Below, piece after piece: positions 1-64,000 of a stretch of 64,000 nucleotides of DNA. Origin of the DNA: Belnapia moabensis DSM 16746. Its GTDB lineage: Bacteria; Pseudomonadota; Alphaproteobacteria; Acetobacterales; Acetobacteraceae. The stretch lies in the NCBI RefSeq assembly GCF_000745835.1, contig NZ_JQKB01000011.1, forward strand, positions 1-64,000, written 5' to 3'. The stretch's first letter is position 1. Every line of letters begins with the position of its first letter. The position numbers and the translations under genes are program-made. The notes below the pieces were generated by a model. That model did not search any database. It was given only the letters and a program-made list of their open reading frames with translations, and was not told the origin of the DNA.

Positions 1-263
1 CGGATCAGCGTCTGCACCTCAGCTTCCTGGGCCGTATCCAGCAGGCGCTGTTCGTCGGGTTTGCGGCCGCGCGGCTTGCCGACCAGCCCTTTCGCGCCCT
101 CAGCTGCAAAGCGCTGGCAGATGTTGATCACCCCGGTCCGGCTCAGCCCGACCTGCTCGGCAATCTCCCGAAAGGTCAGGCCGCGCTGACGAAGCCCGAC
201 CACCTGCCGCCGGCGCTCTTCCTGAGCCGCCGCGGGCAGCTTGCGCATGTCCACGTGCCTCAT
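1..263 (-). CDS. IS630-type transposase, N-terminal part (runs off window)
   Basis: The reverse strand is open from an ATG at 263 to the window edge, giving 87 residues without a stop. The protein is a basic helix-turn-helix domain: residues about 20-50 contain the LRQRGLTFREIAEQVGLSRT-type recognition helix, followed by a short GRKP linker typical of IS630/Tc1-mariner transposases and their orfA-like proteins. The catalytic DDE domain would lie outside the window. The first 330 bases are therefore probably the end of an insertion sequence; I could not place its terminal inverted repeat. It could also be a stand-alone orfA or a fragment. Confidence 0.75.
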   Translation of the reverse strand, partial: MRHVDMRKLPAAAQEERRRQVVGLRQRGLTFREIAEQVGLSRTGVINICQRFAAEGAKGLVGKPRGRKPDEQRLLDTAQEAEVQTLI

Positions 264-336
264 GCCCGCGAACTTGGATCCCCAGTCAATCAGATCAAGA
301 CAATGAGGGCCGCATCAATAGCCGAATGCCGTGGCT

Positions 337-669
337 TTATCGATCCGAGGTACTGGCCTGCGCGGCACGCACGGCGCGGCGCAGTTTGGCGATGCCGACC
401 CGGACATGGCCATTGCCGCAGAGCCGCAAGCCTTCGGCGGCCAGGCTGCGGGAGGGTTCCTGCGCCGCGGTAGGCATCCCGGCCAGGCGGGCGGCGAGGC
501 TGCCGCAATACTCGATGGTGTCGGTGGTCACGCGCGGACCTGGCTCCGCCGACGCGGACATCGCCAGGACCAGGAGCAGCGCGGGTGGCGTGACGAGGCT
601 TTGCATTATGCGCCAGCATGCGGCGCGCGGCCTCATCCGGCGATGGGCTGGGGATGACGCTTCGGTCAT
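337..669 (-). CDS. Small secreted protein with two cysteines, unknown function
   Basis: A 110-residue protein begins 8 bases beyond the sensor kinase stop. A GAGG motif overlapping that stop lies about 6 bases before the ATG, which decides this start; a second ATG at 606 would give 89 residues beginning right at the hydrophobic signal sequence. The segment PPALLLVLAMSASA looks like an export signal. The mature part has a YCG and an LCGNG cysteine and a basic C-terminal helix, so a single disulfide is plausible. I do not recognise the family. Its position as last gene of a protease/two-component operon suggests an envelope role, which is inference only. Confidence 0.6.
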   Translation of the reverse strand: MTEASSPAHRRMRPRAACWRIMQSLVTPPALLLVLAMSASAEPGPRVTTDTIEYCGSLAARLAGMPTAAQEPSRSLAAEGLRLCGNGHVRVGIAKLRRAVRAAQASTSDR

Positions 670-676
670 GGCAGCC

Positions 677-2065
677 TCAGGGCTTCGGCAGGCGCAGCAC
701 GACGCGAAGGCCGGCTGGGCTGCGACCGGGCGTGGCATCCTCGAGACGCAGCTCCCCAGCATGCAGATGGACCACCGCCTGGACCAGCGATAGGCCGAGG
801 CCGGAACCAGGGGTCGCGCGGGCCTTGTCGGCGCGGAAGAAGCGCTGGCCCGCACGGGCGCGATCCTCCTGCGAGAGCCCAGGGCCGTCGTCGCTGACCG
901 CGACCTCGATCGTCGCCGGCAGGGCATGGGCAACCAGCCGCACCGTGCCCCCGACGGGGGTGAATTTGATGGCATTGTCGAGAAGGTTGGCGATCGCCTG
1001 CAACACCAGGTCGCGGTCGCCCACAAGATCCAGCCGCTCCGGCAGATCCGTGACCAGCTGCTGCCCGCGCGCCTCGGCCGCCACCTCGTAGATCTCGGCG
1101 GCATCGGCCAGGACGGGAACGAGGTCGAAGGGAGCGAAGGCGGCCCGGCGGGCACCGGCCTCCGCCTCGGCGATGCGCAACAGGGCCTGGAAGATGCGGC
1201 TGATGCCGTCGAGATCGGCGATGCCCTGCTCGATGGCGGCGCGGAGCGTGGCCTCGTCCGGCGGGGCGCCGGGTCGCGCCCCCTCCGGCGCCTCGGAGAG
1301 CGCATCCTCCAGCTTGGCGCGGGCCCGGGCGATCGGCGTCCGGAGGTCATGGGCGATGGCGTCCGAGACGCCGCGCACGCCCTCCATCAGGGTGACGATG
1401 CGCTCCAGCATGATGTTGAGCGTCTGGGCCAGCCGGTCGAACTCGTCGCCGCGCCCGGAGAGCGCGACGCGCGAGGCGAGGTTGCCGCCGGCGATCGCCG
1501 CGGTGGTGGCGAAGACCGGGCGCATGCGCGTCTGCAAGGCATGGCGCAGCATCCAGGCACCGAGCAGGGCGAAGAGCACGACGGCGCCGGAGGCCCAGAG
1601 AACCCCCTCGGTCAGCAGGCGGCGCAGCTGCTCGCGCTCCGATTCGTCGCGGCCGACGATGAGGCGAAGGCCAGGCAGGTCGAGGCGATGCAGCCGTGCC
1701 TCGGCGGCGATGCCATCATGCAGGACGCGGGTGCGGAACCAGGAACCCTCGTCGGGAGGGGCGTTCGGCCAACGGTCGAGATTGCCGGCGAGGCGGCGGG
1801 TGCCTTCCGCCTCCATTAATAGGTAGATCGACTCGTTCTCCACATCGACGGCGAGCCGCTCCTCGATCGCCTCGGCGAGGCCCGTCGCGCCCGCCTCGCG
1901 CCAACGCTCGGCGAGCGCGATGGCATCGGCGCGGACGGCGGCATCGGTCTGTCGGTCGAGCGCGCCCGCCGTCGCCCACCATAGCACGGCGACGAGGGCG
2001 ATGGCGGCGGAGGCGAACATCGCCGCGAAGAGCAGCGCGAAGCGGAAGCCGGCGCTGCGCAGCAA
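677..2065 (-). CDS. Membrane sensor histidine kinase with HAMP domain
   Basis: A 462-residue sensor kinase of the OmpR-partner class. An N-terminal membrane segment (residues about 8-35), an extracytoplasmic domain of about 110 residues and a second membrane segment near residues 155-175 precede a HAMP linker. The phosphoacceptor H box reads HDLRTP, followed by an N box with NLLDNAIKF and glycine boxes DDGPGLS and GSGLGLSLVQA. The start is a TTG; no ATG or GTG lies upstream in frame after the regulator gene. It follows the response regulator by 77 bases and is presumably its cognate kinase. The extracytoplasmic domain gives no clue to the signal. Confidence 0.9.
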   Translation of the reverse strand: MLRSAGFRFALLFAAMFASAAIALVAVLWWATAGALDRQTDAAVRADAIALAERWREAGATGLAEAIEERLAVDVENESIYLLMEAEGTRRLAGNLDRWPNAPPDEGSWFRTRVLHDGIAAEARLHRLDLPGLRLIVGRDESEREQLRRLLTEGVLWASGAVVLFALLGAWMLRHALQTRMRPVFATTAAIAGGNLASRVALSGRGDEFDRLAQTLNIMLERIVTLMEGVRGVSDAIAHDLRTPIARARAKLEDALSEAPEGARPGAPPDEATLRAAIEQGIADLDGISRIFQALLRIAEAEAGARRAAFAPFDLVPVLADAAEIYEVAAEARGQQLVTDLPERLDLVGDRDLVLQAIANLLDNAIKFTPVGGTVRLVAHALPATIEVAVSDDGPGLSQEDRARAGQRFFRADKARATPGSGLGLSLVQAVVHLHAGELRLEDATPGRSPAGLRVVLRLPKP

Positions 2066-2142
2066 CCGTGGCGGCCCGAGTGCGAGGCTCGGGGCGAGTC
2101 CTGGGGACAGCGCCTGCTCGCCGCGGCGATCGGCGGCCTGCT

Positions 2143-2823
2143 TCAGGGCTCGGCCCGGATCATGTAGCCGGCGTTGCGCACCGTATGGATCAGCGGCTTG
2201 TCGAAGCCCTTGTCGAGCTTCTGGCGCAGCCGCGAGACATGCACGTCGATGACGTTGGTCTGCGGATCGAAATGGTAGTCCCAGACCTTCTCGAGCAGCA
2301 TGGTGCGCGTCACCACCTGGCCGACATGGCGCATAAGGTGCTCCAGCAGGCGGAATTCGCGCGGCTGCACGTCGATGCGCTTGCCCGCGCGCATCACCGT
2401 GCGGGAGAGCAGGTCGAGTTCCAGGTCGGCGACGCGGAGCTTGGTGGCGGGCGCATCGACCGAGGGGCGGCGGCCGAGCGCCTCGACCCGGGCCAGAAGC
2501 TCGGCGAAGGCGAAGGGCTTGGTCAGGTAGTCGTCGCCACCGGCCTTCAGCCCCTTCACCTTCTCATCCACCGCCGAGAGGGCGGAGAGGAAGAGCACGG
2601 GGGTGCGGTTGCCCTGGCTGCGCAGTGTCTCCACCAGCCGCACGCCGTCGACGCCGCCGGGCAGCATGCGGTCGAGCACCAGCATGTCGAATTGCTCGGA
2701 TGCCGCGAGGAAGAGCCCGTCCCGCCCGTTCGTCGCGTGCTCGACGGTATGGCCGGCCTCCTGCAGCCCCTTCTTCACGAAACGGGCGACCTCGGCATCG
2801 TCCTCGACCAGCAGAATGCGCAT
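2143..2823 (-). CDS. OmpR/PhoB-family response regulator
   Basis: A 226-residue two-component regulator. The receiver domain (1-115) has the acidic pair near D8-D9, the phosphoacceptor D51 in VLDRMLPGG and the conserved lysine in LTKPF. The C-terminal winged helix (about 130-226) carries the DVHVSRLRQKLD recognition region typical of the OmpR/PhoB class. The gene lies 30 bases downstream of the trypsin-like protease gene and 77 bases upstream of the sensor kinase, all on the minus strand, so protease, regulator and kinase are probably one transcript. Closest functional analogues by layout are CpxR- or CzcR-type envelope regulators; the target genes cannot be read from the sequence. Confidence 0.93.
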   Translation of the reverse strand: MRILLVEDDAEVARFVKKGLQEAGHTVEHATNGRDGLFLAASEQFDMLVLDRMLPGGVDGVRLVETLRSQGNRTPVLFLSALSAVDEKVKGLKAGGDDYLTKPFAFAELLARVEALGRRPSVDAPATKLRVADLELDLLSRTVMRAGKRIDVQPREFRLLEHLMRHVGQVVTRTMLLEKVWDYHFDPQTNVIDVHVSRLRQKLDKGFDKPLIHTVRNAGYMIRAEP

Positions 2824-2853
2824 GGCAGCGGGTGTCCTTGTGGATGCGGTATG

Positions 2854-3930
2854 TTACCCCTGACCCGGGCGGCGGCCAACCTGGACAGGCAGCTCGCGCT
2901 CCCGCCCCTCGCGCAGCACGGTCAGGCGGACGGTCTGGCCGGGCGCGACGGCGGCGACGGTGCGGACCAGGGCGCGCGAGGTCTCAACGCGGTCACCATT
3001 GATGGCGACGACGACATCGCCCTGGCGCAGTCCAGCGCGGCCGGCCGGGCTGGTGCGCTCGACCCCAGCGATGAGCACGCCGCGGCGGGCGGGACGGCCG
3101 TCCTCCGGCACCAGGTCCTGCACCGAGACGCCGAGCCAACCGCGCTCCACCCGCCCGTCGCGCCGCAGCTGCTCGATAACCGGCCGCGCCAGGTCGGAGG
3201 GGGTCGCGAACCCGATGCCGGCCGAAGCGCCGGAGGGCGAGTAGATCGCCGTATTGATGCCGATCACCTCGCCCTGGGCGTTGAACAGCGGCCCGCCCGA
3301 GTTGCCCGGATTGATCGCGGCATCGGTCTGGATGAAGTCGTCGAAGGGGCCGGCGCCGATTTCCCGCCCGCGCGCCGAGACGATGCCCGAGGTGACAGTG
3401 CCGCCGAGGCCGAAGGGATTGCCCGCCGCCAGCACCCAGGAGCCGACCCGCGTCGTCCCGGAACTGCCCCAGGACACGGCGGCGAGGCTGGCCGGCGGCT
3501 CCACCTTCAGCAGGGCGAGGTCGGTCAGCTCGTCGGAGCCGACGATCCGGGCGGTGAGCTCCGTGCCGTCCTGCAGCGAGACGACGACGCGGCTGGCATT
3601 GCCGATGACGTGGTTGTTGGTGACGATGAAGCCGGCCGGGTCGATGACGAAGCCGGAGCCGGCCCCCGAGACCTCCTGCCGGCGGTTGCGCAGCCGGTCG
3701 CGGAAGTAGCGCTCGAGCGGCGTGCCACGCAGCTCGGGCGGGAGCTGGGCGACCGTGGTCTCGCCGGTGACGGCGATGTTGACCACGGCAGGGAGGACGC
3801 GCTCGGCCAGGTCGGCGAAATCCGGCAGCAAGCCGCGCTGGGCGCTGGCCGGGTAGGGCGTGGTCGCGCAGCCGGTGAGCAGGGCGGCGAAGGCGAGGCC
3901 GGCATGGCGGCGCGTCAAGGTGGCGGACAT
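2854..3930 (-). CDS. DegP/DegS-type periplasmic serine protease (lipoprotein)
   Basis: A 358-residue trypsin-like protease of the HtrA family. The N-terminus has a twin-arginine-like RR pair followed by a lipobox ending in C21, so it is probably a lipid-anchored periplasmic protein. The triad is visible as H107 (TNNHVIG), D137 (LTDLALL) and S211 (GNSGGPLF). A single PDZ domain follows (about 265-358), as in DegS rather than the two of DegP. First gene of a probable operon with a two-component system, which suggests a role in sensing or handling misfolded envelope proteins. About 105 bases separate it from hrpB; no clear promoter was picked out. Confidence 0.92.
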   Translation of the reverse strand: MSATLTRRHAGLAFAALLTGCATTPYPASAQRGLLPDFADLAERVLPAVVNIAVTGETTVAQLPPELRGTPLERYFRDRLRNRRQEVSGAGSGFVIDPAGFIVTNNHVIGNASRVVVSLQDGTELTARIVGSDELTDLALLKVEPPASLAAVSWGSSGTTRVGSWVLAAGNPFGLGGTVTSGIVSARGREIGAGPFDDFIQTDAAINPGNSGGPLFNAQGEVIGINTAIYSPSGASAGIGFATPSDLARPVIEQLRRDGRVERGWLGVSVQDLVPEDGRPARRGVLIAGVERTSPAGRAGLRQGDVVVAINGDRVETSRALVRTVAAVAPGQTVRLTVLREGRERELPVQVGRRPGQG

Positions 3931-4035
3931 CAGGGGGGCGCGGTCCTCGGGGGAAAGGGCGTGGCGGTACTCGGTCGGACCCGAGTTTGGGAAGATGGAT
4001 GCGATCCTTCAACCTCCGGCCAGGTGAAGGTCGGT

Positions 4036-6537
4036 TCATCCGCCACGTCCGGGGCGGGGCGGGTCGGCTTCGGCGCTGGCCGGGTCCTCTGGCCAATTGT
4101 GCTTGGGGTAGCGGCCGCGCATCTCCTTCCGCACCTCCAGCCAGCCGCCGCGCCAGAACCCGGCGAGGTCCCCGGTGACGGCAACCGGCCGGCCAGCCGG
4201 GGATAGCAGCGCGACCTGGAGCGGGACGCGCCCCCCGGCCAGCGGCGGCAGGCGCGTCAGGCCGTAGAGGTGCTGGGGCCGTGCCTCTAGGGTCGGCGTC
4301 TCGCCAGTATAGTCGATGGCGGCGCTGCGCCCGGCCGGCAGTGCGAGCCGAGCGGGCAGCGCGGCACCGAGCCGCTGACGGCGCTCCCAGGGAAGATTCG
4401 CAAGCAACATGTCGGGGAGGTTCAGCGCGGCAAGTTCGGCCAGGCGGGAGCGGCCATGCAGATGCGGGGCAAGCCAATCCTGCACCGTGGCGATCAGGCT
4501 GGCGTCGGCGAGGTCGGGCCAGCCCTCGCCCTCGACCTGGCGCATCCAGCGGAGCCGGGCCTGGAGCTGGCGCGCAGCCGGCGTCCAGGGCAGGTCACGC
4601 AGGCCGCGCTCGGCAACCGCCTCGGCCAGCGCCGCCGCGACCAGCCCGGGATCCGGGTTGGGCAACGGCTGCTCCTCGAGCACCAGCGGGCCGAAGCGAA
4701 GGCGGCGCCGGGCCAGCACCGCGCCGGCCCGCGCATCGAAGGCGGCGCCTTCCTCGCGGCGAAAGCGGTCGGGGAAGCGGGCCTCCAGCACCGCGCGGTC
4801 GAGCCGGGCGGCCATGCGGATGCGTGCCTCGGTTCCCTGCAGTTCGAGATCGGCGACGGCGAGCAGCGGCGACTTCGCCAGCGGGTCGGTCGAGGCCAGG
4901 CGGGCGCCCTGACCCGAAGCCAGCCGGAAGGCGCCGGCCATGACGCCGCGCATGGCGGCGATGCGGTCGGGAAAGCCCGCGGCCAGCAGCGCGCCCGGAT
5001 CGCCCTCGGGCAGGGCACTGCCATGCAGCCCGAGCCGGCGGCGATGCAGGGCGGCGGCGCGGCGGATGCGCTGGACGGTCGGGCGGTCGGCATTCGGGTG
5101 GTCGCCGCCGTGCAGCAGGTCGAGGCGGAGGGTGATGTCGCTCGGCGCCTCCCTTCCCCGGATCGGGTCCCGTTCCTCGAGGAGGGCAGCGAGGTCGGCA
5201 GCCAGCGCCCCTTCCCCCTCTCCCTCCGCGGCACCCAGCATGCGGGCCAGGCGGGGATGCGTGCCGAGCCGCGCCATCCGGCGGCCCATGGCGGTGATCC
5301 GTCCCTCGGCATCGAGCGCATCGAGGTCGCGGAGCAGCGCGCGGGCGGCCGCCAGTGCCCCGGTGGGCGGCGGGTCGAGCCAGGCAAGGTCGGCCGGCGC
5401 GGCGCCCCAGGCGGCGAGGTCGAGGGCGAGACCGGACAGCTCCTCCTCCAGGATCGCCGGCCGGTCCTGCGACGCCAGGCCGCGATGCAGCGCCTCCGAC
5501 CAGAGGCGGATGGCCACACCCGGCGCGGTACGGCCGGCACGCCCGGCGCGCTGCTCGGCCGCAGCCTTGCTGATGCGCACCGTGACCAGCCGGGCGAGGC
5601 CGGTCGCCGGATCGAGGCGCGGGCTGCGCCGGAAGCCGCCATCGACGACGATGCGGACGCCGGGGACGGTCAGCGAGGTCTCGGCGATGGAGGTGGCGAG
5701 CACCACCTTGCGCCGCGGCCCGGGCGTCAGCGCCCAGTCCTGCTCGGCCGGCGGCAGCTCGCCATGGAGCGGCAGCACATCCGCCGCGATGCCGGAGAGG
5801 CGCTCCGCGGTGCGGCGGATTTCACCCCAGCCGGGAAGGAAGGCGAGCACGTCGCCCTCATGCTCGCGCAACGCGGTGCGGATGGCGCCCGCCACCGCCT
5901 CTGGCAGGTCGCGCGGGTCGGCAAGGTCGCGCGGCCGGTGCTCCACGGTAACGGGCCAGGCGCGGCCGAGCGATTCGATGGTCGGCGCGTCGCGCCGCTC
6001 AGGCACGCCGGGACCAGCGCCCATCAACCCAGCGAAGCCGGCGCCGTCGAGCGTCGCCGACATGGCGAGCAGCCGCAGCTCCGGGCGGAGGCCGCGCTGC
6101 AGGTCGAGGCAGAGGGCGAGCGCCAAGTCGGTATCGAGGTTGCGCTCATGCGCTTCATCGAAGAGCACGCCGGCGACGCCTTCGAGTCCCGGATCGGATT
6201 GCAGGCGGCGGACCAGCAGCCCCTCCGTCACCACCTCGACCCGCGTCGCCCCCGAGACGGCGCGGTCGAGCCGCGTCGAAAGGCCGACGGTGCCGCCGGG
6301 GGCTGACTCGCCCAGCAATTCGGCCATCCGGCGGGCGGCGGCGCGCGCGGCGACGCGGCGGGGCTCGAGGACCAGCAGCTTGCCGCCTGCGGCCCAGGGC
6401 TCATCGTGCAGGACAAGCGGGACAAGCGTGGTCTTGCCGGCACCGGGCGGGGCAATCAGCACGGCATTCGGCCCAGCCCGGAGCGCGGTGGTCAGCGCCG
6501 GCAAGGCCTCGGCGACAGGGAGGTCGAGGGGAAACAT
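4036..6537 (-). CDS. hrpB: ATP-dependent RNA helicase HrpB
   Basis: An 833-residue DEAH-box helicase. Walker A is APPGAGKTT near residue 30, motif II is DEAH followed by ERNLD near residue 120, motif III is SAT, and the C-terminal helicase half has the QRAGRAGR motif VI. A helicase-associated region and the HrpB-specific C-terminal domain fill the rest; the length fits the family (about 800-850). I start at the ATG at 6537 because family members begin FPLDLPVAEALP there; an ATG 36 bases upstream adds 12 unrelated residues. HrpB is a widespread bacterial helicase of poorly defined role. It stands alone between an upstream intergenic region and the downstream protease gene. Confidence 0.95.
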   Translation of the reverse strand: MFPLDLPVAEALPALTTALRAGPNAVLIAPPGAGKTTLVPLVLHDEPWAAGGKLLVLEPRRVAARAAARRMAELLGESAPGGTVGLSTRLDRAVSGATRVEVVTEGLLVRRLQSDPGLEGVAGVLFDEAHERNLDTDLALALCLDLQRGLRPELRLLAMSATLDGAGFAGLMGAGPGVPERRDAPTIESLGRAWPVTVEHRPRDLADPRDLPEAVAGAIRTALREHEGDVLAFLPGWGEIRRTAERLSGIAADVLPLHGELPPAEQDWALTPGPRRKVVLATSIAETSLTVPGVRIVVDGGFRRSPRLDPATGLARLVTVRISKAAAEQRAGRAGRTAPGVAIRLWSEALHRGLASQDRPAILEEELSGLALDLAAWGAAPADLAWLDPPPTGALAAARALLRDLDALDAEGRITAMGRRMARLGTHPRLARMLGAAEGEGEGALAADLAALLEERDPIRGREAPSDITLRLDLLHGGDHPNADRPTVQRIRRAAALHRRRLGLHGSALPEGDPGALLAAGFPDRIAAMRGVMAGAFRLASGQGARLASTDPLAKSPLLAVADLELQGTEARIRMAARLDRAVLEARFPDRFRREEGAAFDARAGAVLARRRLRFGPLVLEEQPLPNPDPGLVAAALAEAVAERGLRDLPWTPAARQLQARLRWMRQVEGEGWPDLADASLIATVQDWLAPHLHGRSRLAELAALNLPDMLLANLPWERRQRLGAALPARLALPAGRSAAIDYTGETPTLEARPQHLYGLTRLPPLAGGRVPLQVALLSPAGRPVAVTGDLAGFWRGGWLEVRKEMRGRYPKHNWPEDPASAEADPPRPGRGG

Positions 6538-6720
6538 GCGAGCGGCATAAGGCCAAAGCGCGAGGTTTGACACCGGCGCGCGACAATTGCCCCAAGGCGC
6601 GACATGCGGATGCGACAGGCGGGCGCGAGAACAGCCTCACCTCTTCGCGTTCACGGCACTGGACGCAGGAGGCGGATGTCGATCCGCCGCGGGAGACACG
6701 TCCAGGGTGCGAAAAAGACT

Positions 6721-6748
6721 TTGCTCGCGGCTCCGTGAAGTGTATACC
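6721..6748 (+). promoter_or_regulatory. Candidate sigma-70 promoter for the small gene at 6779
   Basis: TTGCTC at 6721 and TATACC at 6743 are separated by 16 bases, about 30 bases before the start codon of the following gene. A perfect inverted repeat GGCGGAT-GTCG-ATCCGCC lies at 6671-6688 between this site and hrpB. Both are weak calls made by eye. Confidence 0.3.
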
Positions 6749-6778
6749 GTATCCCATCGCGCAAATGTGAGGATGGCC

Positions 6779-7027
6779 ATGCAGACCAATCTCTCCTCTG
6801 GCAAGACCCGTCGCCTGCCCGCCGCCACCGCCGATGCCGCCGATACGCGCCGCCGCTCGCTGAGCGCGATGATCGCCCATAAGCGCCGCTGCCGCGATGC
6901 CGGCACACCGGACAGCGCGACCATCTCCAGCATGATCGATGCCTTCCTCGCCGCCGGCGGCGCGATCACCGCCTGCCCCCCTGCCTATGTCCTGCCGGTG
7001 CAGAACGGCGCCGGCCGCCAGGGCTGA
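6779..7027 (+). CDS. Small basic protein, unknown function
   Basis: An 82-residue protein. The ATG at 6779 is preceded by GAGG at a good distance; an in-frame ATG two codons upstream is less well placed. The protein is rich in Arg and Ala with a basic N-terminal half (TRRLP, DTRRRSL, HKRRCR) and a C-terminal segment IDAFLAAGGAITACPPAYVLP. No family recognised. It precedes another small unknown gene by 60 bases and ends in front of a strong terminator after that gene, so the two may form a short transcript. The strong G/C preference at third positions supports real coding. Confidence 0.6.
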   Translation: MQTNLSSGKTRRLPAATADAADTRRRSLSAMIAHKRRCRDAGTPDSATISSMIDAFLAAGGAITACPPAYVLPVQNGAGRQG

Positions 7028-7087
7028 CCCACCCGGTCGGCCCGATCCCGGGCCGGACCTGCCACCCCGCCAACGGATCACGCCCCC

Positions 7088-7438
7088 ATGTCCGAAATCA
7101 TCGTCTTCCCGCTCGCCCGCCCGCCAGCCCCCGGGACGCCTCGCAGCGGCGAGGAGGTCGCCACGCTGGCGGATCGGCTGAGCAAGATCGAGCGCAGCGA
7201 GAGCGGGGACGAGACGATCATGGAGCTGCTGGTCGATGCCGAGCTCGCGGCGCTGGATGCGCTGGCTGCGGCCCAGGCTCGCAGCCATGCGGATGTCACC
7301 CTGAAGCTCGCCACCCTGCTGCGGCGGGTGGAAGCCGAGGCGGAAAGCCTCATGCCGGATGGCGAGGTGGCGCTGCTGCGCTCCGCGCTGCGCGACATGC
7401 GGCGGCTGGCCCGCCGCCCGGTGGCCGCCCGGGCCTGA
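7088..7438 (+). CDS. Small helical protein, unknown function
   Basis: A 116-residue acidic, largely helical protein without membrane segments or recognisable motifs. The middle part alternates acidic and Ala/Leu residues (MELLVDAELAALDALAAAQA) and could form a helical hairpin. It follows the basic 82-residue gene by 60 bases on the same strand, and a 13-pair terminator lies 64 bases downstream. It could be a protein-interaction or regulatory partner of its neighbour, but nothing in the sequence shows this. Confidence 0.6.
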   Translation: MSEIIVFPLARPPAPGTPRSGEEVATLADRLSKIERSESGDETIMELLVDAELAALDALAAAQARSHADVTLKLATLLRRVEAEAESLMPDGEVALLRSALRDMRRLARRPVAARA

Positions 7439-7502
7439 GACAGCCTCGCCGCGGATTCGGCGGCGGGGGAGTGCATTTCAGCGATGGTTTGAGACCGGCC
7501 GG

Positions 7503-7539
7503 AGGCCGGGGGCGCTTCCGGCGTCCCCGGCCTTCTTTT
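7503..7539 (+). terminator. Rho-independent terminator
   Basis: A 13-pair GC-rich stem (left arm 7503-7515, right arm 7521-7533, one G-T pair) closes a 5-base loop and runs straight into TTCTTTTA. It terminates the two small genes before the DsbD-like gene, so that gene needs its own promoter. Confidence 0.85.
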
Positions 7540-7583
7540 ATGGGGGCTTGCGGTCGGGGCGGCCCTTCCCCCTTTATCCCGCC

Positions 7584-9626
7584 ATGCGGTGCTTCATTGC
7601 CCTTCTGCTCCTGCTGATCCTGCTGCCCGGCACCGGACGCTCGGCGGAAAGCGCGGCGCAGCGCTCGCCCCGCGCGGTGGCGACGCTGGTGGCGGACCGG
7701 GTGGCGGTGGCGCCGGGCGAGACGCTGCGGCTCGGCCTCAGGCTGAAGCTGGCGCCGGGCTGGCACACCTATTGGCGCAATGCCGGCGATGCGGGCTCGG
7801 CACCGGAGATCGCCCTCACCTTGCCCGAGGGGGCGACGGCGGGTGGCATCGAATGGCCGGCGCCGCGGCGCATCCCGACCGGGCCGCTGATGAGCTTCGG
7901 CTACGAGGATGAGGTGCTGCTGCCGCTCCGCGTCTCAGTCCCGGCCAACGCCACGGGCGAGTTCGCGGTGGAGGCGGAGGCGAATTGGCTGGTCTGCGCC
8001 GAGCTATGCATTCCGGAGGAGGGCCGGTTCCGGCTGAGCCTGCCGGTCACCGCTCCAGGCCGGCCGGACCAGGCGCTGGCGCCACTCTTCGCCGCGGCGG
8101 AAGCCGCGGTGCCACGGCCCTCGCCCTGGGTCGCGCGGGCAGCGCTCGAGGGCAGGCGCGGCAGCCTCACTCTCGAAGATGAAAGCCTGTCGCCGACTGC
8201 CCTCCGAGAGGCGGAATTCTTCCCCGACGAGCCGGGCCTGATCGAGAATGCGGCACCGCAGGTGCTGCGAATACGCAATGGGGCGCTGACCCTCTCCCTC
8301 ACCCGGCCGGATGGGGCGCGGCTCCCGCAAAGCCTGACCGGTGTGGTCGCGCTCGTGGATGCGGCCGGGGTTCGCTCCGCCTATGCCGTGGCGGCGCCGG
8401 TCGGCGGGGCTGTCGAAGGCGAGACGCTGCCGCTCTGGCAGGTGCTGGGCTTCGCCCTGCTTGGCGGTTTTCTGCTGAACCTGATGCCCTGCGTCTTCCC
8501 CATCCTCGCCATGAAGGCGATGGCCCTCGCCCGCCTCTCCGGCGCGGCGCGGCGCGAGGTGCGCGTCCATGCGGCGAGCTACACGGCTGGCGTGCTCGCC
8601 TGCCTCCTCGCCCTGGCCGGGCTGCTGATCGGGCTGCGCTCGGCCGGCGTCGCGGCGGGATGGGGCTTCCAATTCACCGCGCCGGCCTTCGTCGCCGGGC
8701 TCGCCTGGCTGATGCTGGCGGTCGGGCTCAACCTCTCCGGCGTCTACGCGATCGGCGGGGCAGCGGGAGCCGGGGCCGGGCTCGCCGCGCGCGGCGGCCA
8801 TGCGGGCAGCTTCTTCACCGGAGCACTCGCGGTCCTGGTGGCGACGCCCTGCACCGCCCCCTTCATGGCAGCGGCGGTCGGGGCAGCGCTCGCCCTGCCG
8901 CCGGCCGAGACGCTGCTGGTCTTCGCCGCGCTCGGCCTCGGGTTGGCGGCGCCCTATGCGCTGCTCGGGGTCTTCCCCGGCCTGGCTGCGCGGCTGCCGC
9001 GACCGGGCGGATGGATGGAGGCGCTGCGCCAGGGCCTTGCCTTCCCGATGTACGGGGCGGCGGCCTGGCTCGCCTGGGTGCTCGCACAGCAGTCCGGGCC
9101 GGATGGGCTGCTGCTGCTGCTCGGCGGCGCGGTGCTGATCGGCTTCGCCGCCTGGGCGCTCGGCTTGGCGCAGCGCGGCGGTGGGCGCATCGGCCGGGTA
9201 CTGGCGGGCGCGGCGGCGATTGGCGCCCTCGCCCTGCTGCCGGGGCTGGCTGCGGCACCGCCGGCCTCAGCCAGCACCGAGGCACGCGGGGAGGCCTGGT
9301 CGGCGACGCGCGTCGCAGCGCTGCAAGCCGAGGGGCGGCCGGTCTTCGTCAATCTCACCGCAGCCTGGTGCATCACCTGCAAGGTCAACGAGCGGCTGGT
9401 GCTGCAAAGCGGCGCGGTGCAGGCCGCCTTTGCCGGGCGGAACCTCGCCTATTTGACCGGCGACTGGACCCAGGGCGATCCGGTGATCGGCGCCCTGCTG
9501 CGCGAGCATGGGCGGGAGGGCGTGCCGCTCTACCTGCTCTACCCGACCGGCGGCGGAGCACCGCTAGTACTGCCGCAGGTGCTGACCGAGGGCATCGTGC
9601 TGCGGGCGCTGGCCGAGGCGGGCTGA
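7584..9626 (+). CDS. DsbD/ScsB-family membrane thiol:disulfide reductase
   Basis: A 680-residue protein that should carry electrons from cytoplasmic thioredoxin to periplasmic thiol proteins. A signal peptide (1-20) leads into a periplasmic N-domain with the cysteine pair CAELC. Then comes the DsbD transmembrane core with the two hallmark prolines-plus-cysteine motifs, LMPCVFPI and ATPCTAPF, in about eight helices. A C-terminal thioredoxin fold carries WCITC (C596, C599). I start at the ATG at 7584 right before the signal peptide; the frame is open further upstream across the terminator but that is not coding. The N-domain resembles ScsB more than E. coli DsbD. It converges on the amidase gene 13 bases later. 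Confidence 0.93.
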   Translation: MRCFIALLLLLILLPGTGRSAESAAQRSPRAVATLVADRVAVAPGETLRLGLRLKLAPGWHTYWRNAGDAGSAPEIALTLPEGATAGGIEWPAPRRIPTGPLMSFGYEDEVLLPLRVSVPANATGEFAVEAEANWLVCAELCIPEEGRFRLSLPVTAPGRPDQALAPLFAAAEAAVPRPSPWVARAALEGRRGSLTLEDESLSPTALREAEFFPDEPGLIENAAPQVLRIRNGALTLSLTRPDGARLPQSLTGVVALVDAAGVRSAYAVAAPVGGAVEGETLPLWQVLGFALLGGFLLNLMPCVFPILAMKAMALARLSGAARREVRVHAASYTAGVLACLLALAGLLIGLRSAGVAAGWGFQFTAPAFVAGLAWLMLAVGLNLSGVYAIGGAAGAGAGLAARGGHAGSFFTGALAVLVATPCTAPFMAAAVGAALALPPAETLLVFAALGLGLAAPYALLGVFPGLAARLPRPGGWMEALRQGLAFPMYGAAAWLAWVLAQQSGPDGLLLLLGGAVLIGFAAWALGLAQRGGGRIGRVLAGAAAIGALALLPGLAAAPPASASTEARGEAWSATRVAALQAEGRPVFVNLTAAWCITCKVNERLVLQSGAVQAAFAGRNLAYLTGDWTQGDPVIGALLREHGREGVPLYLLYPTGGGAPLVLPQVLTEGIVLRALAEAG

Positions 9627-9639
9627 CCGGGTCGGGTCC

Positions 9640-10935
9640 CTAAAGATCGAGTTCAGTGCCGAGGGCGGAGAGCAGGAAGCCGGCGAGCCGCGCATCCGTG
9701 CCCGGAGCACCGGTCAGCAGCGCACCGACCGGCAGATGACCGTCCATCCCCGCCCGCAGCGTGGCGATGGGGCCGCCGAGCGCGGTCAGCGGAATGACGA
9801 AGGAAGGGTCGCCGGTGGATTCCGAGCCGGGCGCCACGTCCGGTGCGGCGGGAAGCAGGAGCAGCTTCTCCGGTCCGAAGGCCGACCAGAAGGCGCGGCG
9901 ATACCCATCCAGCCGGCCGAGCGCGGCGAGGTAGTCGGCCTCCGCGATGGCGAGTCCGGCCTCGATATCGGCGGCGATGCAGGGCGAGACCAACTCGCGC
10001 GGCGCGCGGGCATGGGTCCGCCCCAGCTCAGCCAGCAGGACGATGCGATGAGTCTCCAATAAGGCGGCGAAGGAGACGGGCGAAGCCACTTCCCGCACCG
10101 CCAGCCCGGCCCCCGCAAGCCGGTCGGCCAGGGCGGTGACGGCGGCGGCGGTACCGGAAGCGGACTTCTCGCGGATGAGGGGATCGTCGAGCAGCACGAT
10201 GCCGGGCCGCACCGGCGGCGGCGCGCGAAGCCCGAGATGGTCGGCGGCATAGCCGGCGGCGCAGAGGGCGGCATCCTGCGCCGATCCGCCGAAGGCGCCC
10301 ACCGTGTCGAAGGAGGGCGCCAGCGGCAGCACCCCCGTCCCGCCGATCGACAGGGTCGAGGGCTTGAAAGCGCCGACCCCGGTATAGGCGGCCGGGCGGT
10401 TCACACTGCCAGCCGTCTGGGTGCCGAGCGCCAGCGGCACTGTCCCCGCCGCTATCGCGGCGCCCGACCCAGCCGAGGAGCCGCCGGCCGTCCGCCCCAG
10501 GTCCCACGGATTCCGCGTCGGCGGCAGCGAGCTGTAATAGGCGTATTCCGTGGTGTGCAACTTGCCGAGCACCACCGCCCCGGCCGCGCGCAGATGGGCG
10601 ACGACGGTGGCATCGGCCGTCGCCGGAGCCAGCGTCGCGCGGCTCGGGCTGTTGGCGCGGGTCGGCAGTCCGGCGACGTCGATCACGTCCTTCACCCCGA
10701 CGGGGATGCCATGCAGCGGGCCGCGGACCACACCGGCGCGGCGCTCGGCATCGAGGGCACGGGTGGCGGCGAGGGCTTCCTCCGCCAGCACATGCACCCA
10801 GGCCTGCACCGCGCTATCCACTGCCGCGATGCGGGCAAGGCAGCGCTCCACCAGCGCCTCGGCGGTGAGGCGGCCGGCGGACATGGCGGCGGCCAGGTCG
10901 CGGATGCGTCCGGGGTCCTCGATGGTGGCGGTCAT
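9640..10935 (-). CDS. Amidase-signature family amidohydrolase
   Basis: A 431-residue amidase of the Ser-cisSer-Lys type. K82 (GVKDVIDV), the GGSSAGSGAA glycine-serine stretch near 151-160 with the cis-serine, and nucleophile S177 (GTQTAGS) are all present. The residues after the nucleophile are NRPA instead of the common IRIPA-like stretch. The ATG at 10935 has an excellent GGGAGGG ribosome site; a longer frame reading upstream into the divergent gene is rejected. It faces the isochorismatase-type gene across 65 bases. With that gene and the deacetylase-type hydrolase it probably hydrolyses a small amide such as a half-amide or acyl-amide; the substrate is not determined. Confidence 0.92.
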   Translation of the reverse strand: MTATIEDPGRIRDLAAAMSAGRLTAEALVERCLARIAAVDSAVQAWVHVLAEEALAATRALDAERRAGVVRGPLHGIPVGVKDVIDVAGLPTRANSPSRATLAPATADATVVAHLRAAGAVVLGKLHTTEYAYYSSLPPTRNPWDLGRTAGGSSAGSGAAIAAGTVPLALGTQTAGSVNRPAAYTGVGAFKPSTLSIGGTGVLPLAPSFDTVGAFGGSAQDAALCAAGYAADHLGLRAPPPVRPGIVLLDDPLIREKSASGTAAAVTALADRLAGAGLAVREVASPVSFAALLETHRIVLLAELGRTHARAPRELVSPCIAADIEAGLAIAEADYLAALGRLDGYRRAFWSAFGPEKLLLLPAAPDVAPGSESTGDPSFVIPLTALGGPIATLRAGMDGHLPVGALLTGAPGTDARLAGFLLSALGTELDL

Positions 10936-11000
10936 GCGGCCCTCCCTGCTCGGCATGGCGTTTGCAACTCCCGTGCCGCAGCATCGGCAAGGCGAGACCC

Positions 11001-11636
11001 ATGAGCGACATCTATGCGGCACGCGGCTATGGCAGCCGGCCCATCGGCTTCGGCACCAGGATCGGCGTCGTCGTGGTGGATTTCCAGCGCGGCTTCACCG
11101 ACCCTGCCTTTCCCATGGCGGGAGCACCCATGGTCGATGCCGCCGTCGCGACGACGGTACCACTGATGCGGGCGGCGAAGCGCGCTGGCCTGCCGGTCAT
11201 CGCCTGCGTCAACGGCTATGACAGCGCCCGCGCCGCGCCGCACTGGAAGGCGGCGCCGGTCTTCGGCCTGCTGGCCGGCACGCCTTCGGTGGAACTCGAT
11301 CCCCGCATCGCGGCGGCCGAGCCCGATGTGGTGCTGATGAAATCGGCGCCCTCGATCTTCTTCGCCACCCCCGCCGCCGCCATCCTGACCAGGGAGCGGG
11401 TCGATACCGTCATCGTCACCGGCTGCATCACCTCCGGCTGCGTGCGGGCCAGCGTGATCGATGCCTTCTCGCTCGGCTTCCGGGTGATGGTGCCGCGCGA
11501 TTGCGTCGGCGATCATGACCAGGTGGCGCATGACCAGAACCTGAAGGATGTCGAGCGGCGTTATGCCGATATCATCGACGCGGCGACGGCAATCGGCGGG
11601 ATCGAGCGCTGGGCGCGCATCAACGACAAGGGATAA
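11001..11636 (+). CDS. Isochorismatase-family cysteine amidohydrolase (maleamate / N-carbamoylsarcosine amidase-like)
   Basis: A 211-residue cysteine hydrolase. The family triad is visible: D27 (VVVDFQ), K114 (VLMKS) and nucleophile C147 (SGCVRAS). The SGCVRAS motif and the following [15 protein letters not shown] region match the N-carbamoylsarcosine amidase and maleamate amidohydrolase (NicF) branch rather than nicotinamidases. It should release ammonia from a small carboxamide or carbamoyl compound. It is followed by the deacetylase-type gene after 5 bases, so the two are co-translated. The divergent amidase and the ABC transporter around it support a joint role in using an imported amide as nitrogen or carbon source. 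Confidence 0.9.
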
Positions 11637-11641
11637 GGGAC

Positions 11642-12523
11642 ATGGCCAAGGACATCCTCTGCGCCTTCAGCATTCATTGCGATGCCGTGGCGGGCTGGCT
11701 CGGCAGCTATATGGGCGAGGACAGCCCGGGCGACATCAGCCGCGGCGTCTTCGCGGCCGAGGTCGGCATGCCGCGGATCCTGCGGCTGTTCGAGCGCTTC
11801 GGCCTGAAGCAGAGCTGGTTCATCCCGGGCCATACCATCGAGAGCTTCCCCGAGCAGACCGATATGGTGGCGAAGGCGGGGCACGAGATCGGCCTGCATG
11901 GCTACAGCCATGAGAACCCGCTGGCCCTCAGCCGCCAGCAGGAGGAAGCGATCTTCGACAAGTGCATCGGGCTGATCGAGCGGCACTGGGGCCGCAAGCC
12001 GGTCGGCTATGTCGCACCCTGGTGGGAGGTGAGCGCGACCAGCATCGAGATCCTGGTCGAGCGCGGCATCGCCTACGACCACTCACTGATGCACCACGAC
12101 TGCACGCCCTACTACGTCCGCACCGGCGATGGCTGGACGCCGATCGACTACACGCAGCCCGCCGAGCGCTGGATGAAGCCCTTCACCAAGGGCCAGACCA
12201 CAGGCCTCGTCGAGATCCCGGCCTCCTGGTATCTCGACGACCTGCCGCCGATGATGTTCATCAAGAAGTTCCCGAACAGCCACGGCTATGTCTCGCCCCA
12301 TGCGCTGGAGCAGATCTGGCGCGACCATTTCGACTTCATCTACCGCGAATACGACTACGCCGTGGTGCCGATGACCACCCACCCGGATGTCTCGGGCCGG
12401 CCGCAGGTGCTGATGATGCTGGAGCGCCTCATCGGCCACATGCTGAAGCACCCCGGCGTGCGCTTCGTCACGCTGGAGGAGATGGTGCAGGACTTCCGCC
12501 GGCGCTCGCCTCAGCCCGCCTGA
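11642..12523 (+). CDS. Polysaccharide-deacetylase-fold hydrolase (PuuE / cyclic-imide hydrolase-like)
   Basis: A 293-residue NodB-fold metal hydrolase without signal peptide, so cytoplasmic. The N-terminus has the metal-site SIHCDA region and the HGYSHEN motif near residue 84-90 supplies the paired histidines. Cytoplasmic members of this branch include the metal-independent allantoinase PuuE and cyclic-imide hydrolases that open ring amides. That fits the co-translated isochorismatase-type amidase 5 bases upstream: ring opening followed by half-amide hydrolysis. Direct action on peptidoglycan is unlikely without an export signal. It overlaps the convergent 98-residue gene by 13 bases. Confidence 0.85.
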
Positions 12524-12807
12524 GCGAGGAGGTGACGGGCGATGGCCAGCCATTCCTCCTCGAGCGTGCCGGCCGGCTTTACCCGGCCGGCGCGGCTGTA
12601 CCAGTAGCCGGCATTGGCGAGGTCGCCTTCCTTCCTGTGCAGATACGCATGCACCCAAGCGCTGTCGGCGTCCTCGCCCGCCTGCGCCGCGGCATGGGCT
12701 GCCTCCCAGTCGGCTCGCGCATCCTCGGCCAGCGCGCGCAGCGGCCCGTCGAGCGGCGGCAACGCCTCGCCAGCCTGGGCCGCGCGCAGCAACTCCTCCG
12801 CCGTCAT
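12511..12807 (-). CDS. Small protein at the end of a polyamine-type ABC operon, unknown function
   Basis: A 98-residue soluble protein whose start codon overlaps the stop of the preceding permease gene by four bases, so it is translationally coupled to the transporter. It has a helical, Ala/Glu-rich N-terminal half and a C-terminal motif with [20 protein letters not shown] and EEEWLAIA, resembling a single tetratricopeptide-like helical pair. I know of no function. The coupling suggests an accessory protein for the transporter or for metabolism of its substrate. Confidence 0.75.
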
Positions 12808-13691
12808 CCGAGCACCCGCTTCGCCGCCCGCCGCTTGGCGACGGAGACGCCGAGGAAAGCCAGCGCGATCACCAATACCGAGACACCGGTGACGACCGTG
12901 CCGAGCGCATAAATCTCCGGCGTCGTCACCGTGCTGGTGAGGCCCTGCAGTTCAAGCGGCAAGGTATTGGCATCGCCGATCGCCTGGCTGGTGCGGGCGA
13001 TCTCGTCCCAGGACAGGGTGAAGCCGAAGAGCGCGACGCCCACCAGGCTCGGCGCCACCAGCGGCAGCACGACATGGCGGAAGACCTGCCAGGGCGAGGC
13101 GCCGAGATCGCGCGCCGCCTCCTCGAGGTCGTTAGGAAAACGGTTGAACACGGCGAACATGATGAGCAGGCCGAAGGGCAGCGTCCAGGTCAGATGCGCC
13201 CCCAGCCCGGATGTGAAGAGGCCCATCGCCGTGGTGTATCCCTCGTTGAGCCACTCGACCCCATGCTCCTCCGCGAAGGCTTTCACCCCGTCGTCCAGAA
13301 GCCGGAATTCGAGGGCGATGCCGAGCGAGACGACGATGGAGGGCACGATCAGGCTGGCAATGGTCAGGTTGAACAGCAGCCCCTGGCCCGGGAAGCGTCG
13401 GCGGAAGGCATAGCCGGCGAGCAGCGAGATCACCGTCGTCAGCACCATGACGACGAGGCCTAGCCAGAGGGAGCGCCGGAAGGAGGCCCAGATGTCGATG
13501 ACGCCGGAGCCGCGCCAGAGCAGCTCGTACCAATGGGTCGAGACGCCGCGCAGCGGGAAGGTCAGCCCCCCTTCCGGCCCCTGGAAGGAAAGGACGAGGA
13601 TGGTGAGCGTCGGCCCGTAGAGGAAGACGACGAAGAGCAGGAAGAAGGCCCCGAGCAGCCAGAAGGAGAGCGGGCGGCGGTCCTCGTCCAT
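12804..13691 (-). CDS. ABC transporter permease, PotC type
   Basis: A 295-residue inner-membrane permease of the spermidine/putrescine/thiamine class with six predicted helices. The EAA loop is EEAARDLGASPWQVFRHVVLP near residues 185-205. The ATG at 13691 overlaps the stop of the previous permease by one base. Fourth gene of the ABC ATPase-binding protein-PotB-PotC-98-residue unit. The frame is open far upstream through the PotB gene, but the upstream part has no permease character in this frame, so this is not a fusion. Confidence 0.92.
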   Translation of the reverse strand: MDEDRRPLSFWLLGAFFLLFVVFLYGPTLTILVLSFQGPEGGLTFPLRGVSTHWYELLWRGSGVIDIWASFRRSLWLGLVVMVLTTVISLLAGYAFRRRFPGQGLLFNLTIASLIVPSIVVSLGIALEFRLLDDGVKAFAEEHGVEWLNEGYTTAMGLFTSGLGAHLTWTLPFGLLIMFAVFNRFPNDLEEAARDLGASPWQVFRHVVLPLVAPSLVGVALFGFTLSWDEIARTSQAIGDANTLPLELQGLTSTVTTPEIYALGTVVTGVSVLVIALAFLGVSVAKRRAAKRVLG

Positions 13692-14581
13692 CACAGCTCC
13701 CGCCGGATATCGATGAGCCGGGTCATCACCGCGATCACCAGCAGCACCAGGCCGAGCAGCACCACCGCCTGGGCCGCGGCCGCCGGGAATTGCAGGTAGG
13801 ACATCTGCACCTGGATCACCTTGCCGATGGAGGCGATCTGCTGCCCGCCCATCACGCCGATGGTCACGAAATCCCCCATCACCAGCACGATGACGAAGAT
13901 GGAGCCGATGACGAGACCGGGCTTGGTCAGCGGGATGACGACATGCCAAAGCGTCTGCCAGCCGCTCGCTCCCGCATCCTGGGCCGCCTCCAGCAGGCGG
14001 CGGTCGATCCGCATCATGCTGTTGAAGACGGGGACGGTGACGAAGAGCGTGTAGAGGTGGACGAAGGCCAGCACGACGGAGAAGTCGGAGAAGAGCAGCC
14101 AGTCCTGCGGCTGGTCGACGAGGCCGGTCCCGACGAGGAACTGGTTCACCACCCCTTCCCGCCCCAGCAAGGGCAGCCAGGAGATCATGCGGATGACGTT
14201 GGAGGTGAGGAAAGGCGCCGTGCAGACGAGGAAGAGCACCATCCGCATCGTATCCGACCGGACATGGAAGGCGAGGAAATAGGAGATTGCGAAGCCGAAG
14301 AGCGTGGTGAAGGCCCATACCATGGCGCATAGCCGGAGCGTCGAGAGATAGGTGCGAAAGGTGGTGCAGAGCCCCTCCCCCATGTTCGAACAGCCCTCGA
14401 ACATCTCGACATAGTTGCGCTGGGTGACATCCGGCACCAGCGAGTACTCCGTGTAGTTCCACAGGCTGACGACCGCGGTCGCCAGCAGCGGGAACACGAA
14501 GAACAGCAGCAGCACCAGCGCCAGCGGCGCCGCCTGGAGCAGCGGCGCCACCGGACGGCGGTCAGGCGGCGATGAACTCAT
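13691..14581 (-). CDS. ABC transporter permease, PotB type
   Basis: A 296-residue permease with the EAA loop LLEAAQDAGASGWQTLWHVV near residues 190-210 and six predicted helices. I start at the ATG at 14581, which lies inside the last 20 bases of the binding-protein gene; upstream in-frame starts would overlap that gene further. Between residues 45 and 75 a periplasmic loop contains two cysteines (GCSNMGEGLC). It pairs with the PotC-type permease immediately downstream. Confidence 0.92.
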   Translation of the reverse strand: MSSSPPDRRPVAPLLQAAPLALVLLLFFVFPLLATAVVSLWNYTEYSLVPDVTQRNYVEMFEGCSNMGEGLCTTFRTYLSTLRLCAMVWAFTTLFGFAISYFLAFHVRSDTMRMVLFLVCTAPFLTSNVIRMISWLPLLGREGVVNQFLVGTGLVDQPQDWLLFSDFSVVLAFVHLYTLFVTVPVFNSMMRIDRRLLEAAQDAGASGWQTLWHVVIPLTKPGLVIGSIFVIVLVMGDFVTIGVMGGQQIASIGKVIQVQMSYLQFPAAAAQAVVLLGLVLLVIAVMTRLIDIRREL

Positions 14582-15821
14582 TCCATTTCCTGACCATGTA
14601 GTCGTTCTCGTCCATAACGGCGTTCCAGCAGGCGACGGCGCCCATGCGCGCATCGAAGCTGCCGCCGTCGCGCACCGAGCCGGCCTTCTCCATCACCGTG
14701 CCGTCGGGCGCCTTGATGTCCTGCGCCGCCGGCTTGCCCATCATCCAGAAGTCCCACTCATAGGCTTCCATGCTTTTCTGCGCGGTCGAGAGCACGGCGG
14801 AGTAGTAGCCCTGCCGGTTGAGGAAGGCGCCGGCCCAGCCGGAGAGAAACCAGTTGATGAAGTCATAGGCGGCGTCGAGCTTGCGGCCCGACAGCGTCTT
14901 CGGCAGGCCGAAGCCCGCGGCCCAGGCACGGTAGCCCTCCTTCAGCGGCTGGTAGGTGCAGGGGATGCCGCGGCTGCGCACCGCCGTCACCGCCGGCGAC
15001 CACATGGACTGGATGACGGTCTCACCCGAGGCCATCAGGTTGACGCTCTCGTTGAAATCCTTCCAGAAGGCACGGAACTGGCCGGCGCGCTTCGCCTCGG
15101 TCAGCACCCGCATGGTGAGATCGATCTCGGCGCGGGTCATGTTGCCCTTGTCGGCGTATTTGTGCCGGCCCATCGCCTCCACCGCCATCGCCGCATCCAT
15201 GATGCCGATGGAGGGGATATTGAGGATGCTCGCCTTGCCCTTGAATTCCGGGTTCAGCAGTTCCGCCCAGCTTTCGATCGGCCGGCCCACACGGTCCGGG
15301 CGGATGCCGAGCGTATCGGCATTGTAGGTCGTCGGGATCAGCGTCAGCCATTGGGTCTGGCCGGTGGCGAAGGTCTTGGCGTCGCGTGCGGGCAGGTAGC
15401 TGACCTTGATCGGCGCCGTGCCCTGGTCGCCGATCTTCTTCCCCGCCACCTCGCCCTTGGTGAAGACAGTGCTGATCTCGTCGACCAGCTTGATGCGGGT
15501 GGCATCCATGCCCATCAGGTTGCCCGAGGGGATGATCTTCTTCAGCATCCAGTACTCGGCATCGAGGATGTCGAGGCTGTTCGGCTGCGTCACAGCGCGC
15601 CGCACCACATCGTCCGAGGTGACAGGGATGTATTCGAGCGTGATGCCGAGATCCTGCCTGACCTTCTCCTTGATGCCGGCATGCTGGTTCACCGCCGTGC
15701 CGACATAGCGGAGCGTCACCGCGCCCTGCGCATGCACCGCGGGAGCGGCAAGGCCGGCCGCGGCGAGGCCTGCCGCGCCTTGCAGAAGCTGGCGGCGGCC
15801 AGCACGAATGGGTTTGTCCAT
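14562..15821 (-). CDS. ABC transporter periplasmic binding protein, polyamine/opine type
   Basis: A 419-residue extracellular solute-binding protein of the PotD/family-1 class. The N-terminus has RRQLLQGAAGLAAAGLAAP, a twin-arginine-like signal with cleavage near VHAQ. AAGGAG lies 8 bases before the ATG at 15821, which is why I prefer it to an upstream ATG at 15845. The protein is unusually long for PotD (about 350) and has many aromatic residues in the C-terminal third. It lies 20 bases downstream of the ATPase gene. Substrate unknown; by context a small amide, imide or cationic nitrogen compound. Confidence 0.9.
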   Translation of the reverse strand: MDKPIRAGRRQLLQGAAGLAAAGLAAPAVHAQGAVTLRYVGTAVNQHAGIKEKVRQDLGITLEYIPVTSDDVVRRAVTQPNSLDILDAEYWMLKKIIPSGNLMGMDATRIKLVDEISTVFTKGEVAGKKIGDQGTAPIKVSYLPARDAKTFATGQTQWLTLIPTTYNADTLGIRPDRVGRPIESWAELLNPEFKGKASILNIPSIGIMDAAMAVEAMGRHKYADKGNMTRAEIDLTMRVLTEAKRAGQFRAFWKDFNESVNLMASGETVIQSMWSPAVTAVRSRGIPCTYQPLKEGYRAWAAGFGLPKTLSGRKLDAAYDFINWFLSGWAGAFLNRQGYYSAVLSTAQKSMEAYEWDFWMMGKPAAQDIKAPDGTVMEKAGSVRDGGSFDARMGAVACWNAVMDENDYMVRKWNEFIAA

Positions 15822-15841
15822 GCCTGGATTCTCCTTGTCCG

Positions 15842-16801
15842 TCATGTCCCGTCCGCCAGATAGCGGAGATCCTGCTCGTCCCAGCCGAGGCCGACCGCCT
15901 CGCCGGCCTTGAGCGGCCGTTCGCGCAGCGCGGCCTCGCCGACCAGCGCCTGCCATTCCTCACCGGCGGGGCCGGCCAGCGCCACGGCGAAGCCCGTGCC
16001 CGTATACTCGACGCCGCGCACCGTGGCCTGCACCACGCCCTCGCCGGCTGGCCGCAGCAGCGTCCGGTCCGTCCGCACCGCGACCAGCCCGTTGGCGGGC
16101 AGCGCGATCACGTTGTGCCCACCCATGAAGCGCGCGGCGAAGGCGGTGCGCGGCGCGTCGAACACCTCAAAGGGCGTGCCCTGCTGCTCGATCCGCCCGT
16201 CCTTCATCAGCACGACGAGGTCGGCCAGTGCCAGCGCCTCGTCCTGGCTGTGCGTCACATGGACGAAGGTGATGCCGAGTTCGCGCTGGAAGCGCTTCAA
16301 CTCGGCCCGCACCCGGCCGCGGAGGAAAGGGTCGAGCGCCGAGAGCGGCTCGTCCAGCAGCAGCGCGGCGGGGTTGGTGACGAGCGCGCGGGCCAGCGCC
16401 ACGCGCTGCTGCTGCCCGCCCGAGAGCTGCGCCGGCAACCGGTCCGCCAATGCCTCCAGCTCGACCAGGCGAAGCATCTCGCGCGCCCTGGCATGGCGCT
16501 CCGACTTGGCGACGCCGCGCATGCGCAGCGAGAAGGCGACGTTGTCGAGGCAGGAGAGATGCGGGAAGAGCGCATAGGACTGGAACATCATCGCCGTGCC
16601 GCGCTTGGCCGGCGGCAGGCCGCTCACCTCGTGATTGTCGAGCAGGATGTCGCCGCTGCTCTGCCGCTCGTGCCCCGCGAGCATCCGCAGGCTGGTTGTC
16701 TTGCCGCAGCCGGAGGGGCCGAGCAGGCAGCAATAGGTGCCGGGGGCGACCCTCAGGTCGAGCGAATCGACCGCGACCGAGCCGCCGAAGCGTTTGGTCA
16801 C
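15842..16801 (-). CDS. ABC transporter ATP-binding protein, PotA type
   Basis: A 319-residue ATPase with Walker A GPSGCGKTT near residue 29-37, signature LSGGQQQR, Walker B LLLDEPLSALD and a C-terminal TOBE-like regulatory domain (about 235-319). The only standard start is a GTG at 16801, which begins at TKRFGG and leaves out the usual first beta strand. The same frame upstream reads AIEFIK directly before it and stays open to a stop near 16910. A CTG at 16864 preceded by GAGGGGG could be the true start. The GTG also forms a GTGA overlap with the stop of the candidate gene upstream. Function as transporter ATPase is secure; the start is not. Confidence 0.9.
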   Translation of the reverse strand: MTKRFGGSVAVDSLDLRVAPGTYCCLLGPSGCGKTTSLRMLAGHERQSSGDILLDNHEVSGLPPAKRGTAMMFQSYALFPHLSCLDNVAFSLRMRGVAKSERHARAREMLRLVELEALADRLPAQLSGGQQQRVALARALVTNPAALLLDEPLSALDPFLRGRVRAELKRFQRELGITFVHVTHSQDEALALADLVVLMKDGRIEQQGTPFEVFDAPRTAFAARFMGGHNVIALPANGLVAVRTDRTLLRPAGEGVVQATVRGVEYTGTGFAVALAGPAGEEWQALVGEAALRERPLKAGEAVGLGWDEQDLRYLADGT

Positions 16802-17130
16802 CTTGATGAACTCGATGGCGCCGCGGCTGGTTTGGCCGGTGCGGAGAAGCGTTGCGTCGGGCAGGCGAAGATCCCCCTCGCCCCGGAGCCTGCGGCAGAA
16901 CGCCCCCCCGCTTCAAGCAGCCGCGAGGAGGATTCAGGCCGCAGCCAGACCGGATTTGCCCAAAGAGAGATCATTTCGCCCCTCTTCTGGGCTCGAATCA
17001 GCGGCCATTCGCCCTGGACGGGCTTCACGGTCAGATCCGGCGTGAGATACTCCGCCGCCTGCCACACTGCGGCGACCGGGACTTCGCCTGGATAGTCGTG
17101 GAATGGGCCGAAGTGGGTGACGGCCGGCAT
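16798..17130 (-). CDS. Candidate 110-residue protein upstream of the ABC operon
   Basis: An open frame with ATG at 17130 preceded by GGAG at 5 bases, ending in a GTGA overlap with the ATPase start. The first 75 residues look protein-like (THFGPFHDYPGE, GEWPLIRAQKRGEMISLWANP) while the tail is low-complexity Pro/Ala/Ser. Third-position G/C is about 70 percent by rough count, lower than its neighbours. No family recognised. If the ATPase really starts upstream at CTG, the end of this frame is coincidental. Treat as possible. Confidence 0.35.
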   Translation of the reverse strand: MPAVTHFGPFHDYPGEVPVAAVWQAAEYLTPDLTVKPVQGEWPLIRAQKRGEMISLWANPVWLRPESSSRLLEAGGRSAAGSGARGIFACPTQRFSAPAKPAAAPSSSSR

Positions 17131-17305
17131 GGATGCTCCGCTTGTTCCCGCTTGCCAGCCGCAGTGCCGGGCCGTAATCCGCCCTGGTCATGACCTTTGC
17201 CTGCCGCGGCAGGGCGAACGGCAAGACCTCGGGCTTTGCCGGACACACCTCTCCATTGCAGGTCATCGTCATGCAGACGAACAAAGCGACGCAAGCAGTC
17301 TCGCC

Positions 17306-17557
17306 GTGACCACGCCCAATCCCGCCCATGCTGAACCGAGGGGCAACGCCTTGCTCGCCGCCCTCGGCGAGCGGCTCCGCATGCCGCACGCCCGGCGGGG
17401 GGTGGCTTCGCGCCGGCCGCATGCTGCGGAACGCCGCATCGCCTGTACCCTCGGTATTGTCGTGGAGGGATTGTCAGGCCGTATGGTGCGGCGCGAGGTG
17501 CTCCAGGCGAGTCTTGAGGCACTGCTCGGTGGGCTGCCACGGGAGACCGTCATATGA
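17306..17557 (+). CDS. Small protein upstream of a thioesterase, unknown function
   Basis: An 83-residue protein with GTG start at 17306; an internal ATG at 17381 with a GAGCGG site is an alternative that would give 58 residues. Its stop overlaps the start of the thioesterase gene as ATGA, which argues for real translation. The C-terminal part (residues about 40-83) is helical with RRIACTLGIVVEGLSG and REVLQASLEALLGGLP. No motif recognised. Confidence 0.5.
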   Translation: MTTPNPAHAEPRGNALLAALGERLRMPHARRGVASRRPHAAERRIACTLGIVVEGLSGRMVRREVLQASLEALLGGLPRETVI

Positions 17558-18045
17558 GCCTCGCCCCGCCCGGCTATCTTCGCCTGCCGGAGCATGCGCT
17601 GCCGATCTTCAACAGCCTGGTCGGCCCCTTCTGGGTGAAGCCGGAGGGCGAGGGCATCCTGCTCGGCTTCCACGTCGAGCTGCGCCACTGCAACCCGATG
17701 GAGCTCTGCCATGGCGGCATGCTGGCCGCCTTCGCCGACATCGTGCTGACGGGCGGCTGCAACCATGTGGCGCGGCTCCGGAGGTTCCTCGTCACCGTCA
17801 GCCTGGCGACGGATTTCATCGGACCGGCGCGCATCGGCGCCTGGGTGGAGGCGCGGCCGGAGGTGCTGAAGGTGACGCGCGGCATGCTCTTCGGCCAGTG
17901 CCTGGTGACGGCGGATGGCGAGCCGGTGCTGCGCGCCAGCGGCACCTTCCGCCATTCCGGCGACCCGGATCCGCGCTTCGACCGCATCGCCCGCCTGCTG
18001 GATGCTCAGGCGAGCGCGGCCTCCGCCTCCAGCGCAGCGCGGTAG
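17554..18045 (+). CDS. Hotdog-fold acyl-CoA thioesterase, PaaI type
   Basis: A 163-residue single hotdog domain. The helix-loop CNPMELCHGGMLAAFAD contains the HGG motif of the PaaI/YigI group, in which the following acidic residue activates water. It should hydrolyse an acyl- or aryl-CoA thioester in the cytoplasm. It is coupled by ATGA to the small gene before it and overlaps the convergent second thioesterase by 40 bases at the 3' end. The C-terminal SASAASA run is low complexity and lies in that overlap. Confidence 0.88.
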   Translation: MSLAPPGYLRLPEHALPIFNSLVGPFWVKPEGEGILLGFHVELRHCNPMELCHGGMLAAFADIVLTGGCNHVARLRRFLVTVSLATDFIGPARIGAWVEARPEVLKVTRGMLFGQCLVTADGEPVLRASGTFRHSGDPDPRFDRIARLLDAQASAASASSAAR

Positions 18046-18431
18046 CGCTCGGGCGCCGGGATCGGCTTCATCCGCGCCGCATCGACGAATGCACAGACCA
18101 GTTCCGCCTCATAGACCAGCCGCTCGCCAACCCACCCCGTCACCGCGAAGCGCAGCGAGGAGCCGCCCAGGCGGGTCAGCCGTACCGTGCTCACCAGCGT
18201 GTCGCGCGGCGTGACGGGGCTGCGGAAATCCATCTGCACATGGACGAAGGGCGTGCCGATGCCCTCATCCACATTCATCTCGTACCAGCCGGTGCCGAGC
18301 CGGTCCTGGAACCAGCGCTCCACCGCCTCCATGGCGAAGTCGAGGAAGCGCGCGGTATAGGCGATGCGCGCCGCATCGGTCTCGCCCCAGGTGATGCGAC
18401 GGGTATGGGTGAAGACCTCGGTAGGTTTCAA
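18006..18431 (-). CDS. Hotdog-fold acyl-CoA thioesterase, 4-hydroxybenzoyl-CoA thioesterase type
   Basis: A 141-residue thioesterase whose WGETDAARIAYTARFLDFAM motif contains the catalytic aspartate and the Y-x-xR-F-D pattern of the 4HBT group. Benzoyl-CoA thioesterases of box clusters look like this, and the gene directly follows a BoxA-like remnant on the same strand. I start at TTG 18431, the first codon with family similarity; an ATG at 18488 adds 19 unlike residues and has no ribosome site. It overlaps the convergent PaaI-type gene. Confidence 0.82.
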   Translation of the reverse strand: MKPTEVFTHTRRITWGETDAARIAYTARFLDFAMEAVERWFQDRLGTGWYEMNVDEGIGTPFVHVQMDFRSPVTPRDTLVSTVRLTRLGGSSLRFAVTGWVGERLVYEAELVCAFVDAARMKPIPAPERYRAALEAEAALA

Positions 18432-18606
18432 CGTGATGACGCCCTTGCTTCCGCATCCGGCCGCGCAGCCTAGGCCAATCGATGCCATGCTCGCGCCCGA
18501 TCGCCCCGGGCGCCTCCTCCACGTCGGCCTTCAGCCAGCGCAGCCCGCAGACATGGATATGGGTGGAGGGCTTGCGGAGCAATGCGGCAAGTGCCGGCAC
18601 CCATAG
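18421..18606 (-). pseudogene. C-terminal remnant of a BoxA-like FAD/NADPH reductase
   Basis: About 60 codons in one frame read ALLRKPSTHIHVCGLR, then VEEA, HGIDWPRLR and finally HHVETY. That is the C-terminus of ferredoxin-NADP-reductase-like proteins such as BoxA of the aerobic benzoyl-CoA epoxidase, which end in VETY. Nothing upstream in this or another frame continues into the FAD or NADPH domain, and the frame runs past VETY without a stop. I take it as a decayed gene end. The overlap with the thioesterase start reproduces the usual tight spacing of such operons. Confidence 0.6.
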
Positions 18607-18911
18607 GCTCGGGTCCGGCACGGGAGCTGGCGGTGCCGCGCCGGGCATCTAAGGGGCCGTCCTCCGTGAGCTGCGCGGGTGGGTGTTGCCGGCGCTCGGC
18701 GGGATGCCGCGCGACGAGGTGGTCGGCTCCGATCGGGACGATGCCGGGTGGCGGGCGGGGGTGGTTCCTCGCGCCGGGTCGCCCGTGCGATGGTGCTCCT
18801 CATGCCGCCCCTCCCTCGATGCGGAGGAGGCGGCGGACAAGGCTTCGCTCAATGGCCGGGCCGCCGATGCCGAGCGGCCTCAGGCAATAACGATACGGAG
18901 GTGCTGACGCC
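18607..18911. other. Intergenic region before the thiolase gene
   Basis: No convincing gene. Frames on both strands are Arg/Pro/Gly-rich and look like non-coding GC-rich DNA. GGAGG at 18898-18902 serves the thiolase ATG at 18912. The rest may be decayed remains of the BoxA-like gene and its neighbours, but I see no recognisable motif. Confidence 0.5.
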
Positions 18912-20192
18912 ATGAATGCTCCTGTTTCGATGACCGAGGCGCCGGACTGGGCGCGCTACGCCGCCGGCGCCATGGTCGAGACCTTCGCCGATGCGGTGCT
19001 CGCCGGCGGGGCGCGGACGCCCTTCACCGACCTGAACGGGGCGCTGGCCGCCGTCTCGCCGACCGATCTCGGCATCCATGCGGCGCGGGCGGCGATCGCG
19101 CGGGCGGGCATCGACCCGAAGCGGATCGGCACCACCGTCGCCGGCAACTGCACCCAGGCGAGCTTCGACGCGCTCTTCTTCGCCCGCCATATCGGCCTCT
19201 ATGCAGGGATGGCCGATGACAAGCCGGCGCATGGCGTGCAGCGGCTCTGCACCACCGGCTTCGAGGCCATCGCCCAGGCGGCGCGGGCGACCAGCACCGG
19301 GCAGGTGGATGTCGCGCTCGCCGTCGGGACGGAGAGCATGAGCCGGGCGCCGGTGGCCAGCTTCACCTCGCGCGGCGGCTTCGGCCTCGGGCAGGTGGAG
19401 TTCAAGGACTTCCTCTGGGAGGCGCTCTACGACACGGGCTGCTCGACCGCGATGGGCGGGACGGCGGAGAACCTCGCCAGGCTGCATGGCATCAGCCGCG
19501 AGGAGACGGATGCCTATGCGGCAGCGAGCTTCGCGCGGGCGCTGGAGGCGCAGAAGGCGGGGCGGTTCGGCGAGGAGATCGCGCCCGTCACCGAGGCCGT
19601 CTTCGAGGGGCCGGGGCTGAAGGCGCGGCGGCTGAAGCTGCCGAAGAAGGTCGATGTCGTCTCGGCCGACAGCCATGTCCGGCCGACGCCGATCGAGGTG
19701 CTGGCGAAGCTCCAGCCCGTCTTCGGCGGCGTGCAGACCGGTGGCAACAGCAGCGCCATCGTCGATGGGGCGGCAGCGGTCGTCGTCACCACCGGCAAGG
19801 CGGCGGGCGAAGGCGGGGCGGTGCCGCTCGGCCGCGTCGTGGCCGCCGCGGTGGCAGGGGTGCCGGCGGAGGTGATGGGCATCGGGCCGGTGCCGGCGGC
19901 GATCGCGCTCATGCGGAAGCTCGGGCTTTCGATCGCGGATATCGACCTGTTCGAGATCAACGAGGCCTTTGGTGCGCAGGCCGAGGCGGTCCGGCGCGCG
20001 CTCGGCGTGTCGCATGACCGGTTCAACGTGAATGGCGGGGCGATCGCCTTCGGCCATCCGCTGGCGGCGACCGGCGTGCGCTGCGTGCTGTCGCTGGCCA
20101 TGGAGCTGAAGCGGCGCGGGCTGAAGCGCGGCATCGCCGGCGCCTGCGCGGGTGGCGGGCAGGGCATGGCGGTGCTGGTCGAAGTCGCTTGA
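18912..20192 (+). CDS. Acetyl-CoA acetyltransferase (thiolase)
   Basis: A 426-residue thiolase. The nucleophile is C113 in QRLCTTGFEA, the second site is NEAFGAQ, then GGAIAFGHPLAATGVR with the catalytic histidine, and the C-terminal CAGGGQGMA has the activating cysteine. The nucleophile context CTTG differs from the usual CGSG. An N-terminal extension of about 20 residues precedes the first strand. It forms or cleaves 3-ketoacyl-CoA, in beta-oxidation or ketone/aromatic breakdown. It is coupled by TTGA to the thioesterase gene that follows. Neighbouring thioesterases suggest an acyl-CoA or aryl-CoA catabolic cluster. Confidence 0.92.
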   Translation: MNAPVSMTEAPDWARYAAGAMVETFADAVLAGGARTPFTDLNGALAAVSPTDLGIHAARAAIARAGIDPKRIGTTVAGNCTQASFDALFFARHIGLYAGMADDKPAHGVQRLCTTGFEAIAQAARATSTGQVDVALAVGTESMSRAPVASFTSRGGFGLGQVEFKDFLWEALYDTGCSTAMGGTAENLARLHGISREETDAYAAASFARALEAQKAGRFGEEIAPVTEAVFEGPGLKARRLKLPKKVDVVSADSHVRPTPIEVLAKLQPVFGGVQTGGNSSAIVDGAAAVVVTTGKAAGEGGAVPLGRVVAAAVAGVPAEVMGIGPVPAAIALMRKLGLSIADIDLFEINEAFGAQAEAVRRALGVSHDRFNVNGGAIAFGHPLAATGVRCVLSLAMELKRRGLKRGIAGACAGGGQGMAVLVEVA

Positions 20193-20605
20193 GCGAGTTC
20201 ACCAGGAGCTTCCTCGTCCATTGGAATGATTGCGATCCGGCGCGGATCGTCTTCCATGCCAATTTCATCCGCTGGATGGATGAGGGCTTCACCGACATGT
20301 CCCGGGCGCGCGGCGTGGATTTCGCCGCGATGGCCGAGGCCGATCCGCATTTCCGCGGCTCGCCGCTGGTGGATCTGCGCTGCGCCTTCCGGGCGCCGGC
20401 GCGCTTCGCCGACATGCTGGAACACAGGATCGCGCCGCCCGCCTTCACGGGTGGGCGGGCCTTCCGGCTGGCGCATCGGTTTCTCCTGGCGGATGGGACG
20501 CTGGTCGCCGAGGGCGAGCAGACGCGCATCTGGGGGCGGGACGAGGGCGAAGGTCTCAGGGCGGTGCAGATGCCGGAGGAGATCCGGGCCAAGCTGCAGG
20601 GGTAG
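20189..20605 (+). CDS. Hotdog-fold thioesterase, YbgC/4HBT type
   Basis: A 138-residue thioesterase starting at TTG that overlaps the thiolase stop by four bases. The VHWNDCDPARIVFHANFIRWMDEG motif has the catalytic aspartate of the YbgC/4-hydroxybenzoyl-CoA thioesterase group. Translation coupling with the thiolase suggests that it hydrolyses a CoA ester from the same pathway or salvages CoA. A hairpin terminator follows the stop at once. Confidence 0.88.
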   Translation: MSEFTRSFLVHWNDCDPARIVFHANFIRWMDEGFTDMSRARGVDFAAMAEADPHFRGSPLVDLRCAFRAPARFADMLEHRIAPPAFTGGRAFRLAHRFLLADGTLVAEGEQTRIWGRDEGEGLRAVQMPEEIRAKLQG

Positions 20606-20607
20606 TG

Positions 20608-20632
20608 TTGGGGAAGGCGCTGCCTTCCCCAA
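20608..20632 (+). terminator. Perfect 11-pair hairpin after the thiolase/thioesterase unit
   Basis: TTGGGGAAGGC and GCCTTCCCCAA form an exact 11-pair stem around a 3-base loop, three bases past the stop. No T run follows. It may act as a terminator or a dispersed intergenic hairpin. Confidence 0.55.
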
Positions 20633-20922
20633 GCCTCATCCGCCCGGCCTGGACCGACGCAGGCACAGTGACGCTTGAAATCTTTAGGACTGGCCGCGGC
20701 TAAGCCTTTGGTCCGGCTCCTGTTCCGTGCAGGATTTTAGGTTTTGAGGATTTGAAGCGATACTCCTGGGGGCTGGATGCGGTTCGGGAGTAGGCGGCCA
20801 TTCCTATACCGGCGACGAGCCCGGATGGCAACGAAAACTCGCCGTCGAGCGGTCATGCGTCAGGCCGGTTGCCGGCGCGACGCATGTCCGGCCTGGGCGG
20901 CGACCTGCGCTATGCTGCGCCG
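20633..20922. other. Intergenic region with an AT-richer patch
   Basis: No gene seen. The stretch around 20680-20770 is clearly less GC-rich than its surroundings and contains runs such as GATTTTAGGTTTTGAGGATTTG. It separates the thiolase unit from the acetyltransferase and may hold that gene's promoter or a trace of transferred DNA. Confidence 0.4.
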
Positions 20923-21396
20923 ATGGCAACTCCCTCCGCTTCCATCCGACGCCTCGGGCCTGCGGATGTCGCCCTCCTGCAGGCGCTGAATGCCGTGTTC
21001 GCCGAGGCCTTCGGCGACCGCGACACCTACCAGGGCGCGCCGCCGACAGCGGCTTATCTCGAGGGCTTGCTCGCCAGGGAGCATGTCATTGTCCTCGTGG
21101 CCCTTGCCGAGGGGGAGGTCCTGGGTGGCCTCGTCGCCTACGAGTTCGATAAATTCGAGCGGATGCGGCGCGAGGTCTACATCTACGACCTTGCCGTCGC
21201 CGAGCGGCACCGGCGGCGGCATCTGGCGACCGCGCTGATCGAACGGCTGCGCGGCATTGCGGCGCAGCGCGGCGCCTGGGTCGTCTTCGTGCAGGCGGAT
21301 CATGGCGACGACCCGGCCATCGCCCTCTACGAGACGCTCGGCGCCCGCGAGGAGGTCCTGCATTTCGACATCGAGGTTGGGCCGGGGTCTGGTTAG
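20923..21396 (+). CDS. AAC(3)-I-like aminoglycoside 3-N-acetyltransferase (GNAT family)
   Basis: A 157-residue GNAT acetyltransferase closely resembling the AAC(3)-I family: an EVYIYDLAV strand, the acetyl-CoA loop ERHRRRHLATALI (canonical Q/R-x-x-G replaced by RRRHLA), then VQADHGDDPAIALYE and the ending REEVLHFDIE. These blocks match the known gentamicin 3-N-acetyltransferases almost word for word as I remember them. I start at the ATG at 20923; an upstream start adds 18 unlike residues. It stands alone with no integron or transposon signs, so it looks chromosomal. Whether it confers resistance or acts on another amine is not shown by sequence. Confidence 0.85.
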   Translation: MATPSASIRRLGPADVALLQALNAVFAEAFGDRDTYQGAPPTAAYLEGLLAREHVIVLVALAEGEVLGGLVAYEFDKFERMRREVYIYDLAVAERHRRRHLATALIERLRGIAAQRGAWVVFVQADHGDDPAIALYETLGAREEVLHFDIEVGPGSG

Positions 21397-21405
21397 GCCC
21401 CGGCC
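21380..21405. terminator. Hairpin between convergent genes
   Basis: GGCCGGGG at 21380 and CCCCGGCC at 21398 form an 8-pair stem around a 10-base loop that contains the acetyltransferase stop codon. It sits between convergent genes and could stop transcription from both sides. No T run. Confidence 0.45.
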
Positions 21406-21421
21406 GGTCAGGCGCAGGCCG

Positions 21422-22201
21422 TCAGCCGGCGACGACCCAGGGCATCTCCAGGGCGCCGAGGCCCAAGGGACGGTCGCCCTCGATGCGGACGCGTTGCAGG
21501 GCATCGGCCGGGGCGCCGGTGTGGAGCACCGTGCGATTGTCCCAGAGGATCAGGTCGCCGGGCTGCCAGGCATGGCGCCAGGTGACGGCGGGCGCGGTCG
21601 CGGCGGCGAAGAGGGCCGAAAGGAGCCGGGCGCTCTCGCCGGCGGGCAGGTTCAGGATGCGGCGGGTGAAGGCCGGGTTGACGAAGAGGGCCCCCTCCCC
21701 CGTCACCGGATGGCTGCGGACGACCGGGTGCTCGGCGAGGCGGCCGTGATGGGCGTGCTCGGCGCGCAGCTCCTCCGCGCGGCGGCGGAGGCCGGCGGGC
21801 AGCAGGGCCAGGGCGGCGCGTTGGTCGGCGAAGGCGATCTCGGTGGCCTCGGCCGCCGGGGCGTGGGCGAGGCAGGCGAGGCTCGGTTCGGCCTCATGAG
21901 TGTGGTCGGCATGCCAGGCGGCGCCGGGGGGCGCCTCGCCCTCCGGGATGCCGGCGACAACGCGGAGGGCGGGCGGCAGCAGCATGCTGCGGCGGTCGAG
22001 CAGCGGCGCCTCGACCGCGGCGAGGCCGGCGGCGAAGGCCGATTGCGCCTCGGGGCTCAGGCGCTGGCCGCGGAACAGCAGCACGGCATGCTCGAGGAAG
22101 GCATCGTGCAGGACTTCGAGCGTCGGCGCGTCGAGCGGGGCGGCGAGGTCGAGGCCGGTGACCTCGGCGGCGAAGGCGGGGTGAAGGGGCGTGATCTGCA
22201 T
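21422..22201 (-). CDS. TauD/TfdA-family Fe(II)/2-oxoglutarate dioxygenase
   Basis: A 259-residue dioxygenase. The iron triad is H97-x-D99 (WHADHT) and H227 (NRTVLHTG); the 2-oxoglutarate arginine is R237 or R239 in QRVRIEGDRPLG. The start at 22201 (MQITPLHPAFAAEVTGLDL) matches how TauD-like proteins begin; a longer upstream frame is unlike. Such enzymes hydroxylate sulfonates, aryloxy acids or sulfate esters to release sulfite, sulfate or another product. Divergent placement beside a sulfate transporter operon suggests sulfur scavenging from an organosulfur compound, but no dedicated sulfonate transporter is beside it. Confidence 0.9.
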   Translation of the reverse strand: MQITPLHPAFAAEVTGLDLAAPLDAPTLEVLHDAFLEHAVLLFRGQRLSPEAQSAFAAGLAAVEAPLLDRRSMLLPPALRVVAGIPEGEAPPGAAWHADHTHEAEPSLACLAHAPAAEATEIAFADQRAALALLPAGLRRRAEELRAEHAHHGRLAEHPVVRSHPVTGEGALFVNPAFTRRILNLPAGESARLLSALFAAATAPAVTWRHAWQPGDLILWDNRTVLHTGAPADALQRVRIEGDRPLGLGALEMPWVVAG

Positions 22202-22333
22202 GGCGGCGTGTGTCCGGGCGAGAAGGGTGAGGAATGGGTGCGCGTCAGGGTCGACAGCGCATTCGTCCGCATCCCTGGCTTCGGCCCCATTGCATTCCAC
22301 GCTTCATCCTGTCGGCCATGGCGATTATCCACG

Positions 22334-22351
22334 ATCCATGATGGATATAAT
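22334..22351 (+). promoter_or_regulatory. Consensus -10 element overlapping an inverted repeat, before the sulfate transport operon
   Basis: ATCCAT-G-ATGGAT is a perfect inverted repeat at 22334-22346, and the exact consensus TATAAT follows at 22346-22351. No good -35 element lies 15-19 bases upstream, so the promoter is probably activator-dependent or repressed at the repeat. It lies about 125 bases before cysP in the region divergent with the dioxygenase gene. A CysB-like regulator is an obvious candidate but this is inference. Confidence 0.4.
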
Positions 22352-22475
22352 GGACATTGCACGACGGGACGCAAGGATGATTCCGTCACGTTGAAGCGTT
22401 CAACCCGACAGAAGCCGGTTGAATTTACCGATCAGGGATTGTTAATCATGGGCCAGATGTCAGCCGGAGGCCGCC

Positions 22476-23483
22476 ATGTCCGTCCGTCTTGCCCGCCGGT
22501 CCCTGCCCGGCCTCGCCCTGGGGCTCGCCGCGCCGGCGCGGGCGCAGGGCGGAGGGCCGCTGCTGAATGTCAGCTACGACCCGACGCGGGAATTCTACCG
22601 GGCCTATAATGGCGCCTTCGCGCAGTGGTGGCGGGAGAAGTCGGGCCAGGCCGTGCGGGTGAACACCTCGCATGGCGGGTCGGGGCGGCAGGCGCGGGCG
22701 GTGATCGACGGGTTGGCGGCGGATGTCGTCACGCTGGCCCTGGCCTATGACATCGACGCCATCGCCGAGCGCGGGCTGATCGCGCCGGACTGGCAGCGGC
22801 GGCTGCCGGAGAACAGCGCGCCCTATACCAGCACCATCCTGTTCCTCGTCAGGAAGGGCAACCCGAAGGGCATTCGCGAGTGGGGCGACCTGGTGAAGCC
22901 GGGGGTGGGCGTCATCACGCCCAACCCGAAGACCTCCGGCGGGGCGCGGTGGAATTACCTGGCGGCCTGGGCCTGGGCGCGGCGCAATGCCGGAGGCGAT
23001 GCGGGGGCGGCGGAGTATCTGGGGCGGCTGCTGCGCAACGTGCCGGTGCTCGATGCCGGGGCGCGCGGCTCGACGACCAGCTTCGCGCAGCGGGCGCAGG
23101 GCGACGTGCTGCTGGCCTGGGAGAACGAGGCGCATCTGGCCTTCGCGGAATTCGGCGAGGGGCAGTTCGAGATCGTGGTGCCGAGCCTCTCCATCCTCGC
23201 CGAGCCGCCGGTGGCCGTGGTCGACCGCAATGTCGACAGGCGTGGGACGCGGGCGGTGGCGGAGGCCTATCTGGAGCATCTCTACTCGCCCGAGGCGCAG
23301 GCGCTGGCGGCGAAGCACCATTACCGGCCACGCGACCGGGCGGCGCTGGCGGCGGCGCGGGCCACCTTCCCCGACCTGCCGCTGGTGACGGTGGATGCCG
23401 AGTTCGGCGGCTGGGCGGAGGCACAGCGGGCGCATTTCGCCGATGGGGGCAGCTTCGACCGGCTGTACCAGCCGGGGCGATGA
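22476..23483 (+). CDS. cysP: Sulfate/thiosulfate ABC transporter binding protein
   Basis: A 335-residue periplasmic binding protein with a short signal peptide (cleavage near ARAQ). Motifs of the sulfate-binding family are plain: [44 protein letters not shown] and the C-terminal EFGGW. GGAGG lies 5 bases before the ATG. First gene of a four-gene operon with overlapping starts. Binds sulfate or thiosulfate in the periplasm and delivers it to CysT/CysW. Confidence 0.95.
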
Positions 23484-24298
23484 GGCGGCGCTCGGCGCTG
23501 CCGGGGCTCGGCCTGGCGCTCGGCATCACCTGGCTGTGGCTGGGGCTGATCGTGCTGGTGCCGCTGGCGGCGCTGATGCTGCGGCCCTGGGAGCTGGGGG
23601 TGGCCGGCGTCTGGGCGAGCGTGACGGAGCCGCGGGTGGTGGCGGCGCTCGGCCTGTCCTTCGGGGCGGCGCTGGGGGCGGCGCTGGTCGACCTGCCGCT
23701 CGGGCTGCTGATCGCCTGGGTGGTGGTGCGGTACCGCTTCCCCGGGCGGCGGGTGCTGGATGCGGCGATCGACCTGCCCTTCGCGTTGCCGACAGCCGTC
23801 GCCGGGCTGGCGTTGACCGCCCTCTATGCGCCGAACGGGTGGCTGGGGGCGCCGCTGGCGGAGATGGGGGTGAAGGTGGCTTTCACGCCGCTCGGGGTCG
23901 CCGTGGCGCTGGCTTTCGTCGGGTTGCCCTTCGTCGTGCGGATGGTGGAGCCGGTGCTGCGCGACCTGGGGCCGGAGGCGGAGGAGGCCGCCGCCGTGCT
24001 GGGGGCGACGCGGTGGCAGGCCTGGCGGCTTGTGGTGCTGCCGGCGCTGGGGCCGGCGCTGGTCTCGGGGGTGGCGCTCGCCTTCGCGCGCGCCGTCGGG
24101 GAGTATGGCAGCGTGATCTTCATCGCCGGGAACCGGCCGATGGAGAGCGAGATCGCGCCGCTGCTGATCGTCGCCCGGCTGGAGCAGTATGATTATGCCG
24201 GGGCGGCGGCGCTGGGGCTGGCGATGCTGGTGCTGTCCTTCGCCTTTCTCGTGGTGTTCGGGCTGATGCAGCGGCGGCTGCGGCGGGGTGTCGCTTGA
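23480..24298 (+). CDS. cysT: Sulfate ABC transporter permease CysT
   Basis: A 272-residue permease whose ATG overlaps the cysP stop as ATGA. It has six predicted helices and the EAA loop [21 protein letters not shown] near residues 165-190. [13 protein letters not shown] and [13 protein letters not shown] are typical of sulfate/molybdate permeases. Works as heterodimer with CysW. Confidence 0.95.
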
Positions 24299-25104
24299 GG
24301 CGGCCGACCGAGGAGGCGCCCTGGCTGCGCTGGGTGTTGTGCCTGGCGGCGGTGGGGGTTGCCGTGCTGTTCCTGGTGCTGCCGCTGGTGGCGGTGTTTG
24401 CCGAGGCTTTCCGGCGGGGGTGGGGGCCGGTCGCTAAGTCACTTAGCGATCCGGATGCGCTGGCGGCGGTCCGGCTCACCCTGCTGGTCGCGGCGATCGC
24501 GGTGCCGGTCAACCTGGTGGGCGGGGTGGCGGCGGCCTGGGCGATCGCCAAATTCGACTTCCCCGGCCGGCGGCTGCTGATGGTGCTGATCGAGCTGCCC
24601 TTCTCGGTGTCGCCGGTGATTTCGGGGCTCGTCTATGTGCTGGTCTTCGGGGCGCAGGGGTGGCTCGGGCCCTGGCTCGAGGAGCGGGGGGTGCAGGTTG
24701 TCTTCGCCCTGCCGGGGATCGTGCTGGCGACGATCTTCGTCACCTTCCCCTTCGTGGCGCGGACGCTGATCCCGCTGATGCAGGACCAGGGGCGGACGGA
24801 GGAGGAGGCGGCGGCGACACTTGGGGCCGGTGGGTGGCGGATGTTCCTGCATGTGACGCTGCCGAATATCCGATGGGCCTTGCTGTCGGGCGTGCTGCTC
24901 TGCAATGCGCGGGCGATGGGGGAATTCGGGGCGGTGTCGGTCGTCTCAGGGCATGTCAGGGGGGAGACCAACACGATGCCGCTGCATGTCGAGATCCTCT
25001 ACAACGAGTACCAATTCGTCGCGGCCTTCGCGGTGGCGGGGCTGCTCGCGCTGCTGGCGCTGGTGACGCTGGCCGCCAAGGCGATGCTGGAGCGGGCGGG
25101 GTGA
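24295..25104 (+). CDS. cysW: Sulfate ABC transporter permease CysW
   Basis: A 269-residue permease with TTG start overlapping the cysT stop (TTGA). It has the EAA loop [21 protein letters not shown] and the CysW signature [19 protein letters not shown] with [10 protein letters not shown] near the end. Partner of CysT in the sulfate importer. Confidence 0.95.
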
Positions 25105-26117
25105 TCGAGGTCCGGGGGCTTCGGCTGCGATATGGCGGGGTGGCGGCGCTGGACGGGGTGGATCTCGCCCTGCGCGCGGGGGAATTCGTCGCGCTGCTGG
25201 GGGCGTCGGGGAGCGGGAAGACGACGCTGCTGCGGAGCCTTGCGGGGCTGGAATTCCCGGAGGCGGGGCAGGTGCTGGTCGAGGGGCGGGACATGGCCGC
25301 CGTGCCGGCGCGGGAGCGGCGGGTCGGGTTCGTCTTCCAGAATTATGCGCTGTTCCGGCACATGACGGTGTTCGAGAACATCGCCTTCGGGCTCAGGATC
25401 AAGCCGCGAAGGGTACGGCCGGGGCGCGCCGAGATCGCTCGGCGGGTGGAGGAGTTGCTGGCGCTGGTGCGGCTGTCGGGGATGGGAGGGCGGTACCCCG
25501 ACCAGCTCTCGGGCGGGCAGCGGCAGAGGGTGGCCCTCGCCCGGGCGCTGGCCATCGAGCCGCGGGTGCTGCTGCTGGACGAGCCCTTCGGGGCGCTGGA
25601 TGCCAAGGTGCGGAAGGAGCTTCGGCACTGGCTGCGCGGGCTGCATGACCGGCTGGGGCTGACGAGCCTCTTCGTCACCCATGACCAGGACGAGGCGCTG
25701 GAGCTGGCCGACCGGGTGGCGGTGATGCGCGACGGGCGCGTCGTTCAATTCGACACGCCGGAGGCGCTGCTGGCGGCGCCGGCGGATGCGGGGGTGGCGG
25801 GGTTCCTCGGCGATGCGGTGCCGGTCGATTGCGTGGTGCGAGAGGGGCGGGCCTGGTTCGAGGGGTTGCCGCCCGTCGCCGTCGAGGGCGTCGCGGAGGG
25901 GAAGGCGGTCGCCTTCCTCCGGCCGGCCGACCTGCTGGCGGAGTCGGGCGATGGCGGGGCGCGCGTCGTGGCGGCGCGGCAGGATGGGCGGGGCGTGCGG
26001 CTGACGGTGGAGGTGGGGGCGATGCTGCTCGAGGCGACGCCCGCGCCGGGCTGGGTGCCGCGGCGGGGCGAGGCCTGTCGCATCACGGTGCTTGCGGCGC
26101 GGGTGTTTCCCGCCTGA
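25101..26117 (+). CDS. cysA: Sulfate ABC transporter ATP-binding protein CysA
   Basis: A 338-residue ATPase with GTG start overlapping the cysW stop (GTGA). Walker [10 protein letters not shown], signature [15 protein letters not shown] and Walker [16 protein letters not shown] are complete. The C-terminal region (about 240-338) is the TOBE-type regulatory domain of the CysA group. Its last 35 bases overlap the convergent MFS gene. Confidence 0.95.
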
Positions 26118-27234
26118 GGCCGGGCAGGGCCACGGCGGCAAGCAACAGGGCGAGGCCGGTCAGGCCGTAGACCAGGGCGGGCGGCAGGATCGGCAGCAGC
26201 AGGCCGGCCGCCAAGGGCCCGGCACCGGCGCCGAGGTCGCGCCAAGTGGCGAGGCGGGCCAGCGCCGGGACGCGCTCGGCGCCCGGGTTCCGGGCGGCGA
26301 CGACGGGGGCCGGGAGGGGCTGGAGCAGGCCGCGCAGCAGGACGACGAGCAAGGCGCCGATCCAGAGGCCGGGGCCGCCGATGCCGATGGCGGCGAGCGC
26401 CAGGGCGGAGGCGGCGGAGAGCAGGATCAGCATCCGCGCGGCGCCGAAGCGGTCGGCCAGCGCGCCGCCGGCGGGGCCGAGAGCGATCTCGGAGGCGTAG
26501 CGGAGGGCGAGCGCCAGGCCGGCGGCCAGCGCCGCCCCCTGCCCTGCCCCGCCGAGCGCGAGTGCGGCGAGGACCGAGAGGCCGAGGACGAAGACGCCGT
26601 CGAGCGCCATGCCCTGCACGAAGGACCAGACATCGATCCGCGCCGGCAGGCCGAAGCGCGGGGCGCCGCGCACCGGCTCGCCATGGCCGCCGGGGAGGCG
26701 GAGGGCGAAGGGCAAGGCGCCGAGGGCGATGGCGGCGAGCAGGAGGAAGACGAGGTGGGGGCCGTAGGCCTCGGCGATGAGGGCGCCGGCGACGAGGCCG
26801 ATCATCGGGCCGGTGGCGATGATGGCGCGGGAGCGGCCGCTGCGGCGGGCGGCGCCGCGCGGCTCGGCGGTGGCGAGGGCCTGGGTCGCGATGTTCAGCG
26901 CGGCGAAGGAGAGGCCCCAGAGCAGCCGGGCCGCCAGCAGCCACCAGAGGCCGGGCAGCAGGGCGTAGCCGAGCGAGGAGAGTGCCGCGCCGAGCACGGC
27001 GAGGGTGCAGGCGATGCGCGGGCCGCGCTGCTCGTAGAGCCGGGCGATCCAGCCATAGCCGGCGATGCGGACCAGGCGGTTGGCGGCGAGCAGCAGGCCG
27101 GCCTCGGCGAAGGTGACGCCGAAGGTGGCGGCGTGGAGCGGCAGCAGCAGATAGAGGACGGTGTCGGTCGGCAGGGTCAGGCCGAGGGCGATGGAGGCGT
27201 CGCGGGAGGCGCGGTCGGCGGCAGGGGAGTCCAT
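26083..27234 (-). CDS. Major facilitator superfamily transporter
   Basis: A 383-residue membrane protein with about 12 predicted helices and the MFS loop 2-3 motif in [15 protein letters not shown] (G-x-x-x-D/E-R-x-G-x-R-like). Very rich in Ala, Leu and Gly. Substrate unknown; most such proteins of this size are drug or metabolite exporters. It converges on cysA and is divergent from the Crp/Fnr gene at 27401, which could control it. Confidence 0.85.
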
Positions 27235-27400
27235 GCGGCGAGGCTGCGTCCGGCCGGATGATTAGACAATAGGATGACTGTTGTTCTTGTTGGTGTCTCG
27301 CGTTGAGGTCCGGGGAAGTTCCGTGCGTGGGCGCAAACATGCGGCGCTCGCCGCGTTGTCATCGGCTGCCGCGAGGTGGCGACCGGTAGGGAGGCGGCGC

Positions 27401-28165
27401 ATGGACAACCCACTCGTCATGAAGCTGGAGCAGTTCAGGCGCCTCCCCGACGAGGACCGGCGGCTGCTCGAGGACCTCACCAGCGGCCGGCAGCAGCGGC
27501 TCGGGGCGCGGGAGGATGTCATCCGCGAGGGCGAGCATTCGCCCGACATCCATATCGTCATGAGCGGCCTCGCCTGCCGCTACAAGATCCTGGCGAATGG
27601 CGGCCGGCAGATCATGGCTTTCCTCGTGCCGGGCGATCCCTGCGATGCGGAGATCTTCATCCTCAAGGCGATGGACCACAGCATCGGCACGCTGGCGCCG
27701 AGCGTGATCGCCGCCATCCCCGGCGAGACCATGCAGGAGCTGCTGCTCAGCCGGCCCGGGATCGCGCTGGCCTTCTGGTGGAACACGCTGCAGGACGAAG
27801 GGGTGCTGCGCGAGCGCATCATCGATGTGGGGCGGCGCGACGCCTATTCGCGCATCGCCTTCCTCATCTACGAAATCCTGCTGCGGCTGCGGGCGGTGGG
27901 CGTCGTCGGCGATACGGGCTTCGACTTCCCGGTGACGCAGACGGACCTCGCCGATGCGACGGGCCTCACGCCCGTCCATGTCAACCGCATGCTGCAACGG
28001 CTGCGGGAGGAGGGGCTGATCGTCGCCGAGGGGCGGCGCTGGACGGTGACGGACCCGGCGGGGCTGCGGCGGGCGGCGGAGTACGAGGCCAGCTACCTGC
28101 ATCTCGACCGGGCCAAGGACGAGCCGGAGAGCGAGGTCGGCCGGCGGCTCAAGGGCCTGATCTGA
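27401..28165 (+). CDS. Crp/Fnr-family transcription regulator
   Basis: A 254-residue regulator. The cyclic-nucleotide-like sensor domain (about 20-130) is followed by a dimer helix and a winged helix-turn-helix, with [29 protein letters not shown] as the DNA-recognition region from about 190. The ATG at 27401 has GGGAGG 7 bases upstream; earlier in-frame starts are in non-coding sequence. The FNR iron-sulfur cysteines are absent. It is divergent from the MFS gene and followed after 25 bases by a small cupin gene that could be its target. Confidence 0.92.
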
Positions 28166-28190
28166 CAGGACGGAAAGGACATGCACGCCC

Positions 28191-28532
28191 ATGGCCATCC
28201 CCGGACGGCGGAAGCCGCTCAACCTGACCGCCCTCGCCGAGATGAGGAACCTGCGGGAGCTGTGCACCGCCGGCGAGGCGGGCTGCACCCTCGAGGTCTG
28301 CGGGCTGGAGGAGGCGGGCACGGTGCAGGCGGACGGCCTGCCCGGCGACACCGTCTATGTCGTCGCCTCGGGCTATGGCGTGCTGCACCATGACGGGGAG
28401 GCGCTGGAATGCACCGCCGGCGACGTGATCTTCGTGCCAGGTGGCCAGCCGCACCGGTTCGAGCGGCTGGAGGCCGGGATCAGGGTCTGGCGGATCTCGG
28501 CGATGCGGCGCGAGGCCGGCTTGGCAGGCTGA
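28191..28532 (+). CDS. Small cupin-domain protein
   Basis: A 113-residue single cupin barrel. The motif G(X)5H(X)nE is partly visible as GYGVLHHDGEALE, and the second motif as PGGQPHRFERL with the metal histidine. It follows the Crp/Fnr regulator by 25 bases. An out-of-frame ATG at 28181 sits nearer the AAAGGA site but only opens a 70-residue spurious frame. It may be a small ligand-binding protein or metal-dependent enzyme; substrate unknown. Confidence 0.8.
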   Translation: MAIPGRRKPLNLTALAEMRNLRELCTAGEAGCTLEVCGLEEAGTVQADGLPGDTVYVVASGYGVLHHDGEALECTAGDVIFVPGGQPHRFERLEAGIRVWRISAMRREAGLAG

Positions 28533-28547
28533 GCGCCGCCGCCGGCG

Positions 28548-29306
28548 TCAGTTGCAGCGGAACAGCGCGTCGCAGCGGTCGCGCACCAGCCGGTAGCAGC
28601 CGCAGGCGGCGTCCTCGAGGCCGGCCTGGTCGAGCACCGTGGTGTGGCCCTTGCCGCTGCGGACGAGGCCGGCATCCTGCAGCTCGCCCATGGCGACGGT
28701 GACGCCGGCCCGGCGGACGCCGAGCGCCGCCGCGATGGCCTCGTGCGTGAGCGGGAGGTCCGGCCCATCGGTCCGGTCGTGCATCCTGAGAAGCCAGGCG
28801 GCGCAGCGCTCGGCCACCCGATGCCGGCCGCCGCAGGCGCCGGTCTGCGAGGCCTGGGCGAAGAAGGCCTCGGCATAGGTCAGGCATTGCCCGCGGAAGG
28901 CCGGCACCGTCTCCAGGTGGCGGCGGAAGGCCTCGGCCGGCATGCGGAGCGCCGTGCCGGGCACCTGCACCCGGATCTGGTGGAAGGCGGTGACGTGCGG
29001 GCCGAGCAGGCTGGCGGTGCCGGCCATGCCGTCCGGGCCGATCATGGCGACCTCGATGCCCGCATCGTCGGCGCCGGTATCGGCCGTGACCGTGAGCACG
29101 CCGCGTTCGGGGAAGACCACATGCTCGATCGCCTCGCCGGGCGAGAGCAGGAGCTGGCCGGCGGCCAGCGGGACCGGGGTGAGAAGCGGCCGCAGCGCGG
29201 CGAATTCATGCCGCGCCAGCGTGGCGAGCAGCCGGTTCAGCGGCGGCGGGATGCCAAACGGAATCGACGTGTTCGAAAGGAAAGACCATCCAGCGGCATT
29301 CGGCAT
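28548..29306 (-). CDS. Crp/Fnr-family transcription regulator
   Basis: A 252-residue regulator with a sensor domain and C-terminal helix-turn-helix (LPLTHEAIAAALGVRRAGVTVAMGELQDAGL). I start at ATG 29306 because AAAGGAG precedes it by 6 bases; an upstream in-frame start at 29384 is unlikely. The C-terminus has several cysteines (CGCYRLVRDRCDALFRC), unusual for the family and perhaps redox or metal sensing. It converges on the cupin gene. Target unknown. Confidence 0.9.
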   Translation of the reverse strand: MPNAAGWSFLSNTSIPFGIPPPLNRLLATLARHEFAALRPLLTPVPLAAGQLLLSPGEAIEHVVFPERGVLTVTADTGADDAGIEVAMIGPDGMAGTASLLGPHVTAFHQIRVQVPGTALRMPAEAFRRHLETVPAFRGQCLTYAEAFFAQASQTGACGGRHRVAERCAAWLLRMHDRTDGPDLPLTHEAIAAALGVRRAGVTVAMGELQDAGLVRSGKGHTTVLDQAGLEDAACGCYRLVRDRCDALFRCN

Positions 29307-29479
29307 GGCGCGCTCCTTTGGAGGATGGCGCCATGGAGGGCGGCATCCGGCCGCCACCCATCCCTTCTCCGAGGGCGCCGACATGTCCGCTTCTAGGCGG
29401 GCATGTCCGGAACCGCATTATAGCAGGTTAGGGCGGGCCCCGGTCGGGTTAATCGATCCGCCCGAGGCTTGTTCCGTCC

Positions 29480-30391
29480 TTACCCCTTCACGTCCATCGC
29501 CTGGCGCAGCCCGTCGCTGAGCAGGTTGAAGCAGATGGAGGTGACGAAGATGCAGGCGCCAGGGAGGACCGCGACCCAGGGCTGGACGTAGATGGCGGTG
29601 CGCAGCGTGTTCAGCATCAGCCCCCATTCCGGCTCGGGCGGCTTGGTGCCGAGGCCGAGGAAGCTGAGGCCGGAGGAGAGGATCATGCAGACGCTGATGA
29701 GGCCCGTGGCATAGACGAAGATCGGGCCGAGCACATTGCCGAGGACGTGGACGCGGACGATGGTGAAGCCCGAGGCGCCGGAGGCGCGCGCCGCGTCGAC
29801 GAAGTCGAGGCTGCGGACGCCCTGCGTCACGCTCTCCGCCACGCGGATGATCTGGGGCACGAAGACCAGCGTCAGCGAGATGATGGCGTTGAAGATGCCC
29901 GCCCCCAGCGCGCCGGAGATGGCCACCGCCAGCAGCACCGAGGGGAAGGCGTAGAAGACGTCGGTGACGCGCATGATCGCCATGTTCACGCGGCCGCCCA
30001 TGAAGCCGGCCGTCACGCCGAGGGTGGTGCCGATGACGAAGGCGAAGGCGACGGGCACGATGCCCATGAACCAGGAAAGGCGGCCGCCATAGAGCAGGCG
30101 GGTGACGATGTCGCGGCCGAGCTCGTCGGTGCCGAGCGGGTAGTTTGGCGTGCCGATGCCGCGCAGGCGGCGGATCATGCTGCCCTGGTAGGGGTCGTGC
30201 GGCGCCAGCAGCGGGGCGAAGACGATGGCCAGCAGCATCAGCAGCAGGATGGCGGCGCAGGCGATCGTCACCGGGTCGCGGCGGACGCGCTTGAAGACGC
30301 CGGCCCAGTAGCCTTGCGAGCGGACGGGGGCCTGGCGGGCCTGGACGGCGAGTTCCGCCTCGGCGGCGGTGGGCGTCGTGGCGGTGCTCAT
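29480..30391 (-). CDS. Dipeptide/oligopeptide-type ABC permease, DppC type
   Basis: A 303-residue permease with an N-terminal cytoplasmic extension, the OppC motif NYPLGTDELGRDIVTRLLYGGRLS (periplasmic, residues about 80-105) and the EAA-like loop DAARASGASGFTIVRVHVL. Six helices predicted. It follows the DppB-type gene by 13 bases. No binding protein or ATPase gene is adjacent, so those parts must be encoded elsewhere. Confidence 0.92.
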   Translation of the reverse strand: MSTATTPTAAEAELAVQARQAPVRSQGYWAGVFKRVRRDPVTIACAAILLLMLLAIVFAPLLAPHDPYQGSMIRRLRGIGTPNYPLGTDELGRDIVTRLLYGGRLSWFMGIVPVAFAFVIGTTLGVTAGFMGGRVNMAIMRVTDVFYAFPSVLLAVAISGALGAGIFNAIISLTLVFVPQIIRVAESVTQGVRSLDFVDAARASGASGFTIVRVHVLGNVLGPIFVYATGLISVCMILSSGLSFLGLGTKPPEPEWGLMLNTLRTAIYVQPWVAVLPGACIFVTSICFNLLSDGLRQAMDVKG

Positions 30392-30404
30392 CGCGTGGCC
30401 CTCC

Positions 30405-31358
30405 TCAGGCGCGCTTGATGCGGGGGTCGAGGGCGGTCTGGACGAGGTCGACCAGCAGGTTCAGGGCGACGAAGAACATCGCCAGGACCAGGATCGTCCC
30501 CTGGAGGACGGGCAGGTCGCGCTGGAAGATGGCGCTGTTCAGCAGCAGGCCCGTGCCCGGCCAGGAGAAGACGGTCTCGACCAGGATGGAGCCGCCCATC
30601 AGGTAGCCGAGCTGGAGGCCCATCACCGCCAGCGCGTTGGGCGCGGCGTTCTTGATGACGTGCAGGAAGATGCCGCCGCGCGTCATCCCCTTGCCGCGCA
30701 GCGCGGTGATGAATTCCTGGTTCATGATCTCGGCGACGATGCCGCGCACTGTGCGCGTGACGATGCCCATCGGGATGACCGAGAGGGTGATGGTCGGCAG
30801 GACGAGGTGCTTGATGTGCTCCCAGTCCCAGCCCCAGTCGGAGGAGCCGCCGGGGCCGGCGCCCATCGCCGGCAGCCAGTTGAGCTGGACGGAGAAGATC
30901 ACGACCATCACCATCCCGAGCCAGTAATGCGGGACGGAGACGCCGGCGACGGCGATGCCCGTCGCGCCGCGGTCGATGGCGGAGCCGCGGAAGGTGCCGG
31001 CGAGCCCCCCCAGGATGCAGCCGAGGATGAAACCGAGGCCGGAGGCGCAGAAGGCGAGCATCAGCGTGTTGCCGATGGCGGTGCGGAGATCGGCCCAGAC
31101 GGGGCGGCCGGTGGCGAGCGAGCGGCCGAGGTCGCCGACCACGACCTTCGAGAGCCAGAGGCCGAATTGCACGGGCAGCGGCTTGTCGAGGCCGTAATCC
31201 TTGCGGACCTGCTCGACCACGTCGGCCGGGGCGTCGGGCGGGACGATGGCGTTGATCGGGTCGCCGGGCGCGATCTGCACGAGCATGAAGCAGACGAAGC
31301 CGACGGCGAGCGCGATCGGGATCGCGTAGACGATGCGTCGCGCCAGGTAGAGGATCAT
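30405..31358 (-). CDS. Dipeptide/oligopeptide-type ABC permease, DppB type
   Basis: A 317-residue permease with the DppB start MILYLARRIVYAIP, the long periplasmic loop after helix 1 (DYGLDKPLPVQFGLWL) and the loop ITALRGKGMTRGGIFLHVIKNA. ETVFSWPGTGLLL is typical of the family. First gene of a two-gene unit with the DppC-type gene and divergent from motB. Confidence 0.93.
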   Translation of the reverse strand: MILYLARRIVYAIPIALAVGFVCFMLVQIAPGDPINAIVPPDAPADVVEQVRKDYGLDKPLPVQFGLWLSKVVVGDLGRSLATGRPVWADLRTAIGNTLMLAFCASGLGFILGCILGGLAGTFRGSAIDRGATGIAVAGVSVPHYWLGMVMVVIFSVQLNWLPAMGAGPGGSSDWGWDWEHIKHLVLPTITLSVIPMGIVTRTVRGIVAEIMNQEFITALRGKGMTRGGIFLHVIKNAAPNALAVMGLQLGYLMGGSILVETVFSWPGTGLLLNSAIFQRDLPVLQGTILVLAMFFVALNLLVDLVQTALDPRIKRA

Positions 31359-31537
31359 TCGGTGGTTCCCGGGTCTTCGGCCGGGATGCGAGGCAAGGCG
31401 CGTGCCAGGGCAAGGCGGGGCTCGGCGGGGCCGCTGCGGTCGGCGGCTGCCCAGGGAGGGTGCAGAATGCCCACGGGGCGGGCTTAGGCGGAAATTAAGG
31501 GGGATGGGCGAGAGTGCCGCGATCGGAGCGGCAGGGC

Positions 31538-32506
31538 ATGGCGGGCAAGGGCAACAAGGGCGGCGTCACCATCGTCATCCGCAAGGAGGAGAGCGGCGAG
31601 CACGGCCATCATGGCGGTGCCTGGAAGGTCGCCTATGCCGATTTCGTCACGGCGATGATGGCGTTCTTCCTGCTGATGTGGCTGATCAACGCGACCTCGG
31701 AGGAGCAGCGGCGCGGCCTCGCCGACTTCTTCTCGCCGAACAACGTGCTGGCGCGGGCCAATTCGGGCAGCGGCCAGCCCTTCGGCGGCAGGACGCCGCA
31801 TGCCGAGGGGGCCTCGGTCTCCAACAACGGCGCGATCAGGGTGGAGCGGGGGCAGGCGCCCGTCACCCTCGACATCGAGGATGATGGCGAGACGCCGGCG
31901 GCGCCGTCCTCGGTGCCCCTTCCCCAGCGGCCGGACCAGGAGGAGGTGCCGCATGCCGAGCGGCCCGACCCGGCCGCCATCCCCGACGCGGCGCTGCGCG
32001 AGGAGCTGGCGCGGCGGGAGCGGGTGGCGCTGGAGCGGGCGGCGGAGGATATCCGCGCCGCGGTGCGCGACGACCCGGCGCTGGCGGAGCTGGCGCGGCA
32101 GCTCGTGGTCGAGCAGGTGCCGGAGGGGTTGCGCATCCAGCTCCTCGATGCCGAGCGGAGGCCGATGTTCGCGACCGGCAGCGCGGCGCCGAACGAGCGG
32201 GCGCGGGCGCTGATGCAGGCGGTGGTGCGGGTGGCGGCACGGCTGCCGAACGGGCTCGCCATCGCCGGGCATACGGATGCGACGCCCTTCCGCGGCGGCG
32301 AGCGAAGCAACTGGGAGCTGTCGGCCGAGCGGGCGAATGCGGTGCGGCGGCTGATGGTGGAGGGCGGCATCGCCGAGGGCAGGCTGCAGAGCGTCGCGGG
32401 CCATGCGGAGCGCGAGCTGCTGCTTCCGGGCGAGCCGACCAATGCGGCGAACCGGCGCGTCGCCATCACCCTGCTGCGGCAGCTGCCGGAGAGCGCCGCG
32501 CGATGA
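31538..32506 (+). CDS. motB: Flagellar stator protein MotB
   Basis: A 322-residue protein. The N-terminus is basic and cytoplasmic, followed by one membrane helix starting at AYADFVTAMMAFFLLMWL with the proton-carrying D35. A proline-rich linker (about 100-150) leads to the OmpA-like peptidoglycan-binding domain (about 195-322) with GHTDATP and SAERANAVRRLM. I start at ATG 31538; an upstream GTG adds 8 residues. Its stop overlaps motA (ATGA). With MotA it forms the ion-driven stator. Confidence 0.95.
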   Translation: MAGKGNKGGVTIVIRKEESGEHGHHGGAWKVAYADFVTAMMAFFLLMWLINATSEEQRRGLADFFSPNNVLARANSGSGQPFGGRTPHAEGASVSNNGAIRVERGQAPVTLDIEDDGETPAAPSSVPLPQRPDQEEVPHAERPDPAAIPDAALREELARRERVALERAAEDIRAAVRDDPALAELARQLVVEQVPEGLRIQLLDAERRPMFATGSAAPNERARALMQAVVRVAARLPNGLAIAGHTDATPFRGGERSNWELSAERANAVRRLMVEGGIAEGRLQSVAGHAERELLLPGEPTNAANRRVAITLLRQLPESAAR

Positions 32507-33369
32507 CGACGATCGGCGGCTTCGTCTTCCTGCTGGGCATGGTGTTCGGCGGCTACATCATCGCGGGCGGCAAGTTCGGCATCATCCTGCACTCGCTGCC
32601 CTACGAGATGATGATGATCGGCGGCGCCGCCGTCGGCTCCTTCGTCATGTCGAACAGCATGCACGGCATCAAGCATGTGCTCGGCGGCTTCGGGAAGATC
32701 ATCAAGGGCGCGCGCTTCCACAAGCCCGAGTACTCCGACCTCCTCGCGCTGCTCTACTTCTTCGTCCGGCTCGCCCAGCAGAAGGGCGCCATGGCGCTGG
32801 AGCCGCATATCGAGAAGCCGGAGGAGAGCGCCGCCTTCCAGAAATTCCCCAAGATCGCGGCCGACAAGGTCGCCACCACCATGATCTGCGACTACCTGCG
32901 CATGGTCGGCATGAATGCCGACGACCCGCACCAGATCGAGGACATCATGGCGCGGGAGCTCAAGAAGGTGGCGAATGAGGAGCTGCACGCGGCACATGCC
33001 ATGCAGGCCATCGCCGATGCGCTGCCGGCGCTCGGCATCGTCGCCGCGGTGCTCGGCGTCATCAAGACCATGGCGAGCATCGACCAGCCGCCCGCGGTGC
33101 TGGGCGGGATGATCGGCGGCGCGCTGGTCGGCACCTTCCTTGGCATCCTGCTGGCCTATGGAATGATGGGGCCGATGGCGGCGCGGCTGAAGAGCGTGGT
33201 CGAGGAGGAGTGCAAATTCTACGAGGTGATCCGCGCCGTCATCGTGGCCCATCTGCATGGCAATGCGCCGCAGGTGGCGGTGGAAGCCGGGCGGAAGACG
33301 GCGCCGAGCCATTCCATGCCGAGCTTCCAGGAGCTGGAGGCCGCGCTGCAGGAGGTGCAGATCGCTTGA
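32503..33369 (+). CDS. motA: Flagellar stator protein MotA
   Basis: A 288-residue inner-membrane protein with four helices. The cytoplasmic loop RLAQQKGAMALEPHIEKPEES contains the conserved charged residues that contact the FliG ring, and PALGIVAAVLGVIKTM with GALVGTFLGILLAYG forms helices 3 and 4. Length matches the long alphaproteobacterial form. The order motB then motA reverses the common one. No other flagellar gene is nearby. Confidence 0.95.
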   Translation: MTTIGGFVFLLGMVFGGYIIAGGKFGIILHSLPYEMMMIGGAAVGSFVMSNSMHGIKHVLGGFGKIIKGARFHKPEYSDLLALLYFFVRLAQQKGAMALEPHIEKPEESAAFQKFPKIAADKVATTMICDYLRMVGMNADDPHQIEDIMARELKKVANEELHAAHAMQAIADALPALGIVAAVLGVIKTMASIDQPPAVLGGMIGGALVGTFLGILLAYGMMGPMAARLKSVVEEECKFYEVIRAVIVAHLHGNAPQVAVEAGRKTAPSHSMPSFQELEAALQEVQIA

Positions 33370-33401
33370 CCGGGATAGGCGGCGCGGGCATCCGTGCGGG
33401 C

Positions 33402-33824
33402 ATGGACACCACGCATTCGCCCTATCACCAGCATCTCGGCATCACGGTCGAGGAATGGCGGGAGGGCTATGCGCGGCTGGTCTGCGAGACGGCGCCCTTC
33501 CATGCCAACCGCTCGGGCATCGTGCATGGCGGGCTGCTGCTGTCGATGATCGACCAGGCGGCGGCTTTCGCCGGGCTCTACTGCGCCACACCCGGGCGGG
33601 TGCGGCGGGCGGTGACGCTCGACCTCGATTGCCGCTTCACCGGGCAGGCGGCGATCGGCGGCAGGCTGGTCGCCGAGGGGCGGGTGGTGACGGGCGGGCG
33701 CAATGTCTTCTTCGCCCGCACCGAGGTCTTCGATGCGGAGGGGCGGATGGTGGCCTTCGGCGCCTCCACCCATCGGTATCGCGCGGGGAGCGGGGACCCC
33801 GAAGGCGTGCCTATTCAACCCTGA
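33402..33824 (+). CDS. Hotdog-fold thioesterase, PaaI type
   Basis: A 140-residue thioesterase with NRSGIVHGGLLLSMIDQAAAFAG, the HGG helix with the catalytic aspartate of the PaaI group. The start ATG at 33402 lies 32 bases after motA. It ends in a 14-base overlap with the convergent mmcB gene. Substrate unknown; phenylacetyl-CoA-type or medium-chain acyl-CoA are usual for the group. Confidence 0.88.
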   Translation: MDTTHSPYHQHLGITVEEWREGYARLVCETAPFHANRSGIVHGGLLLSMIDQAAAFAGLYCATPGRVRRAVTLDLDCRFTGQAAIGGRLVAEGRVVTGGRNVFFARTEVFDAEGRMVAFGASTHRYRAGSGDPEGVPIQP

Positions 33825-34317
33825 GCGCGGCGCGGCGTTCGGCGCGGCCGGCGGGGTCGGTCAGGGCCGAGAGGCGTTCGGCGGCGAGCATGGCGAAGCG
33901 ATGCAGCAGGGCGCGGCGGCGGGCAGGCGCCAGCGGATGGGCCGGGGCGGGGCGAAGTTCGGCCATCTCCAGCCCGTCGGCCACGAGGAGGCCGGCATCC
34001 TCGGGCAGCAGGTCCTGGGGGAAGTCGAGATCGACTGCGAAGTAGAGCCGGTCGCTGTATTCCCGGTAGTCGGGCCATTTCTGGTCGGACAGGAAGTCGC
34101 GGGCGCAGGACTTCACCTCGACGATGGCGAAGCCGCCATCGGGCAGCAGGGCCAGCAGGTCGGCGCGGCGGCCATTCGGCAGGGGCATCTCAGCCAAGGT
34201 CGACCAGCCTCGCAGGGCGCAGAAGCGTTGGGCGGCGCGGCAGACCAGGCCGGTGCGTTCCGCAGGCGCCAAGGTGCATCCCGCGGCAAGTTCCGGCGTT
34301 GATGGGAGAATGGTCAC
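33811..34317 (-). CDS. mmcB: MmcB-family DNA repair protein
   Basis: A 168-residue protein with a restriction-endonuclease-like core: RADLLALLPDGGFAIVEVKS (D, then E-x-K metal site near 53-70) followed by DQKWPDYREYSDRLYFAVD. This matches the alphaproteobacterial MmcB family, known from Caulobacter as part of the SOS-linked response to DNA damage. No LexA box was found by eye in the 81 bases upstream shared with the divergent Rrf2 gene. Confidence 0.88.
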   Translation of the reverse strand: MTILPSTPELAAGCTLAPAERTGLVCRAAQRFCALRGWSTLAEMPLPNGRRADLLALLPDGGFAIVEVKSCARDFLSDQKWPDYREYSDRLYFAVDLDFPQDLLPEDAGLLVADGLEMAELRPAPAHPLAPARRRALLHRFAMLAAERLSALTDPAGRAERRAALRVE

Positions 34318-34398
34318 AAATTTACGGCTCCGGTGTCAGCGAAACGATGAAAAGGGCCCCGGCGACCCGGGCCGGCCTGCCCTACCCAATGATAAATC

Positions 34399-34833
34399 AT
34401 GATAGCGACTCGCTTCTCCGTCGGCCTCCATATCCTCATCATCGTCGCCAGCGATCCCCCGGGCGGAGCGACCAGCCTGCGTCTGGCGGCGAGCATCGGC
34501 ACCAACCCCGTCGTGGTCCGGCGCATCGCCGGGCAGCTGTCGCGGGCGGGGCTCATTACCGTGCAACGGGGGCCGGGCGGGGCGACGCTCACCCGGCCGG
34601 CGGAGGCGATCAGCCTCAAGGATGTCTGGCGGGCAATTCACCCGGCCTCGGAGGCGATGCTGCGCGTGCACCGGCGGAGTCCACAGGCCTGCCCGCTTGG
34701 CCAGCGCATCCCGCCGCTGCTGCGGCGGCGGTTCGACGAGGCGGAGGGAACGATGCTGGCCGATTTCGGCCAGACCTCGCTCGCCGACCTCGTTCGGGCG
34801 GCGCGGCAGGAGACGGCCGAGGCGGCCGATTAA
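34399..34833 (+). CDS. Rrf2-family transcription regulator
   Basis: A 144-residue winged-helix regulator: an N-terminal helix-turn-helix ([22 protein letters not shown]) followed by the wing [13 protein letters not shown]. Unlike IscR or NsrR it has only one cysteine (CPLG) in the region where the iron-sulfur cluster would bind, so it is probably cluster-free and sensitive to another signal. Divergent from mmcB; its 3' end overlaps the pterin dehydratase gene by four bases. Confidence 0.9.
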
Positions 34834-35144
34834 GGCGAGCTCCGACCGGTTTCAGTCTGGAGCAGCGCGTCGATAGAGCGGGCGAGGCGCAGGTCGCGGT
34901 CGGAGAGGCCGCCGGCGTCATGGGTGGTCAGCAGGATCTCGACCCGGTTCCAGACATTCGACCATTCCGGGTGGTGGTCCTGCGCCTCGGCCAGCAGGGC
35001 GACACGGGCCATGAAGCCCCAGGCCTCGGAGAAGTCGCGGAAGCGGAATTCGCGGCGGATGGCGTCACGGCCTTCTACGGCCTGCCAGGCGGGCAGGGTC
35101 GTGGGCAGGGTGGCGCGGGCGGCGGCGTCGAGGGGTTCGACCAT
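34830..35144 (-). CDS. 4a-hydroxytetrahydrobiopterin dehydratase (PCD/DCoH)
   Basis: A 104-residue pterin carbinolamine dehydratase. The signature [20 protein letters not shown] follows the active-site pair in DHHPEW. It recycles the pterin cofactor of aromatic amino acid hydroxylases. AGGAG lies 9 bases before the ATG at 35144; an ATG at 35153 touches that site and is less likely. No hydroxylase gene is nearby. Confidence 0.92.
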
Positions 35145-35199
35145 CACTGTCATCTCCTGGCGGGTTGACCTGGGGGCGGCATGGGCTTCCGCTAGGGGG

Positions 35200-35592
35200 A
35201 TGCGCCACAGCACCCCGCCGAGCCTCGAGGATATCCTGGAACTGGCCGAGCAGGCCCTCGCCGCCATGCCCGTCGCCCTGCGCGAGCAGGTGCGCGGCAC
35301 CGCGATCATCGTCGAGGACATGCCGGATGACGAGACGCTGGACGAGATGGGGATCGAGGAGCCCTGGGAGCTGACCGGCCTCTACCGCGGCGTGCCGCTG
35401 ACGCAAAAAAGCGTGCTCGACACGCCAGCGGAGCCCGACACGATCCTGCTCTACCGCGAGCCGATCCTGCTGGAGTGGATCGAGACGGGGGAGGACCTGT
35501 TCGGCCTGGTGCGGAACGTGCTGATCCATGAGATCGGGCATCATTTCGGCCTGTCGGATGCGGATATCGACCGGCTGGAGAAGGAAGGTTAG
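35200..35592 (+). CDS. Metallopeptidase family protein (zincin_1)
   Basis: A 130-residue protein with the HExxH zinc motif [11 protein letters not shown] (H110, E111, H114) and the downstream acidic residue of the minimal zincin family. The middle part [13 protein letters not shown] and [13 protein letters not shown] is typical. No export signal. Role unknown; the family is common next to housekeeping genes. It overlaps the convergent serine protease gene by four bases. Confidence 0.88.
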
Positions 35593-36323
35593 GGCCTGAT
35601 CGCGGCGGCCGGGACGGCGGCGCCGAGGGCTGCGGCGCCGGCGACGCGGGAGGCGATGCCGGCGATGGCCCAGGCGCTGTCGGGGCCGCGGGAGAGCAGC
35701 GGGGCGCCGCTGCTGCCGCGGGTGCCGGCGCAGTCGTGGATCAGCATCGTGCGGGGGCCGTCCGATGAGCGGCCGATGAGGCGGCATGCGGTGTCGGCGA
35801 GGATCACCTCCGGCCGGTCCTGCTGGTAGCCGCCGAGCATCAGCGGAGCGCGGGGGGCGGGCGTGGCCGGCAGCAGGGGCAGGATGCGGTCGGGGGTGCC
35901 GAGGGGCGCGTCGAGGGTGAGGATCGCCCAGTCGGATGAGGCGGGGCCGCCCCGCGCCGGGTCGAAGCCGGGGCCGGTTCGGTAGGCGATGGCGCGGGCA
36001 TGGCCGCGGGCGGCGCCGCGGTCATAGCCGAGCAGGACATGGATGGTGCCGGGCTGGACGAAGGCGCGGCTGCGCGGGGCGACCAGGCAATGGGCGGCCG
36101 TCAGCATCTGGCGCGGGCCGATCAGCGCGCCGGTGCAGCGACCGCCGATCTCGAGCTGGACGCGGGCGAGGGCGCGCCAGGGGGCGTCCTCCAGGTTGAC
36201 CGGGCGGCGCGGGTCGGCCTCGCCGATGCCGGGGCGGAGGACGGGGCCTTGGGCGGGTTGCGCCGCGGCCGGCCCGGCCAGGAGCAGGGCGAGGACGAGG
36301 ACGAGGACGAGCGCCTGCCTCAG
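35589..36323 (-). CDS. Secreted trypsin-like serine protease with apparent CTG start
   Basis: A protein of 244 residues if it starts at CTG 36323. Triad: H78 (LTAAHC), D131 (SSDWAIL) and S205 (GTRGSSGAP), with C63 and C79 placed for the usual disulfide. The first 21 residues from the CTG (RQALVLVLVLALLLAGPAAAQ) form a clean signal peptide. No ATG, GTG or TTG exists upstream of H78 in this frame; the first ATG, at 36107, would cut off the signal and N-terminal strands. The CTG overlaps the stop of the copper chaperone gene as CTGA, so translation is probably coupled. Export of a protease with a copper-protein set is odd. Confidence 0.82.
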   Translation of the reverse strand: MRQALVLVLVLALLLAGPAAAQPAQGPVLRPGIGEADPRRPVNLEDAPWRALARVQLEIGGRCTGALIGPRQMLTAAHCLVAPRSRAFVQPGTIHVLLGYDRGAARGHARAIAYRTGPGFDPARGGPASSDWAILTLDAPLGTPDRILPLLPATPAPRAPLMLGGYQQDRPEVILADTACRLIGRSSDGPRTMLIHDCAGTRGSSGAPLLSRGPDSAWAIAGIASRVAGAAALGAAVPAAAIRP

Positions 36324-36799
36324 TGCTGGTGCGCCGGGCCGCGGGCGCCGGCGGCGCCGACATGCAGCATCACCTGCGCCTCGCCCGCCCGCTCGAAGCG
36401 GAGGGTGAGCGGGACCTCGCTGCCGGCGGCCAGCGCCTCCTTCAGCCCGATCAGCATGACGTGGAAGCCACCGGGTTGGAGGGTAACGGTGCCGCCGGGG
36501 GGGATGGGGATACCGCCCGTCGCCTCGCGCATGCGCATCACCTCGCCGTCGCGGACATGGGTGTGCAGCTCGACATTGCGGGCGACCGCCGAGGTGGCGG
36601 AGAGCAGGCGGTCGGGCTGGGTGCCGGTGTTGCGGATGGTGAGGAAGCCGGCGCCGGTGCCGTTCACCCCGGCGGCGCGGGACCAGGGCTGCGTCACCTG
36701 GATGTCGCCGATGGTGGCGTCATGCGCGAGGGCCGGGAGGGGGGCCCAGGGGGCAAGGGCAAGGGCGAGGGCCAGCAGGGTGCGGCGGAGGATGGGCAT
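36320..36799 (-). CDS. PCu(A)C-type periplasmic copper chaperone
   Basis: A 159-residue exported protein with signal peptide ending near PALAHD. The copper site H(M)x10Mx21HxM is seen as H79, M90, H113 and M115. Such chaperones deliver Cu(I) to the CuA/CuB centres of cytochrome oxidase. AAAGGA precedes the ATG. It follows the YcnI-type gene by 34 bases and its stop overlaps the CTG start of the protease gene. Confidence 0.93.
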   Translation of the reverse strand: MPILRRTLLALALALAPWAPLPALAHDATIGDIQVTQPWSRAAGVNGTGAGFLTIRNTGTQPDRLLSATSAVARNVELHTHVRDGEVMRMREATGGIPIPPGGTVTLQPGGFHVMLIGLKEALAAGSEVPLTLRFERAGEAQVMLHVGAAGARGPAHQH

Positions 36800-36833
36800 G
36801 GCGGTGTCCTTTGACGCGAGGGCGGGGCGCATC

Positions 36834-37364
36834 TCAGTGGGCGCCGGCACTGCGGGCGGGGAGGAGGAGGAGCGAAGGGGCCGGCAGGCGGAGGCTGTCG
36901 GCGGGGTGGGCGGCGTCCGGCACCTCGGCCCAGGCGGCGGTGGCGCCGCCGGTGCAGGATTGCGTCACGGGGAAGTAGGCCCGCCGGCCCGCCACGGCCG
37001 GGGCCTGCACCATCACCACGAACTCCTCATACTGGTCGTCGGGCAGCGGGCCGCCCTCCCAGGTGATCTCGCTGACCACCTCGCTGCGCTGGCCGCCATG
37101 GCCGTTCGGGGCCGGCTCGTCCAGTGTGCGGCGGGTGATGGTGAGGCGCCAGCCGGGCTTCGGCATGGGACGGGCGGAGAAGACATCCTCCGGCAGGCGG
37201 AGGGTGAGGCGCTCGGTCGCGGCACCGGAGCAGCCATGCGGCACGCGGAAGGCGGTGCGGACATAGCTGCCGGCCGGGGCCTGGGGCGGGTCGAGTGTGA
37301 CATGGGCGAAGGCGGGGAATATTGCGGCGGCCATGAGCAGGGCGGCCATTGGGGCGAGGCGCAT
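36834..37364 (-). CDS. YcnI-family (DUF1775) copper-binding protein
   Basis: A 176-residue exported protein. The mature N-terminus begins HVTLDPPQAPAGSYV; the terminal histidine is the copper ligand in YcnI proteins. The cupredoxin-like body contains FRVPHGCSG, TWEGGPLPDDQYEEF and PVTQSCTGG. AGGAG lies 8 bases before the ATG. In related bacteria YcnI and PCu(A)C proteins are encoded together as here. Confidence 0.92.
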   Translation of the reverse strand: MRLAPMAALLMAAAIFPAFAHVTLDPPQAPAGSYVRTAFRVPHGCSGAATERLTLRLPEDVFSARPMPKPGWRLTITRRTLDEPAPNGHGGQRSEVVSEITWEGGPLPDDQYEEFVVMVQAPAVAGRRAYFPVTQSCTGGATAAWAEVPDAAHPADSLRLPAPSLLLLPARSAGAH

Positions 37365-37419
37365 GCGGGGTTCTCCTGGATCGGGGACGGGCGCGGCCGG
37401 GGGCGGCCGCGGCGGCGGA

Positions 37420-37773
37420 TCAGGAGACGGGCGGTGGGGCGCGGGCACCGCCGGGCGGGCCGCGGATGCCGGGTGGCAGGCGGCCGGCGGGGAGCGCGGG
37501 CGGGGGCGCGGCGAGGTTGGTCCAGGCCGGGGCGGGCAGCGGCGGCGGGTCGAGCGCGGCGCCGGCCGGCAGGGCATGGCAGGCGAGGCAGGCGCCGGCA
37601 TGGCCCGGCTCGGCCGGGGCGCCATCGGGCTGCTGGTGGATCGTCTTCAGCCCGTCGGCGGTGCAGATCTCGAGGGCGAAGCCGTGGCGCGCCATCGCCA
37701 GCCCCTGCGCCGGGGCGAGGACCGCCTGCAGCAGCAGGGCGGCGAGCAGCAGGAAGGACAGCCGGCGGTTCAC
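37420..37773 (-). CDS. DUF2946-family small exported protein
   Basis: A 117-residue protein with GTG start and an N-terminal membrane or signal segment (LSFLLLAALLLQAVL). It has EICTADG and then GACLACHAL, a cysteine-histidine pair arrangement that could bind copper. The tail is proline-rich and low-complexity. DUF2946 genes are often beside copper genes, and this one starts the YcnI-PCu(A)C unit. Confidence 0.82.
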   Translation of the reverse strand: MNRRLSFLLLAALLLQAVLAPAQGLAMARHGFALEICTADGLKTIHQQPDGAPAEPGHAGACLACHALPAGAALDPPPLPAPAWTNLAAPPPALPAGRLPPGIRGPPGGARAPPPVS

Positions 37774-37839
37774 CGGGCGGAGCCTAGCGGGGGCGGGCGC
37801 GGAAGTCGATCCGGAGCCGCCGTCCCTCCCCTTCCCGGC

Positions 37840-38379
37840 TCAAGCCGCGAGCGCGTATTCGACCTCGGGGACGTAGAAGGCCTGCTCCTTGCCGAGCAGG
37901 CTGGAATAGAGGGTGAAGCTCTCGACCGGGACGGGCGGGGCGCGGAACAGGTTATGCGCCTGGACGAACTGGATCAGCTTGTCGGGCGCGGCGCGGTCGG
38001 TGCGGGCCAGCGTGACATGCGGGGCGAAGCGCTTGCGCTCGGGCTCGAGGCCGACGCGCTGGAGCGCGGTCTCGACCTTGGCCTGGAGGAAGGCGAGCGC
38101 CTCAGTCTTCTCGACGCCGACCCAGAGGGCGCTGATGCGGCCGGCCTTCTCGAAGGTGCCCATGCCCCGGAGCGAGAGCTCGAAGGGGCGGGCGCGGATA
38201 TTGGCGAGGGCGTCGTCCACGTCCTGGGCCTGCCAGGATTCGACCTCGCCGATGAAGCGGAGCGTCAGGTGGTAGTTCTCGGGCGGCACCCAGCGGGCGC
38301 CGGGGATGCCCCCCGCGAGGTCGGCGAGCTGGTCCTTGATGGCGGGCGGCAGGGCCAGGGCGACGAAGAGGCGGATCAT
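37840..38379 (-). CDS. thpR: RNA 2',3'-cyclic phosphodiesterase ThpR
   Basis: A 179-residue 2H phosphoesterase with two HxTx motifs, HLTL at H37 and HVTL at H121. GGAG is 9 bases before the ATG at 38379; a GTG three codons upstream is possible. Opens 2',3'-cyclic phosphate ends of RNA. It sits 13 bases before the end of the arylesterase gene on the same strand. Confidence 0.93.
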   Translation of the reverse strand: MIRLFVALALPPAIKDQLADLAGGIPGARWVPPENYHLTLRFIGEVESWQAQDVDDALANIRARPFELSLRGMGTFEKAGRISALWVGVEKTEALAFLQAKVETALQRVGLEPERKRFAPHVTLARTDRAAPDKLIQFVQAHNLFRAPPVPVESFTLYSSLLGKEQAFYVPEVEYALAA

Positions 38380-38392
38380 CGGGGACACTCCT

Positions 38393-39056
38393 TCAGCCAG
38401 GGGTGACTCGGTCCAGTAGGGCCTCGACCGCGGGCAGGATGCGGGCGACCAGACGTTCTACGCCGCGCGAGTTGGGGTGGATGCCGTCGGCCTGGTTCAG
38501 GCCGGCGTCGCCGGCGATGCCTTCGAGGAAGAAAGGGTCGAAGACGAGGCCGGGGCGCTCGCGGGCGAGGTCGTGGAAGACGGCCTGGAATTCCCGGCCG
38601 TACTCGGCGCCAAGATTGGGCGGGGCGAGCATGCCGGAGAGCAGCACCGGGATGCGGCGGGCGGCCAAGCGGTCGAGGATGGCGGCGAGGTTGCGGCGGG
38701 TCTCGGCGGGGGGCAGGCCGCGGAGGCCGTCATTGCCGCCGAGCTCGACGATCGCGGCCTGGGGATTGTCGGCCAGCGCCCAGTCGAGCCGGGCGAGGCC
38801 GCCGGCCGTGGTGTCGCCGGAGACGCCGCCGTCGATCACCTTCACCTGGCGGCCACGGGCTTCGAGGGCGGCTTGCAGGCGGGGGACGAAGCCCTCACCG
38901 GGGGCGAGGCCGTAGCCGGCGGTCAGGCTGTCGCCGAGGGCGAGCAGGCGGATGGGACCAGCCGCACGCGCCCGTAATACTCCGATACCCGATAGAGCTA
39001 GGCCGATGGCGCTTCTGCGCCCATATCGGCTGGCATCCCGGAACCCGCATGGCACC

Positions 39057-39058
<2 letters not shown>
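38393..39058 (-). CDS. tesA: SGNH/GDSL arylesterase (TesA type)
   Basis: A 221-residue lipase/esterase with signal-like N-terminus (GRRSAIGLALSGIGVLRARA). The four SGNH blocks are GDSLTAGYG (S44), G in VSGDTTAGG, N in ELGGNDGLRG and D-x-x-H in DGIHPN near the end. It should be a periplasmic esterase or lysophospholipase. ATG at 39058 overlaps the divergent ATPase start by two bases; another in-frame ATG at 39067 would lie inside the ATPase gene. Confidence 0.9.
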
Positions 39059-39776
<718 letters not shown>

Positions 39777-39827
39777 ACGGTGCGCAGAATGATGCGTTCG
39801 GGCGGCGAACGGAGAAGGAGGACGCCG

Positions 39828-39986
39828 ATGCGTGTGGTGATGCTGATGCTGGCGGCGCTCTCGCTGTCCGGCTGCGGGCTGGTGGCGCTGCCCTTCCGGG
39901 TGGCGGGGGATGTGATCTCGGTCGTGCCGGTGGTGGGCAAGCCGCTCGGGGCACCGGTGCATGCCGTGGGCGACGTCATCGACTGA
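39828..39986 (+). CDS. Tiny lipoprotein, unknown function
   Basis: A 52-residue lipoprotein with a clear lipobox (MLAALSLSGC) and a short mature part GLVALPFRVAGDVISVVPVVG ending [18 protein letters not shown] precedes the ATG at a good distance. The sequence resembles small alphaproteobacterial lipoproteins of the DUF6726 kind (from memory). No function is known. It follows the ATPase after 51 bases. Confidence 0.75.
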   Translation: MRVVMLMLAALSLSGCGLVALPFRVAGDVISVVPVVGKPLGAPVHAVGDVID

Positions 39987-40001
39987 GCCGACGTGAGGGT
40001 T

Positions 40002-40023
40002 CCAAGGGCCTCTCGGCCCTTGG
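40002..40023. terminator. Hairpin between convergent genes
   Basis: CCAAGGGCC and GGCCCTTGG form a perfect 9-pair stem with a TCTC loop between the lipoprotein gene and mltG. A second hairpin, GAGGGC-GGC-GCCCTC, follows at 40039-40053. Two in tandem are common in intergenic repeats of related genomes and may end transcription from both sides. No T run. Confidence 0.5.
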
Positions 40024-40065
40024 CGGGAGGAGCTCGAAGAGGGCGGCGCCCTCCTCGACATGCCC

Positions 40066-41049
40066 TCATAGCCCGGCGCCGCGCCGCCGCTCGATCTCGC
40101 GCCAGCGGGCGACGTTGCGGTTGTGCTCGTCGAGCGTGCGGGCGAAGGCGTGGCCGCCGCTGCCATCGGCGACGAAGTAGAGGTCGTCGCTCGCCGCGGG
40201 CCGGGTCACGGCGCGCAGCGCGGCGAGGCCGGGGGCGGCGATCGGGGCGGGCGGCAGGCCCTTCACCCTGTAGGTGTTGAAGGGGTGGTCGCGGTCGAGG
40301 TCGGCGCGGCTCAGCGGGCGGTCGAGCGGGGCGCCGTCGGCGGCGGCATAGGCGACGGTCGGGTCCGATTGCAGCGGCATCCCGGCGCGGAGGCGGTTGA
40401 GGAAGACGGCGGCGATGCGCGGTCGCTCCTCCGCCACCGAGGTCTCGCGCTCGACGATGCTGGCGAGGACCAGCGCCTCGCGCGGGGTCGCCAGCGGCAG
40501 GCCCTCGGCGCGGGAGGACCAGGCCTCGGAGAGCGCCTGGAGCATGGCGGCCTCGGCGCGGCGGAGCAGCGCAGCGCGGCCGTCGCCGAACTGGTAGGCG
40601 TAGGTCTCGGGGAGGACGGCGCCCTCGGCGAAGGCCGGGAGGTCGCCGGTGAGGCCCTCGGTGCGGGTGAGGATGGCGGCGATCTGGCGGGCGGTGAGGC
40701 CCTCGGGGATCGTCACGCGGCGCTGCACCGGGCGGGCATTGCGGAGGATGTCGAGCACCTGCGCCATGGAGGCGCCGGGCGGGAAGGCGAATTCGGCGGC
40801 GCGGAGCGGGCCATCATCGCGCGTGGCCAGGGTGGCGAGGGTGAAGAGGCGGGGCTCGTCGATCACCCCGGCGCGGCGGAGGGCGGCGGCGATGGCCTCC
40901 GTCCCGCCGCGGGGGATGACGAGCTGAGCCTGTTCAACCAGCGGGCCGGGGGCCCGGTAGTGATGCCAGGCCCAGCCGGCGCCACCCGCCGCGAGGAGGA
41001 CCAGGGCGGCGAGCGCCGCCCCGGCGATGCGGAAGGCCCGCCTCAGCAA
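40066..41049 (-). CDS. mltG: Endolytic murein transglycosylase MltG
   Basis: A 327-residue protein with one N-terminal membrane helix (residues 6-26), a LysM-like subdomain and the YceG-like catalytic domain. The catalytic glutamate is E200 in SIVERETSV, and QSDPTVAYA with NTYRVKGLPPAPI are family blocks. It cuts nascent peptidoglycan glycan strands. It follows fabF by 7 bases as in many alphaproteobacteria. Confidence 0.95.
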   Translation of the reverse strand: MLRRAFRIAGAALAALVLLAAGGAGWAWHHYRAPGPLVEQAQLVIPRGGTEAIAAALRRAGVIDEPRLFTLATLATRDDGPLRAAEFAFPPGASMAQVLDILRNARPVQRRVTIPEGLTARQIAAILTRTEGLTGDLPAFAEGAVLPETYAYQFGDGRAALLRRAEAAMLQALSEAWSSRAEGLPLATPREALVLASIVERETSVAEERPRIAAVFLNRLRAGMPLQSDPTVAYAAADGAPLDRPLSRADLDRDHPFNTYRVKGLPPAPIAAPGLAALRAVTRPAASDDLYFVADGSGGHAFARTLDEHNRNVARWREIERRRGAGL

Positions 41050-41056
41050 TCCCTCC

Positions 41057-42340
41057 TTAGGGCGCCGCGCGGAAGACGATGCTGGCGTTGGTGCCGCCGA
41101 AGCCGAAGCTGTTCGACAGCGCCACGTCGATCTTCCGCTCCTGCGCCACCTTGGCGACCCGGTCGATCGGGCTGTCCTTCGAGGGCTTCTCGAGGTTCAG
41201 CGTCGGCGGGGCGATGCCGTCGCGGATGGCGAGGATGGAGAAGATGCCCTCCACGGCGCCGGCCGCGCCGAGCAGGTGGCCGATGGCGGACTTGGTCGAG
41301 GACATCGCCAGGCCACGAGCATCGTCGCCCCAGAGCCGCTCCACCGCGCCGAGCTCGAGGTCGTCGCCGAGCGGCGTCGAGGTGCCGTGGGCGTTGACGT
41401 ATTGCACCTCGCCCGGGGTGACGCCGGCGCTCTTCAGCGCGGCGCGCATGGAGCGGAAGGCGCCGTCGCCGGTGTCGGACGGGGCGGTGATGTGGTGGGC
41501 GTCGCCCGACATGCCGTAGCCGATGACCTCGGCATAGATCTTCGCGCCGCGCTTCTTCGCGTGCTCGTACTCCTCAAGCACGACGACGCCGGCGCCCTCG
41601 CCCATGACGAAGCCATCACGGCCCTCGTCCCAGGGGCGGGAGGCCTCGGTCGGGGTGTCGTTGTAGGCGGTGGAGAGGGCGCGGGAGGCACAGAAGCCGG
41701 CCATGCCGATCTCGCTGACCGCGGCCTCGGCGCCGCCGGCGACCATGACATCGGCATCGCCGAAGGCGATCAGCCGGGCGGCGTCGCCGAGGGCGTGCAC
41801 GCCGGTGGCGCAGGCCGTCACCACCGCATGGTTCGGGCCCTTGAAGCCGTAGCGGATGGAGACATGGCCGGAGGCGAGGTTGATCAGCGCGCTCGGGATG
41901 AAGAATGGCGAGACGCGCTTGCCCTTGCCCTGGGCGATGAGCTGCGAGCTCTCGTAGATGGTCGTGAGGCCACCGATGCCGGAGCCGATCATCACGCCGG
42001 TGGCGCAGCGGCCCTCCTCATCCTCCGGCATCCAGCCGGAATCCTCGACCGCCTCCACCGCCGCCACGACGGCGAGCTGGATGAAGCGGTCCATCTTCTT
42101 CTGGTCCTTGACCGGGATCCATTCGGCGAGGTCGAGCCCGCCTTCGGCCCTGGTCCCGACGGGGACCTGGCCGGCGATCTTGGCCGGCAGGTCCTTCACG
42201 TCGAAGGACTGGATGGCGGCGATGCCGCTCTGCCCCTCGATGAGGCGCTTCCAGACCCGCTCGACGCCGAGGCCGAGCGGGCTGGCGATGCCCATGCCGG
42301 TGACGACAACGCGCCGCGGCGCGGCAGCCTGTGCGAACAC
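41057..42340 (-). CDS. fabF: 3-oxoacyl-[acyl-carrier-protein] synthase II (FabF)
   Basis: A 427-residue condensing enzyme. Nucleophile C177 is in VTACATG; catalytic histidines lie in NAHGTSTPLGD and in IGHLLGAAGA. It elongates acyl-ACP with malonyl-ACP. 42 bases downstream of acpP and immediately before mltG. Confidence 0.97.
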   Translation of the reverse strand: MFAQAAAPRRVVVTGMGIASPLGLGVERVWKRLIEGQSGIAAIQSFDVKDLPAKIAGQVPVGTRAEGGLDLAEWIPVKDQKKMDRFIQLAVVAAVEAVEDSGWMPEDEEGRCATGVMIGSGIGGLTTIYESSQLIAQGKGKRVSPFFIPSALINLASGHVSIRYGFKGPNHAVVTACATGVHALGDAARLIAFGDADVMVAGGAEAAVSEIGMAGFCASRALSTAYNDTPTEASRPWDEGRDGFVMGEGAGVVVLEEYEHAKKRGAKIYAEVIGYGMSGDAHHITAPSDTGDGAFRSMRAALKSAGVTPGEVQYVNAHGTSTPLGDDLELGAVERLWGDDARGLAMSSTKSAIGHLLGAAGAVEGIFSILAIRDGIAPPTLNLEKPSKDSPIDRVAKVAQERKIDVALSNSFGFGGTNASIVFRAAP

Positions 42341-42382
42341 GCTACACCCTCTTCCCGGTCTTGGTCGTGTCGGAGAAGGGCC

Positions 42383-42619
42383 TCAGCCCTTCTGGCCGTC
42401 GATATAGGCGATGGCGTCCTTCACCGTGGTGATCTTCTCGGCCGCATCGTCCGGGATTTCCACGCCGAAAGCCTCCTCGAAGGCCATCACCAGCTCGACG
42501 GTGTCGAGGCTGTCGGCGCCCAGGTCGTCGATGAAGGAGGCGTCCTCGGTCACCTTGGCCTCGTCCACGCCGAGGTGCTCGACGACAATTTTCTTAACCT
42601 TCTCGGCGGTCTCGCTCAT
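42383..42619 (-). CDS. acpP: Acyl carrier protein
   Basis: A 78-residue acidic protein with the phosphopantetheine attachment site S37 in [10 protein letters not shown]. Length and sequence are typical for the fatty-acid carrier. A GGAGA site precedes the ATG. The 189 bases upstream to the small membrane gene probably hold its promoter; inverted CCCTTT and AAAGGG repeats lie near 42765-42795. Confidence 0.97.
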
Positions 42620-42808
42620 CGCGTGCCAGTCTCCAAATCAACAGCCATGCCCCTGGCGTCGACCAGCCCATGCCCGGAATCGCGGCGTGCCGCACGGGGG
42701 CGGGAGGTGGTCAACGCGGAACCCGGAGGGGGCGTAGGCGGTGTTGGCGAAGCTGGCAAGTCCCTTTGCTGTCTTCCGTGTTACCGAAAGGGATGACGCG
42801 GTGCAGCA

Positions 42809-43048
42809 TCAGCGGGGCGGGGCAGCCAGCTGGGTCAGGCGGGCGATGCCCATCATCGCCTCAACCGCGGCCGTGGGCGAGGCGAGGCAGGCGAGGCCGG
42901 CGGCGATCGCCAGGTGCATGTCGGCGCCCTGGGCGAGGACGGCGAAGGGGGCGGCGAGCGCCGCGGCGCCGAGCAGCCACCAGGGGCCGTCCGGCCAGGG
43001 CCCGACCAGGGAATCCGGCGAAAGTCGGGGCGGAGTGAGACGCACCAT
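42809..43048 (-). CDS. Small two-helix membrane protein, unknown
   Basis: A 79-residue protein with two hydrophobic segments (WWLLGAAALAAPFAVLA and LAIAAGLACLASP). GAGG lies 6 bases before the ATG. No family recognised. It sits in the interruption of the fab cluster together with the divergent binding-protein gene. Confidence 0.45.
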   Translation of the reverse strand: MVRLTPPRLSPDSLVGPWPDGPWWLLGAAALAAPFAVLAQGADMHLAIAAGLACLASPTAAVEAMMGIARLTQLAAPPR

Positions 43049-43216
43049 CGCTGCCTCGGCTGCTGCGGCTGAAGCGGGCCAGCCAGTCTCGGGTTGCTCG
43101 GGCGGCGGCGCAACAAAAAGCGATGGGCCGGGGCCGGCTGGCGCCGGGGCGCGTTGCGCGGTTTAGTCTTCGGCACAAGCAAGAACGGCCCCTCGCGGGC
43201 CCAAGGAGGAAGCGGC

Positions 43217-44188
43217 ATGTCGATCCCTCGCCGGGCGTTCCTGATCGGCAGCGGGGTGGCCGCGCTCGCGCCCGCCCCATCGCGGGCGCAGCCGGGCCGG
43301 CCGATCCGCTTCGTCGTCGGCTTCCCGCCGGGCGGGTCCGGCGACTTAGTGGCGCGGGTGCTCGGCGAGGCGGTCGGGCGGGAGCTGGGCCAGGCGGTGG
43401 TCGTGGACAACCGGCCCGGCGCGGGCAGCAACATCGCCACCGAATACGTGGCCCGCAGCGAGCCGGACGGCACGAACCTGCTGATCGGCGGCAATTTCAG
43501 CCATGCGGTCAACCCGGCCCTCTACCGACGCGTGCCCTTCGACCCCATCGCCGATTTCACGCCGATCACCGAGATCGCCGATTATCCGACGATCATCACC
43601 GTCTCGCCCGCGACCGGCATCACCTCCCTCCGCGGGCTGATCGAGCGGGCGCGGGCCGAGCCGGGGCGCCTGGCCTATGCCACGCCGGGCAATGGCACCC
43701 CGTCGCATCTCGCAGGCGCCATGCTGGAGAAGGTGGCGGGCATCGAGCTGACCCATGTGCCCTTCCGCGGCGGCGCGCCGGCGGTGCAGGCGGTGCTGGC
43801 CGGCGACGTGCCGCTCACCATCGGCACTCCGCCCGTGGTGCTGCCCTTCATCCGCTCCGGGCAGTTGCGGGGGCTTTCGCTCACCACCCGCCGCCCCTTC
43901 CCCATCATCCCCGAGGTGATCGGGACGGAGGAGGCCGGCCTGCCGGAACTCGATATCGGAGGCTGGTGGGGGATGTGGGGGCCGGCGCGGCTGCCGGCGC
44001 CGATGGTGACGCGGCTCTTCGAGGCGACGCGCCGGGCGCTGGGCCAGCAGGGCGTCGTGGCGAAGCTGGCCGGCGAGGGGCTGCAGGTCGTGACCTCGCC
44101 CTCGCCCGAGGAGTTCGGCGCCTTCATCCGGCGCGAGATCTCCTTCTGGGCCGGGGTCGTCAAGGCGGCGGGGGCGGTGGTCGACTAG
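43217..44188 (+). CDS. Tripartite tricarboxylate transporter binding protein (TctC/Bug family)
   Basis: A 323-residue periplasmic binding protein. After a signal peptide (SIPRRAFLIGSGVAALAPAPSRA) come the Bug-family blocks PIRFVVGFPPGGSGDLVAR, VVDNRPGAGSNIATEYVA and HVPFRGGAPAVQAVLAGDV. AAGGAGG is well placed before the ATG. Bug proteins bind carboxylates and nitrogenous aromatics. No TctA/TctB membrane genes are adjacent, as is common. It lies opposite in direction to the surrounding fab genes. Confidence 0.92.
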   Translation: MSIPRRAFLIGSGVAALAPAPSRAQPGRPIRFVVGFPPGGSGDLVARVLGEAVGRELGQAVVVDNRPGAGSNIATEYVARSEPDGTNLLIGGNFSHAVNPALYRRVPFDPIADFTPITEIADYPTIITVSPATGITSLRGLIERARAEPGRLAYATPGNGTPSHLAGAMLEKVAGIELTHVPFRGGAPAVQAVLAGDVPLTIGTPPVVLPFIRSGQLRGLSLTTRRPFPIIPEVIGTEEAGLPELDIGGWWGMWGPARLPAPMVTRLFEATRRALGQQGVVAKLAGEGLQVVTSPSPEEFGAFIRREISFWAGVVKAAGAVVD

Positions 44189-44192
44189 AGCA

Positions 44193-44238
44193 TGATCGCC
44201 GGAGGCTGGAACGGCCGGAGGCGTGAATCATGCGATCA
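44193..44238. repeat. Intergenic hairpin element
   Basis: TGATCGC at 44193 and GCGATCA at 44232 are perfect inverted arms; between them GCCGGAGGC occurs twice as a direct repeat, and the sequence also has CATGATC and ATCATGC ends. It lies between the convergent Bug-type gene and fabG. I remember similar sequences as dispersed intergenic repeats in related genomes; it could also stop transcription. Confidence 0.4.
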
Positions 44239-44259
44239 AACAAAAGCCCCCTGCCCCGG

Positions 44260-45000
44260 TCAGATCATCGCCATGCCGCCGTTGACGTGCAGCGTCTGGC
44301 CGGTGACCCAGGCGGCCTCGGCGCTGGCGAGGTAGACGACGGCAGCGCCGATATCCTCGGGCGTGCCCATGCGGCCGGCGGGGATGCGCTCCAGCAGCTT
44401 GGTGCGGGCGGCCTCGGGGAGGGCGTCGGTCATCGCGGTCTTGACGAAGCCGGGGGCGACGACGTTCACCGTCACGCCGCGGGTCGCCACCTCCTGCGCG
44501 AGGGACTTGCTCATGCCGATGAGGCCGGCCTTGGCGGCGGCGTAGTTGGCCTGGCCGGCATTGCCGGTGACGCCGACGATCGAGGCGATGGAGACGATGC
44601 GGCCGTGACGGCGCTTCATCATCCCCCTGAGCGCCGCACGCGCCAGGCGGAAGGGGGCGGTCAGGTCCACCTCCAGCACCGCGGCCCAGTCGGCGTCGCC
44701 CATGCGCAGCGCCAGCATGTCGCGGGTGAAGCCGGCATTGTTCACCAGGATGTCGAGGCTGCCGAGCGTGCCTTCGACCTGCTCGACCAGCGCCGCGGGG
44801 GCAGCCGGGTCGGCGAGGTCGGCGGGGGCGACGAGAACCCCCTCCCCGCCCAGCTCGGCAGCGAGCGCCTCCAGCTCCGCGGCGCGGCGGCCGGTGAGCG
44901 CCAGCTTCGCGCCGCGGGCATGCAGCGCGCGGGCGGTGGCGGCGCCGATGCCCCCCGTCGCGCCGGTGACGAGGGCGGTGCGGCCGGTCAGGTCGAACAT
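44260..45000 (-). CDS. fabG: 3-oxoacyl-ACP reductase FabG
   Basis: A 246-residue short-chain dehydrogenase. NADPH motif GATGGIG, NNAG, and the catalytic serine and YAAAK (Y and K) are present; the C-terminus VTGQTLHVNGGMAMI is typical of FabG. Reduces 3-ketoacyl-ACP. It is separated from acpP by the Bug-type gene and lies 30 bases after the unknown 217-residue gene. Confidence 0.96.
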   Translation of the reverse strand: MFDLTGRTALVTGATGGIGAATARALHARGAKLALTGRRAAELEALAAELGGEGVLVAPADLADPAAPAALVEQVEGTLGSLDILVNNAGFTRDMLALRMGDADWAAVLEVDLTAPFRLARAALRGMMKRRHGRIVSIASIVGVTGNAGQANYAAAKAGLIGMSKSLAQEVATRGVTVNVVAPGFVKTAMTDALPEAARTKLLERIPAGRMGTPEDIGAAVVYLASAEAAWVTGQTLHVNGGMAMI

Positions 45001-45030
45001 GCGGGGGTTCCCATCATGGGTTGAGGGCGC

Positions 45031-45684
45031 TCATGGGTTCAGGCCACGGGCGGCCGGGTCGAAGGAGGCGGCGGTCTTGAGGTCGAACCAGGCGGCGGCA
45101 TTGGCCTCGCCGGTGCCGCCCAGGGCGAAATGGCGGCCGAGGCCGGGGATGTAGAGCTGGTCGATGAAGAGGTGCGGCGCTTCCTGGGCGACGACATAGC
45201 GCTGGCCGCCGCCTTCCGCCGTCATGCCCGGCCCGGCATGGGCGGCGATGAGGATGCCGGGCTTCGGGCGGACGCGGACGATGATGTCGCAATCGGTCCA
45301 GGCGGGCGGCAGGGCAAGCTGGCGGCGGGCGGCCTCGACCAGGGTGATGCCGGCGGTGCGGGCGCGGGAGAGGAGCAGCACCATGCGGTCCTCCTCCATC
45401 CACCAGGGCGAGTTCAGCAGCGGCAGCAGCGCTTGGCCGCCGGTGCCGAGATAACGGCGGGCGGCGAAGCGGTAGAGCATGTTGTCCTCGGCCAGCTGCA
45501 CGCAGCGCTTGGCGATGAGGCCGCCACTGCGCTTGTAGGCGAAGCCGCCCGGGGCATCCTCGTCCGGGTCGCTGTCGAGGGTCTTGCGCGGTCCGTGGTT
45601 GGCATCGCGCCACTGGTGGCCCTCGGCCTCCATGCGGAGGGTGCTGTTGCGGTACCAGTCCTCGTTCACCGGGGTGGCGGGCAT
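45031..45684 (-). CDS. Unknown protein between fabD and fabG
   Basis: A 217-residue soluble protein without signal or membrane segments. I recognise no family. It is rich in Trp and Arg (NEDWYRNST, NSPWWMEEDRMVLLLSRA) and has a C-terminal domain LFIDQLYIPGLGRHFALGG. It lies between fabD and fabG, where fabG normally follows fabD directly, so a link to acyl metabolism is possible but only inferred. Confidence 0.75.
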   Translation of the reverse strand: MPATPVNEDWYRNSTLRMEAEGHQWRDANHGPRKTLDSDPDEDAPGGFAYKRSGGLIAKRCVQLAEDNMLYRFAARRYLGTGGQALLPLLNSPWWMEEDRMVLLLSRARTAGITLVEAARRQLALPPAWTDCDIIVRVRPKPGILIAAHAGPGMTAEGGGQRYVVAQEAPHLFIDQLYIPGLGRHFALGGTGEANAAAWFDLKTAASFDPAARGLNP

Positions 45685-45778
45685 CGGCTTGAAATCCTCG
45701 CGGGGTTTTGCGCCCCACGGTTGAACACGACGCCCACGATTGCGCGATTGAGTTCCGCGTGATCGGGGCGGCGGGGGT

Positions 45779-46738
45779 TCAGATCGTCTTGAGGAAGGCC
45801 TCGACCTCGGCGGGGTTGCCGATGGCGGTGGCGGTGGCGTCGGGGGCGTTGCGCTTCATCAGGCCGGTGAGCACCTTGCCCGCGCCGAGCTCGACGAAGC
45901 GGTCGCAGCCCATCGCCGCCATGCTGGCGACGCAGTCGCGCCAGCGGACGGTGGCGGTGACCTGCTCGACCAGCAGCCGGCGGATCTCGGTCGGGTCGGT
46001 CGCCTTGGCGGCGGTGACGTTGGCAATCACCGGGACGAGGGGGGCCTGGATCATCGCCTCGGCGAGGGCCGTGGCCATGGCGTCGGCGGCGGGGGCCATC
46101 AGCGCGCAATGGAAGGGGGCGGAGACGGGGAGCGGCAGGGCGCGCTTGACACCGAGGCCGGGGGCGGCGGCGATGGCGCGCTCCACCGCCGACTTGGCGC
46201 CGGAGATGACGACCTGGCCGCCGCCATTGTCGTTGGCGATCTCGACCACCTCCTCGGCGCCGGTCTCGGGGTCGGCCTTCGCCGCGTCGCAGATGGATTG
46301 GGCCTGGGCCAGCTCGGCGCCGAGGAGTGCGGCCATGGCGCCGGTGCCGGGCGGCGTCGCCTTCTGCATCGCCTCGCCGCGGAGGCGGAGCAGGCGGGCG
46401 GCGGTGGAGAGGTCGAAGGCGCGGGCGGCGGTGAGCGCGCTGTACTCGCCGAGGGAATGGCCGGCGACGAGGGCGACCTTGGCCGGGAGCTCGAAGCCCC
46501 CCTCCCCTTCCAGCACGCGGAGCACGGCCACCGAATGGGCCATCAGCGCGGGCTGGGCATTGGCGGTGAGGGTGAGCTCCTCGGCCGGGCCCTCGAACAT
46601 CAGGCGGGAGAGGTGCTGCTTCAGCGCCTCGTCCACTTCCTGGAAGACCTCGCGGGCCGCGGGGAAGGCGGCGGCGAGGTCGCGGCCCATGCCGGGGGCC
46701 TGGCTGCCCTGGCCAGGGAAGACGAAGGCCATTGCCAT
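45779..46738 (-). CDS. fabD: Malonyl-CoA:ACP transacylase FabD
   Basis: A 319-residue transacylase. The nucleophile S95 is in GHSLGEYSAL, the partner histidine in SAPFHCALM, and the start VFPGQGSQAPGMG is the family signature. Loads malonyl groups on acyl carrier protein. First gene of the fab group on the minus strand; 94 bases separate it from the unknown gene. Confidence 0.96.
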   Translation of the reverse strand: MAMAFVFPGQGSQAPGMGRDLAAAFPAAREVFQEVDEALKQHLSRLMFEGPAEELTLTANAQPALMAHSVAVLRVLEGEGGFELPAKVALVAGHSLGEYSALTAARAFDLSTAARLLRLRGEAMQKATPPGTGAMAALLGAELAQAQSICDAAKADPETGAEEVVEIANDNGGGQVVISGAKSAVERAIAAAPGLGVKRALPLPVSAPFHCALMAPAADAMATALAEAMIQAPLVPVIANVTAAKATDPTEIRRLLVEQVTATVRWRDCVASMAAMGCDRFVELGAGKVLTGLMKRNAPDATATAIGNPAEVEAFLKTI

Positions 46739-46823
46739 GGGACGGTTTCCTCGGAGCGTGCGCGACAGGCGGCGGGGCCTACCGGCCTGTCACACGGCTG
46801 TCAATCGCCAGCCGGGGCGGGGC

Positions 46824-47573
46824 TCAGGGGGAGGCCGCGACACCGCGGGCGACGCCCTGGGCCACGGGCGGGAGCTGGGAGGTGAGCGCGTTCTGCACCG
46901 CCTGGGTGGCGCCGGATTGCGCCGGGGCGGCGGGCGGGGGTTCGGCGGCGGCTTCGGCGGGCGGGGCGGGCGGCGGCGGGACGACGACCGGCGCAGGCGG
47001 CGCGGGCGGCAAGGCGGCGGTGTCACCGGCGGGGGTGGGTGTGCGGGCGGGCTGAGGTTGCGGGGCCGGGGCGGCGGCGGCGGCCGAGGCGGCGGCGGCG
47101 GCCGGGGTCGCGGGCGGCTCCGTCGTGTAGTCGGGGACGATGCGGGCCTGGTTGCCGGCGATGACCAGCACGCGCTGGCCGACGACGAGCGGCGTCTGGT
47201 CGCGCTGCGTCACCGAGATCAGCTCGTTCTTGCCGGTGGTGCGGACGACGTATTCGAAGGCCTTGGTGTCGCCCGCCACATGCTCGGCCGTGGTGCCGAT
47301 GAGACCGCCGAGTAGCGCGCCGCCGACGCCGCCGAGCGCCGAGCCGAGGCCGCCGCCCGGCGCCTGGGCGCCGAGCACGCCGCCGGCGGCGGCGCCGGTC
47401 GCGGCGCCGGTGCTGCCCTCGGCGGTGACGCTCACCTCGCGCCGGCCGACGACCATCCCCTGCTCCACCTTGTTCGCCTGCTGGACGGCGCGCGTGGCGT
47501 AGGTGTCCGGCGAGTAGTCGGCACCGCAGGCGGCGAGCAGCAGGAGGAGGGAGAGGCTTGGAAGACGTGGCAA
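46824..47573 (-). CDS. Outer-membrane-type lipoprotein with glycine zipper and Pro/Ala tail
   Basis: A protein of about 249 residues if it starts at TTG 47573, giving a lipobox with C16 (LLLLLAACGAD). A longer frame from 47654 has no signal-like start. The middle (residues about 55-95) is a glycine-zipper segment (GAATGAAAGGVLGAQ, GGVGGALLGGLIG) as in SlyB/Pal-like lipoproteins; a small domain with YVVRTTGKNELISVTQRD follows. The C-terminal 80 residues are Pro/Ala repeats and predicted disordered. Probably an envelope lipoprotein; start uncertain. Confidence 0.75.
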   Translation of the reverse strand: MPRLPSLSLLLLLAACGADYSPDTYATRAVQQANKVEQGMVVGRREVSVTAEGSTGAATGAAAGGVLGAQAPGGGLGSALGGVGGALLGGLIGTTAEHVAGDTKAFEYVVRTTGKNELISVTQRDQTPLVVGQRVLVIAGNQARIVPDYTTEPPATPAAAAASAAAAAPAPQPQPARTPTPAGDTAALPPAPPAPVVVPPPPAPPAEAAAEPPPAAPAQSGATQAVQNALTSQLPPVAQGVARGVAASP

Positions 47574-47718
47574 GGGCGGGTCACCGTTCCGGGTCGGGAG
47601 ATGGGTGGCGCTGCATAATGCCGATGGGGGGTGTTTGTCATCCTGCCCTGGCATGGCCTAGCCTCTCCGCCGCAGGGGGCAAGGCCGGGCCACGCGCCAC
47701 CGTTGGGGGCAGAGAGCC

Positions 47719-49311
47719 ATGGATATCCGTATGAATCGACGCGGCCTGCTGGCCGGGACCGCGGGCCTCGCCATGCCGCGGCTTGCTGCGGCCCAAGGGT
47801 CGCGGGTGCTGAAATTCATCCCGCAGATCGACCTGGCCTTCCTCGATCCGCACTGGACCACGGCCTATGTGACGCGCGGCCATGGGCATATGGTCTTCGA
47901 CACGCTCTATGGGCAGGACAGCAGCTTCAAGGCCTCGCCGCAGATGGTGGAGGGGCATGTTGTCGCGGATGACGGGAAGCTGTGGACGCTGACCTTGCGG
48001 CAGGGGCTCCTTTGGCATGACGGGGAGCGGGTGCTGGCGCGGGATTGCGTCGCCAGCATCAGGCGCTGGGCGAAGCGGGATGCGCTGGGCGGGGCGCTGA
48101 TGGCGGCGACCGAGGAGCTGTCGGCGCCGGATGACCGAACGATCCGCTTCCGGCTGTCGCGGCCCTTTCCCTTGTTGCCGGAGGCGCTGGGCAAGGTCAG
48201 CTCGCCGATGCCGGCGATGATGCCGGAGCGGCTGGCGAATACCGACCCGTTCAAGCAGGTAACGGAAATGGTGGGGAGCGGGCCCTTCCGCTTCGTCCCC
48301 GACGAGCGCGTCGCGGGCTCGCGCAACGTCTATGCGAGGTTCGAGAAATATGTGCCGCGGGAGGGGCAGCGGGCGAGCTGGAATGCCGGGCCGAAGGTGG
48401 TGCATCTCGACCGCGTCGAGTGGACCACTATCCCCGATGCGGCGACCAAGGTGGCGGCGATCCAGCGGGCCGAGCAGGATTGGTGGGAGAACCCGACGCA
48501 TGACCTGCTGCCGCTGCTGCGGCGGGACCGGCGCATCCGCATCGAGGTGACGAACCCGACGGGCACCGTCTGCATGATGCGGCCGAACCACCTGCAGCCG
48601 CCTTTCGACAAGCCGCAGGCGCGGCAGGCCTTGCTGCATGCCTTCGACCAGACGGCCTTCATGCAGGCGATCGTCGGCGAGGATGCGGCGATGTACCATG
48701 TGCCGCACGGCATCTTCTGCCCGAACACGCCGATGGCGAGCGAGGCGGGGCTCGATCCGCTGAAGGGGACGCGCGACTACGACAAGGCGCGCCGGTTGCT
48801 GGCGGAGGCGGGCTATGGCGGCGAGACGGTCGCGCTGCTGGTGGCGGCCGACTACACGCACCTCAAGGCGATCGGCGAGGTGATGGCGGATGCGATGGGC
48901 AAGATCGGCTTGAAGGTCGACTACATCGCCACCGACTGGGGCACCATGCTGCAGCGGCGGAACAACCGGGGGCCCGTCGCGCAGGGTGGGTGGAGCTGCC
49001 TCAACACCAGCTGGGAGGGGGCGGACCACATGGACCCGGCGAGCCATTATGCCATCCGTGGCAATGGCGCCGAGACCGGGGCCTGGCCGGGCTGGAGCGT
49101 CAGCGAGCGGCTGGAGCAGCTGCGCGATGCCTGGTTCGCGGCGCCGGACCTGGCGGGGCAGCAGGCGGCCTGCCGGGAGATGCAGGTGCAGGCGATGCGA
49201 GACGTGCCTAGCGTGCCGCTCGGGCAGTATATCCAGCCGACGGCCTACCGGACCAACATCACCGGCGTCGCAAAGGGGTTTCCGACCTTCTGGGGTGTGC
49301 AGAAGGGGTAG
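47719..49311 (+). CDS. Peptide/nickel-type ABC binding protein (SBP family 5)
   Basis: A 530-residue periplasmic binding protein with a twin-arginine-like signal (MNRRGLLAGTAGLAMPRLAAAQ). FLDPHWTTAYVT at the mature start and the internal blocks of the DppA/OppA family are present. The start is 47719 or the ATG at 47731. No transporter genes are beside it, so it is an orphan binding protein; the permease pair at 29480-31358 lacks one, which makes a pairing conceivable. Confidence 0.92.
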   Translation: MDIRMNRRGLLAGTAGLAMPRLAAAQGSRVLKFIPQIDLAFLDPHWTTAYVTRGHGHMVFDTLYGQDSSFKASPQMVEGHVVADDGKLWTLTLRQGLLWHDGERVLARDCVASIRRWAKRDALGGALMAATEELSAPDDRTIRFRLSRPFPLLPEALGKVSSPMPAMMPERLANTDPFKQVTEMVGSGPFRFVPDERVAGSRNVYARFEKYVPREGQRASWNAGPKVVHLDRVEWTTIPDAATKVAAIQRAEQDWWENPTHDLLPLLRRDRRIRIEVTNPTGTVCMMRPNHLQPPFDKPQARQALLHAFDQTAFMQAIVGEDAAMYHVPHGIFCPNTPMASEAGLDPLKGTRDYDKARRLLAEAGYGGETVALLVAADYTHLKAIGEVMADAMGKIGLKVDYIATDWGTMLQRRNNRGPVAQGGWSCLNTSWEGADHMDPASHYAIRGNGAETGAWPGWSVSERLEQLRDAWFAAPDLAGQQAACREMQVQAMRDVPSVPLGQYIQPTAYRTNITGVAKGFPTFWGVQKG

Positions 49312-49446
49312 GCGGCCTCTCGCCTGCGATCCGCGGAGCTTCGTCGGAGGCCGGATACCGGGGCATGGGCTGAGCGCGGCAGTCCGCCCATGCTCGCGGC
49401 GCCTGCCCGAACCTGTGCACGGGCCGCGGCATGGATCGGAGTCGAA

Positions 49447-49469
49447 GAAATGTTATGTTATAACATTGC
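49447..49469 (+). promoter_or_regulatory. Zur-box-like operator before the TonB receptor operon
   Basis: AATGTTAT-GTT-ATAACATT (49449-49467) is a perfect 8-3-8 inverted repeat. Both arms equal those of the E. coli Zur consensus (AATGTTAT-ANT-ATAACATT) as I remember it. The site lies about 50 bases before the receptor start and probably overlaps the promoter. Zur would repress the operon when zinc is sufficient. Confidence 0.75.
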
Positions 49470-49519
49470 GGATATTCTCATCGGTTGGTAAGGAGCGGCA
49501 TCACTGATCGGGTTGCAGA

Positions 49520-51652
49520 ATGCGTCGCCCCCTCCTGCCGGCCGTTACCTTCACTCTGGCCTTGGGCCTCGGCGTGCCCGGTGCTGCGCAGGTGCAGGAG
49601 GGGGAGCAGGCGACGGGCCAGGCAGTCGCGCTGCCCGAACTGGACGTTACGGCCGCCGGCGAGCGGGGTGACGGCCCGGTCGAGGGCTATCGGGCCACAC
49701 GGTCGGTCAGCGCGACCCGGACCGACACGCCGATCCGGGAGATCCCGCAGTCGATCAGCGTCGTGCCGAGGGCTGTGCTCGAGGATATCGCGGCCGTCCG
49801 CGTCGATGCGGCGCTCGACTATGCCGGCGGCATCGCGCGCGGCAACAATTTCGGCGGCCAGACCCTCTACGAGTACAATGTCCGCGGCTTCGCCACGGGG
49901 GAGTACTACCGCAACGGCTTCCCGGTGAATCGCGGCTACCAGGGCTCGCCCGACACGGCGGCGATCGAGCGGCTGGAAGTCCTGCGCGGCCCGGCTTCGC
50001 TGCTCTACGGCCGCGGCGATCCGGGCGGCACGCTGAACATCGTCACCAAGCAGCCGGTGCCGGAGCGCTTCACCGTCCTCGGCGGCCTGTTCGGGAGCTA
50101 CGGCCTGGCGCGCGGCACGATCGACGCAGCGGGCGCCCTGCGCGCCGATGGCTCGATGAGCTACCGCCTGAACGGCGCCGTCGAGGGTGGCGGCAGCTTC
50201 CGCCGCCATGTCGACAGCAGCCGCCAGTATCTCGCCCCGGCCTTCACCTGGCAGGTCTCGCCCGACACTACCGTCACCCTCGAGGGCGAGTTCCTGCACA
50301 ACGAGCGGACCTTCGATCGGGGTGTGGTGGCCTATGGCAACCGGCCGGGCGTGATCCCGCGCGAGCGCTTCCTGGGCGAGCCGGGGGTCGGCACCAACCG
50401 CAACACCAGCGGCCTCGGGCAGCTTCGCTTCGATCATCGCATCACCAATGACTGGAGCCTGCGCGGCGGCGTGCAGTATTTCGGCGGCACTCTGGAGGGG
50501 CGCGCGGTGGAGCCGAGCAGCCTGCTCGGCGATGGCCGCACGCTGCGCCGCGAGTTGCGGCAGCGCGACTTCGCCTGGAACGACCTCGACATCCAGCTCA
50601 ACCTGGTCGGCCGGTTCCGGACAGGGCCGGTGGACCATACGCTGCTCGCGGGCATCGAGTATGAGCGCTACCACAACCGCGAGGTCCTGGACCGCTCCAA
50701 TCCCGGCACCTCGCCCTTCGCCATCGACATCCTCAACCCTGTCTACGGCCAGCGGCTTCCGGCGCTGACGCGCCGCTCCAACACCGTGGAGAACAGCAGC
50801 ACCTATGCGGCCTACCTCCAGGACCAGATCGCCCTCACCGGCCGCCTGAAGCTGGTGGCGGGCATCCGCGTCGAGCATTTCGACCAGGACTTCACCCAGC
50901 GCAGCACCGGCACCGCATCGCCGCAGAGGCAGACCGCCGCCACGCCACGGGTCGGCCTTATCTACGAGCTGGGCGGCAACGTCTCGGCCTATGCCAGCTA
51001 TGCGCAGTCCTTCCGGCCCAATCGCGGCGGGGATATCGGCGGCCGTTCCTTCGCGCCGGAGAGGGGCGAGGCCTTCGAGCTTGGCGCCAAATTCGACCTG
51101 TTCGATGACCGCGTGAGCGCGACCGCGGCGCTGTTCCATATCACCAAGGAGAATGTGCTGACGGCCAACCCGGCCGACACCTCCTTCAGCATCGCGGCCG
51201 GCGAGGTGCGCAGCCGGGGCTTCGACCTGACGCTGTCGGGCAACCCGATGCCGGGCTGGCGCATGATCGGCGGCTACGCCTATATCGACGCCGAGGTGAC
51301 GCGCGACGCGACGCTGCGGCCCGGCACCCGCTTGCTGAACGTGCCGCGGCACAGCGCAAGCCTGCTCAACGTCTATGAATTCCAGGAAGGCCGGCTGCAG
51401 GGGCTCGGCCTCGGCGGCGGCGTCAACCTCGTCGGCAGCCGTGCCGGCGACACGGTCGGCTCCGCCTTCCGCCTGCCCGCCTATGCCACGGTGGACCTGC
51501 TGGCCTATTACCGGATCGGCGACCGGGTGCGGCTGAACCTCAACGTGAACAACCTCTTCGACAGGACCTATTACGACCGCTCCTACAGCAGCGTCTGGGT
51601 TTCGCCCGGCGCGCCGCTGGCCATCCTTGGCGGCGTGACGATCCGGCTTTAG
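49520..51652 (+). CDS. TonB-dependent siderophore-type outer-membrane receptor (first)
   Basis: A 710-residue receptor. Signal peptide (residues 1-22), a TonB-box-like ALPELDVTA near 38-46, a plug domain with TPIREIPQSISVVPR and IERLEVLRGPASLLYG, then a 22-strand barrel ending in an aromatic-poor terminal strand LAILGGVTIRL. The plug matches the FhuA/FpvA siderophore receptor group. Upstream is a Zur-like operator and 10 bases downstream begins a Cnt/Nik-type ABC transporter, which points to uptake of a metal-carrying chelator with zinc control. ATG 49520 is the only start after an in-frame stop; a Shine-Dalgarno match is weak. A TonB/ExbBD system is not in the window. Confidence 0.92.
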   Translation: MRRPLLPAVTFTLALGLGVPGAAQVQEGEQATGQAVALPELDVTAAGERGDGPVEGYRATRSVSATRTDTPIREIPQSISVVPRAVLEDIAAVRVDAALDYAGGIARGNNFGGQTLYEYNVRGFATGEYYRNGFPVNRGYQGSPDTAAIERLEVLRGPASLLYGRGDPGGTLNIVTKQPVPERFTVLGGLFGSYGLARGTIDAAGALRADGSMSYRLNGAVEGGGSFRRHVDSSRQYLAPAFTWQVSPDTTVTLEGEFLHNERTFDRGVVAYGNRPGVIPRERFLGEPGVGTNRNTSGLGQLRFDHRITNDWSLRGGVQYFGGTLEGRAVEPSSLLGDGRTLRRELRQRDFAWNDLDIQLNLVGRFRTGPVDHTLLAGIEYERYHNREVLDRSNPGTSPFAIDILNPVYGQRLPALTRRSNTVENSSTYAAYLQDQIALTGRLKLVAGIRVEHFDQDFTQRSTGTASPQRQTAATPRVGLIYELGGNVSAYASYAQSFRPNRGGDIGGRSFAPERGEAFELGAKFDLFDDRVSATAALFHITKENVLTANPADTSFSIAAGEVRSRGFDLTLSGNPMPGWRMIGGYAYIDAEVTRDATLRPGTRLLNVPRHSASLLNVYEFQEGRLQGLGLGGGVNLVGSRAGDTVGSAFRLPAYATVDLLAYYRIGDRVRLNLNVNNLFDRTYYDRSYSSVWVSPGAPLAILGGVTIRL

Positions 51653-51662
51653 AGCCTCCTGC

Positions 51663-53201
51663 ATGCTTCGCCGTTCCCTCGGTGCCCTGGGCGCCGCAGC
51701 CCTGCTTGCGCGCCCTGCCCTCGGCCATGCGCCCGCGGTCGCGCGCCGGTCGGGCGAGCGCGTGCTGCGGGTGGTCGCCCCTTTCGAATTCGCGGGACCC
51801 GACCCGGCGCGCTCGGGCCATGTCTTCGCCCGCATGGGAGTCGGGGAGATGCTGCTGGGCGCCGATCCGGAAGGCCGCCCGGTGCCGATGCTGGCGGCGT
51901 CCTGGAGCGGCTCGCCGGACGGGCTGCTGCATCGCTTCCTGCTACGGCCCGGGGTGCGCTTCCATGACGGCAGCCCGCTGACGGCCGAGGCGGCGGCGGC
52001 AAGCCTTCGCCACGCCCATGCCGCCGCCTCGCCGCTCTCCCGCGTGCCGGTCGCCACCATCGAGGCTGCGGGCGATGCGGTGCTGATCCGCCTCGCCCGC
52101 CCCTTCGCGCCGCTGCCGGCCGTCCTGGCCAATTATGCCAGCATGATCCTGGCGCCGGCGGCCTATGACGGGGCGGGCCGGGTCCGCGCCGTCATCGGCA
52201 CCGGCCCCTTCCGCGTCGAGCGCTTCTCGCCGCCCTTGCAACTCGATGTCGGGCGCTTCGACGACTGGTGGGGGCCACGCCCGGCCGTCGGCCGCGCCTC
52301 CTATCTCGTCGTGTCTCAGGGCGAGGCGCGGGCCACGATGGCGGAAAGCGGACATGCGGACCTGACCATGGGCTTGCAGCCGGTGACCCTGGCGCGGCTC
52401 CGCCGCAGCCCGCGGCTGGAGGTTCTGACCCTGCCCGTGCCGCGCACCCGCATCCTGAAGCTCAACGCCGCCTCGCCGCTCTTCGCGGACCAGCGGGTGA
52501 GGCGGGCCCTGAGCCTGGCGATCGACCGGCACGGCATCGCCACGGCCCTGCTGCGGAACCCCGCCATGGCGGCGGAACAGCTTTTCCCGCCGGTATTGCA
52601 AGGCTGGCACCTGCCCGGCCCGCCGCCGCGGCGCGACCTGGAGACGGCGCGGGCCCTGCTCGCCGAAGCGGGCTGGCGGCCGGGCGGCGGCGGCATCCTG
52701 GTGGATGCCGGCGGCCGCCGCTTCGCCTGCCGCTGTGCCACCTACATCAACTGGCCTGAACTGCCGCCGATCGCCACGGCGCTCCAGGCCCAGTTCCGCG
52801 AACTCGGCATCGACATGGCGGTGGGCATCGGCAACTCCTCCGACATCCCGCGCGGCCATCGCGACGGCAGCCTGGAGATGGCCCTGATGGCGCGCAACTA
52901 CGCGCTGGTGCCGGACCCGCTCGGTACCCTCCTGCAGGACTTCCGGCCCGGCGGCGGCGATTGGGGCGCCATGGGCTGGTCCGACCCGGCGCTCGAGGCC
53001 ACGCTGCGCGCGCTGGCGGCAGCGGAGGGCGATCCGATCGCGTTGCGCCGGCAGGCAGCCCGGATCCTGGGCGAGGCCCTGCCGGTGATCCCGATTGCCT
53101 GGTCGGAGCTGGCCGTCGCGGTCAACCGCGACCTGGCCGGCGTCACCGTGGACCCGTTCGAGACCAGCTACCGGCTGCACGACATCGCCTGGGCAGGCTG
53201 A
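51663..53201 (+). CDS. ABC binding protein, nickel/peptide/opine-metallophore type (SBP family 5)
   Basis: A 512-residue periplasmic binding protein with signal peptide (SLGALGAAALLARPALGHA). The family-5 blocks are visible: RVLRVVAPFEFAGPDPARSG, a VRFHDGSPLTAEAAAASL block (DG-x-PLTA), the C-terminal QARILGEALPVIPIAW. NikA and CntA (staphylopine binding) belong to this family. It starts 10 bases after the receptor stop and is followed by the first permease after 1 base, so it shares the transcript. Ligand could be a metal chelate or peptide. Confidence 0.9.
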   Translation: MLRRSLGALGAAALLARPALGHAPAVARRSGERVLRVVAPFEFAGPDPARSGHVFARMGVGEMLLGADPEGRPVPMLAASWSGSPDGLLHRFLLRPGVRFHDGSPLTAEAAAASLRHAHAAASPLSRVPVATIEAAGDAVLIRLARPFAPLPAVLANYASMILAPAAYDGAGRVRAVIGTGPFRVERFSPPLQLDVGRFDDWWGPRPAVGRASYLVVSQGEARATMAESGHADLTMGLQPVTLARLRRSPRLEVLTLPVPRTRILKLNAASPLFADQRVRRALSLAIDRHGIATALLRNPAMAAEQLFPPVLQGWHLPGPPPRRDLETARALLAEAGWRPGGGGILVDAGGRRFACRCATYINWPELPPIATALQAQFRELGIDMAVGIGNSSDIPRGHRDGSLEMALMARNYALVPDPLGTLLQDFRPGGGDWGAMGWSDPALEATLRALAAAEGDPIALRRQAARILGEALPVIPIAWSELAVAVNRDLAGVTVDPFETSYRLHDIAWAG

Positions 53202-53202
53202 C

Positions 53203-54168
53203 ATGGACCGGCACCTCCTCGGCCGCTTCCTGCGGCCCGTCCTCATGCGCCTTGTCCAGGCCCTGCTCGTCGCCCTGATCATCGGCGCGCTCGGCTTCGC
53301 CCTGATGGCCGCGCTGCCGGGCGACCAGGCCTTCCGCCTCGCCGCCGCCCGTTACGGCCCGGACATGGGCGATGCGGCCGCGGCCGCGCTGGTGCATCGG
53401 GAATTGGGGCTGGACCGGCCCCTGGCGGTGCAGTTCCTCGACTGGGTGGGGCGCCTGCTGCGCTTCGACCTTGGCCATTCCCTCGTCACCGGCGCGCCGG
53501 TGCTGGAGGAGCTGGCCATGCAGCTCGGCTATACGCTGGCGCTGGCCGGCGTCGCGTTGCCGCTCTCGGCCCTGCTCGGGCTCCCCTTCGGGCTCCTGGC
53601 CGGGCTGCGGCCGGGCGGGCCGGTGGACCGGGTCACGCTCGGGCTCTCGGTTCTGCTCCGGGCCGTTCCGGCCTATGCCCTCGGCCTGCTCCTGGTGGCG
53701 GTCTTCTCCATCCGGTTCCGCTGGCTGCCGCCCGCGGGTTTCGAGGGGTGGCGGGAATTCATCCTGCCCGCCCTGACCCTGGCACTCGGCCTCGCGGCGC
53801 TGTCCGCGCGCGTGGCCCGGGATTCCGTCGCCGCCGTGGCCGCCTCCCCCTACATGGCCTTCGCGCGGTGGAAGGGCCTCCCCGAACGGGCGGTGGTGCT
53901 GCGGCACGGCCTGCGCAACGCGGCCATTCCCGTCGTGGCCCTGCTCGGGCTCCAGCTCATCGGCCTGGTCGAGGGACTCGTCATTGTCGAGAGCCTGTTT
54001 TCCTGGCCGGGGATCGGGCATGCGCTGGTGCATGCCATCTTCGCCCGCGACGTGCCGGTGGTGCAGGGCGCGGCGCTGGTGATGGGGCTGATCTTCGTCC
54101 TGGTGAATGCCCTCGTGGACCTCGCCTGCGCGCTGATCGACCCGCGCCGGCCTAGGGCGGCGGCATGA
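53203..54168 (+). CDS. ABC permease, NikB/CntB/DppB type
   Basis: A 321-residue permease with long periplasmic loop after helix 1 (ELGLDRPLAVQFLDW) and the loop AFARWKGLPERAVVLRHGLRNA near residues 225-245. VIVESLFSWPGIG is typical. The ATG lies one base after the binding-protein stop; its own stop overlaps the next permease (ATGA). Confidence 0.92.
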   Translation: MDRHLLGRFLRPVLMRLVQALLVALIIGALGFALMAALPGDQAFRLAAARYGPDMGDAAAAALVHRELGLDRPLAVQFLDWVGRLLRFDLGHSLVTGAPVLEELAMQLGYTLALAGVALPLSALLGLPFGLLAGLRPGGPVDRVTLGLSVLLRAVPAYALGLLLVAVFSIRFRWLPPAGFEGWREFILPALTLALGLAALSARVARDSVAAVAASPYMAFARWKGLPERAVVLRHGLRNAAIPVVALLGLQLIGLVEGLVIVESLFSWPGIGHALVHAIFARDVPVVQGAALVMGLIFVLVNALVDLACALIDPRRPRAAA

Positions 54169-54953
54169 GGGTCCTGGCGCCCGGCCGCTGGCTCGGACTG
54201 CTGCTGATCCTGGCGCTGGCGGGATTCGGCATTCTGGGGCCCTGGCTCGCGGCCACCGATCCGGCGCGCCAGGTCCTGGCGGATTCCCTGGCGCCGCCGG
54301 GGACGGGCTATTGGCTTGGCGCTGATCATCTGGGCCGGTCCATGCTGGCGCGGCTGGCCCATGCGACGCGGCTCTCGCTCCTGCTCGCGGCGGTCACGGT
54401 CGCCAGCGCGGCCATCCCCGGCACCCTGCTCGGCATCCTCGCCGCCTGCCGCGGCGGCTGGGTGGAGAGCGGCCTGGTGCTGCTCGCCGATGCGGTGCTG
54501 GCGCTGCCCGGCCTGCTGCTGGTCCTGCTGCTCGCCGCCTTCGCGCCCGGCGACTTCCTGCCGCTCTATCTCGGCCTCGCCCTCGCGGGCTGGGTCGAGT
54601 ATTTCCGCGTCGCGCGGGCCATGGCCCGCGGCATGCTGGCGCGGCCGCATGTGGAGGCGGCGCGCCTGCTCGGCTTCGGCCCGGGCTATGTGCTGTGGCG
54701 CCTGCTGCTGCCGGGCCTGCTGCCGACCCTGGGCGTGCTCGCCGCCTTCGGCCTGGGAAACGCCGTGCTTGCGATCTCGACCCTGTCCTTCATCGGGCTC
54801 GGCATCCATCCGCCCACGGCCGAGCTCGGCAGCATGACGACCGACCTGCTGCCCTATGCCCATGAGGCGCCGCTGATGGTGCTGATGCCGGCGGCCCTCG
54901 TCTTCGTCGCCGTGCTCGGCTGCCACCTGCTGGCCGGGCGGGGGCGCGCGTGA
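54165..54953 (+). CDS. ABC permease, NikC/CntC/DppC type
   Basis: A 262-residue permease with the family motif GYWLGADHLGRSMLARLAHATRLS and the cytoplasmic loop EAARLLGFGPGYVLWRLLLP. STLSFIGLGIHPPTAELGSM is the C-terminal signature. Short N-terminus as in NikC. Start overlaps the previous stop (ATGA); its stop overlaps the ATPase start (GTGA). Confidence 0.92.
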   Translation: MRVLAPGRWLGLLLILALAGFGILGPWLAATDPARQVLADSLAPPGTGYWLGADHLGRSMLARLAHATRLSLLLAAVTVASAAIPGTLLGILAACRGGWVESGLVLLADAVLALPGLLLVLLLAAFAPGDFLPLYLGLALAGWVEYFRVARAMARGMLARPHVEAARLLGFGPGYVLWRLLLPGLLPTLGVLAAFGLGNAVLAISTLSFIGLGIHPPTAELGSMTTDLLPYAHEAPLMVLMPAALVFVAVLGCHLLAGRGRA

Positions 54954-56368
54954 GCGGCGTCCTCGCCATCGAGGGGTTCCGGGTCGAGGCGGCCGACGGG
55001 ACGGCGCTGGTGCGCAGCGTCGATGCCGAAGCGCGGCCCGGACGGCCGCTGACGCTGCTGGGCGAGACCGGCTCGGGCAAGTCCCTGGTCCTCGCGGCCG
55101 CCATGGGAAGCCTGGCCCCGGGCCTTCGCGCCGGCGGACGGGTGATGCTGGACGGGACGGAGATGCTGTCGGCCACGCCTTCGGCCCGGCGGGCGCTCTG
55201 GGGCCGCCGCCTGGCCACGCTGCCGCAGGAGCCCTGGCTCGCCTTGGACCCGACCATGCGGGCCCTGGGCCAGGTGGCGGAGGTCTATCGCCTAGTCCGG
55301 GGGATGCCCGCCGCGGCCTCCGCGGAGGAGGCGCGGGCGCGGCTGGCGGAGCTTGGGCTCGGCGGCGTCGCCGCGCTCTATCCCTTCCAGCTCTCCGGGG
55401 GGATGGCGCAGCGCCTCGCCCTCGCCATCCTGCGGGCCTCGGAGACTCCCGTCCTTCTCGCCGACGAGCCGACCAAGGGGCTCGATGCCGATCGGCGCGA
55501 CGAGGCGGGAGCACGGCTGCGGGCCGAGGCGGAGCGCGGTCGCACGGTGGTCTGCGTGACGCATGACGTGGCGATCGCCCGCGCCCTGGGTGGCGAGGTC
55601 GCGGTGATGCTGGAGGGCCGGGTGGTGGAGCGCGGCCCGGCGGCGAGGGTGCTGGAGCGTCCGTCCCACACATACACACGACGCCTGCTGGAGGCGGAAC
55701 CGGCGCGCTGGCCTGAGCTGCCGCCGCGGCCCGCGCCCTGCGGCGAGGTGGCGGTCGCGGCAGAGGGGGTGTGCCGCGGCTTCGGTGGCCGCCCCGTGCT
55801 ATGCGGGGTCGATCTCTCCGTGCGGCGCGGCGAGATCGTGGCCGTCACCGGCCCGAGCGGCTGCGGCAAGACCACGCTCGGGGATGTGCTGCTCGGGCTG
55901 CTGCGGCCGGATGCCGGGACCGTCCGGCGCCTTCCCGGCGTGGTGCCCTGGCGCTTCGGCAAGCTGTACCAGGACCCTCCGAGCGCCTTCGCGCCGCACC
56001 AGACCATGCGGCAGGCGCTGGGCGACCTGGCGCGGCACCATGGCCTGGCCTGGGATGCCATCGCCGCCCTTGTCGAGCGGCTGCGCCTGGCGCCGGCCCT
56101 GCTGGACCGCCGGCCGGACGCACTGTCGGGGGGCGAGTTGCAGCGCTTCGCCCTGGTCCGCGTCCTCGCGCTCGATCCCGTCTTCCTTCTGGCCGACGAG
56201 CCGACATCGCGGCTGGACCCCATCACCCAGCGAGAGGTCTCGATGCTGCTCGGCGAGCTGGCCGGGGAGCGCGGGCTGGCGGTGCTGCTGGTGACGCATG
56301 ATGCGGCGCTGGCCGCGAAGCTGGCCGACAGGACGCTGCGGTTGCGGGCCAACGGCACCGACCGGTGA
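54950..56368 (+). CDS. Fused double ABC ATPase (CntD/CntF or NikDE-like in one chain)
   Basis: A 472-residue protein with two complete ABC modules. First: Walker A GETGSGKS (39-46), signature LSGGMAQR and Walker B LLADEPTKGLD. Second: Walker A GPSGCGKTT (about 300), signature LSGGELQR and Walker B LLADEPTSRLD. Nik/Opp/Cnt systems normally have two separate genes. GTG start overlaps the permease stop. It completes the five-gene receptor/transporter operon. Confidence 0.92.
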   Translation: MSGVLAIEGFRVEAADGTALVRSVDAEARPGRPLTLLGETGSGKSLVLAAAMGSLAPGLRAGGRVMLDGTEMLSATPSARRALWGRRLATLPQEPWLALDPTMRALGQVAEVYRLVRGMPAAASAEEARARLAELGLGGVAALYPFQLSGGMAQRLALAILRASETPVLLADEPTKGLDADRRDEAGARLRAEAERGRTVVCVTHDVAIARALGGEVAVMLEGRVVERGPAARVLERPSHTYTRRLLEAEPARWPELPPRPAPCGEVAVAAEGVCRGFGGRPVLCGVDLSVRRGEIVAVTGPSGCGKTTLGDVLLGLLRPDAGTVRRLPGVVPWRFGKLYQDPPSAFAPHQTMRQALGDLARHHGLAWDAIAALVERLRLAPALLDRRPDALSGGELQRFALVRVLALDPVFLLADEPTSRLDPITQREVSMLLGELAGERGLAVLLVTHDAALAAKLADRTLRLRANGTDR

Positions 56369-56503
56369 GCGAGCCGGCCGCGCCCGGGCGGCAGACAGGT
56401 CCGGGTCCCGTTGCGATGCGGCCTCGAGCCGGCTGACTACAGACTCCCCCACCCCATGCGCATCGCGACCCGGTCGGGGAGGCTTGCGGAACTGTAAGGA
56501 TAT

Positions 56504-56522
56504 GATAATGAGAGTCATTCGC
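56504..56522 (+). promoter_or_regulatory. Fur-box-like operator before the second TonB receptor
   Basis: GATAATGAGAGTCATTCGC matches the classic Fur consensus in 15 of 19 positions, with perfect inverted AATGA and TCATT arms. It lies about 25-40 bases before the receptor start. Iron-dependent repression is a reasonable inference; alphaproteobacteria may use Fur, Irr or RirA, so the regulator is not certain. Confidence 0.6.
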
Positions 56523-56544
56523 AAAAACTGATCAGGTTGAGGGA

Positions 56545-58842
56545 TTGGCACCGTTGGGTCGACATCGCCGCAAGGCCATTCTGGGTGTGCTCGTCCAGCC
56601 CACAGGCAGCTCGCAGGATCCAGGGAGACGCTCCTTTCCCGGCTGGAAGGCCTGTGCCCCGACTGGTTTCGCCGTCAGCACGATGCTGTCCTGCGGCCTC
56701 CTCCTCGCGCCGGCGGCCGAGGCCCAGCAGGCGCCATCCGCGGACGCGTCCGGCCCTGCCGTTCTGCCGGGCACCCCGACCGACTCGTCATCGGTCAGGT
56801 TGCCGATGATGGAGATCACCGGCTCCGCTGGCCAGGCGCCGGGGGCGCTTCCGCCGCCTTATGTCGGCGGCCAGGTGGCACGGGGCGGATCGCTCGGGCT
56901 GCTCGGGACCAGGGGCGTGATGGACATCCCCTTCAGCACGACCAACTTCACGTCGCAGCTGGTCGAGGACCAGCAGGCGCGCACCGCGGCCGATACGCTG
57001 ATCAATGATTCCTCGGTTCGCCTGACCACCGGCAGCAACGGCTTCGACGATACCTTCCAGATCCGTGGATTCCCCGTGCAGGCCCAGGATGTCGGGCTGA
57101 ACGGGCTGTACGGCCTGGTCTCCTCCAACCGCGTGCAGGCGCAGCTCATCGAGCGCATCGAACTGCTGCGGGGGCCCGGTGCGCTGATCAACGGCATCGC
57201 GCCTGGCGGCAGCATCGGCGGGGGCATCAACATCATCAGCAAGCGGGCCGGGGACCTGCCCCTGACCCGGCTGACGACGACCTATGTCGGCAGCGCCAAT
57301 TTCGGCCTTCATGCCGACGTGGCCCGGCGCTACGGGCCGAGTGGCGAATGGGGCATCCGCTTCAACGGCCTGTACCGCGACGGCGAGGCCTCGATCGACC
57401 GCGGCAATCTCCGCAGCGGCTTCGGCGCGCTGGCGCTGGACTACCGGGGCGAGCGCCTGCGCTGGTCGCTCGACGGCATCTTCCAGCGCGACGACACGCG
57501 GAATTTCCGCCCGCAGATCACCCTGTTGCCCACCATCGCCACCATTCCCTCCCCGCCCGATGCGCGCAGCAACTGGTATCCGGGGACGCGGCTCTCCCAG
57601 CAGGACGCAACGGTCGCCACCCGCCTCGAATACGACGTGACGGACTGGCTGACCGCCTATGCCGCCGTGGGCTACCGCGACGGCTGGAACGAGCAGACCT
57701 TCCCTGATTCCCGCCCGGGCGGCGTGGATGCCCTCGGCAATTTCAGGGTCACCAACGCCCTCTACGACAGCTATTCCAAGACCGTCAGCGGCACCGCCGG
57801 CGCCAACATGCGGTTCAACCTGCTGGGCGTCGGCCACACGCTCAACATCGCCTATACCGGCTTCCAGCAGGAGAACGGCAACGCCTACGTCACCTCGGGC
57901 ACCAGCTTCCCCTCCAGCATCTACAACCCGGCGCGGCTTCCCGGCATCACGGCGCCGCGGACCGACCCCCGGCGGGCTTCCGACACGACGCTCAACAGCT
58001 TCGCCGTGGCCGACACCCTGTCCTTCGCCAATGACCGCGTGCTGCTGACGCTCGGCGTACGGCAGCAGGATGTCCGGGTGCTCAGCTACAGCACGGCCAC
58101 CGGCGCGCGGACGAGCAGCTACGACGCCAGCGCGACGACACCTCTTGCGGGGCTGGTCATCAAGCCGCGGGAGAACATCTCGCTCTACGCGAATTATGCC
58201 GAGGGGCTGACGCGCGGCGATATCGTCGGGGCGGGCTATTCCAATGTGGGCGCGGTGCTGGCCCCGTTCAAATCGCAGCAGGTCGAGGCCGGGGTCCGGG
58301 TGGATTGGGGCGGGGTGACGACGACCGCTTCCGTGTTCCAGATCACGCGGCCGAACTCCATCCGGACGGCCTCGAACGAGCTCGCCTATGACGGCGAGCA
58401 GCGCAACCGGGGGCTCGAGCTCTCGGCCTATGGCGAGATCGTGCCCGGGCTGCGCGGCATCGCCAGCGCGACCTTCATCAAGCCCGAGCTCACCAGCCCC
58501 GCTGTCGCCTCCGAGCGCGGCAACGACGCGGCCGGGGTGCCGGACAAGACCGTCTCGGCTACGCTGGACTGGGACATGCCGTGGGTGCCGGGGCTCGCCC
58601 TCAACGGGCGGGTGATCTACACCTCGGGCTCCTACCTCACCAGTGCCAATACGCTGCGCTTCGACGGCTGGACCCGCGTCGACATCGGCGCACGCTACCG
58701 CACCGAGATCGCCAGGAAGCCGGTCGTGTTCCGGGCCAACCTGGAGAACGCCTTCGACCAGGACTACTGGCTCACCACCGGCACCTTCGTGACGGTCGGC
58801 GCGCCACGCACCTTCGTCTTCTCGGCGTCCTTCGACTTCTAG
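56545..58842 (+). CDS. TonB-dependent siderophore-type receptor (second)
   Basis: A 765-residue receptor. Start is TTG (56545, or 56554), giving an unusually long export signal that ends at APAAEAQQ near residue 62. The TonB-box-like SVRLPMMEITG follows, then the plug (TFQIRGFPVQAQD, IERIELLRGPGALING) and the barrel ending in FVFSASFDF with the C-terminal aromatic. The plug GINIISKRAGD block is typical of siderophore receptors. Preceded by a Fur-like operator. It lies 176 bases after the fused ATPase and has its own promoter. Ligand unknown; ferric siderophore is likely. Confidence 0.92.
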   Translation: MAPLGRHRRKAILGVLVQPTGSSQDPGRRSFPGWKACAPTGFAVSTMLSCGLLLAPAAEAQQAPSADASGPAVLPGTPTDSSSVRLPMMEITGSAGQAPGALPPPYVGGQVARGGSLGLLGTRGVMDIPFSTTNFTSQLVEDQQARTAADTLINDSSVRLTTGSNGFDDTFQIRGFPVQAQDVGLNGLYGLVSSNRVQAQLIERIELLRGPGALINGIAPGGSIGGGINIISKRAGDLPLTRLTTTYVGSANFGLHADVARRYGPSGEWGIRFNGLYRDGEASIDRGNLRSGFGALALDYRGERLRWSLDGIFQRDDTRNFRPQITLLPTIATIPSPPDARSNWYPGTRLSQQDATVATRLEYDVTDWLTAYAAVGYRDGWNEQTFPDSRPGGVDALGNFRVTNALYDSYSKTVSGTAGANMRFNLLGVGHTLNIAYTGFQQENGNAYVTSGTSFPSSIYNPARLPGITAPRTDPRRASDTTLNSFAVADTLSFANDRVLLTLGVRQQDVRVLSYSTATGARTSSYDASATTPLAGLVIKPRENISLYANYAEGLTRGDIVGAGYSNVGAVLAPFKSQQVEAGVRVDWGGVTTTASVFQITRPNSIRTASNELAYDGEQRNRGLELSAYGEIVPGLRGIASATFIKPELTSPAVASERGNDAAGVPDKTVSATLDWDMPWVPGLALNGRVIYTSGSYLTSANTLRFDGWTRVDIGARYRTEIARKPVVFRANLENAFDQDYWLTTGTFVTVGAPRTFVFSASFDF

Positions 58843-59094
58843 GGCGGGGTCCGGAAGGCTGCTGTGCGTCCTGCCCGCCTGGACAGGCGCCTGCGGCGCT
58901 TCGGCGGACCGGCTCCAGGCGGCGTGGCGGACCAGCGGCCCGCCCGCATCGACCGCCCCCTTGCGCCGCCACCCCCAACCGTGCTTTACGGCCCGCTTCC
59001 CTGCCGCCGCGGAGGCATCGCGCGCGGCTATGCCCATTTGCGCGCCCGGCATCCTGCCTGTCGCCTCGGGCTGAGACAGCCGGAGGGGTTCCAC

Positions 59095-59568
59095 ATGCCG
59101 CTATATGAAAGCGTGTTCATCGCACGCAACGACGTCACCCAGCAGCAGGTCGAAGCGATCGCGGAGCTGGTTGCCGGCATCGTCGCCGAGCAGGGCGGCG
59201 AGGTGAAGAAGCGCGAATACTGGGGCCTGCGCGGCCTCGCCTATCGCATCAAGAAGAACCGCAAGGGGCATTACATGCTCCTCGGCATCGACACGGTCCC
59301 GGCCGCCATGCAGGAAGCCGAGCGCCAGCTGGGCCTCAACGAGGACGTGCTGCGCGTGATGACGCTGCGCGTCGAGGAGATCGACGAGGCGCCGTCCGCC
59401 ATCCTTTCCCGCCGTGGCGAGGAGCGCGAGCGTGACCGCGGCTTCCGCGGCCCGCGTCCGCCGGGGCGCTTCACCAGCGGCCGCCGCGAGCGCGGCGACG
59501 AGCGCGAGGAATTCCGGGCCCGTCCGCGGGACGAGATGGCCGATCCTTCCATGGGCGGCGAGGAGTAA
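59095..59568 (+). CDS. rpsF: 30S ribosomal protein S6
   Basis: A 157-residue S6. The first 100 residues are the canonical domain (MPLYESVFIARNDVTQQQ, KREYWGLRGLAYRIKKNRKG). A C-terminal tail of about 50 residues rich in Arg, Glu and Gly extends it beyond the usual 100-135. First gene of the rpsF-rpsR-DUF2232-rplI operon; 3 bases separate it from rpsR. GGAGGGG precedes the start. Confidence 0.97.
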   Translation: MPLYESVFIARNDVTQQQVEAIAELVAGIVAEQGGEVKKREYWGLRGLAYRIKKNRKGHYMLLGIDTVPAAMQEAERQLGLNEDVLRVMTLRVEEIDEAPSAILSRRGEERERDRGFRGPRPPGRFTSGRRERGDEREEFRARPRDEMADPSMGGEE

Positions 59569-59571
59569 GCC

Positions 59572-59859
59572 ATGTCCGACCAGACCCCCGCTTCCGACAT
59601 GACGCCGGCCGGCCGCCGCCCGGCCGTCGGTGCCCGCCGGCCCTTCTACCGGCGCCGCAAGTCCTGCCCCTTCTCCGGCCCGAATGCGCCGAAGATCGAC
59701 TACAAGGACGTGCGCCTGCTGAGCCGCTTCCTCTCCGAGCGCGGCAAGATCGTGCCGAGCCGCATCACCGCGGTGAGCGCGAAGAAGCAGCGCGAGCTGG
59801 CCAATGCCATCAAGCGCGCCCGCTTCCTGGCCCTGCTGCCCTACGTCATCAACGACTGA
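59572..59859 (+). CDS. rpsR: 30S ribosomal protein S18
   Basis: A 95-residue S18 with [20 protein letters not shown] and [25 protein letters not shown]. An N-terminal extension of about 20 residues is present. GAGGAG precedes the ATG. Binds 16S rRNA with S6. Confidence 0.97.
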
Positions 59860-59883
59860 GGGCGGGACCCGAGGTAGTGAGGC

Positions 59884-60795
59884 GTGGTGGCGGTGACGGC
59901 ATCAGCACCATTCGGCCGGCCCCGTGAGGGACTGATGGCGGCGGCGGCCGCGGCTCTGGCCGCGACCGTCTGCGCGCTATGGGCCTTCCGCGGGCTACCC
60001 GGCGGCACGGTGCTGTTCTGGCTGACGCCGTTTCCGCTCTTCGCGGCGGGGCTCGGCTTCGGCCTCGGCAGCGTGGTGGCGGGGGTGGCGCTGGCGGCGC
60101 TGCTGCTGGCGCTGGTTGGTGGCGGCATGCCGCTGCTGGTCTTCCTGCTGCTCTTCGGCCTGCCGGTGCCGCTGCTGCTGGGGGCGGCCTTCCGCAGTGG
60201 CGGGCTCGGCCTGCCGCTGGCCCTGCTCGGGCTCTGGCCGGTCTCCGTCCTGCTGGGCGCCGCGCTCTTCCTCGCCGACGATGGCGGGCTGGAGCCGGCG
60301 ATGCGGCGTGCGGTGGAGATCGCCCTCGCTCGGCTCGGCCTGCCGGCGCAGGAGATGCTGGTCGCGGAGCTGGTGCGGGTGAAGGCGGCGGCCATCGGCT
60401 TCTGGGCGGATATCGCCCTGCTGGCCAATGCGGCGGGGGCGGAGCGCTTCCTCGCCCGTCGCGGGCTGCTGCCGATGCCGCGCGCGCCATGGAGCGCGGT
60501 GCGACTGCCGGGCTGGTACCTGCCGTTGCCGGCGATCGCCGCGGGCTTCTTCCTGGCGGCACCGGAGGATGGGGATGCGGTCGCGCTCTCCGCCCTGCTG
60601 CTGCTGCTGGTGCCGTTCTTCCTGCAGGGCTGCGCCGGCGTGCATGCGCGGCTGCGCGGGCGGCGGGGTGCGACGGCGATGCTGGCGGGCTTCTACCTGC
60701 TGATGCTGCTCTTCCTGCAAATCATGGGCCCCGGCCTCGTCGGCCTCGGCCTCTACGACCAAATCCGGCGGCGCCAGGCGCCGCGCAACAGCTGA
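59884..60795 (+). CDS. DUF2232 membrane protein in the ribosomal operon
   Basis: A 303-residue protein with about eight hydrophobic helices and GTG start. No catalytic motif. A DUF2232 protein between rpsR and rplI is a conserved arrangement in alphaproteobacteria. Possibly involved in membrane biogenesis; function unknown. Confidence 0.88.
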   Translation: MVAVTASAPFGRPREGLMAAAAAALAATVCALWAFRGLPGGTVLFWLTPFPLFAAGLGFGLGSVVAGVALAALLLALVGGGMPLLVFLLLFGLPVPLLLGAAFRSGGLGLPLALLGLWPVSVLLGAALFLADDGGLEPAMRRAVEIALARLGLPAQEMLVAELVRVKAAAIGFWADIALLANAAGAERFLARRGLLPMPRAPWSAVRLPGWYLPLPAIAAGFFLAAPEDGDAVALSALLLLLVPFFLQGCAGVHARLRGRRGATAMLAGFYLLMLLFLQIMGPGLVGLGLYDQIRRRQAPRNS

Positions 60796-60810
60796 CGAGA
60801 GAGTTTTCCC

Positions 60811-61365
60811 ATGATCGACATCATCCTGATGCAGCGCGTCGAGAAGCTCGGCCAGATGGGCGAGGTGGTGAAGGTGAAGCCGGGCTATGCCCGCAACTTC
60901 CTCCTGCCGCTCGGCAAGGCGATCCGCGCGAACAAGGCGAATCTCGAGAAGTTCGAGTCGCAGCGCGCGCAGCTTGAGGCGCAGAACATCAAGCGCCGCG
61001 AGGAGGCCGAGCGCGTGGCCGAGCGGATGGACGGTCTCACCGTCACCATCATCCGTCAGGCGGGCGAGAGCGGCGGCCTCTATGGCAGCGTCTCGGCGCG
61101 CGACATCGCCGATCTCTGCAAGGAGGGTGGGCTGACCATCTCGCGCAGCCAGGTGCTGCTGGAGCAGCCGATCAAGACGCTGGGGCTCACCAAGGTGCGC
61201 GTCGAGCTGCACCCGGAGGTGCATATCCCGGTGACGGTCAACGTCGCCCGCAGCCAGGAGGAGGCCGAGCGCCAGGCCCGTGGCGAGGAGATCGTCCGCG
61301 AGGAGGAGCCGAGCCTCGAGGACGAGCTGCGCGCCGAGATCGGCGCGGCGATGGACGATCGCTGA
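60811..61365 (+). CDS. rplI: 50S ribosomal protein L9
   Basis: A 184-residue L9. [29 protein letters not shown] with FLLPLGKA is the N-terminal rRNA-binding domain, then a long connecting helix and C-terminal domain. An acidic tail of about 30 residues follows, longer than in E. coli. Last gene of the operon; a strong terminator lies 106 bases downstream. Confidence 0.97.
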
Positions 61366-61471
61366 TATCCCCACGACAACGCTGCGCGTTGCCGCGGGGC
61401 CCCCATCAAGGGCGCTTTGACGAGCAGCGTCTCGGCATCCTTCCGCGGCAAAGCCGTGGAAGGCGCGAATG

Positions 61472-61497
61472 AAGGGAGCCGTGAGGCTCCCTTTTTT
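61472..61497 (+). terminator. Rho-independent terminator after rplI
   Basis: AAGGGAGCC and GGCTCCCTT form a 9-pair stem with a GTGA tetraloop followed by six T (61492-61497). Classic terminator for the ribosomal operon. Confidence 0.9.
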
Positions 61498-61502
61498 CGT
61501 TC

Positions 61503-61613
61503 AGGAGCGGGGAAGCCGTAGAGGCGGGCGGGGTTGTCGACGAGGACGCGCTGGCGTGCGGCGGCGTCGGGCACCCAGGTGGTGAGCAAGTCGAAGAGGA
61601 CGGCGTCGTCGGG
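61503..61613 (-). pseudogene. C-terminal remnant of an amidohydrolase (2-pyrone-4,6-dicarboxylate hydrolase-like)
   Basis: About 37 codons read DDAVLFDLLTTWVPD, RQRVLVDNPARLYGF and then lose similarity. This is the C-terminal end of the LigI-like amidohydrolase family, which ends in VDNPARLYGF. Upstream towards acnA there is no barrel domain, and downstream the frame continues over the rplI terminator without a natural stop. I take it as a decayed gene end left between rplI and acnA. Confidence 0.6.
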
Positions 61614-61726
61614 CTTGTTGTCGGGCTTCTTCGGGCCGCGCGGCGAAAGGCTAGGCACGCATCCGCGCAAGGAAAAGGGCGCGGCCTTTGCGGACCGCGC
61701 CCTCCTTCAGCCCAAAGCCGCGGCGA

Positions 61727-64000
<2,274 letters not shown>

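Follow-up and report, generated by a model that had tools for sequence, protein, structure and literature searches.

What is imported by a TonB-dependent receptor and a cluster C ABC transporter whose genes lie together behind one Zur-type operator? This question is raised by a five-gene run of Belnapia moabensis DSM 16746 (Acetobacteraceae), located in a window of 64,000 nucleotides (NZ_JQKB01000011.1, positions 1 to 64,000) that is part of a 147,566-base contig in a genome of 6.73 Mb. Our main reading, to which we give a probability of about 0.6, is that the run is a Zur-repressed importer that would carry chelated zinc, or chelated cobalt as a substitute, across both membranes, and that the chelator is foreign or comes from an unrecognised pathway. 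The features concerned are the following.

49449..49467, no strand assigned: putative Zur-type operator, a perfect inverted repeat AATGTTAT-GTT-ATAACATT that contains GTTA-N5-TAAC
49520..51652, + strand: TonB-dependent outer-membrane receptor, 710 aa (Pfam TonB barrel and plug; TIGR01783)
51663..53201, + strand: family-5 (cluster C) periplasmic binding protein, 512 aa (SBP_bac_5; own clade beside NikA)
53203..54168, + strand: inner-membrane permease B, NikB/Opp-B type (BPD_transp_1; no equivalog cut-off reached)
54165..54953, + strand: inner-membrane permease C, NikC/Opp-C type (BPD_transp_1; no equivalog cut-off reached)
54950..56368, + strand: ATPase, 472 aa, two fused ABC domains, NikD-like and then NikE-like (ABC_tran, two stretches)

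The earlier note on this DNA had described a perfect Zur-type repeat about 50 bases before a TonB receptor gene, and the repeat is indeed perfect, its end lying 52 bases from the receptor ATG at 49520. With up to 3 mismatches allowed, the operator pattern had no other match in the window, and 0 of 100 shuffles contained a match. No sigma-70-like hexamers were found by a simple scan. Coordinates and Pfam also bore out the gene order that had been described: the binding protein gene follows the receptor gene after 10 bases and is followed by permease B after 1 base, after which permeases B and C share an ATGA overlap and permease C and the ATPase a GTGA overlap. The four transporter genes, hereafter the unit, stood as described, but the "one ATPase" did not, because the single gene encodes two fused ATPase domains. 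Its N-terminal half is nearest NikD (residues 20-249) and its C-terminal half matches NikE at 281-464. ATPases of at least 405 aa were called in 78 of 84 members of the family, the window included.

Two Fur-family genes are present in the genome. One of the proteins has two CxxC pairs, and its best NCBIfam model was Zur with 118.8 bits, below the 167-bit cut-off of that model, whereas the next model gave 36.6. The gene adjoins that of a COG0523 GTPase and a HisI-like frame, HisI being named by eye. A Zur encoded by this genome is supported at the level of sequence, since its profile is the best by far, though below cut-off. The window operator fits the palindromic GTTA-N5-TAAC motif of alphaproteobacterial Zur (PMC4176598) and is a predicted Zur target. 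Further boxes, which the earlier note had proposed to look for together with Zur, were also found: when up to 3 mismatches were allowed, the 19-mer pattern matched at 6 places in the genome and the reversed pattern at 1. On contig C16 the box is just upstream of a gene that is ZnuA by Pfam and most AztC-like by NCBIfam, and on C8 it is upstream of genes for an ATPase nearest AztA and a permease nearest AztB; these Azt-type NCBIfam matches (AztA, AztB and AztC) are all below cut-offs. The C35 box lies just upstream of a second TonB receptor gene and the C6 box upstream of a 119-aa frame with no NCBIfam match, and the C17 box has no called gene within about 1 kb.

Does the operator accompany the transporter elsewhere? 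Relatives of the binding protein, counted at E<=1e-60, were present in 24 of 299 genomes sampled from the bacterial family, our genome included, and the unit was patchy in the genus, where 3 of 8 sampled genomes carry it, again counting our own. A scan of public genomes gave 361 binding-protein relatives, and the best 80 of them were taken as the set of loci. At 71 of these best 80 loci, all four genes of the unit were called, with the binding protein first, then both permeases and then the ATPase. Nine loci fall short of this: L085, L094, L096 and L121 stop at a contig end, and L100, L108, L122, L145 and L148 are the remaining loci that lack the full four-gene call. Upstream DNA was scored with a matrix trained on four Caulobacter sites (PMC4176598), four Paracoccus sites that exclude that of pden1341 (PMC5387054) and three sites of our own genome, the window site being left out. 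At a score of at least 10.68, which corresponds to the 95th percentile in the first set of controls, a Zur-type site was found upstream of 62 of 79 units and in 27 of 543 upstream regions that were taken from the same loci as controls, figures that are to be read as counts and not as probabilities, since related species are not independent. At a score of at least 20, the counts were 47 of 79 units and 16 of 543 controls, the latter from 9 loci. The first scoring had given 61/79 and 28/544; in the later one, the rule for taking a receptor as the first gene was looser. Genes labelled COG0523, Zur, ZnuA, AztA, AztB or C35-receptor-like were removed from the controls, and L127, which has short upstream DNA, is outside both counts. 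Among the 17 low-scoring units, nine have a pattern match with at most 4 mismatches further upstream (L081, L091, L093, L095, L097, L104, L120, L122 and L148), L074 and L079 have a riboswitch, described below, and L073 is cut; L108, L114, L121, L126 and L133 are without explanation.

Zinc genes are found near the unit in some of these loci: as raw counts over 80 loci, 11 have COG0523 nearby and 10 have ZnuA, and 13 have at least one of the two. In Rhizobium leguminosarum Tri-43 (L097), AztB-like and ZnuA-like genes are joined in one run with a COG0523 gene and the unit, and L091 similarly has azt/znu-type genes, COG0523 and the unit in one run. A three-gene zinc operon, zniCBA, has been described in R. 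leguminosarum UPM791 (PMC12183173); the unit is not mentioned in the available part of that account. On a plasmid of Paracoccus aestuarii, a zinc ABC transporter is listed about 2.8 kb after the first permease of the unit, in a gene table that is incomplete and has no entries for the DNA in between, and in Pantoea ananatis zigA is divergent to the unit. Judging from the regulator and operator together with these neighbouring genes, zinc is probably the metal. Family-5 binding proteins often carry peptides, and dipeptide-binding structures share the fold of the window protein. A peptide or glutathione importer that has gained a Zur box by chance is nevertheless disfavoured and seems to us very improbable, because the box is kept across relatives, zinc genes are neighbours, a siderophore-type receptor stands in the same run, and the DppA and GsiB profiles score low, as shown next.

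The window binding protein gave 170.7 bits with Opp5A_nikA (cut-off 600), 132.4 with NikA (393), 90.3 with GsiB (594), 74.9 with CntA (800) and 48.0 with DppA (1005). NikA-type models were thus the highest for this protein, and they matched each of the 25 family members that were scanned. A tree was built from 92 rows, namely 89 family members, E. coli NikA and GsiB, and the binding protein at 47719-49311 of the window; in it the 89 members formed one clade on a long branch with an SH-aLRT value of 98, obtained by a quick method with three far outgroups. The clade is apart from E. coli NikA and GsiB; a firm position among dipeptide or glutathione binders, which had been named beforehand as evidence against metal uptake, was not what the profile scores gave. 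A structure model built from 38 sequences (pLDDT 90.9) had its fold matches led by NikA proteins (S. aureus NikA and E. coli NikA), several of them solved with metal chelates, and it also matched CntA (TM 0.80) and peptide binders. The predicted fold fits a chelate binder and does not name the cargo.

Three memberships were rejected for this protein: the dipeptide or glutathione binders DppA and GsiB, whose profiles are far below cut-offs; the staphylopine binder CntA, from its score; and NikA proper, from its scores and from the pocket. At the NikA pocket positions that we take to be Arg97, Trp100, Arg137 and Tyr402, Arg97 is kept in 41 of 89 members, the window protein not among them, Arg137 is kept in 8 of 89, the position of Trp100 is mostly Pro, Ala or Val, and that of Tyr402 is Pro in 89/89. 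His416, required for nickel according to the title of structure 3qim, corresponds to Gly431 of the window protein and is Gly in 84/89 members. The retention of Arg97 and Arg137 in part of the family means that its pocket is not wholly unlike that of NikA. Of the Cnt/Nik-type assignment in the earlier note, membership in the Cnt/staphylopine group or in NikA proper is not supported, with CntA far under its cut-off and NikA below cut-off and without His416. Likeness to E. coli NikABCDE remains in the highest-scoring profile, in the nearest folds and in the permease types, whereas the window has fused ATPases and a Zur-type box, and in E. coli the nik genes are followed by nikR. The NikA-type profiles and the partly kept Arg97, together with an operator in betaproteobacterial relatives that resembles the box of a nickel regulator (see below), would speak for a nickel importer of the NikABCDE kind; however, the scores far under the cut-offs, the replaced pocket residues and the Zur-type operator of the window make such an importer highly unlikely.

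The receptor matched TIGR01783 (TonB-dependent siderophore receptors) with 371.3 bits, above the cut-off of 223.5, and its best PDB sequence matches were the enantio-pyochelin receptor, FoxA and FhuA. PDB entries labelled 'CntO' (6i96-6i98) score the same as entries named FoxA, and this label was set aside as evidence. A search over the class at E<=1e-150 found the receptor only in our own genome (1 of 385) among the matches listed, with at most two candidates per genome. Among 95 loci, 13 have a receptor of the window type ahead of the unit, the window included, four of these 95 (L154, L155, L156 and L163) having been picked among plasmid hits and three of them chosen for having both genes. 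Six of these receptor cassettes are from Acetobacteraceae (the window, L055, L070, L071, L072 and L083), and the others are from Methylobacteriaceae (L074 and L079), Azoarcus (L128), Cupriavidus (L154, L155 and L163) and Variovorax (L156); L073 is cut before the receptor position. A Zur-type site with 0 to 4 mismatches stands before the receptor in 6/6 Acetobacteraceae cassettes that have upstream DNA. At L074 and L079, a cobalamin riboswitch (115.7 and 128.7 bits) takes the place of the Zur-type site, and only these two had a riboswitch before the unit among the 14 loci scanned with Rfam; none was found by Rfam in L128, L154-L156 and L163. L128, L154, L155 and L163 share instead a TGCAA-N5-TTGCA palindrome, which was not seen in L156 and which resembles the Nur box of a nickel regulator, tTGCaa-N5-ttGCAA (PMC3919588). 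Exact copies occur once, once and twice in the three Cupriavidus replicons; the second copy precedes a small frame, downstream of which frames resembling TonB, ExbB and ExbD were noted by eye. In the receptor tree, cassette receptors are intermixed with homologues that have other partners, including HoxN/NixA nickel/cobalt permeases, which adjoin receptor homologues in Methylobacterium; the non-cassette rows were chosen by similarity, and the tree says little on the order of events.

Because the same cassette follows a cobalamin riboswitch at two Methylobacteriaceae loci, the metal may differ by lineage and need not be zinc. A serious rival to zinc is that the window encodes a Zur-controlled importer of a cobalt chelate, with cobalt standing in for zinc under shortage. 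In P. aeruginosa, the operon PA2911-PA2914 contains a Zur-controlled TonB receptor and an ABC importer, the proposed cargo is cobalt-pyochelin, and the system was likened to siderophore or vitamin B12 transporters (PMC11481552). The window shares with it the receptor and ABC importer in one operon and Zur control, which in the window is predicted. The likeness of the window receptor to the enantio-pyochelin receptor and the HoxN/NixA neighbours in Methylobacterium point in the same direction as the riboswitch. On the other hand, no neighbour in 44000-64000 looked related to cobalt or B12 by eye, the unit adjoins zinc genes in other relatives, and the riboswitch is confined to two of the scanned loci, so we consider this rival rather unlikely. 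A broader idea is that the proteins form a portable chelate-import cassette that serves zinc, cobalt and perhaps nickel, with the metal set by the upstream regulator: Zur in Acetobacteraceae, the cobalamin riboswitch in Methylobacteriaceae and the Nur-box-like palindrome in Cupriavidus and Azoarcus, and probably one type of foreign chelator shared by all. Taken as a whole, we offer this idea tentatively, as one that may be right but whose chances are clearly below even.

If a zinc chelate is imported, as in our preferred reading, where does the chelator come from? The CntM (PF10100) and nicotianamine-synthase (PF03059) families gave 0 matches at E<=1 across the genome, which extends to the whole genome the earlier statement that CntL/CntM-like genes are absent from the window. 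No match to aerobactin-type synthesis (PF04183) was found either. An NRPS region is present on contig C40, where the Zur pattern has no match at up to 3 mismatches. The matrix gave a score of 16.2 at C40:24272, a site with a poor right arm; a decarboxylase-like frame follows this site after 234 bases and the first condensation domain after about 4 kb. There was no score of at least 10 in C40:29001-45000, and no relative of the window receptor was found on C40. This region is a possible source of an own chelator, and we claim no link to the operon. Since opine and aerobactin genes were not found and the Zur-type score near the NRPS genes is doubtful, a foreign chelator is the simplest guess.

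Such a chelator could be of the opine type. CntABCDF of S. aureus is a cluster C transporter for a metal chelate in zinc shortage; its ATPases CntD and CntF are two separate proteins, it lacks a receptor for an outer membrane, and synthesis genes lie beside it. The pseudopaline system cntOLMI resembles the window in its TonB receptor and in Zur control, predicted for the window, and differs in its importer and in the synthesis families, for which our genome gave no match. Dipeptide/oligopeptide-type importers can be included in opine-zincophore gene clusters (PMC7438024). Together with the missing synthesis genes and the fold match to CntA, this would agree with an importer specific for staphylopine- or pseudopaline-like metallophores of other organisms. 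However, the CntA profile is reached so poorly, and so many other folds match equally, that we regard this specificity as unlikely; nothing links the ligand to opines.

The closest published counterpart is pden1341-1344 of P. denitrificans, which encodes a binding protein, two permeases and an ATPase and has a Zur motif before pden1341 (PMC5387054). Zur bound the pden1341 promoter in vitro (EMSA), and expression of the four genes rose 12.6-16 fold when the medium was depleted of zinc and 7.7-9.0 fold when it was chelated (PMC5387054). The authors regarded Zur control of a cluster C transporter as somewhat unusual and assigned it no specificity (PMC5387054). The window has the same order of genes and likewise an upstream Zur-type site. 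From this layout, the regulation and genus-level relatives in Paracoccus (P. siganidrum, 51%, whose site is 12/15 like that of pden1341 by eye, and P. aestuarii, 48%), we infer that the two units are probably orthologous. In pden1338-1344, COG0523 and two hypothetical genes lie upstream, whereas the window has a TonB receptor there, which is an addition relative to the operon in the available part of the published description. A partial literature search found no published Zur operon that combines a TonB receptor with a cluster C transporter. The parts are known; the combination of receptor and cluster C transporter and its riboswitch-controlled relative look new.

Our preferred reading of a zinc-chelate importer suggests the following sequence of events. 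When zinc becomes short, Zur would dissociate from the operator at 49449-49467, and all five genes would be expressed together. The TonB receptor would take a zinc chelate, or a substitute cobalt chelate, through the outer membrane, and the family-5 binding protein would catch the whole complex in the periplasm. The two permeases and the fused double ATPase would then pump the chelate complex inward, the chelator probably coming from neighbouring organisms or an unrecognised pathway. In Gram-negative bacteria, the route of non-iron metal chelates into the cytoplasm is not settled, and with the receptor and the inner-membrane importer in one operon, a single set of deletions could test every step of it. 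The differing regulators among relatives offer a natural experiment on the choice of metal. For the transporter of P. denitrificans, the finding is a hint that transporters of its layout may handle metal chelates.

The family-5 binding protein gene immediately upstream of the Zur box and the second TonB siderophore receptor downstream of the operon are on the same strand as the operon:

Window 47719-49311, family-5 binding protein gene
Window 56504-56522, Fur-box-like sequence GATAATGAGAGTCATTCGC, upstream of the second receptor
Window 56545-58842, second TonB siderophore receptor

Compared by eye, GATAATGAGAGTCATTCGC agrees with the Fur consensus at 15 of 19 positions, and we take it to be a Fur-like site on that basis. 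This receptor and its putative Fur box seem to form an iron unit apart from the operon. No transporter genes were recognised beside the upstream binding protein gene, whose product is distant from the operon's binding protein in the SBP tree.

In the Azoarcus MAG (L128), the cassette receptor is preceded by a tandem second receptor. Cupriavidus sp. KK10 (L155) has a second palindrome copy near its cassette:

L128 4274-4292, Fur-like site directly upstream of the tandem second receptor
L155 3590-5989, second TGCAA-N5-TTGCA copy and the genes behind it

The Azoarcus site is Fur-like, agreeing with the Fur consensus at 14 of 19 positions. Read by eye, the Cupriavidus copy lies upstream of a small frame, which is followed by TonB/ExbB/ExbD-like frames.

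Methylorubrum (L079) carries a divergent pair of cobalamin riboswitches, one upstream of the receptor cassette and the other in the opposite direction, and receptor homologues were found on plasmids:

L079 5933-6129, minus strand, cobalamin riboswitch
L079 6333-6541, plus strand, cobalamin riboswitch
L158 8016-11384 and L159 8025-11358, Methylobacterium, homologue with a HoxN/NixA nickel/cobalt permease behind it
L164 5869-7983 and L165 5989-8043, Acinetobacter baumannii plasmid records, homologue

The Acinetobacter baumannii homologues are at 42-45%, and the operon-type ABC unit is absent from the annotated stretch shown. The L164 homologue has a YejB-type ABC transporter close by.

Zur-type boxes also occur elsewhere in the Belnapia genome:

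L011 7200-8914 and L012 7366-8261, znu/azt-type zinc importer genes on separate contigs, each part preceded by its own box
L010 7733-8175, 119-aa frame behind a box with 2 mismatches
L014 8023-10131, another TonB receptor, box directly upstream of its start

The importer seems to be divided, with the substrate-binding gene on one contig and the ATPase and permease on another. The 119-aa frame, which gave no match in an NCBIfam search, is possibly a new Zur target. The L014 receptor is dissimilar to that of the operon and, as a guess, may be a ZnuD-like protein.
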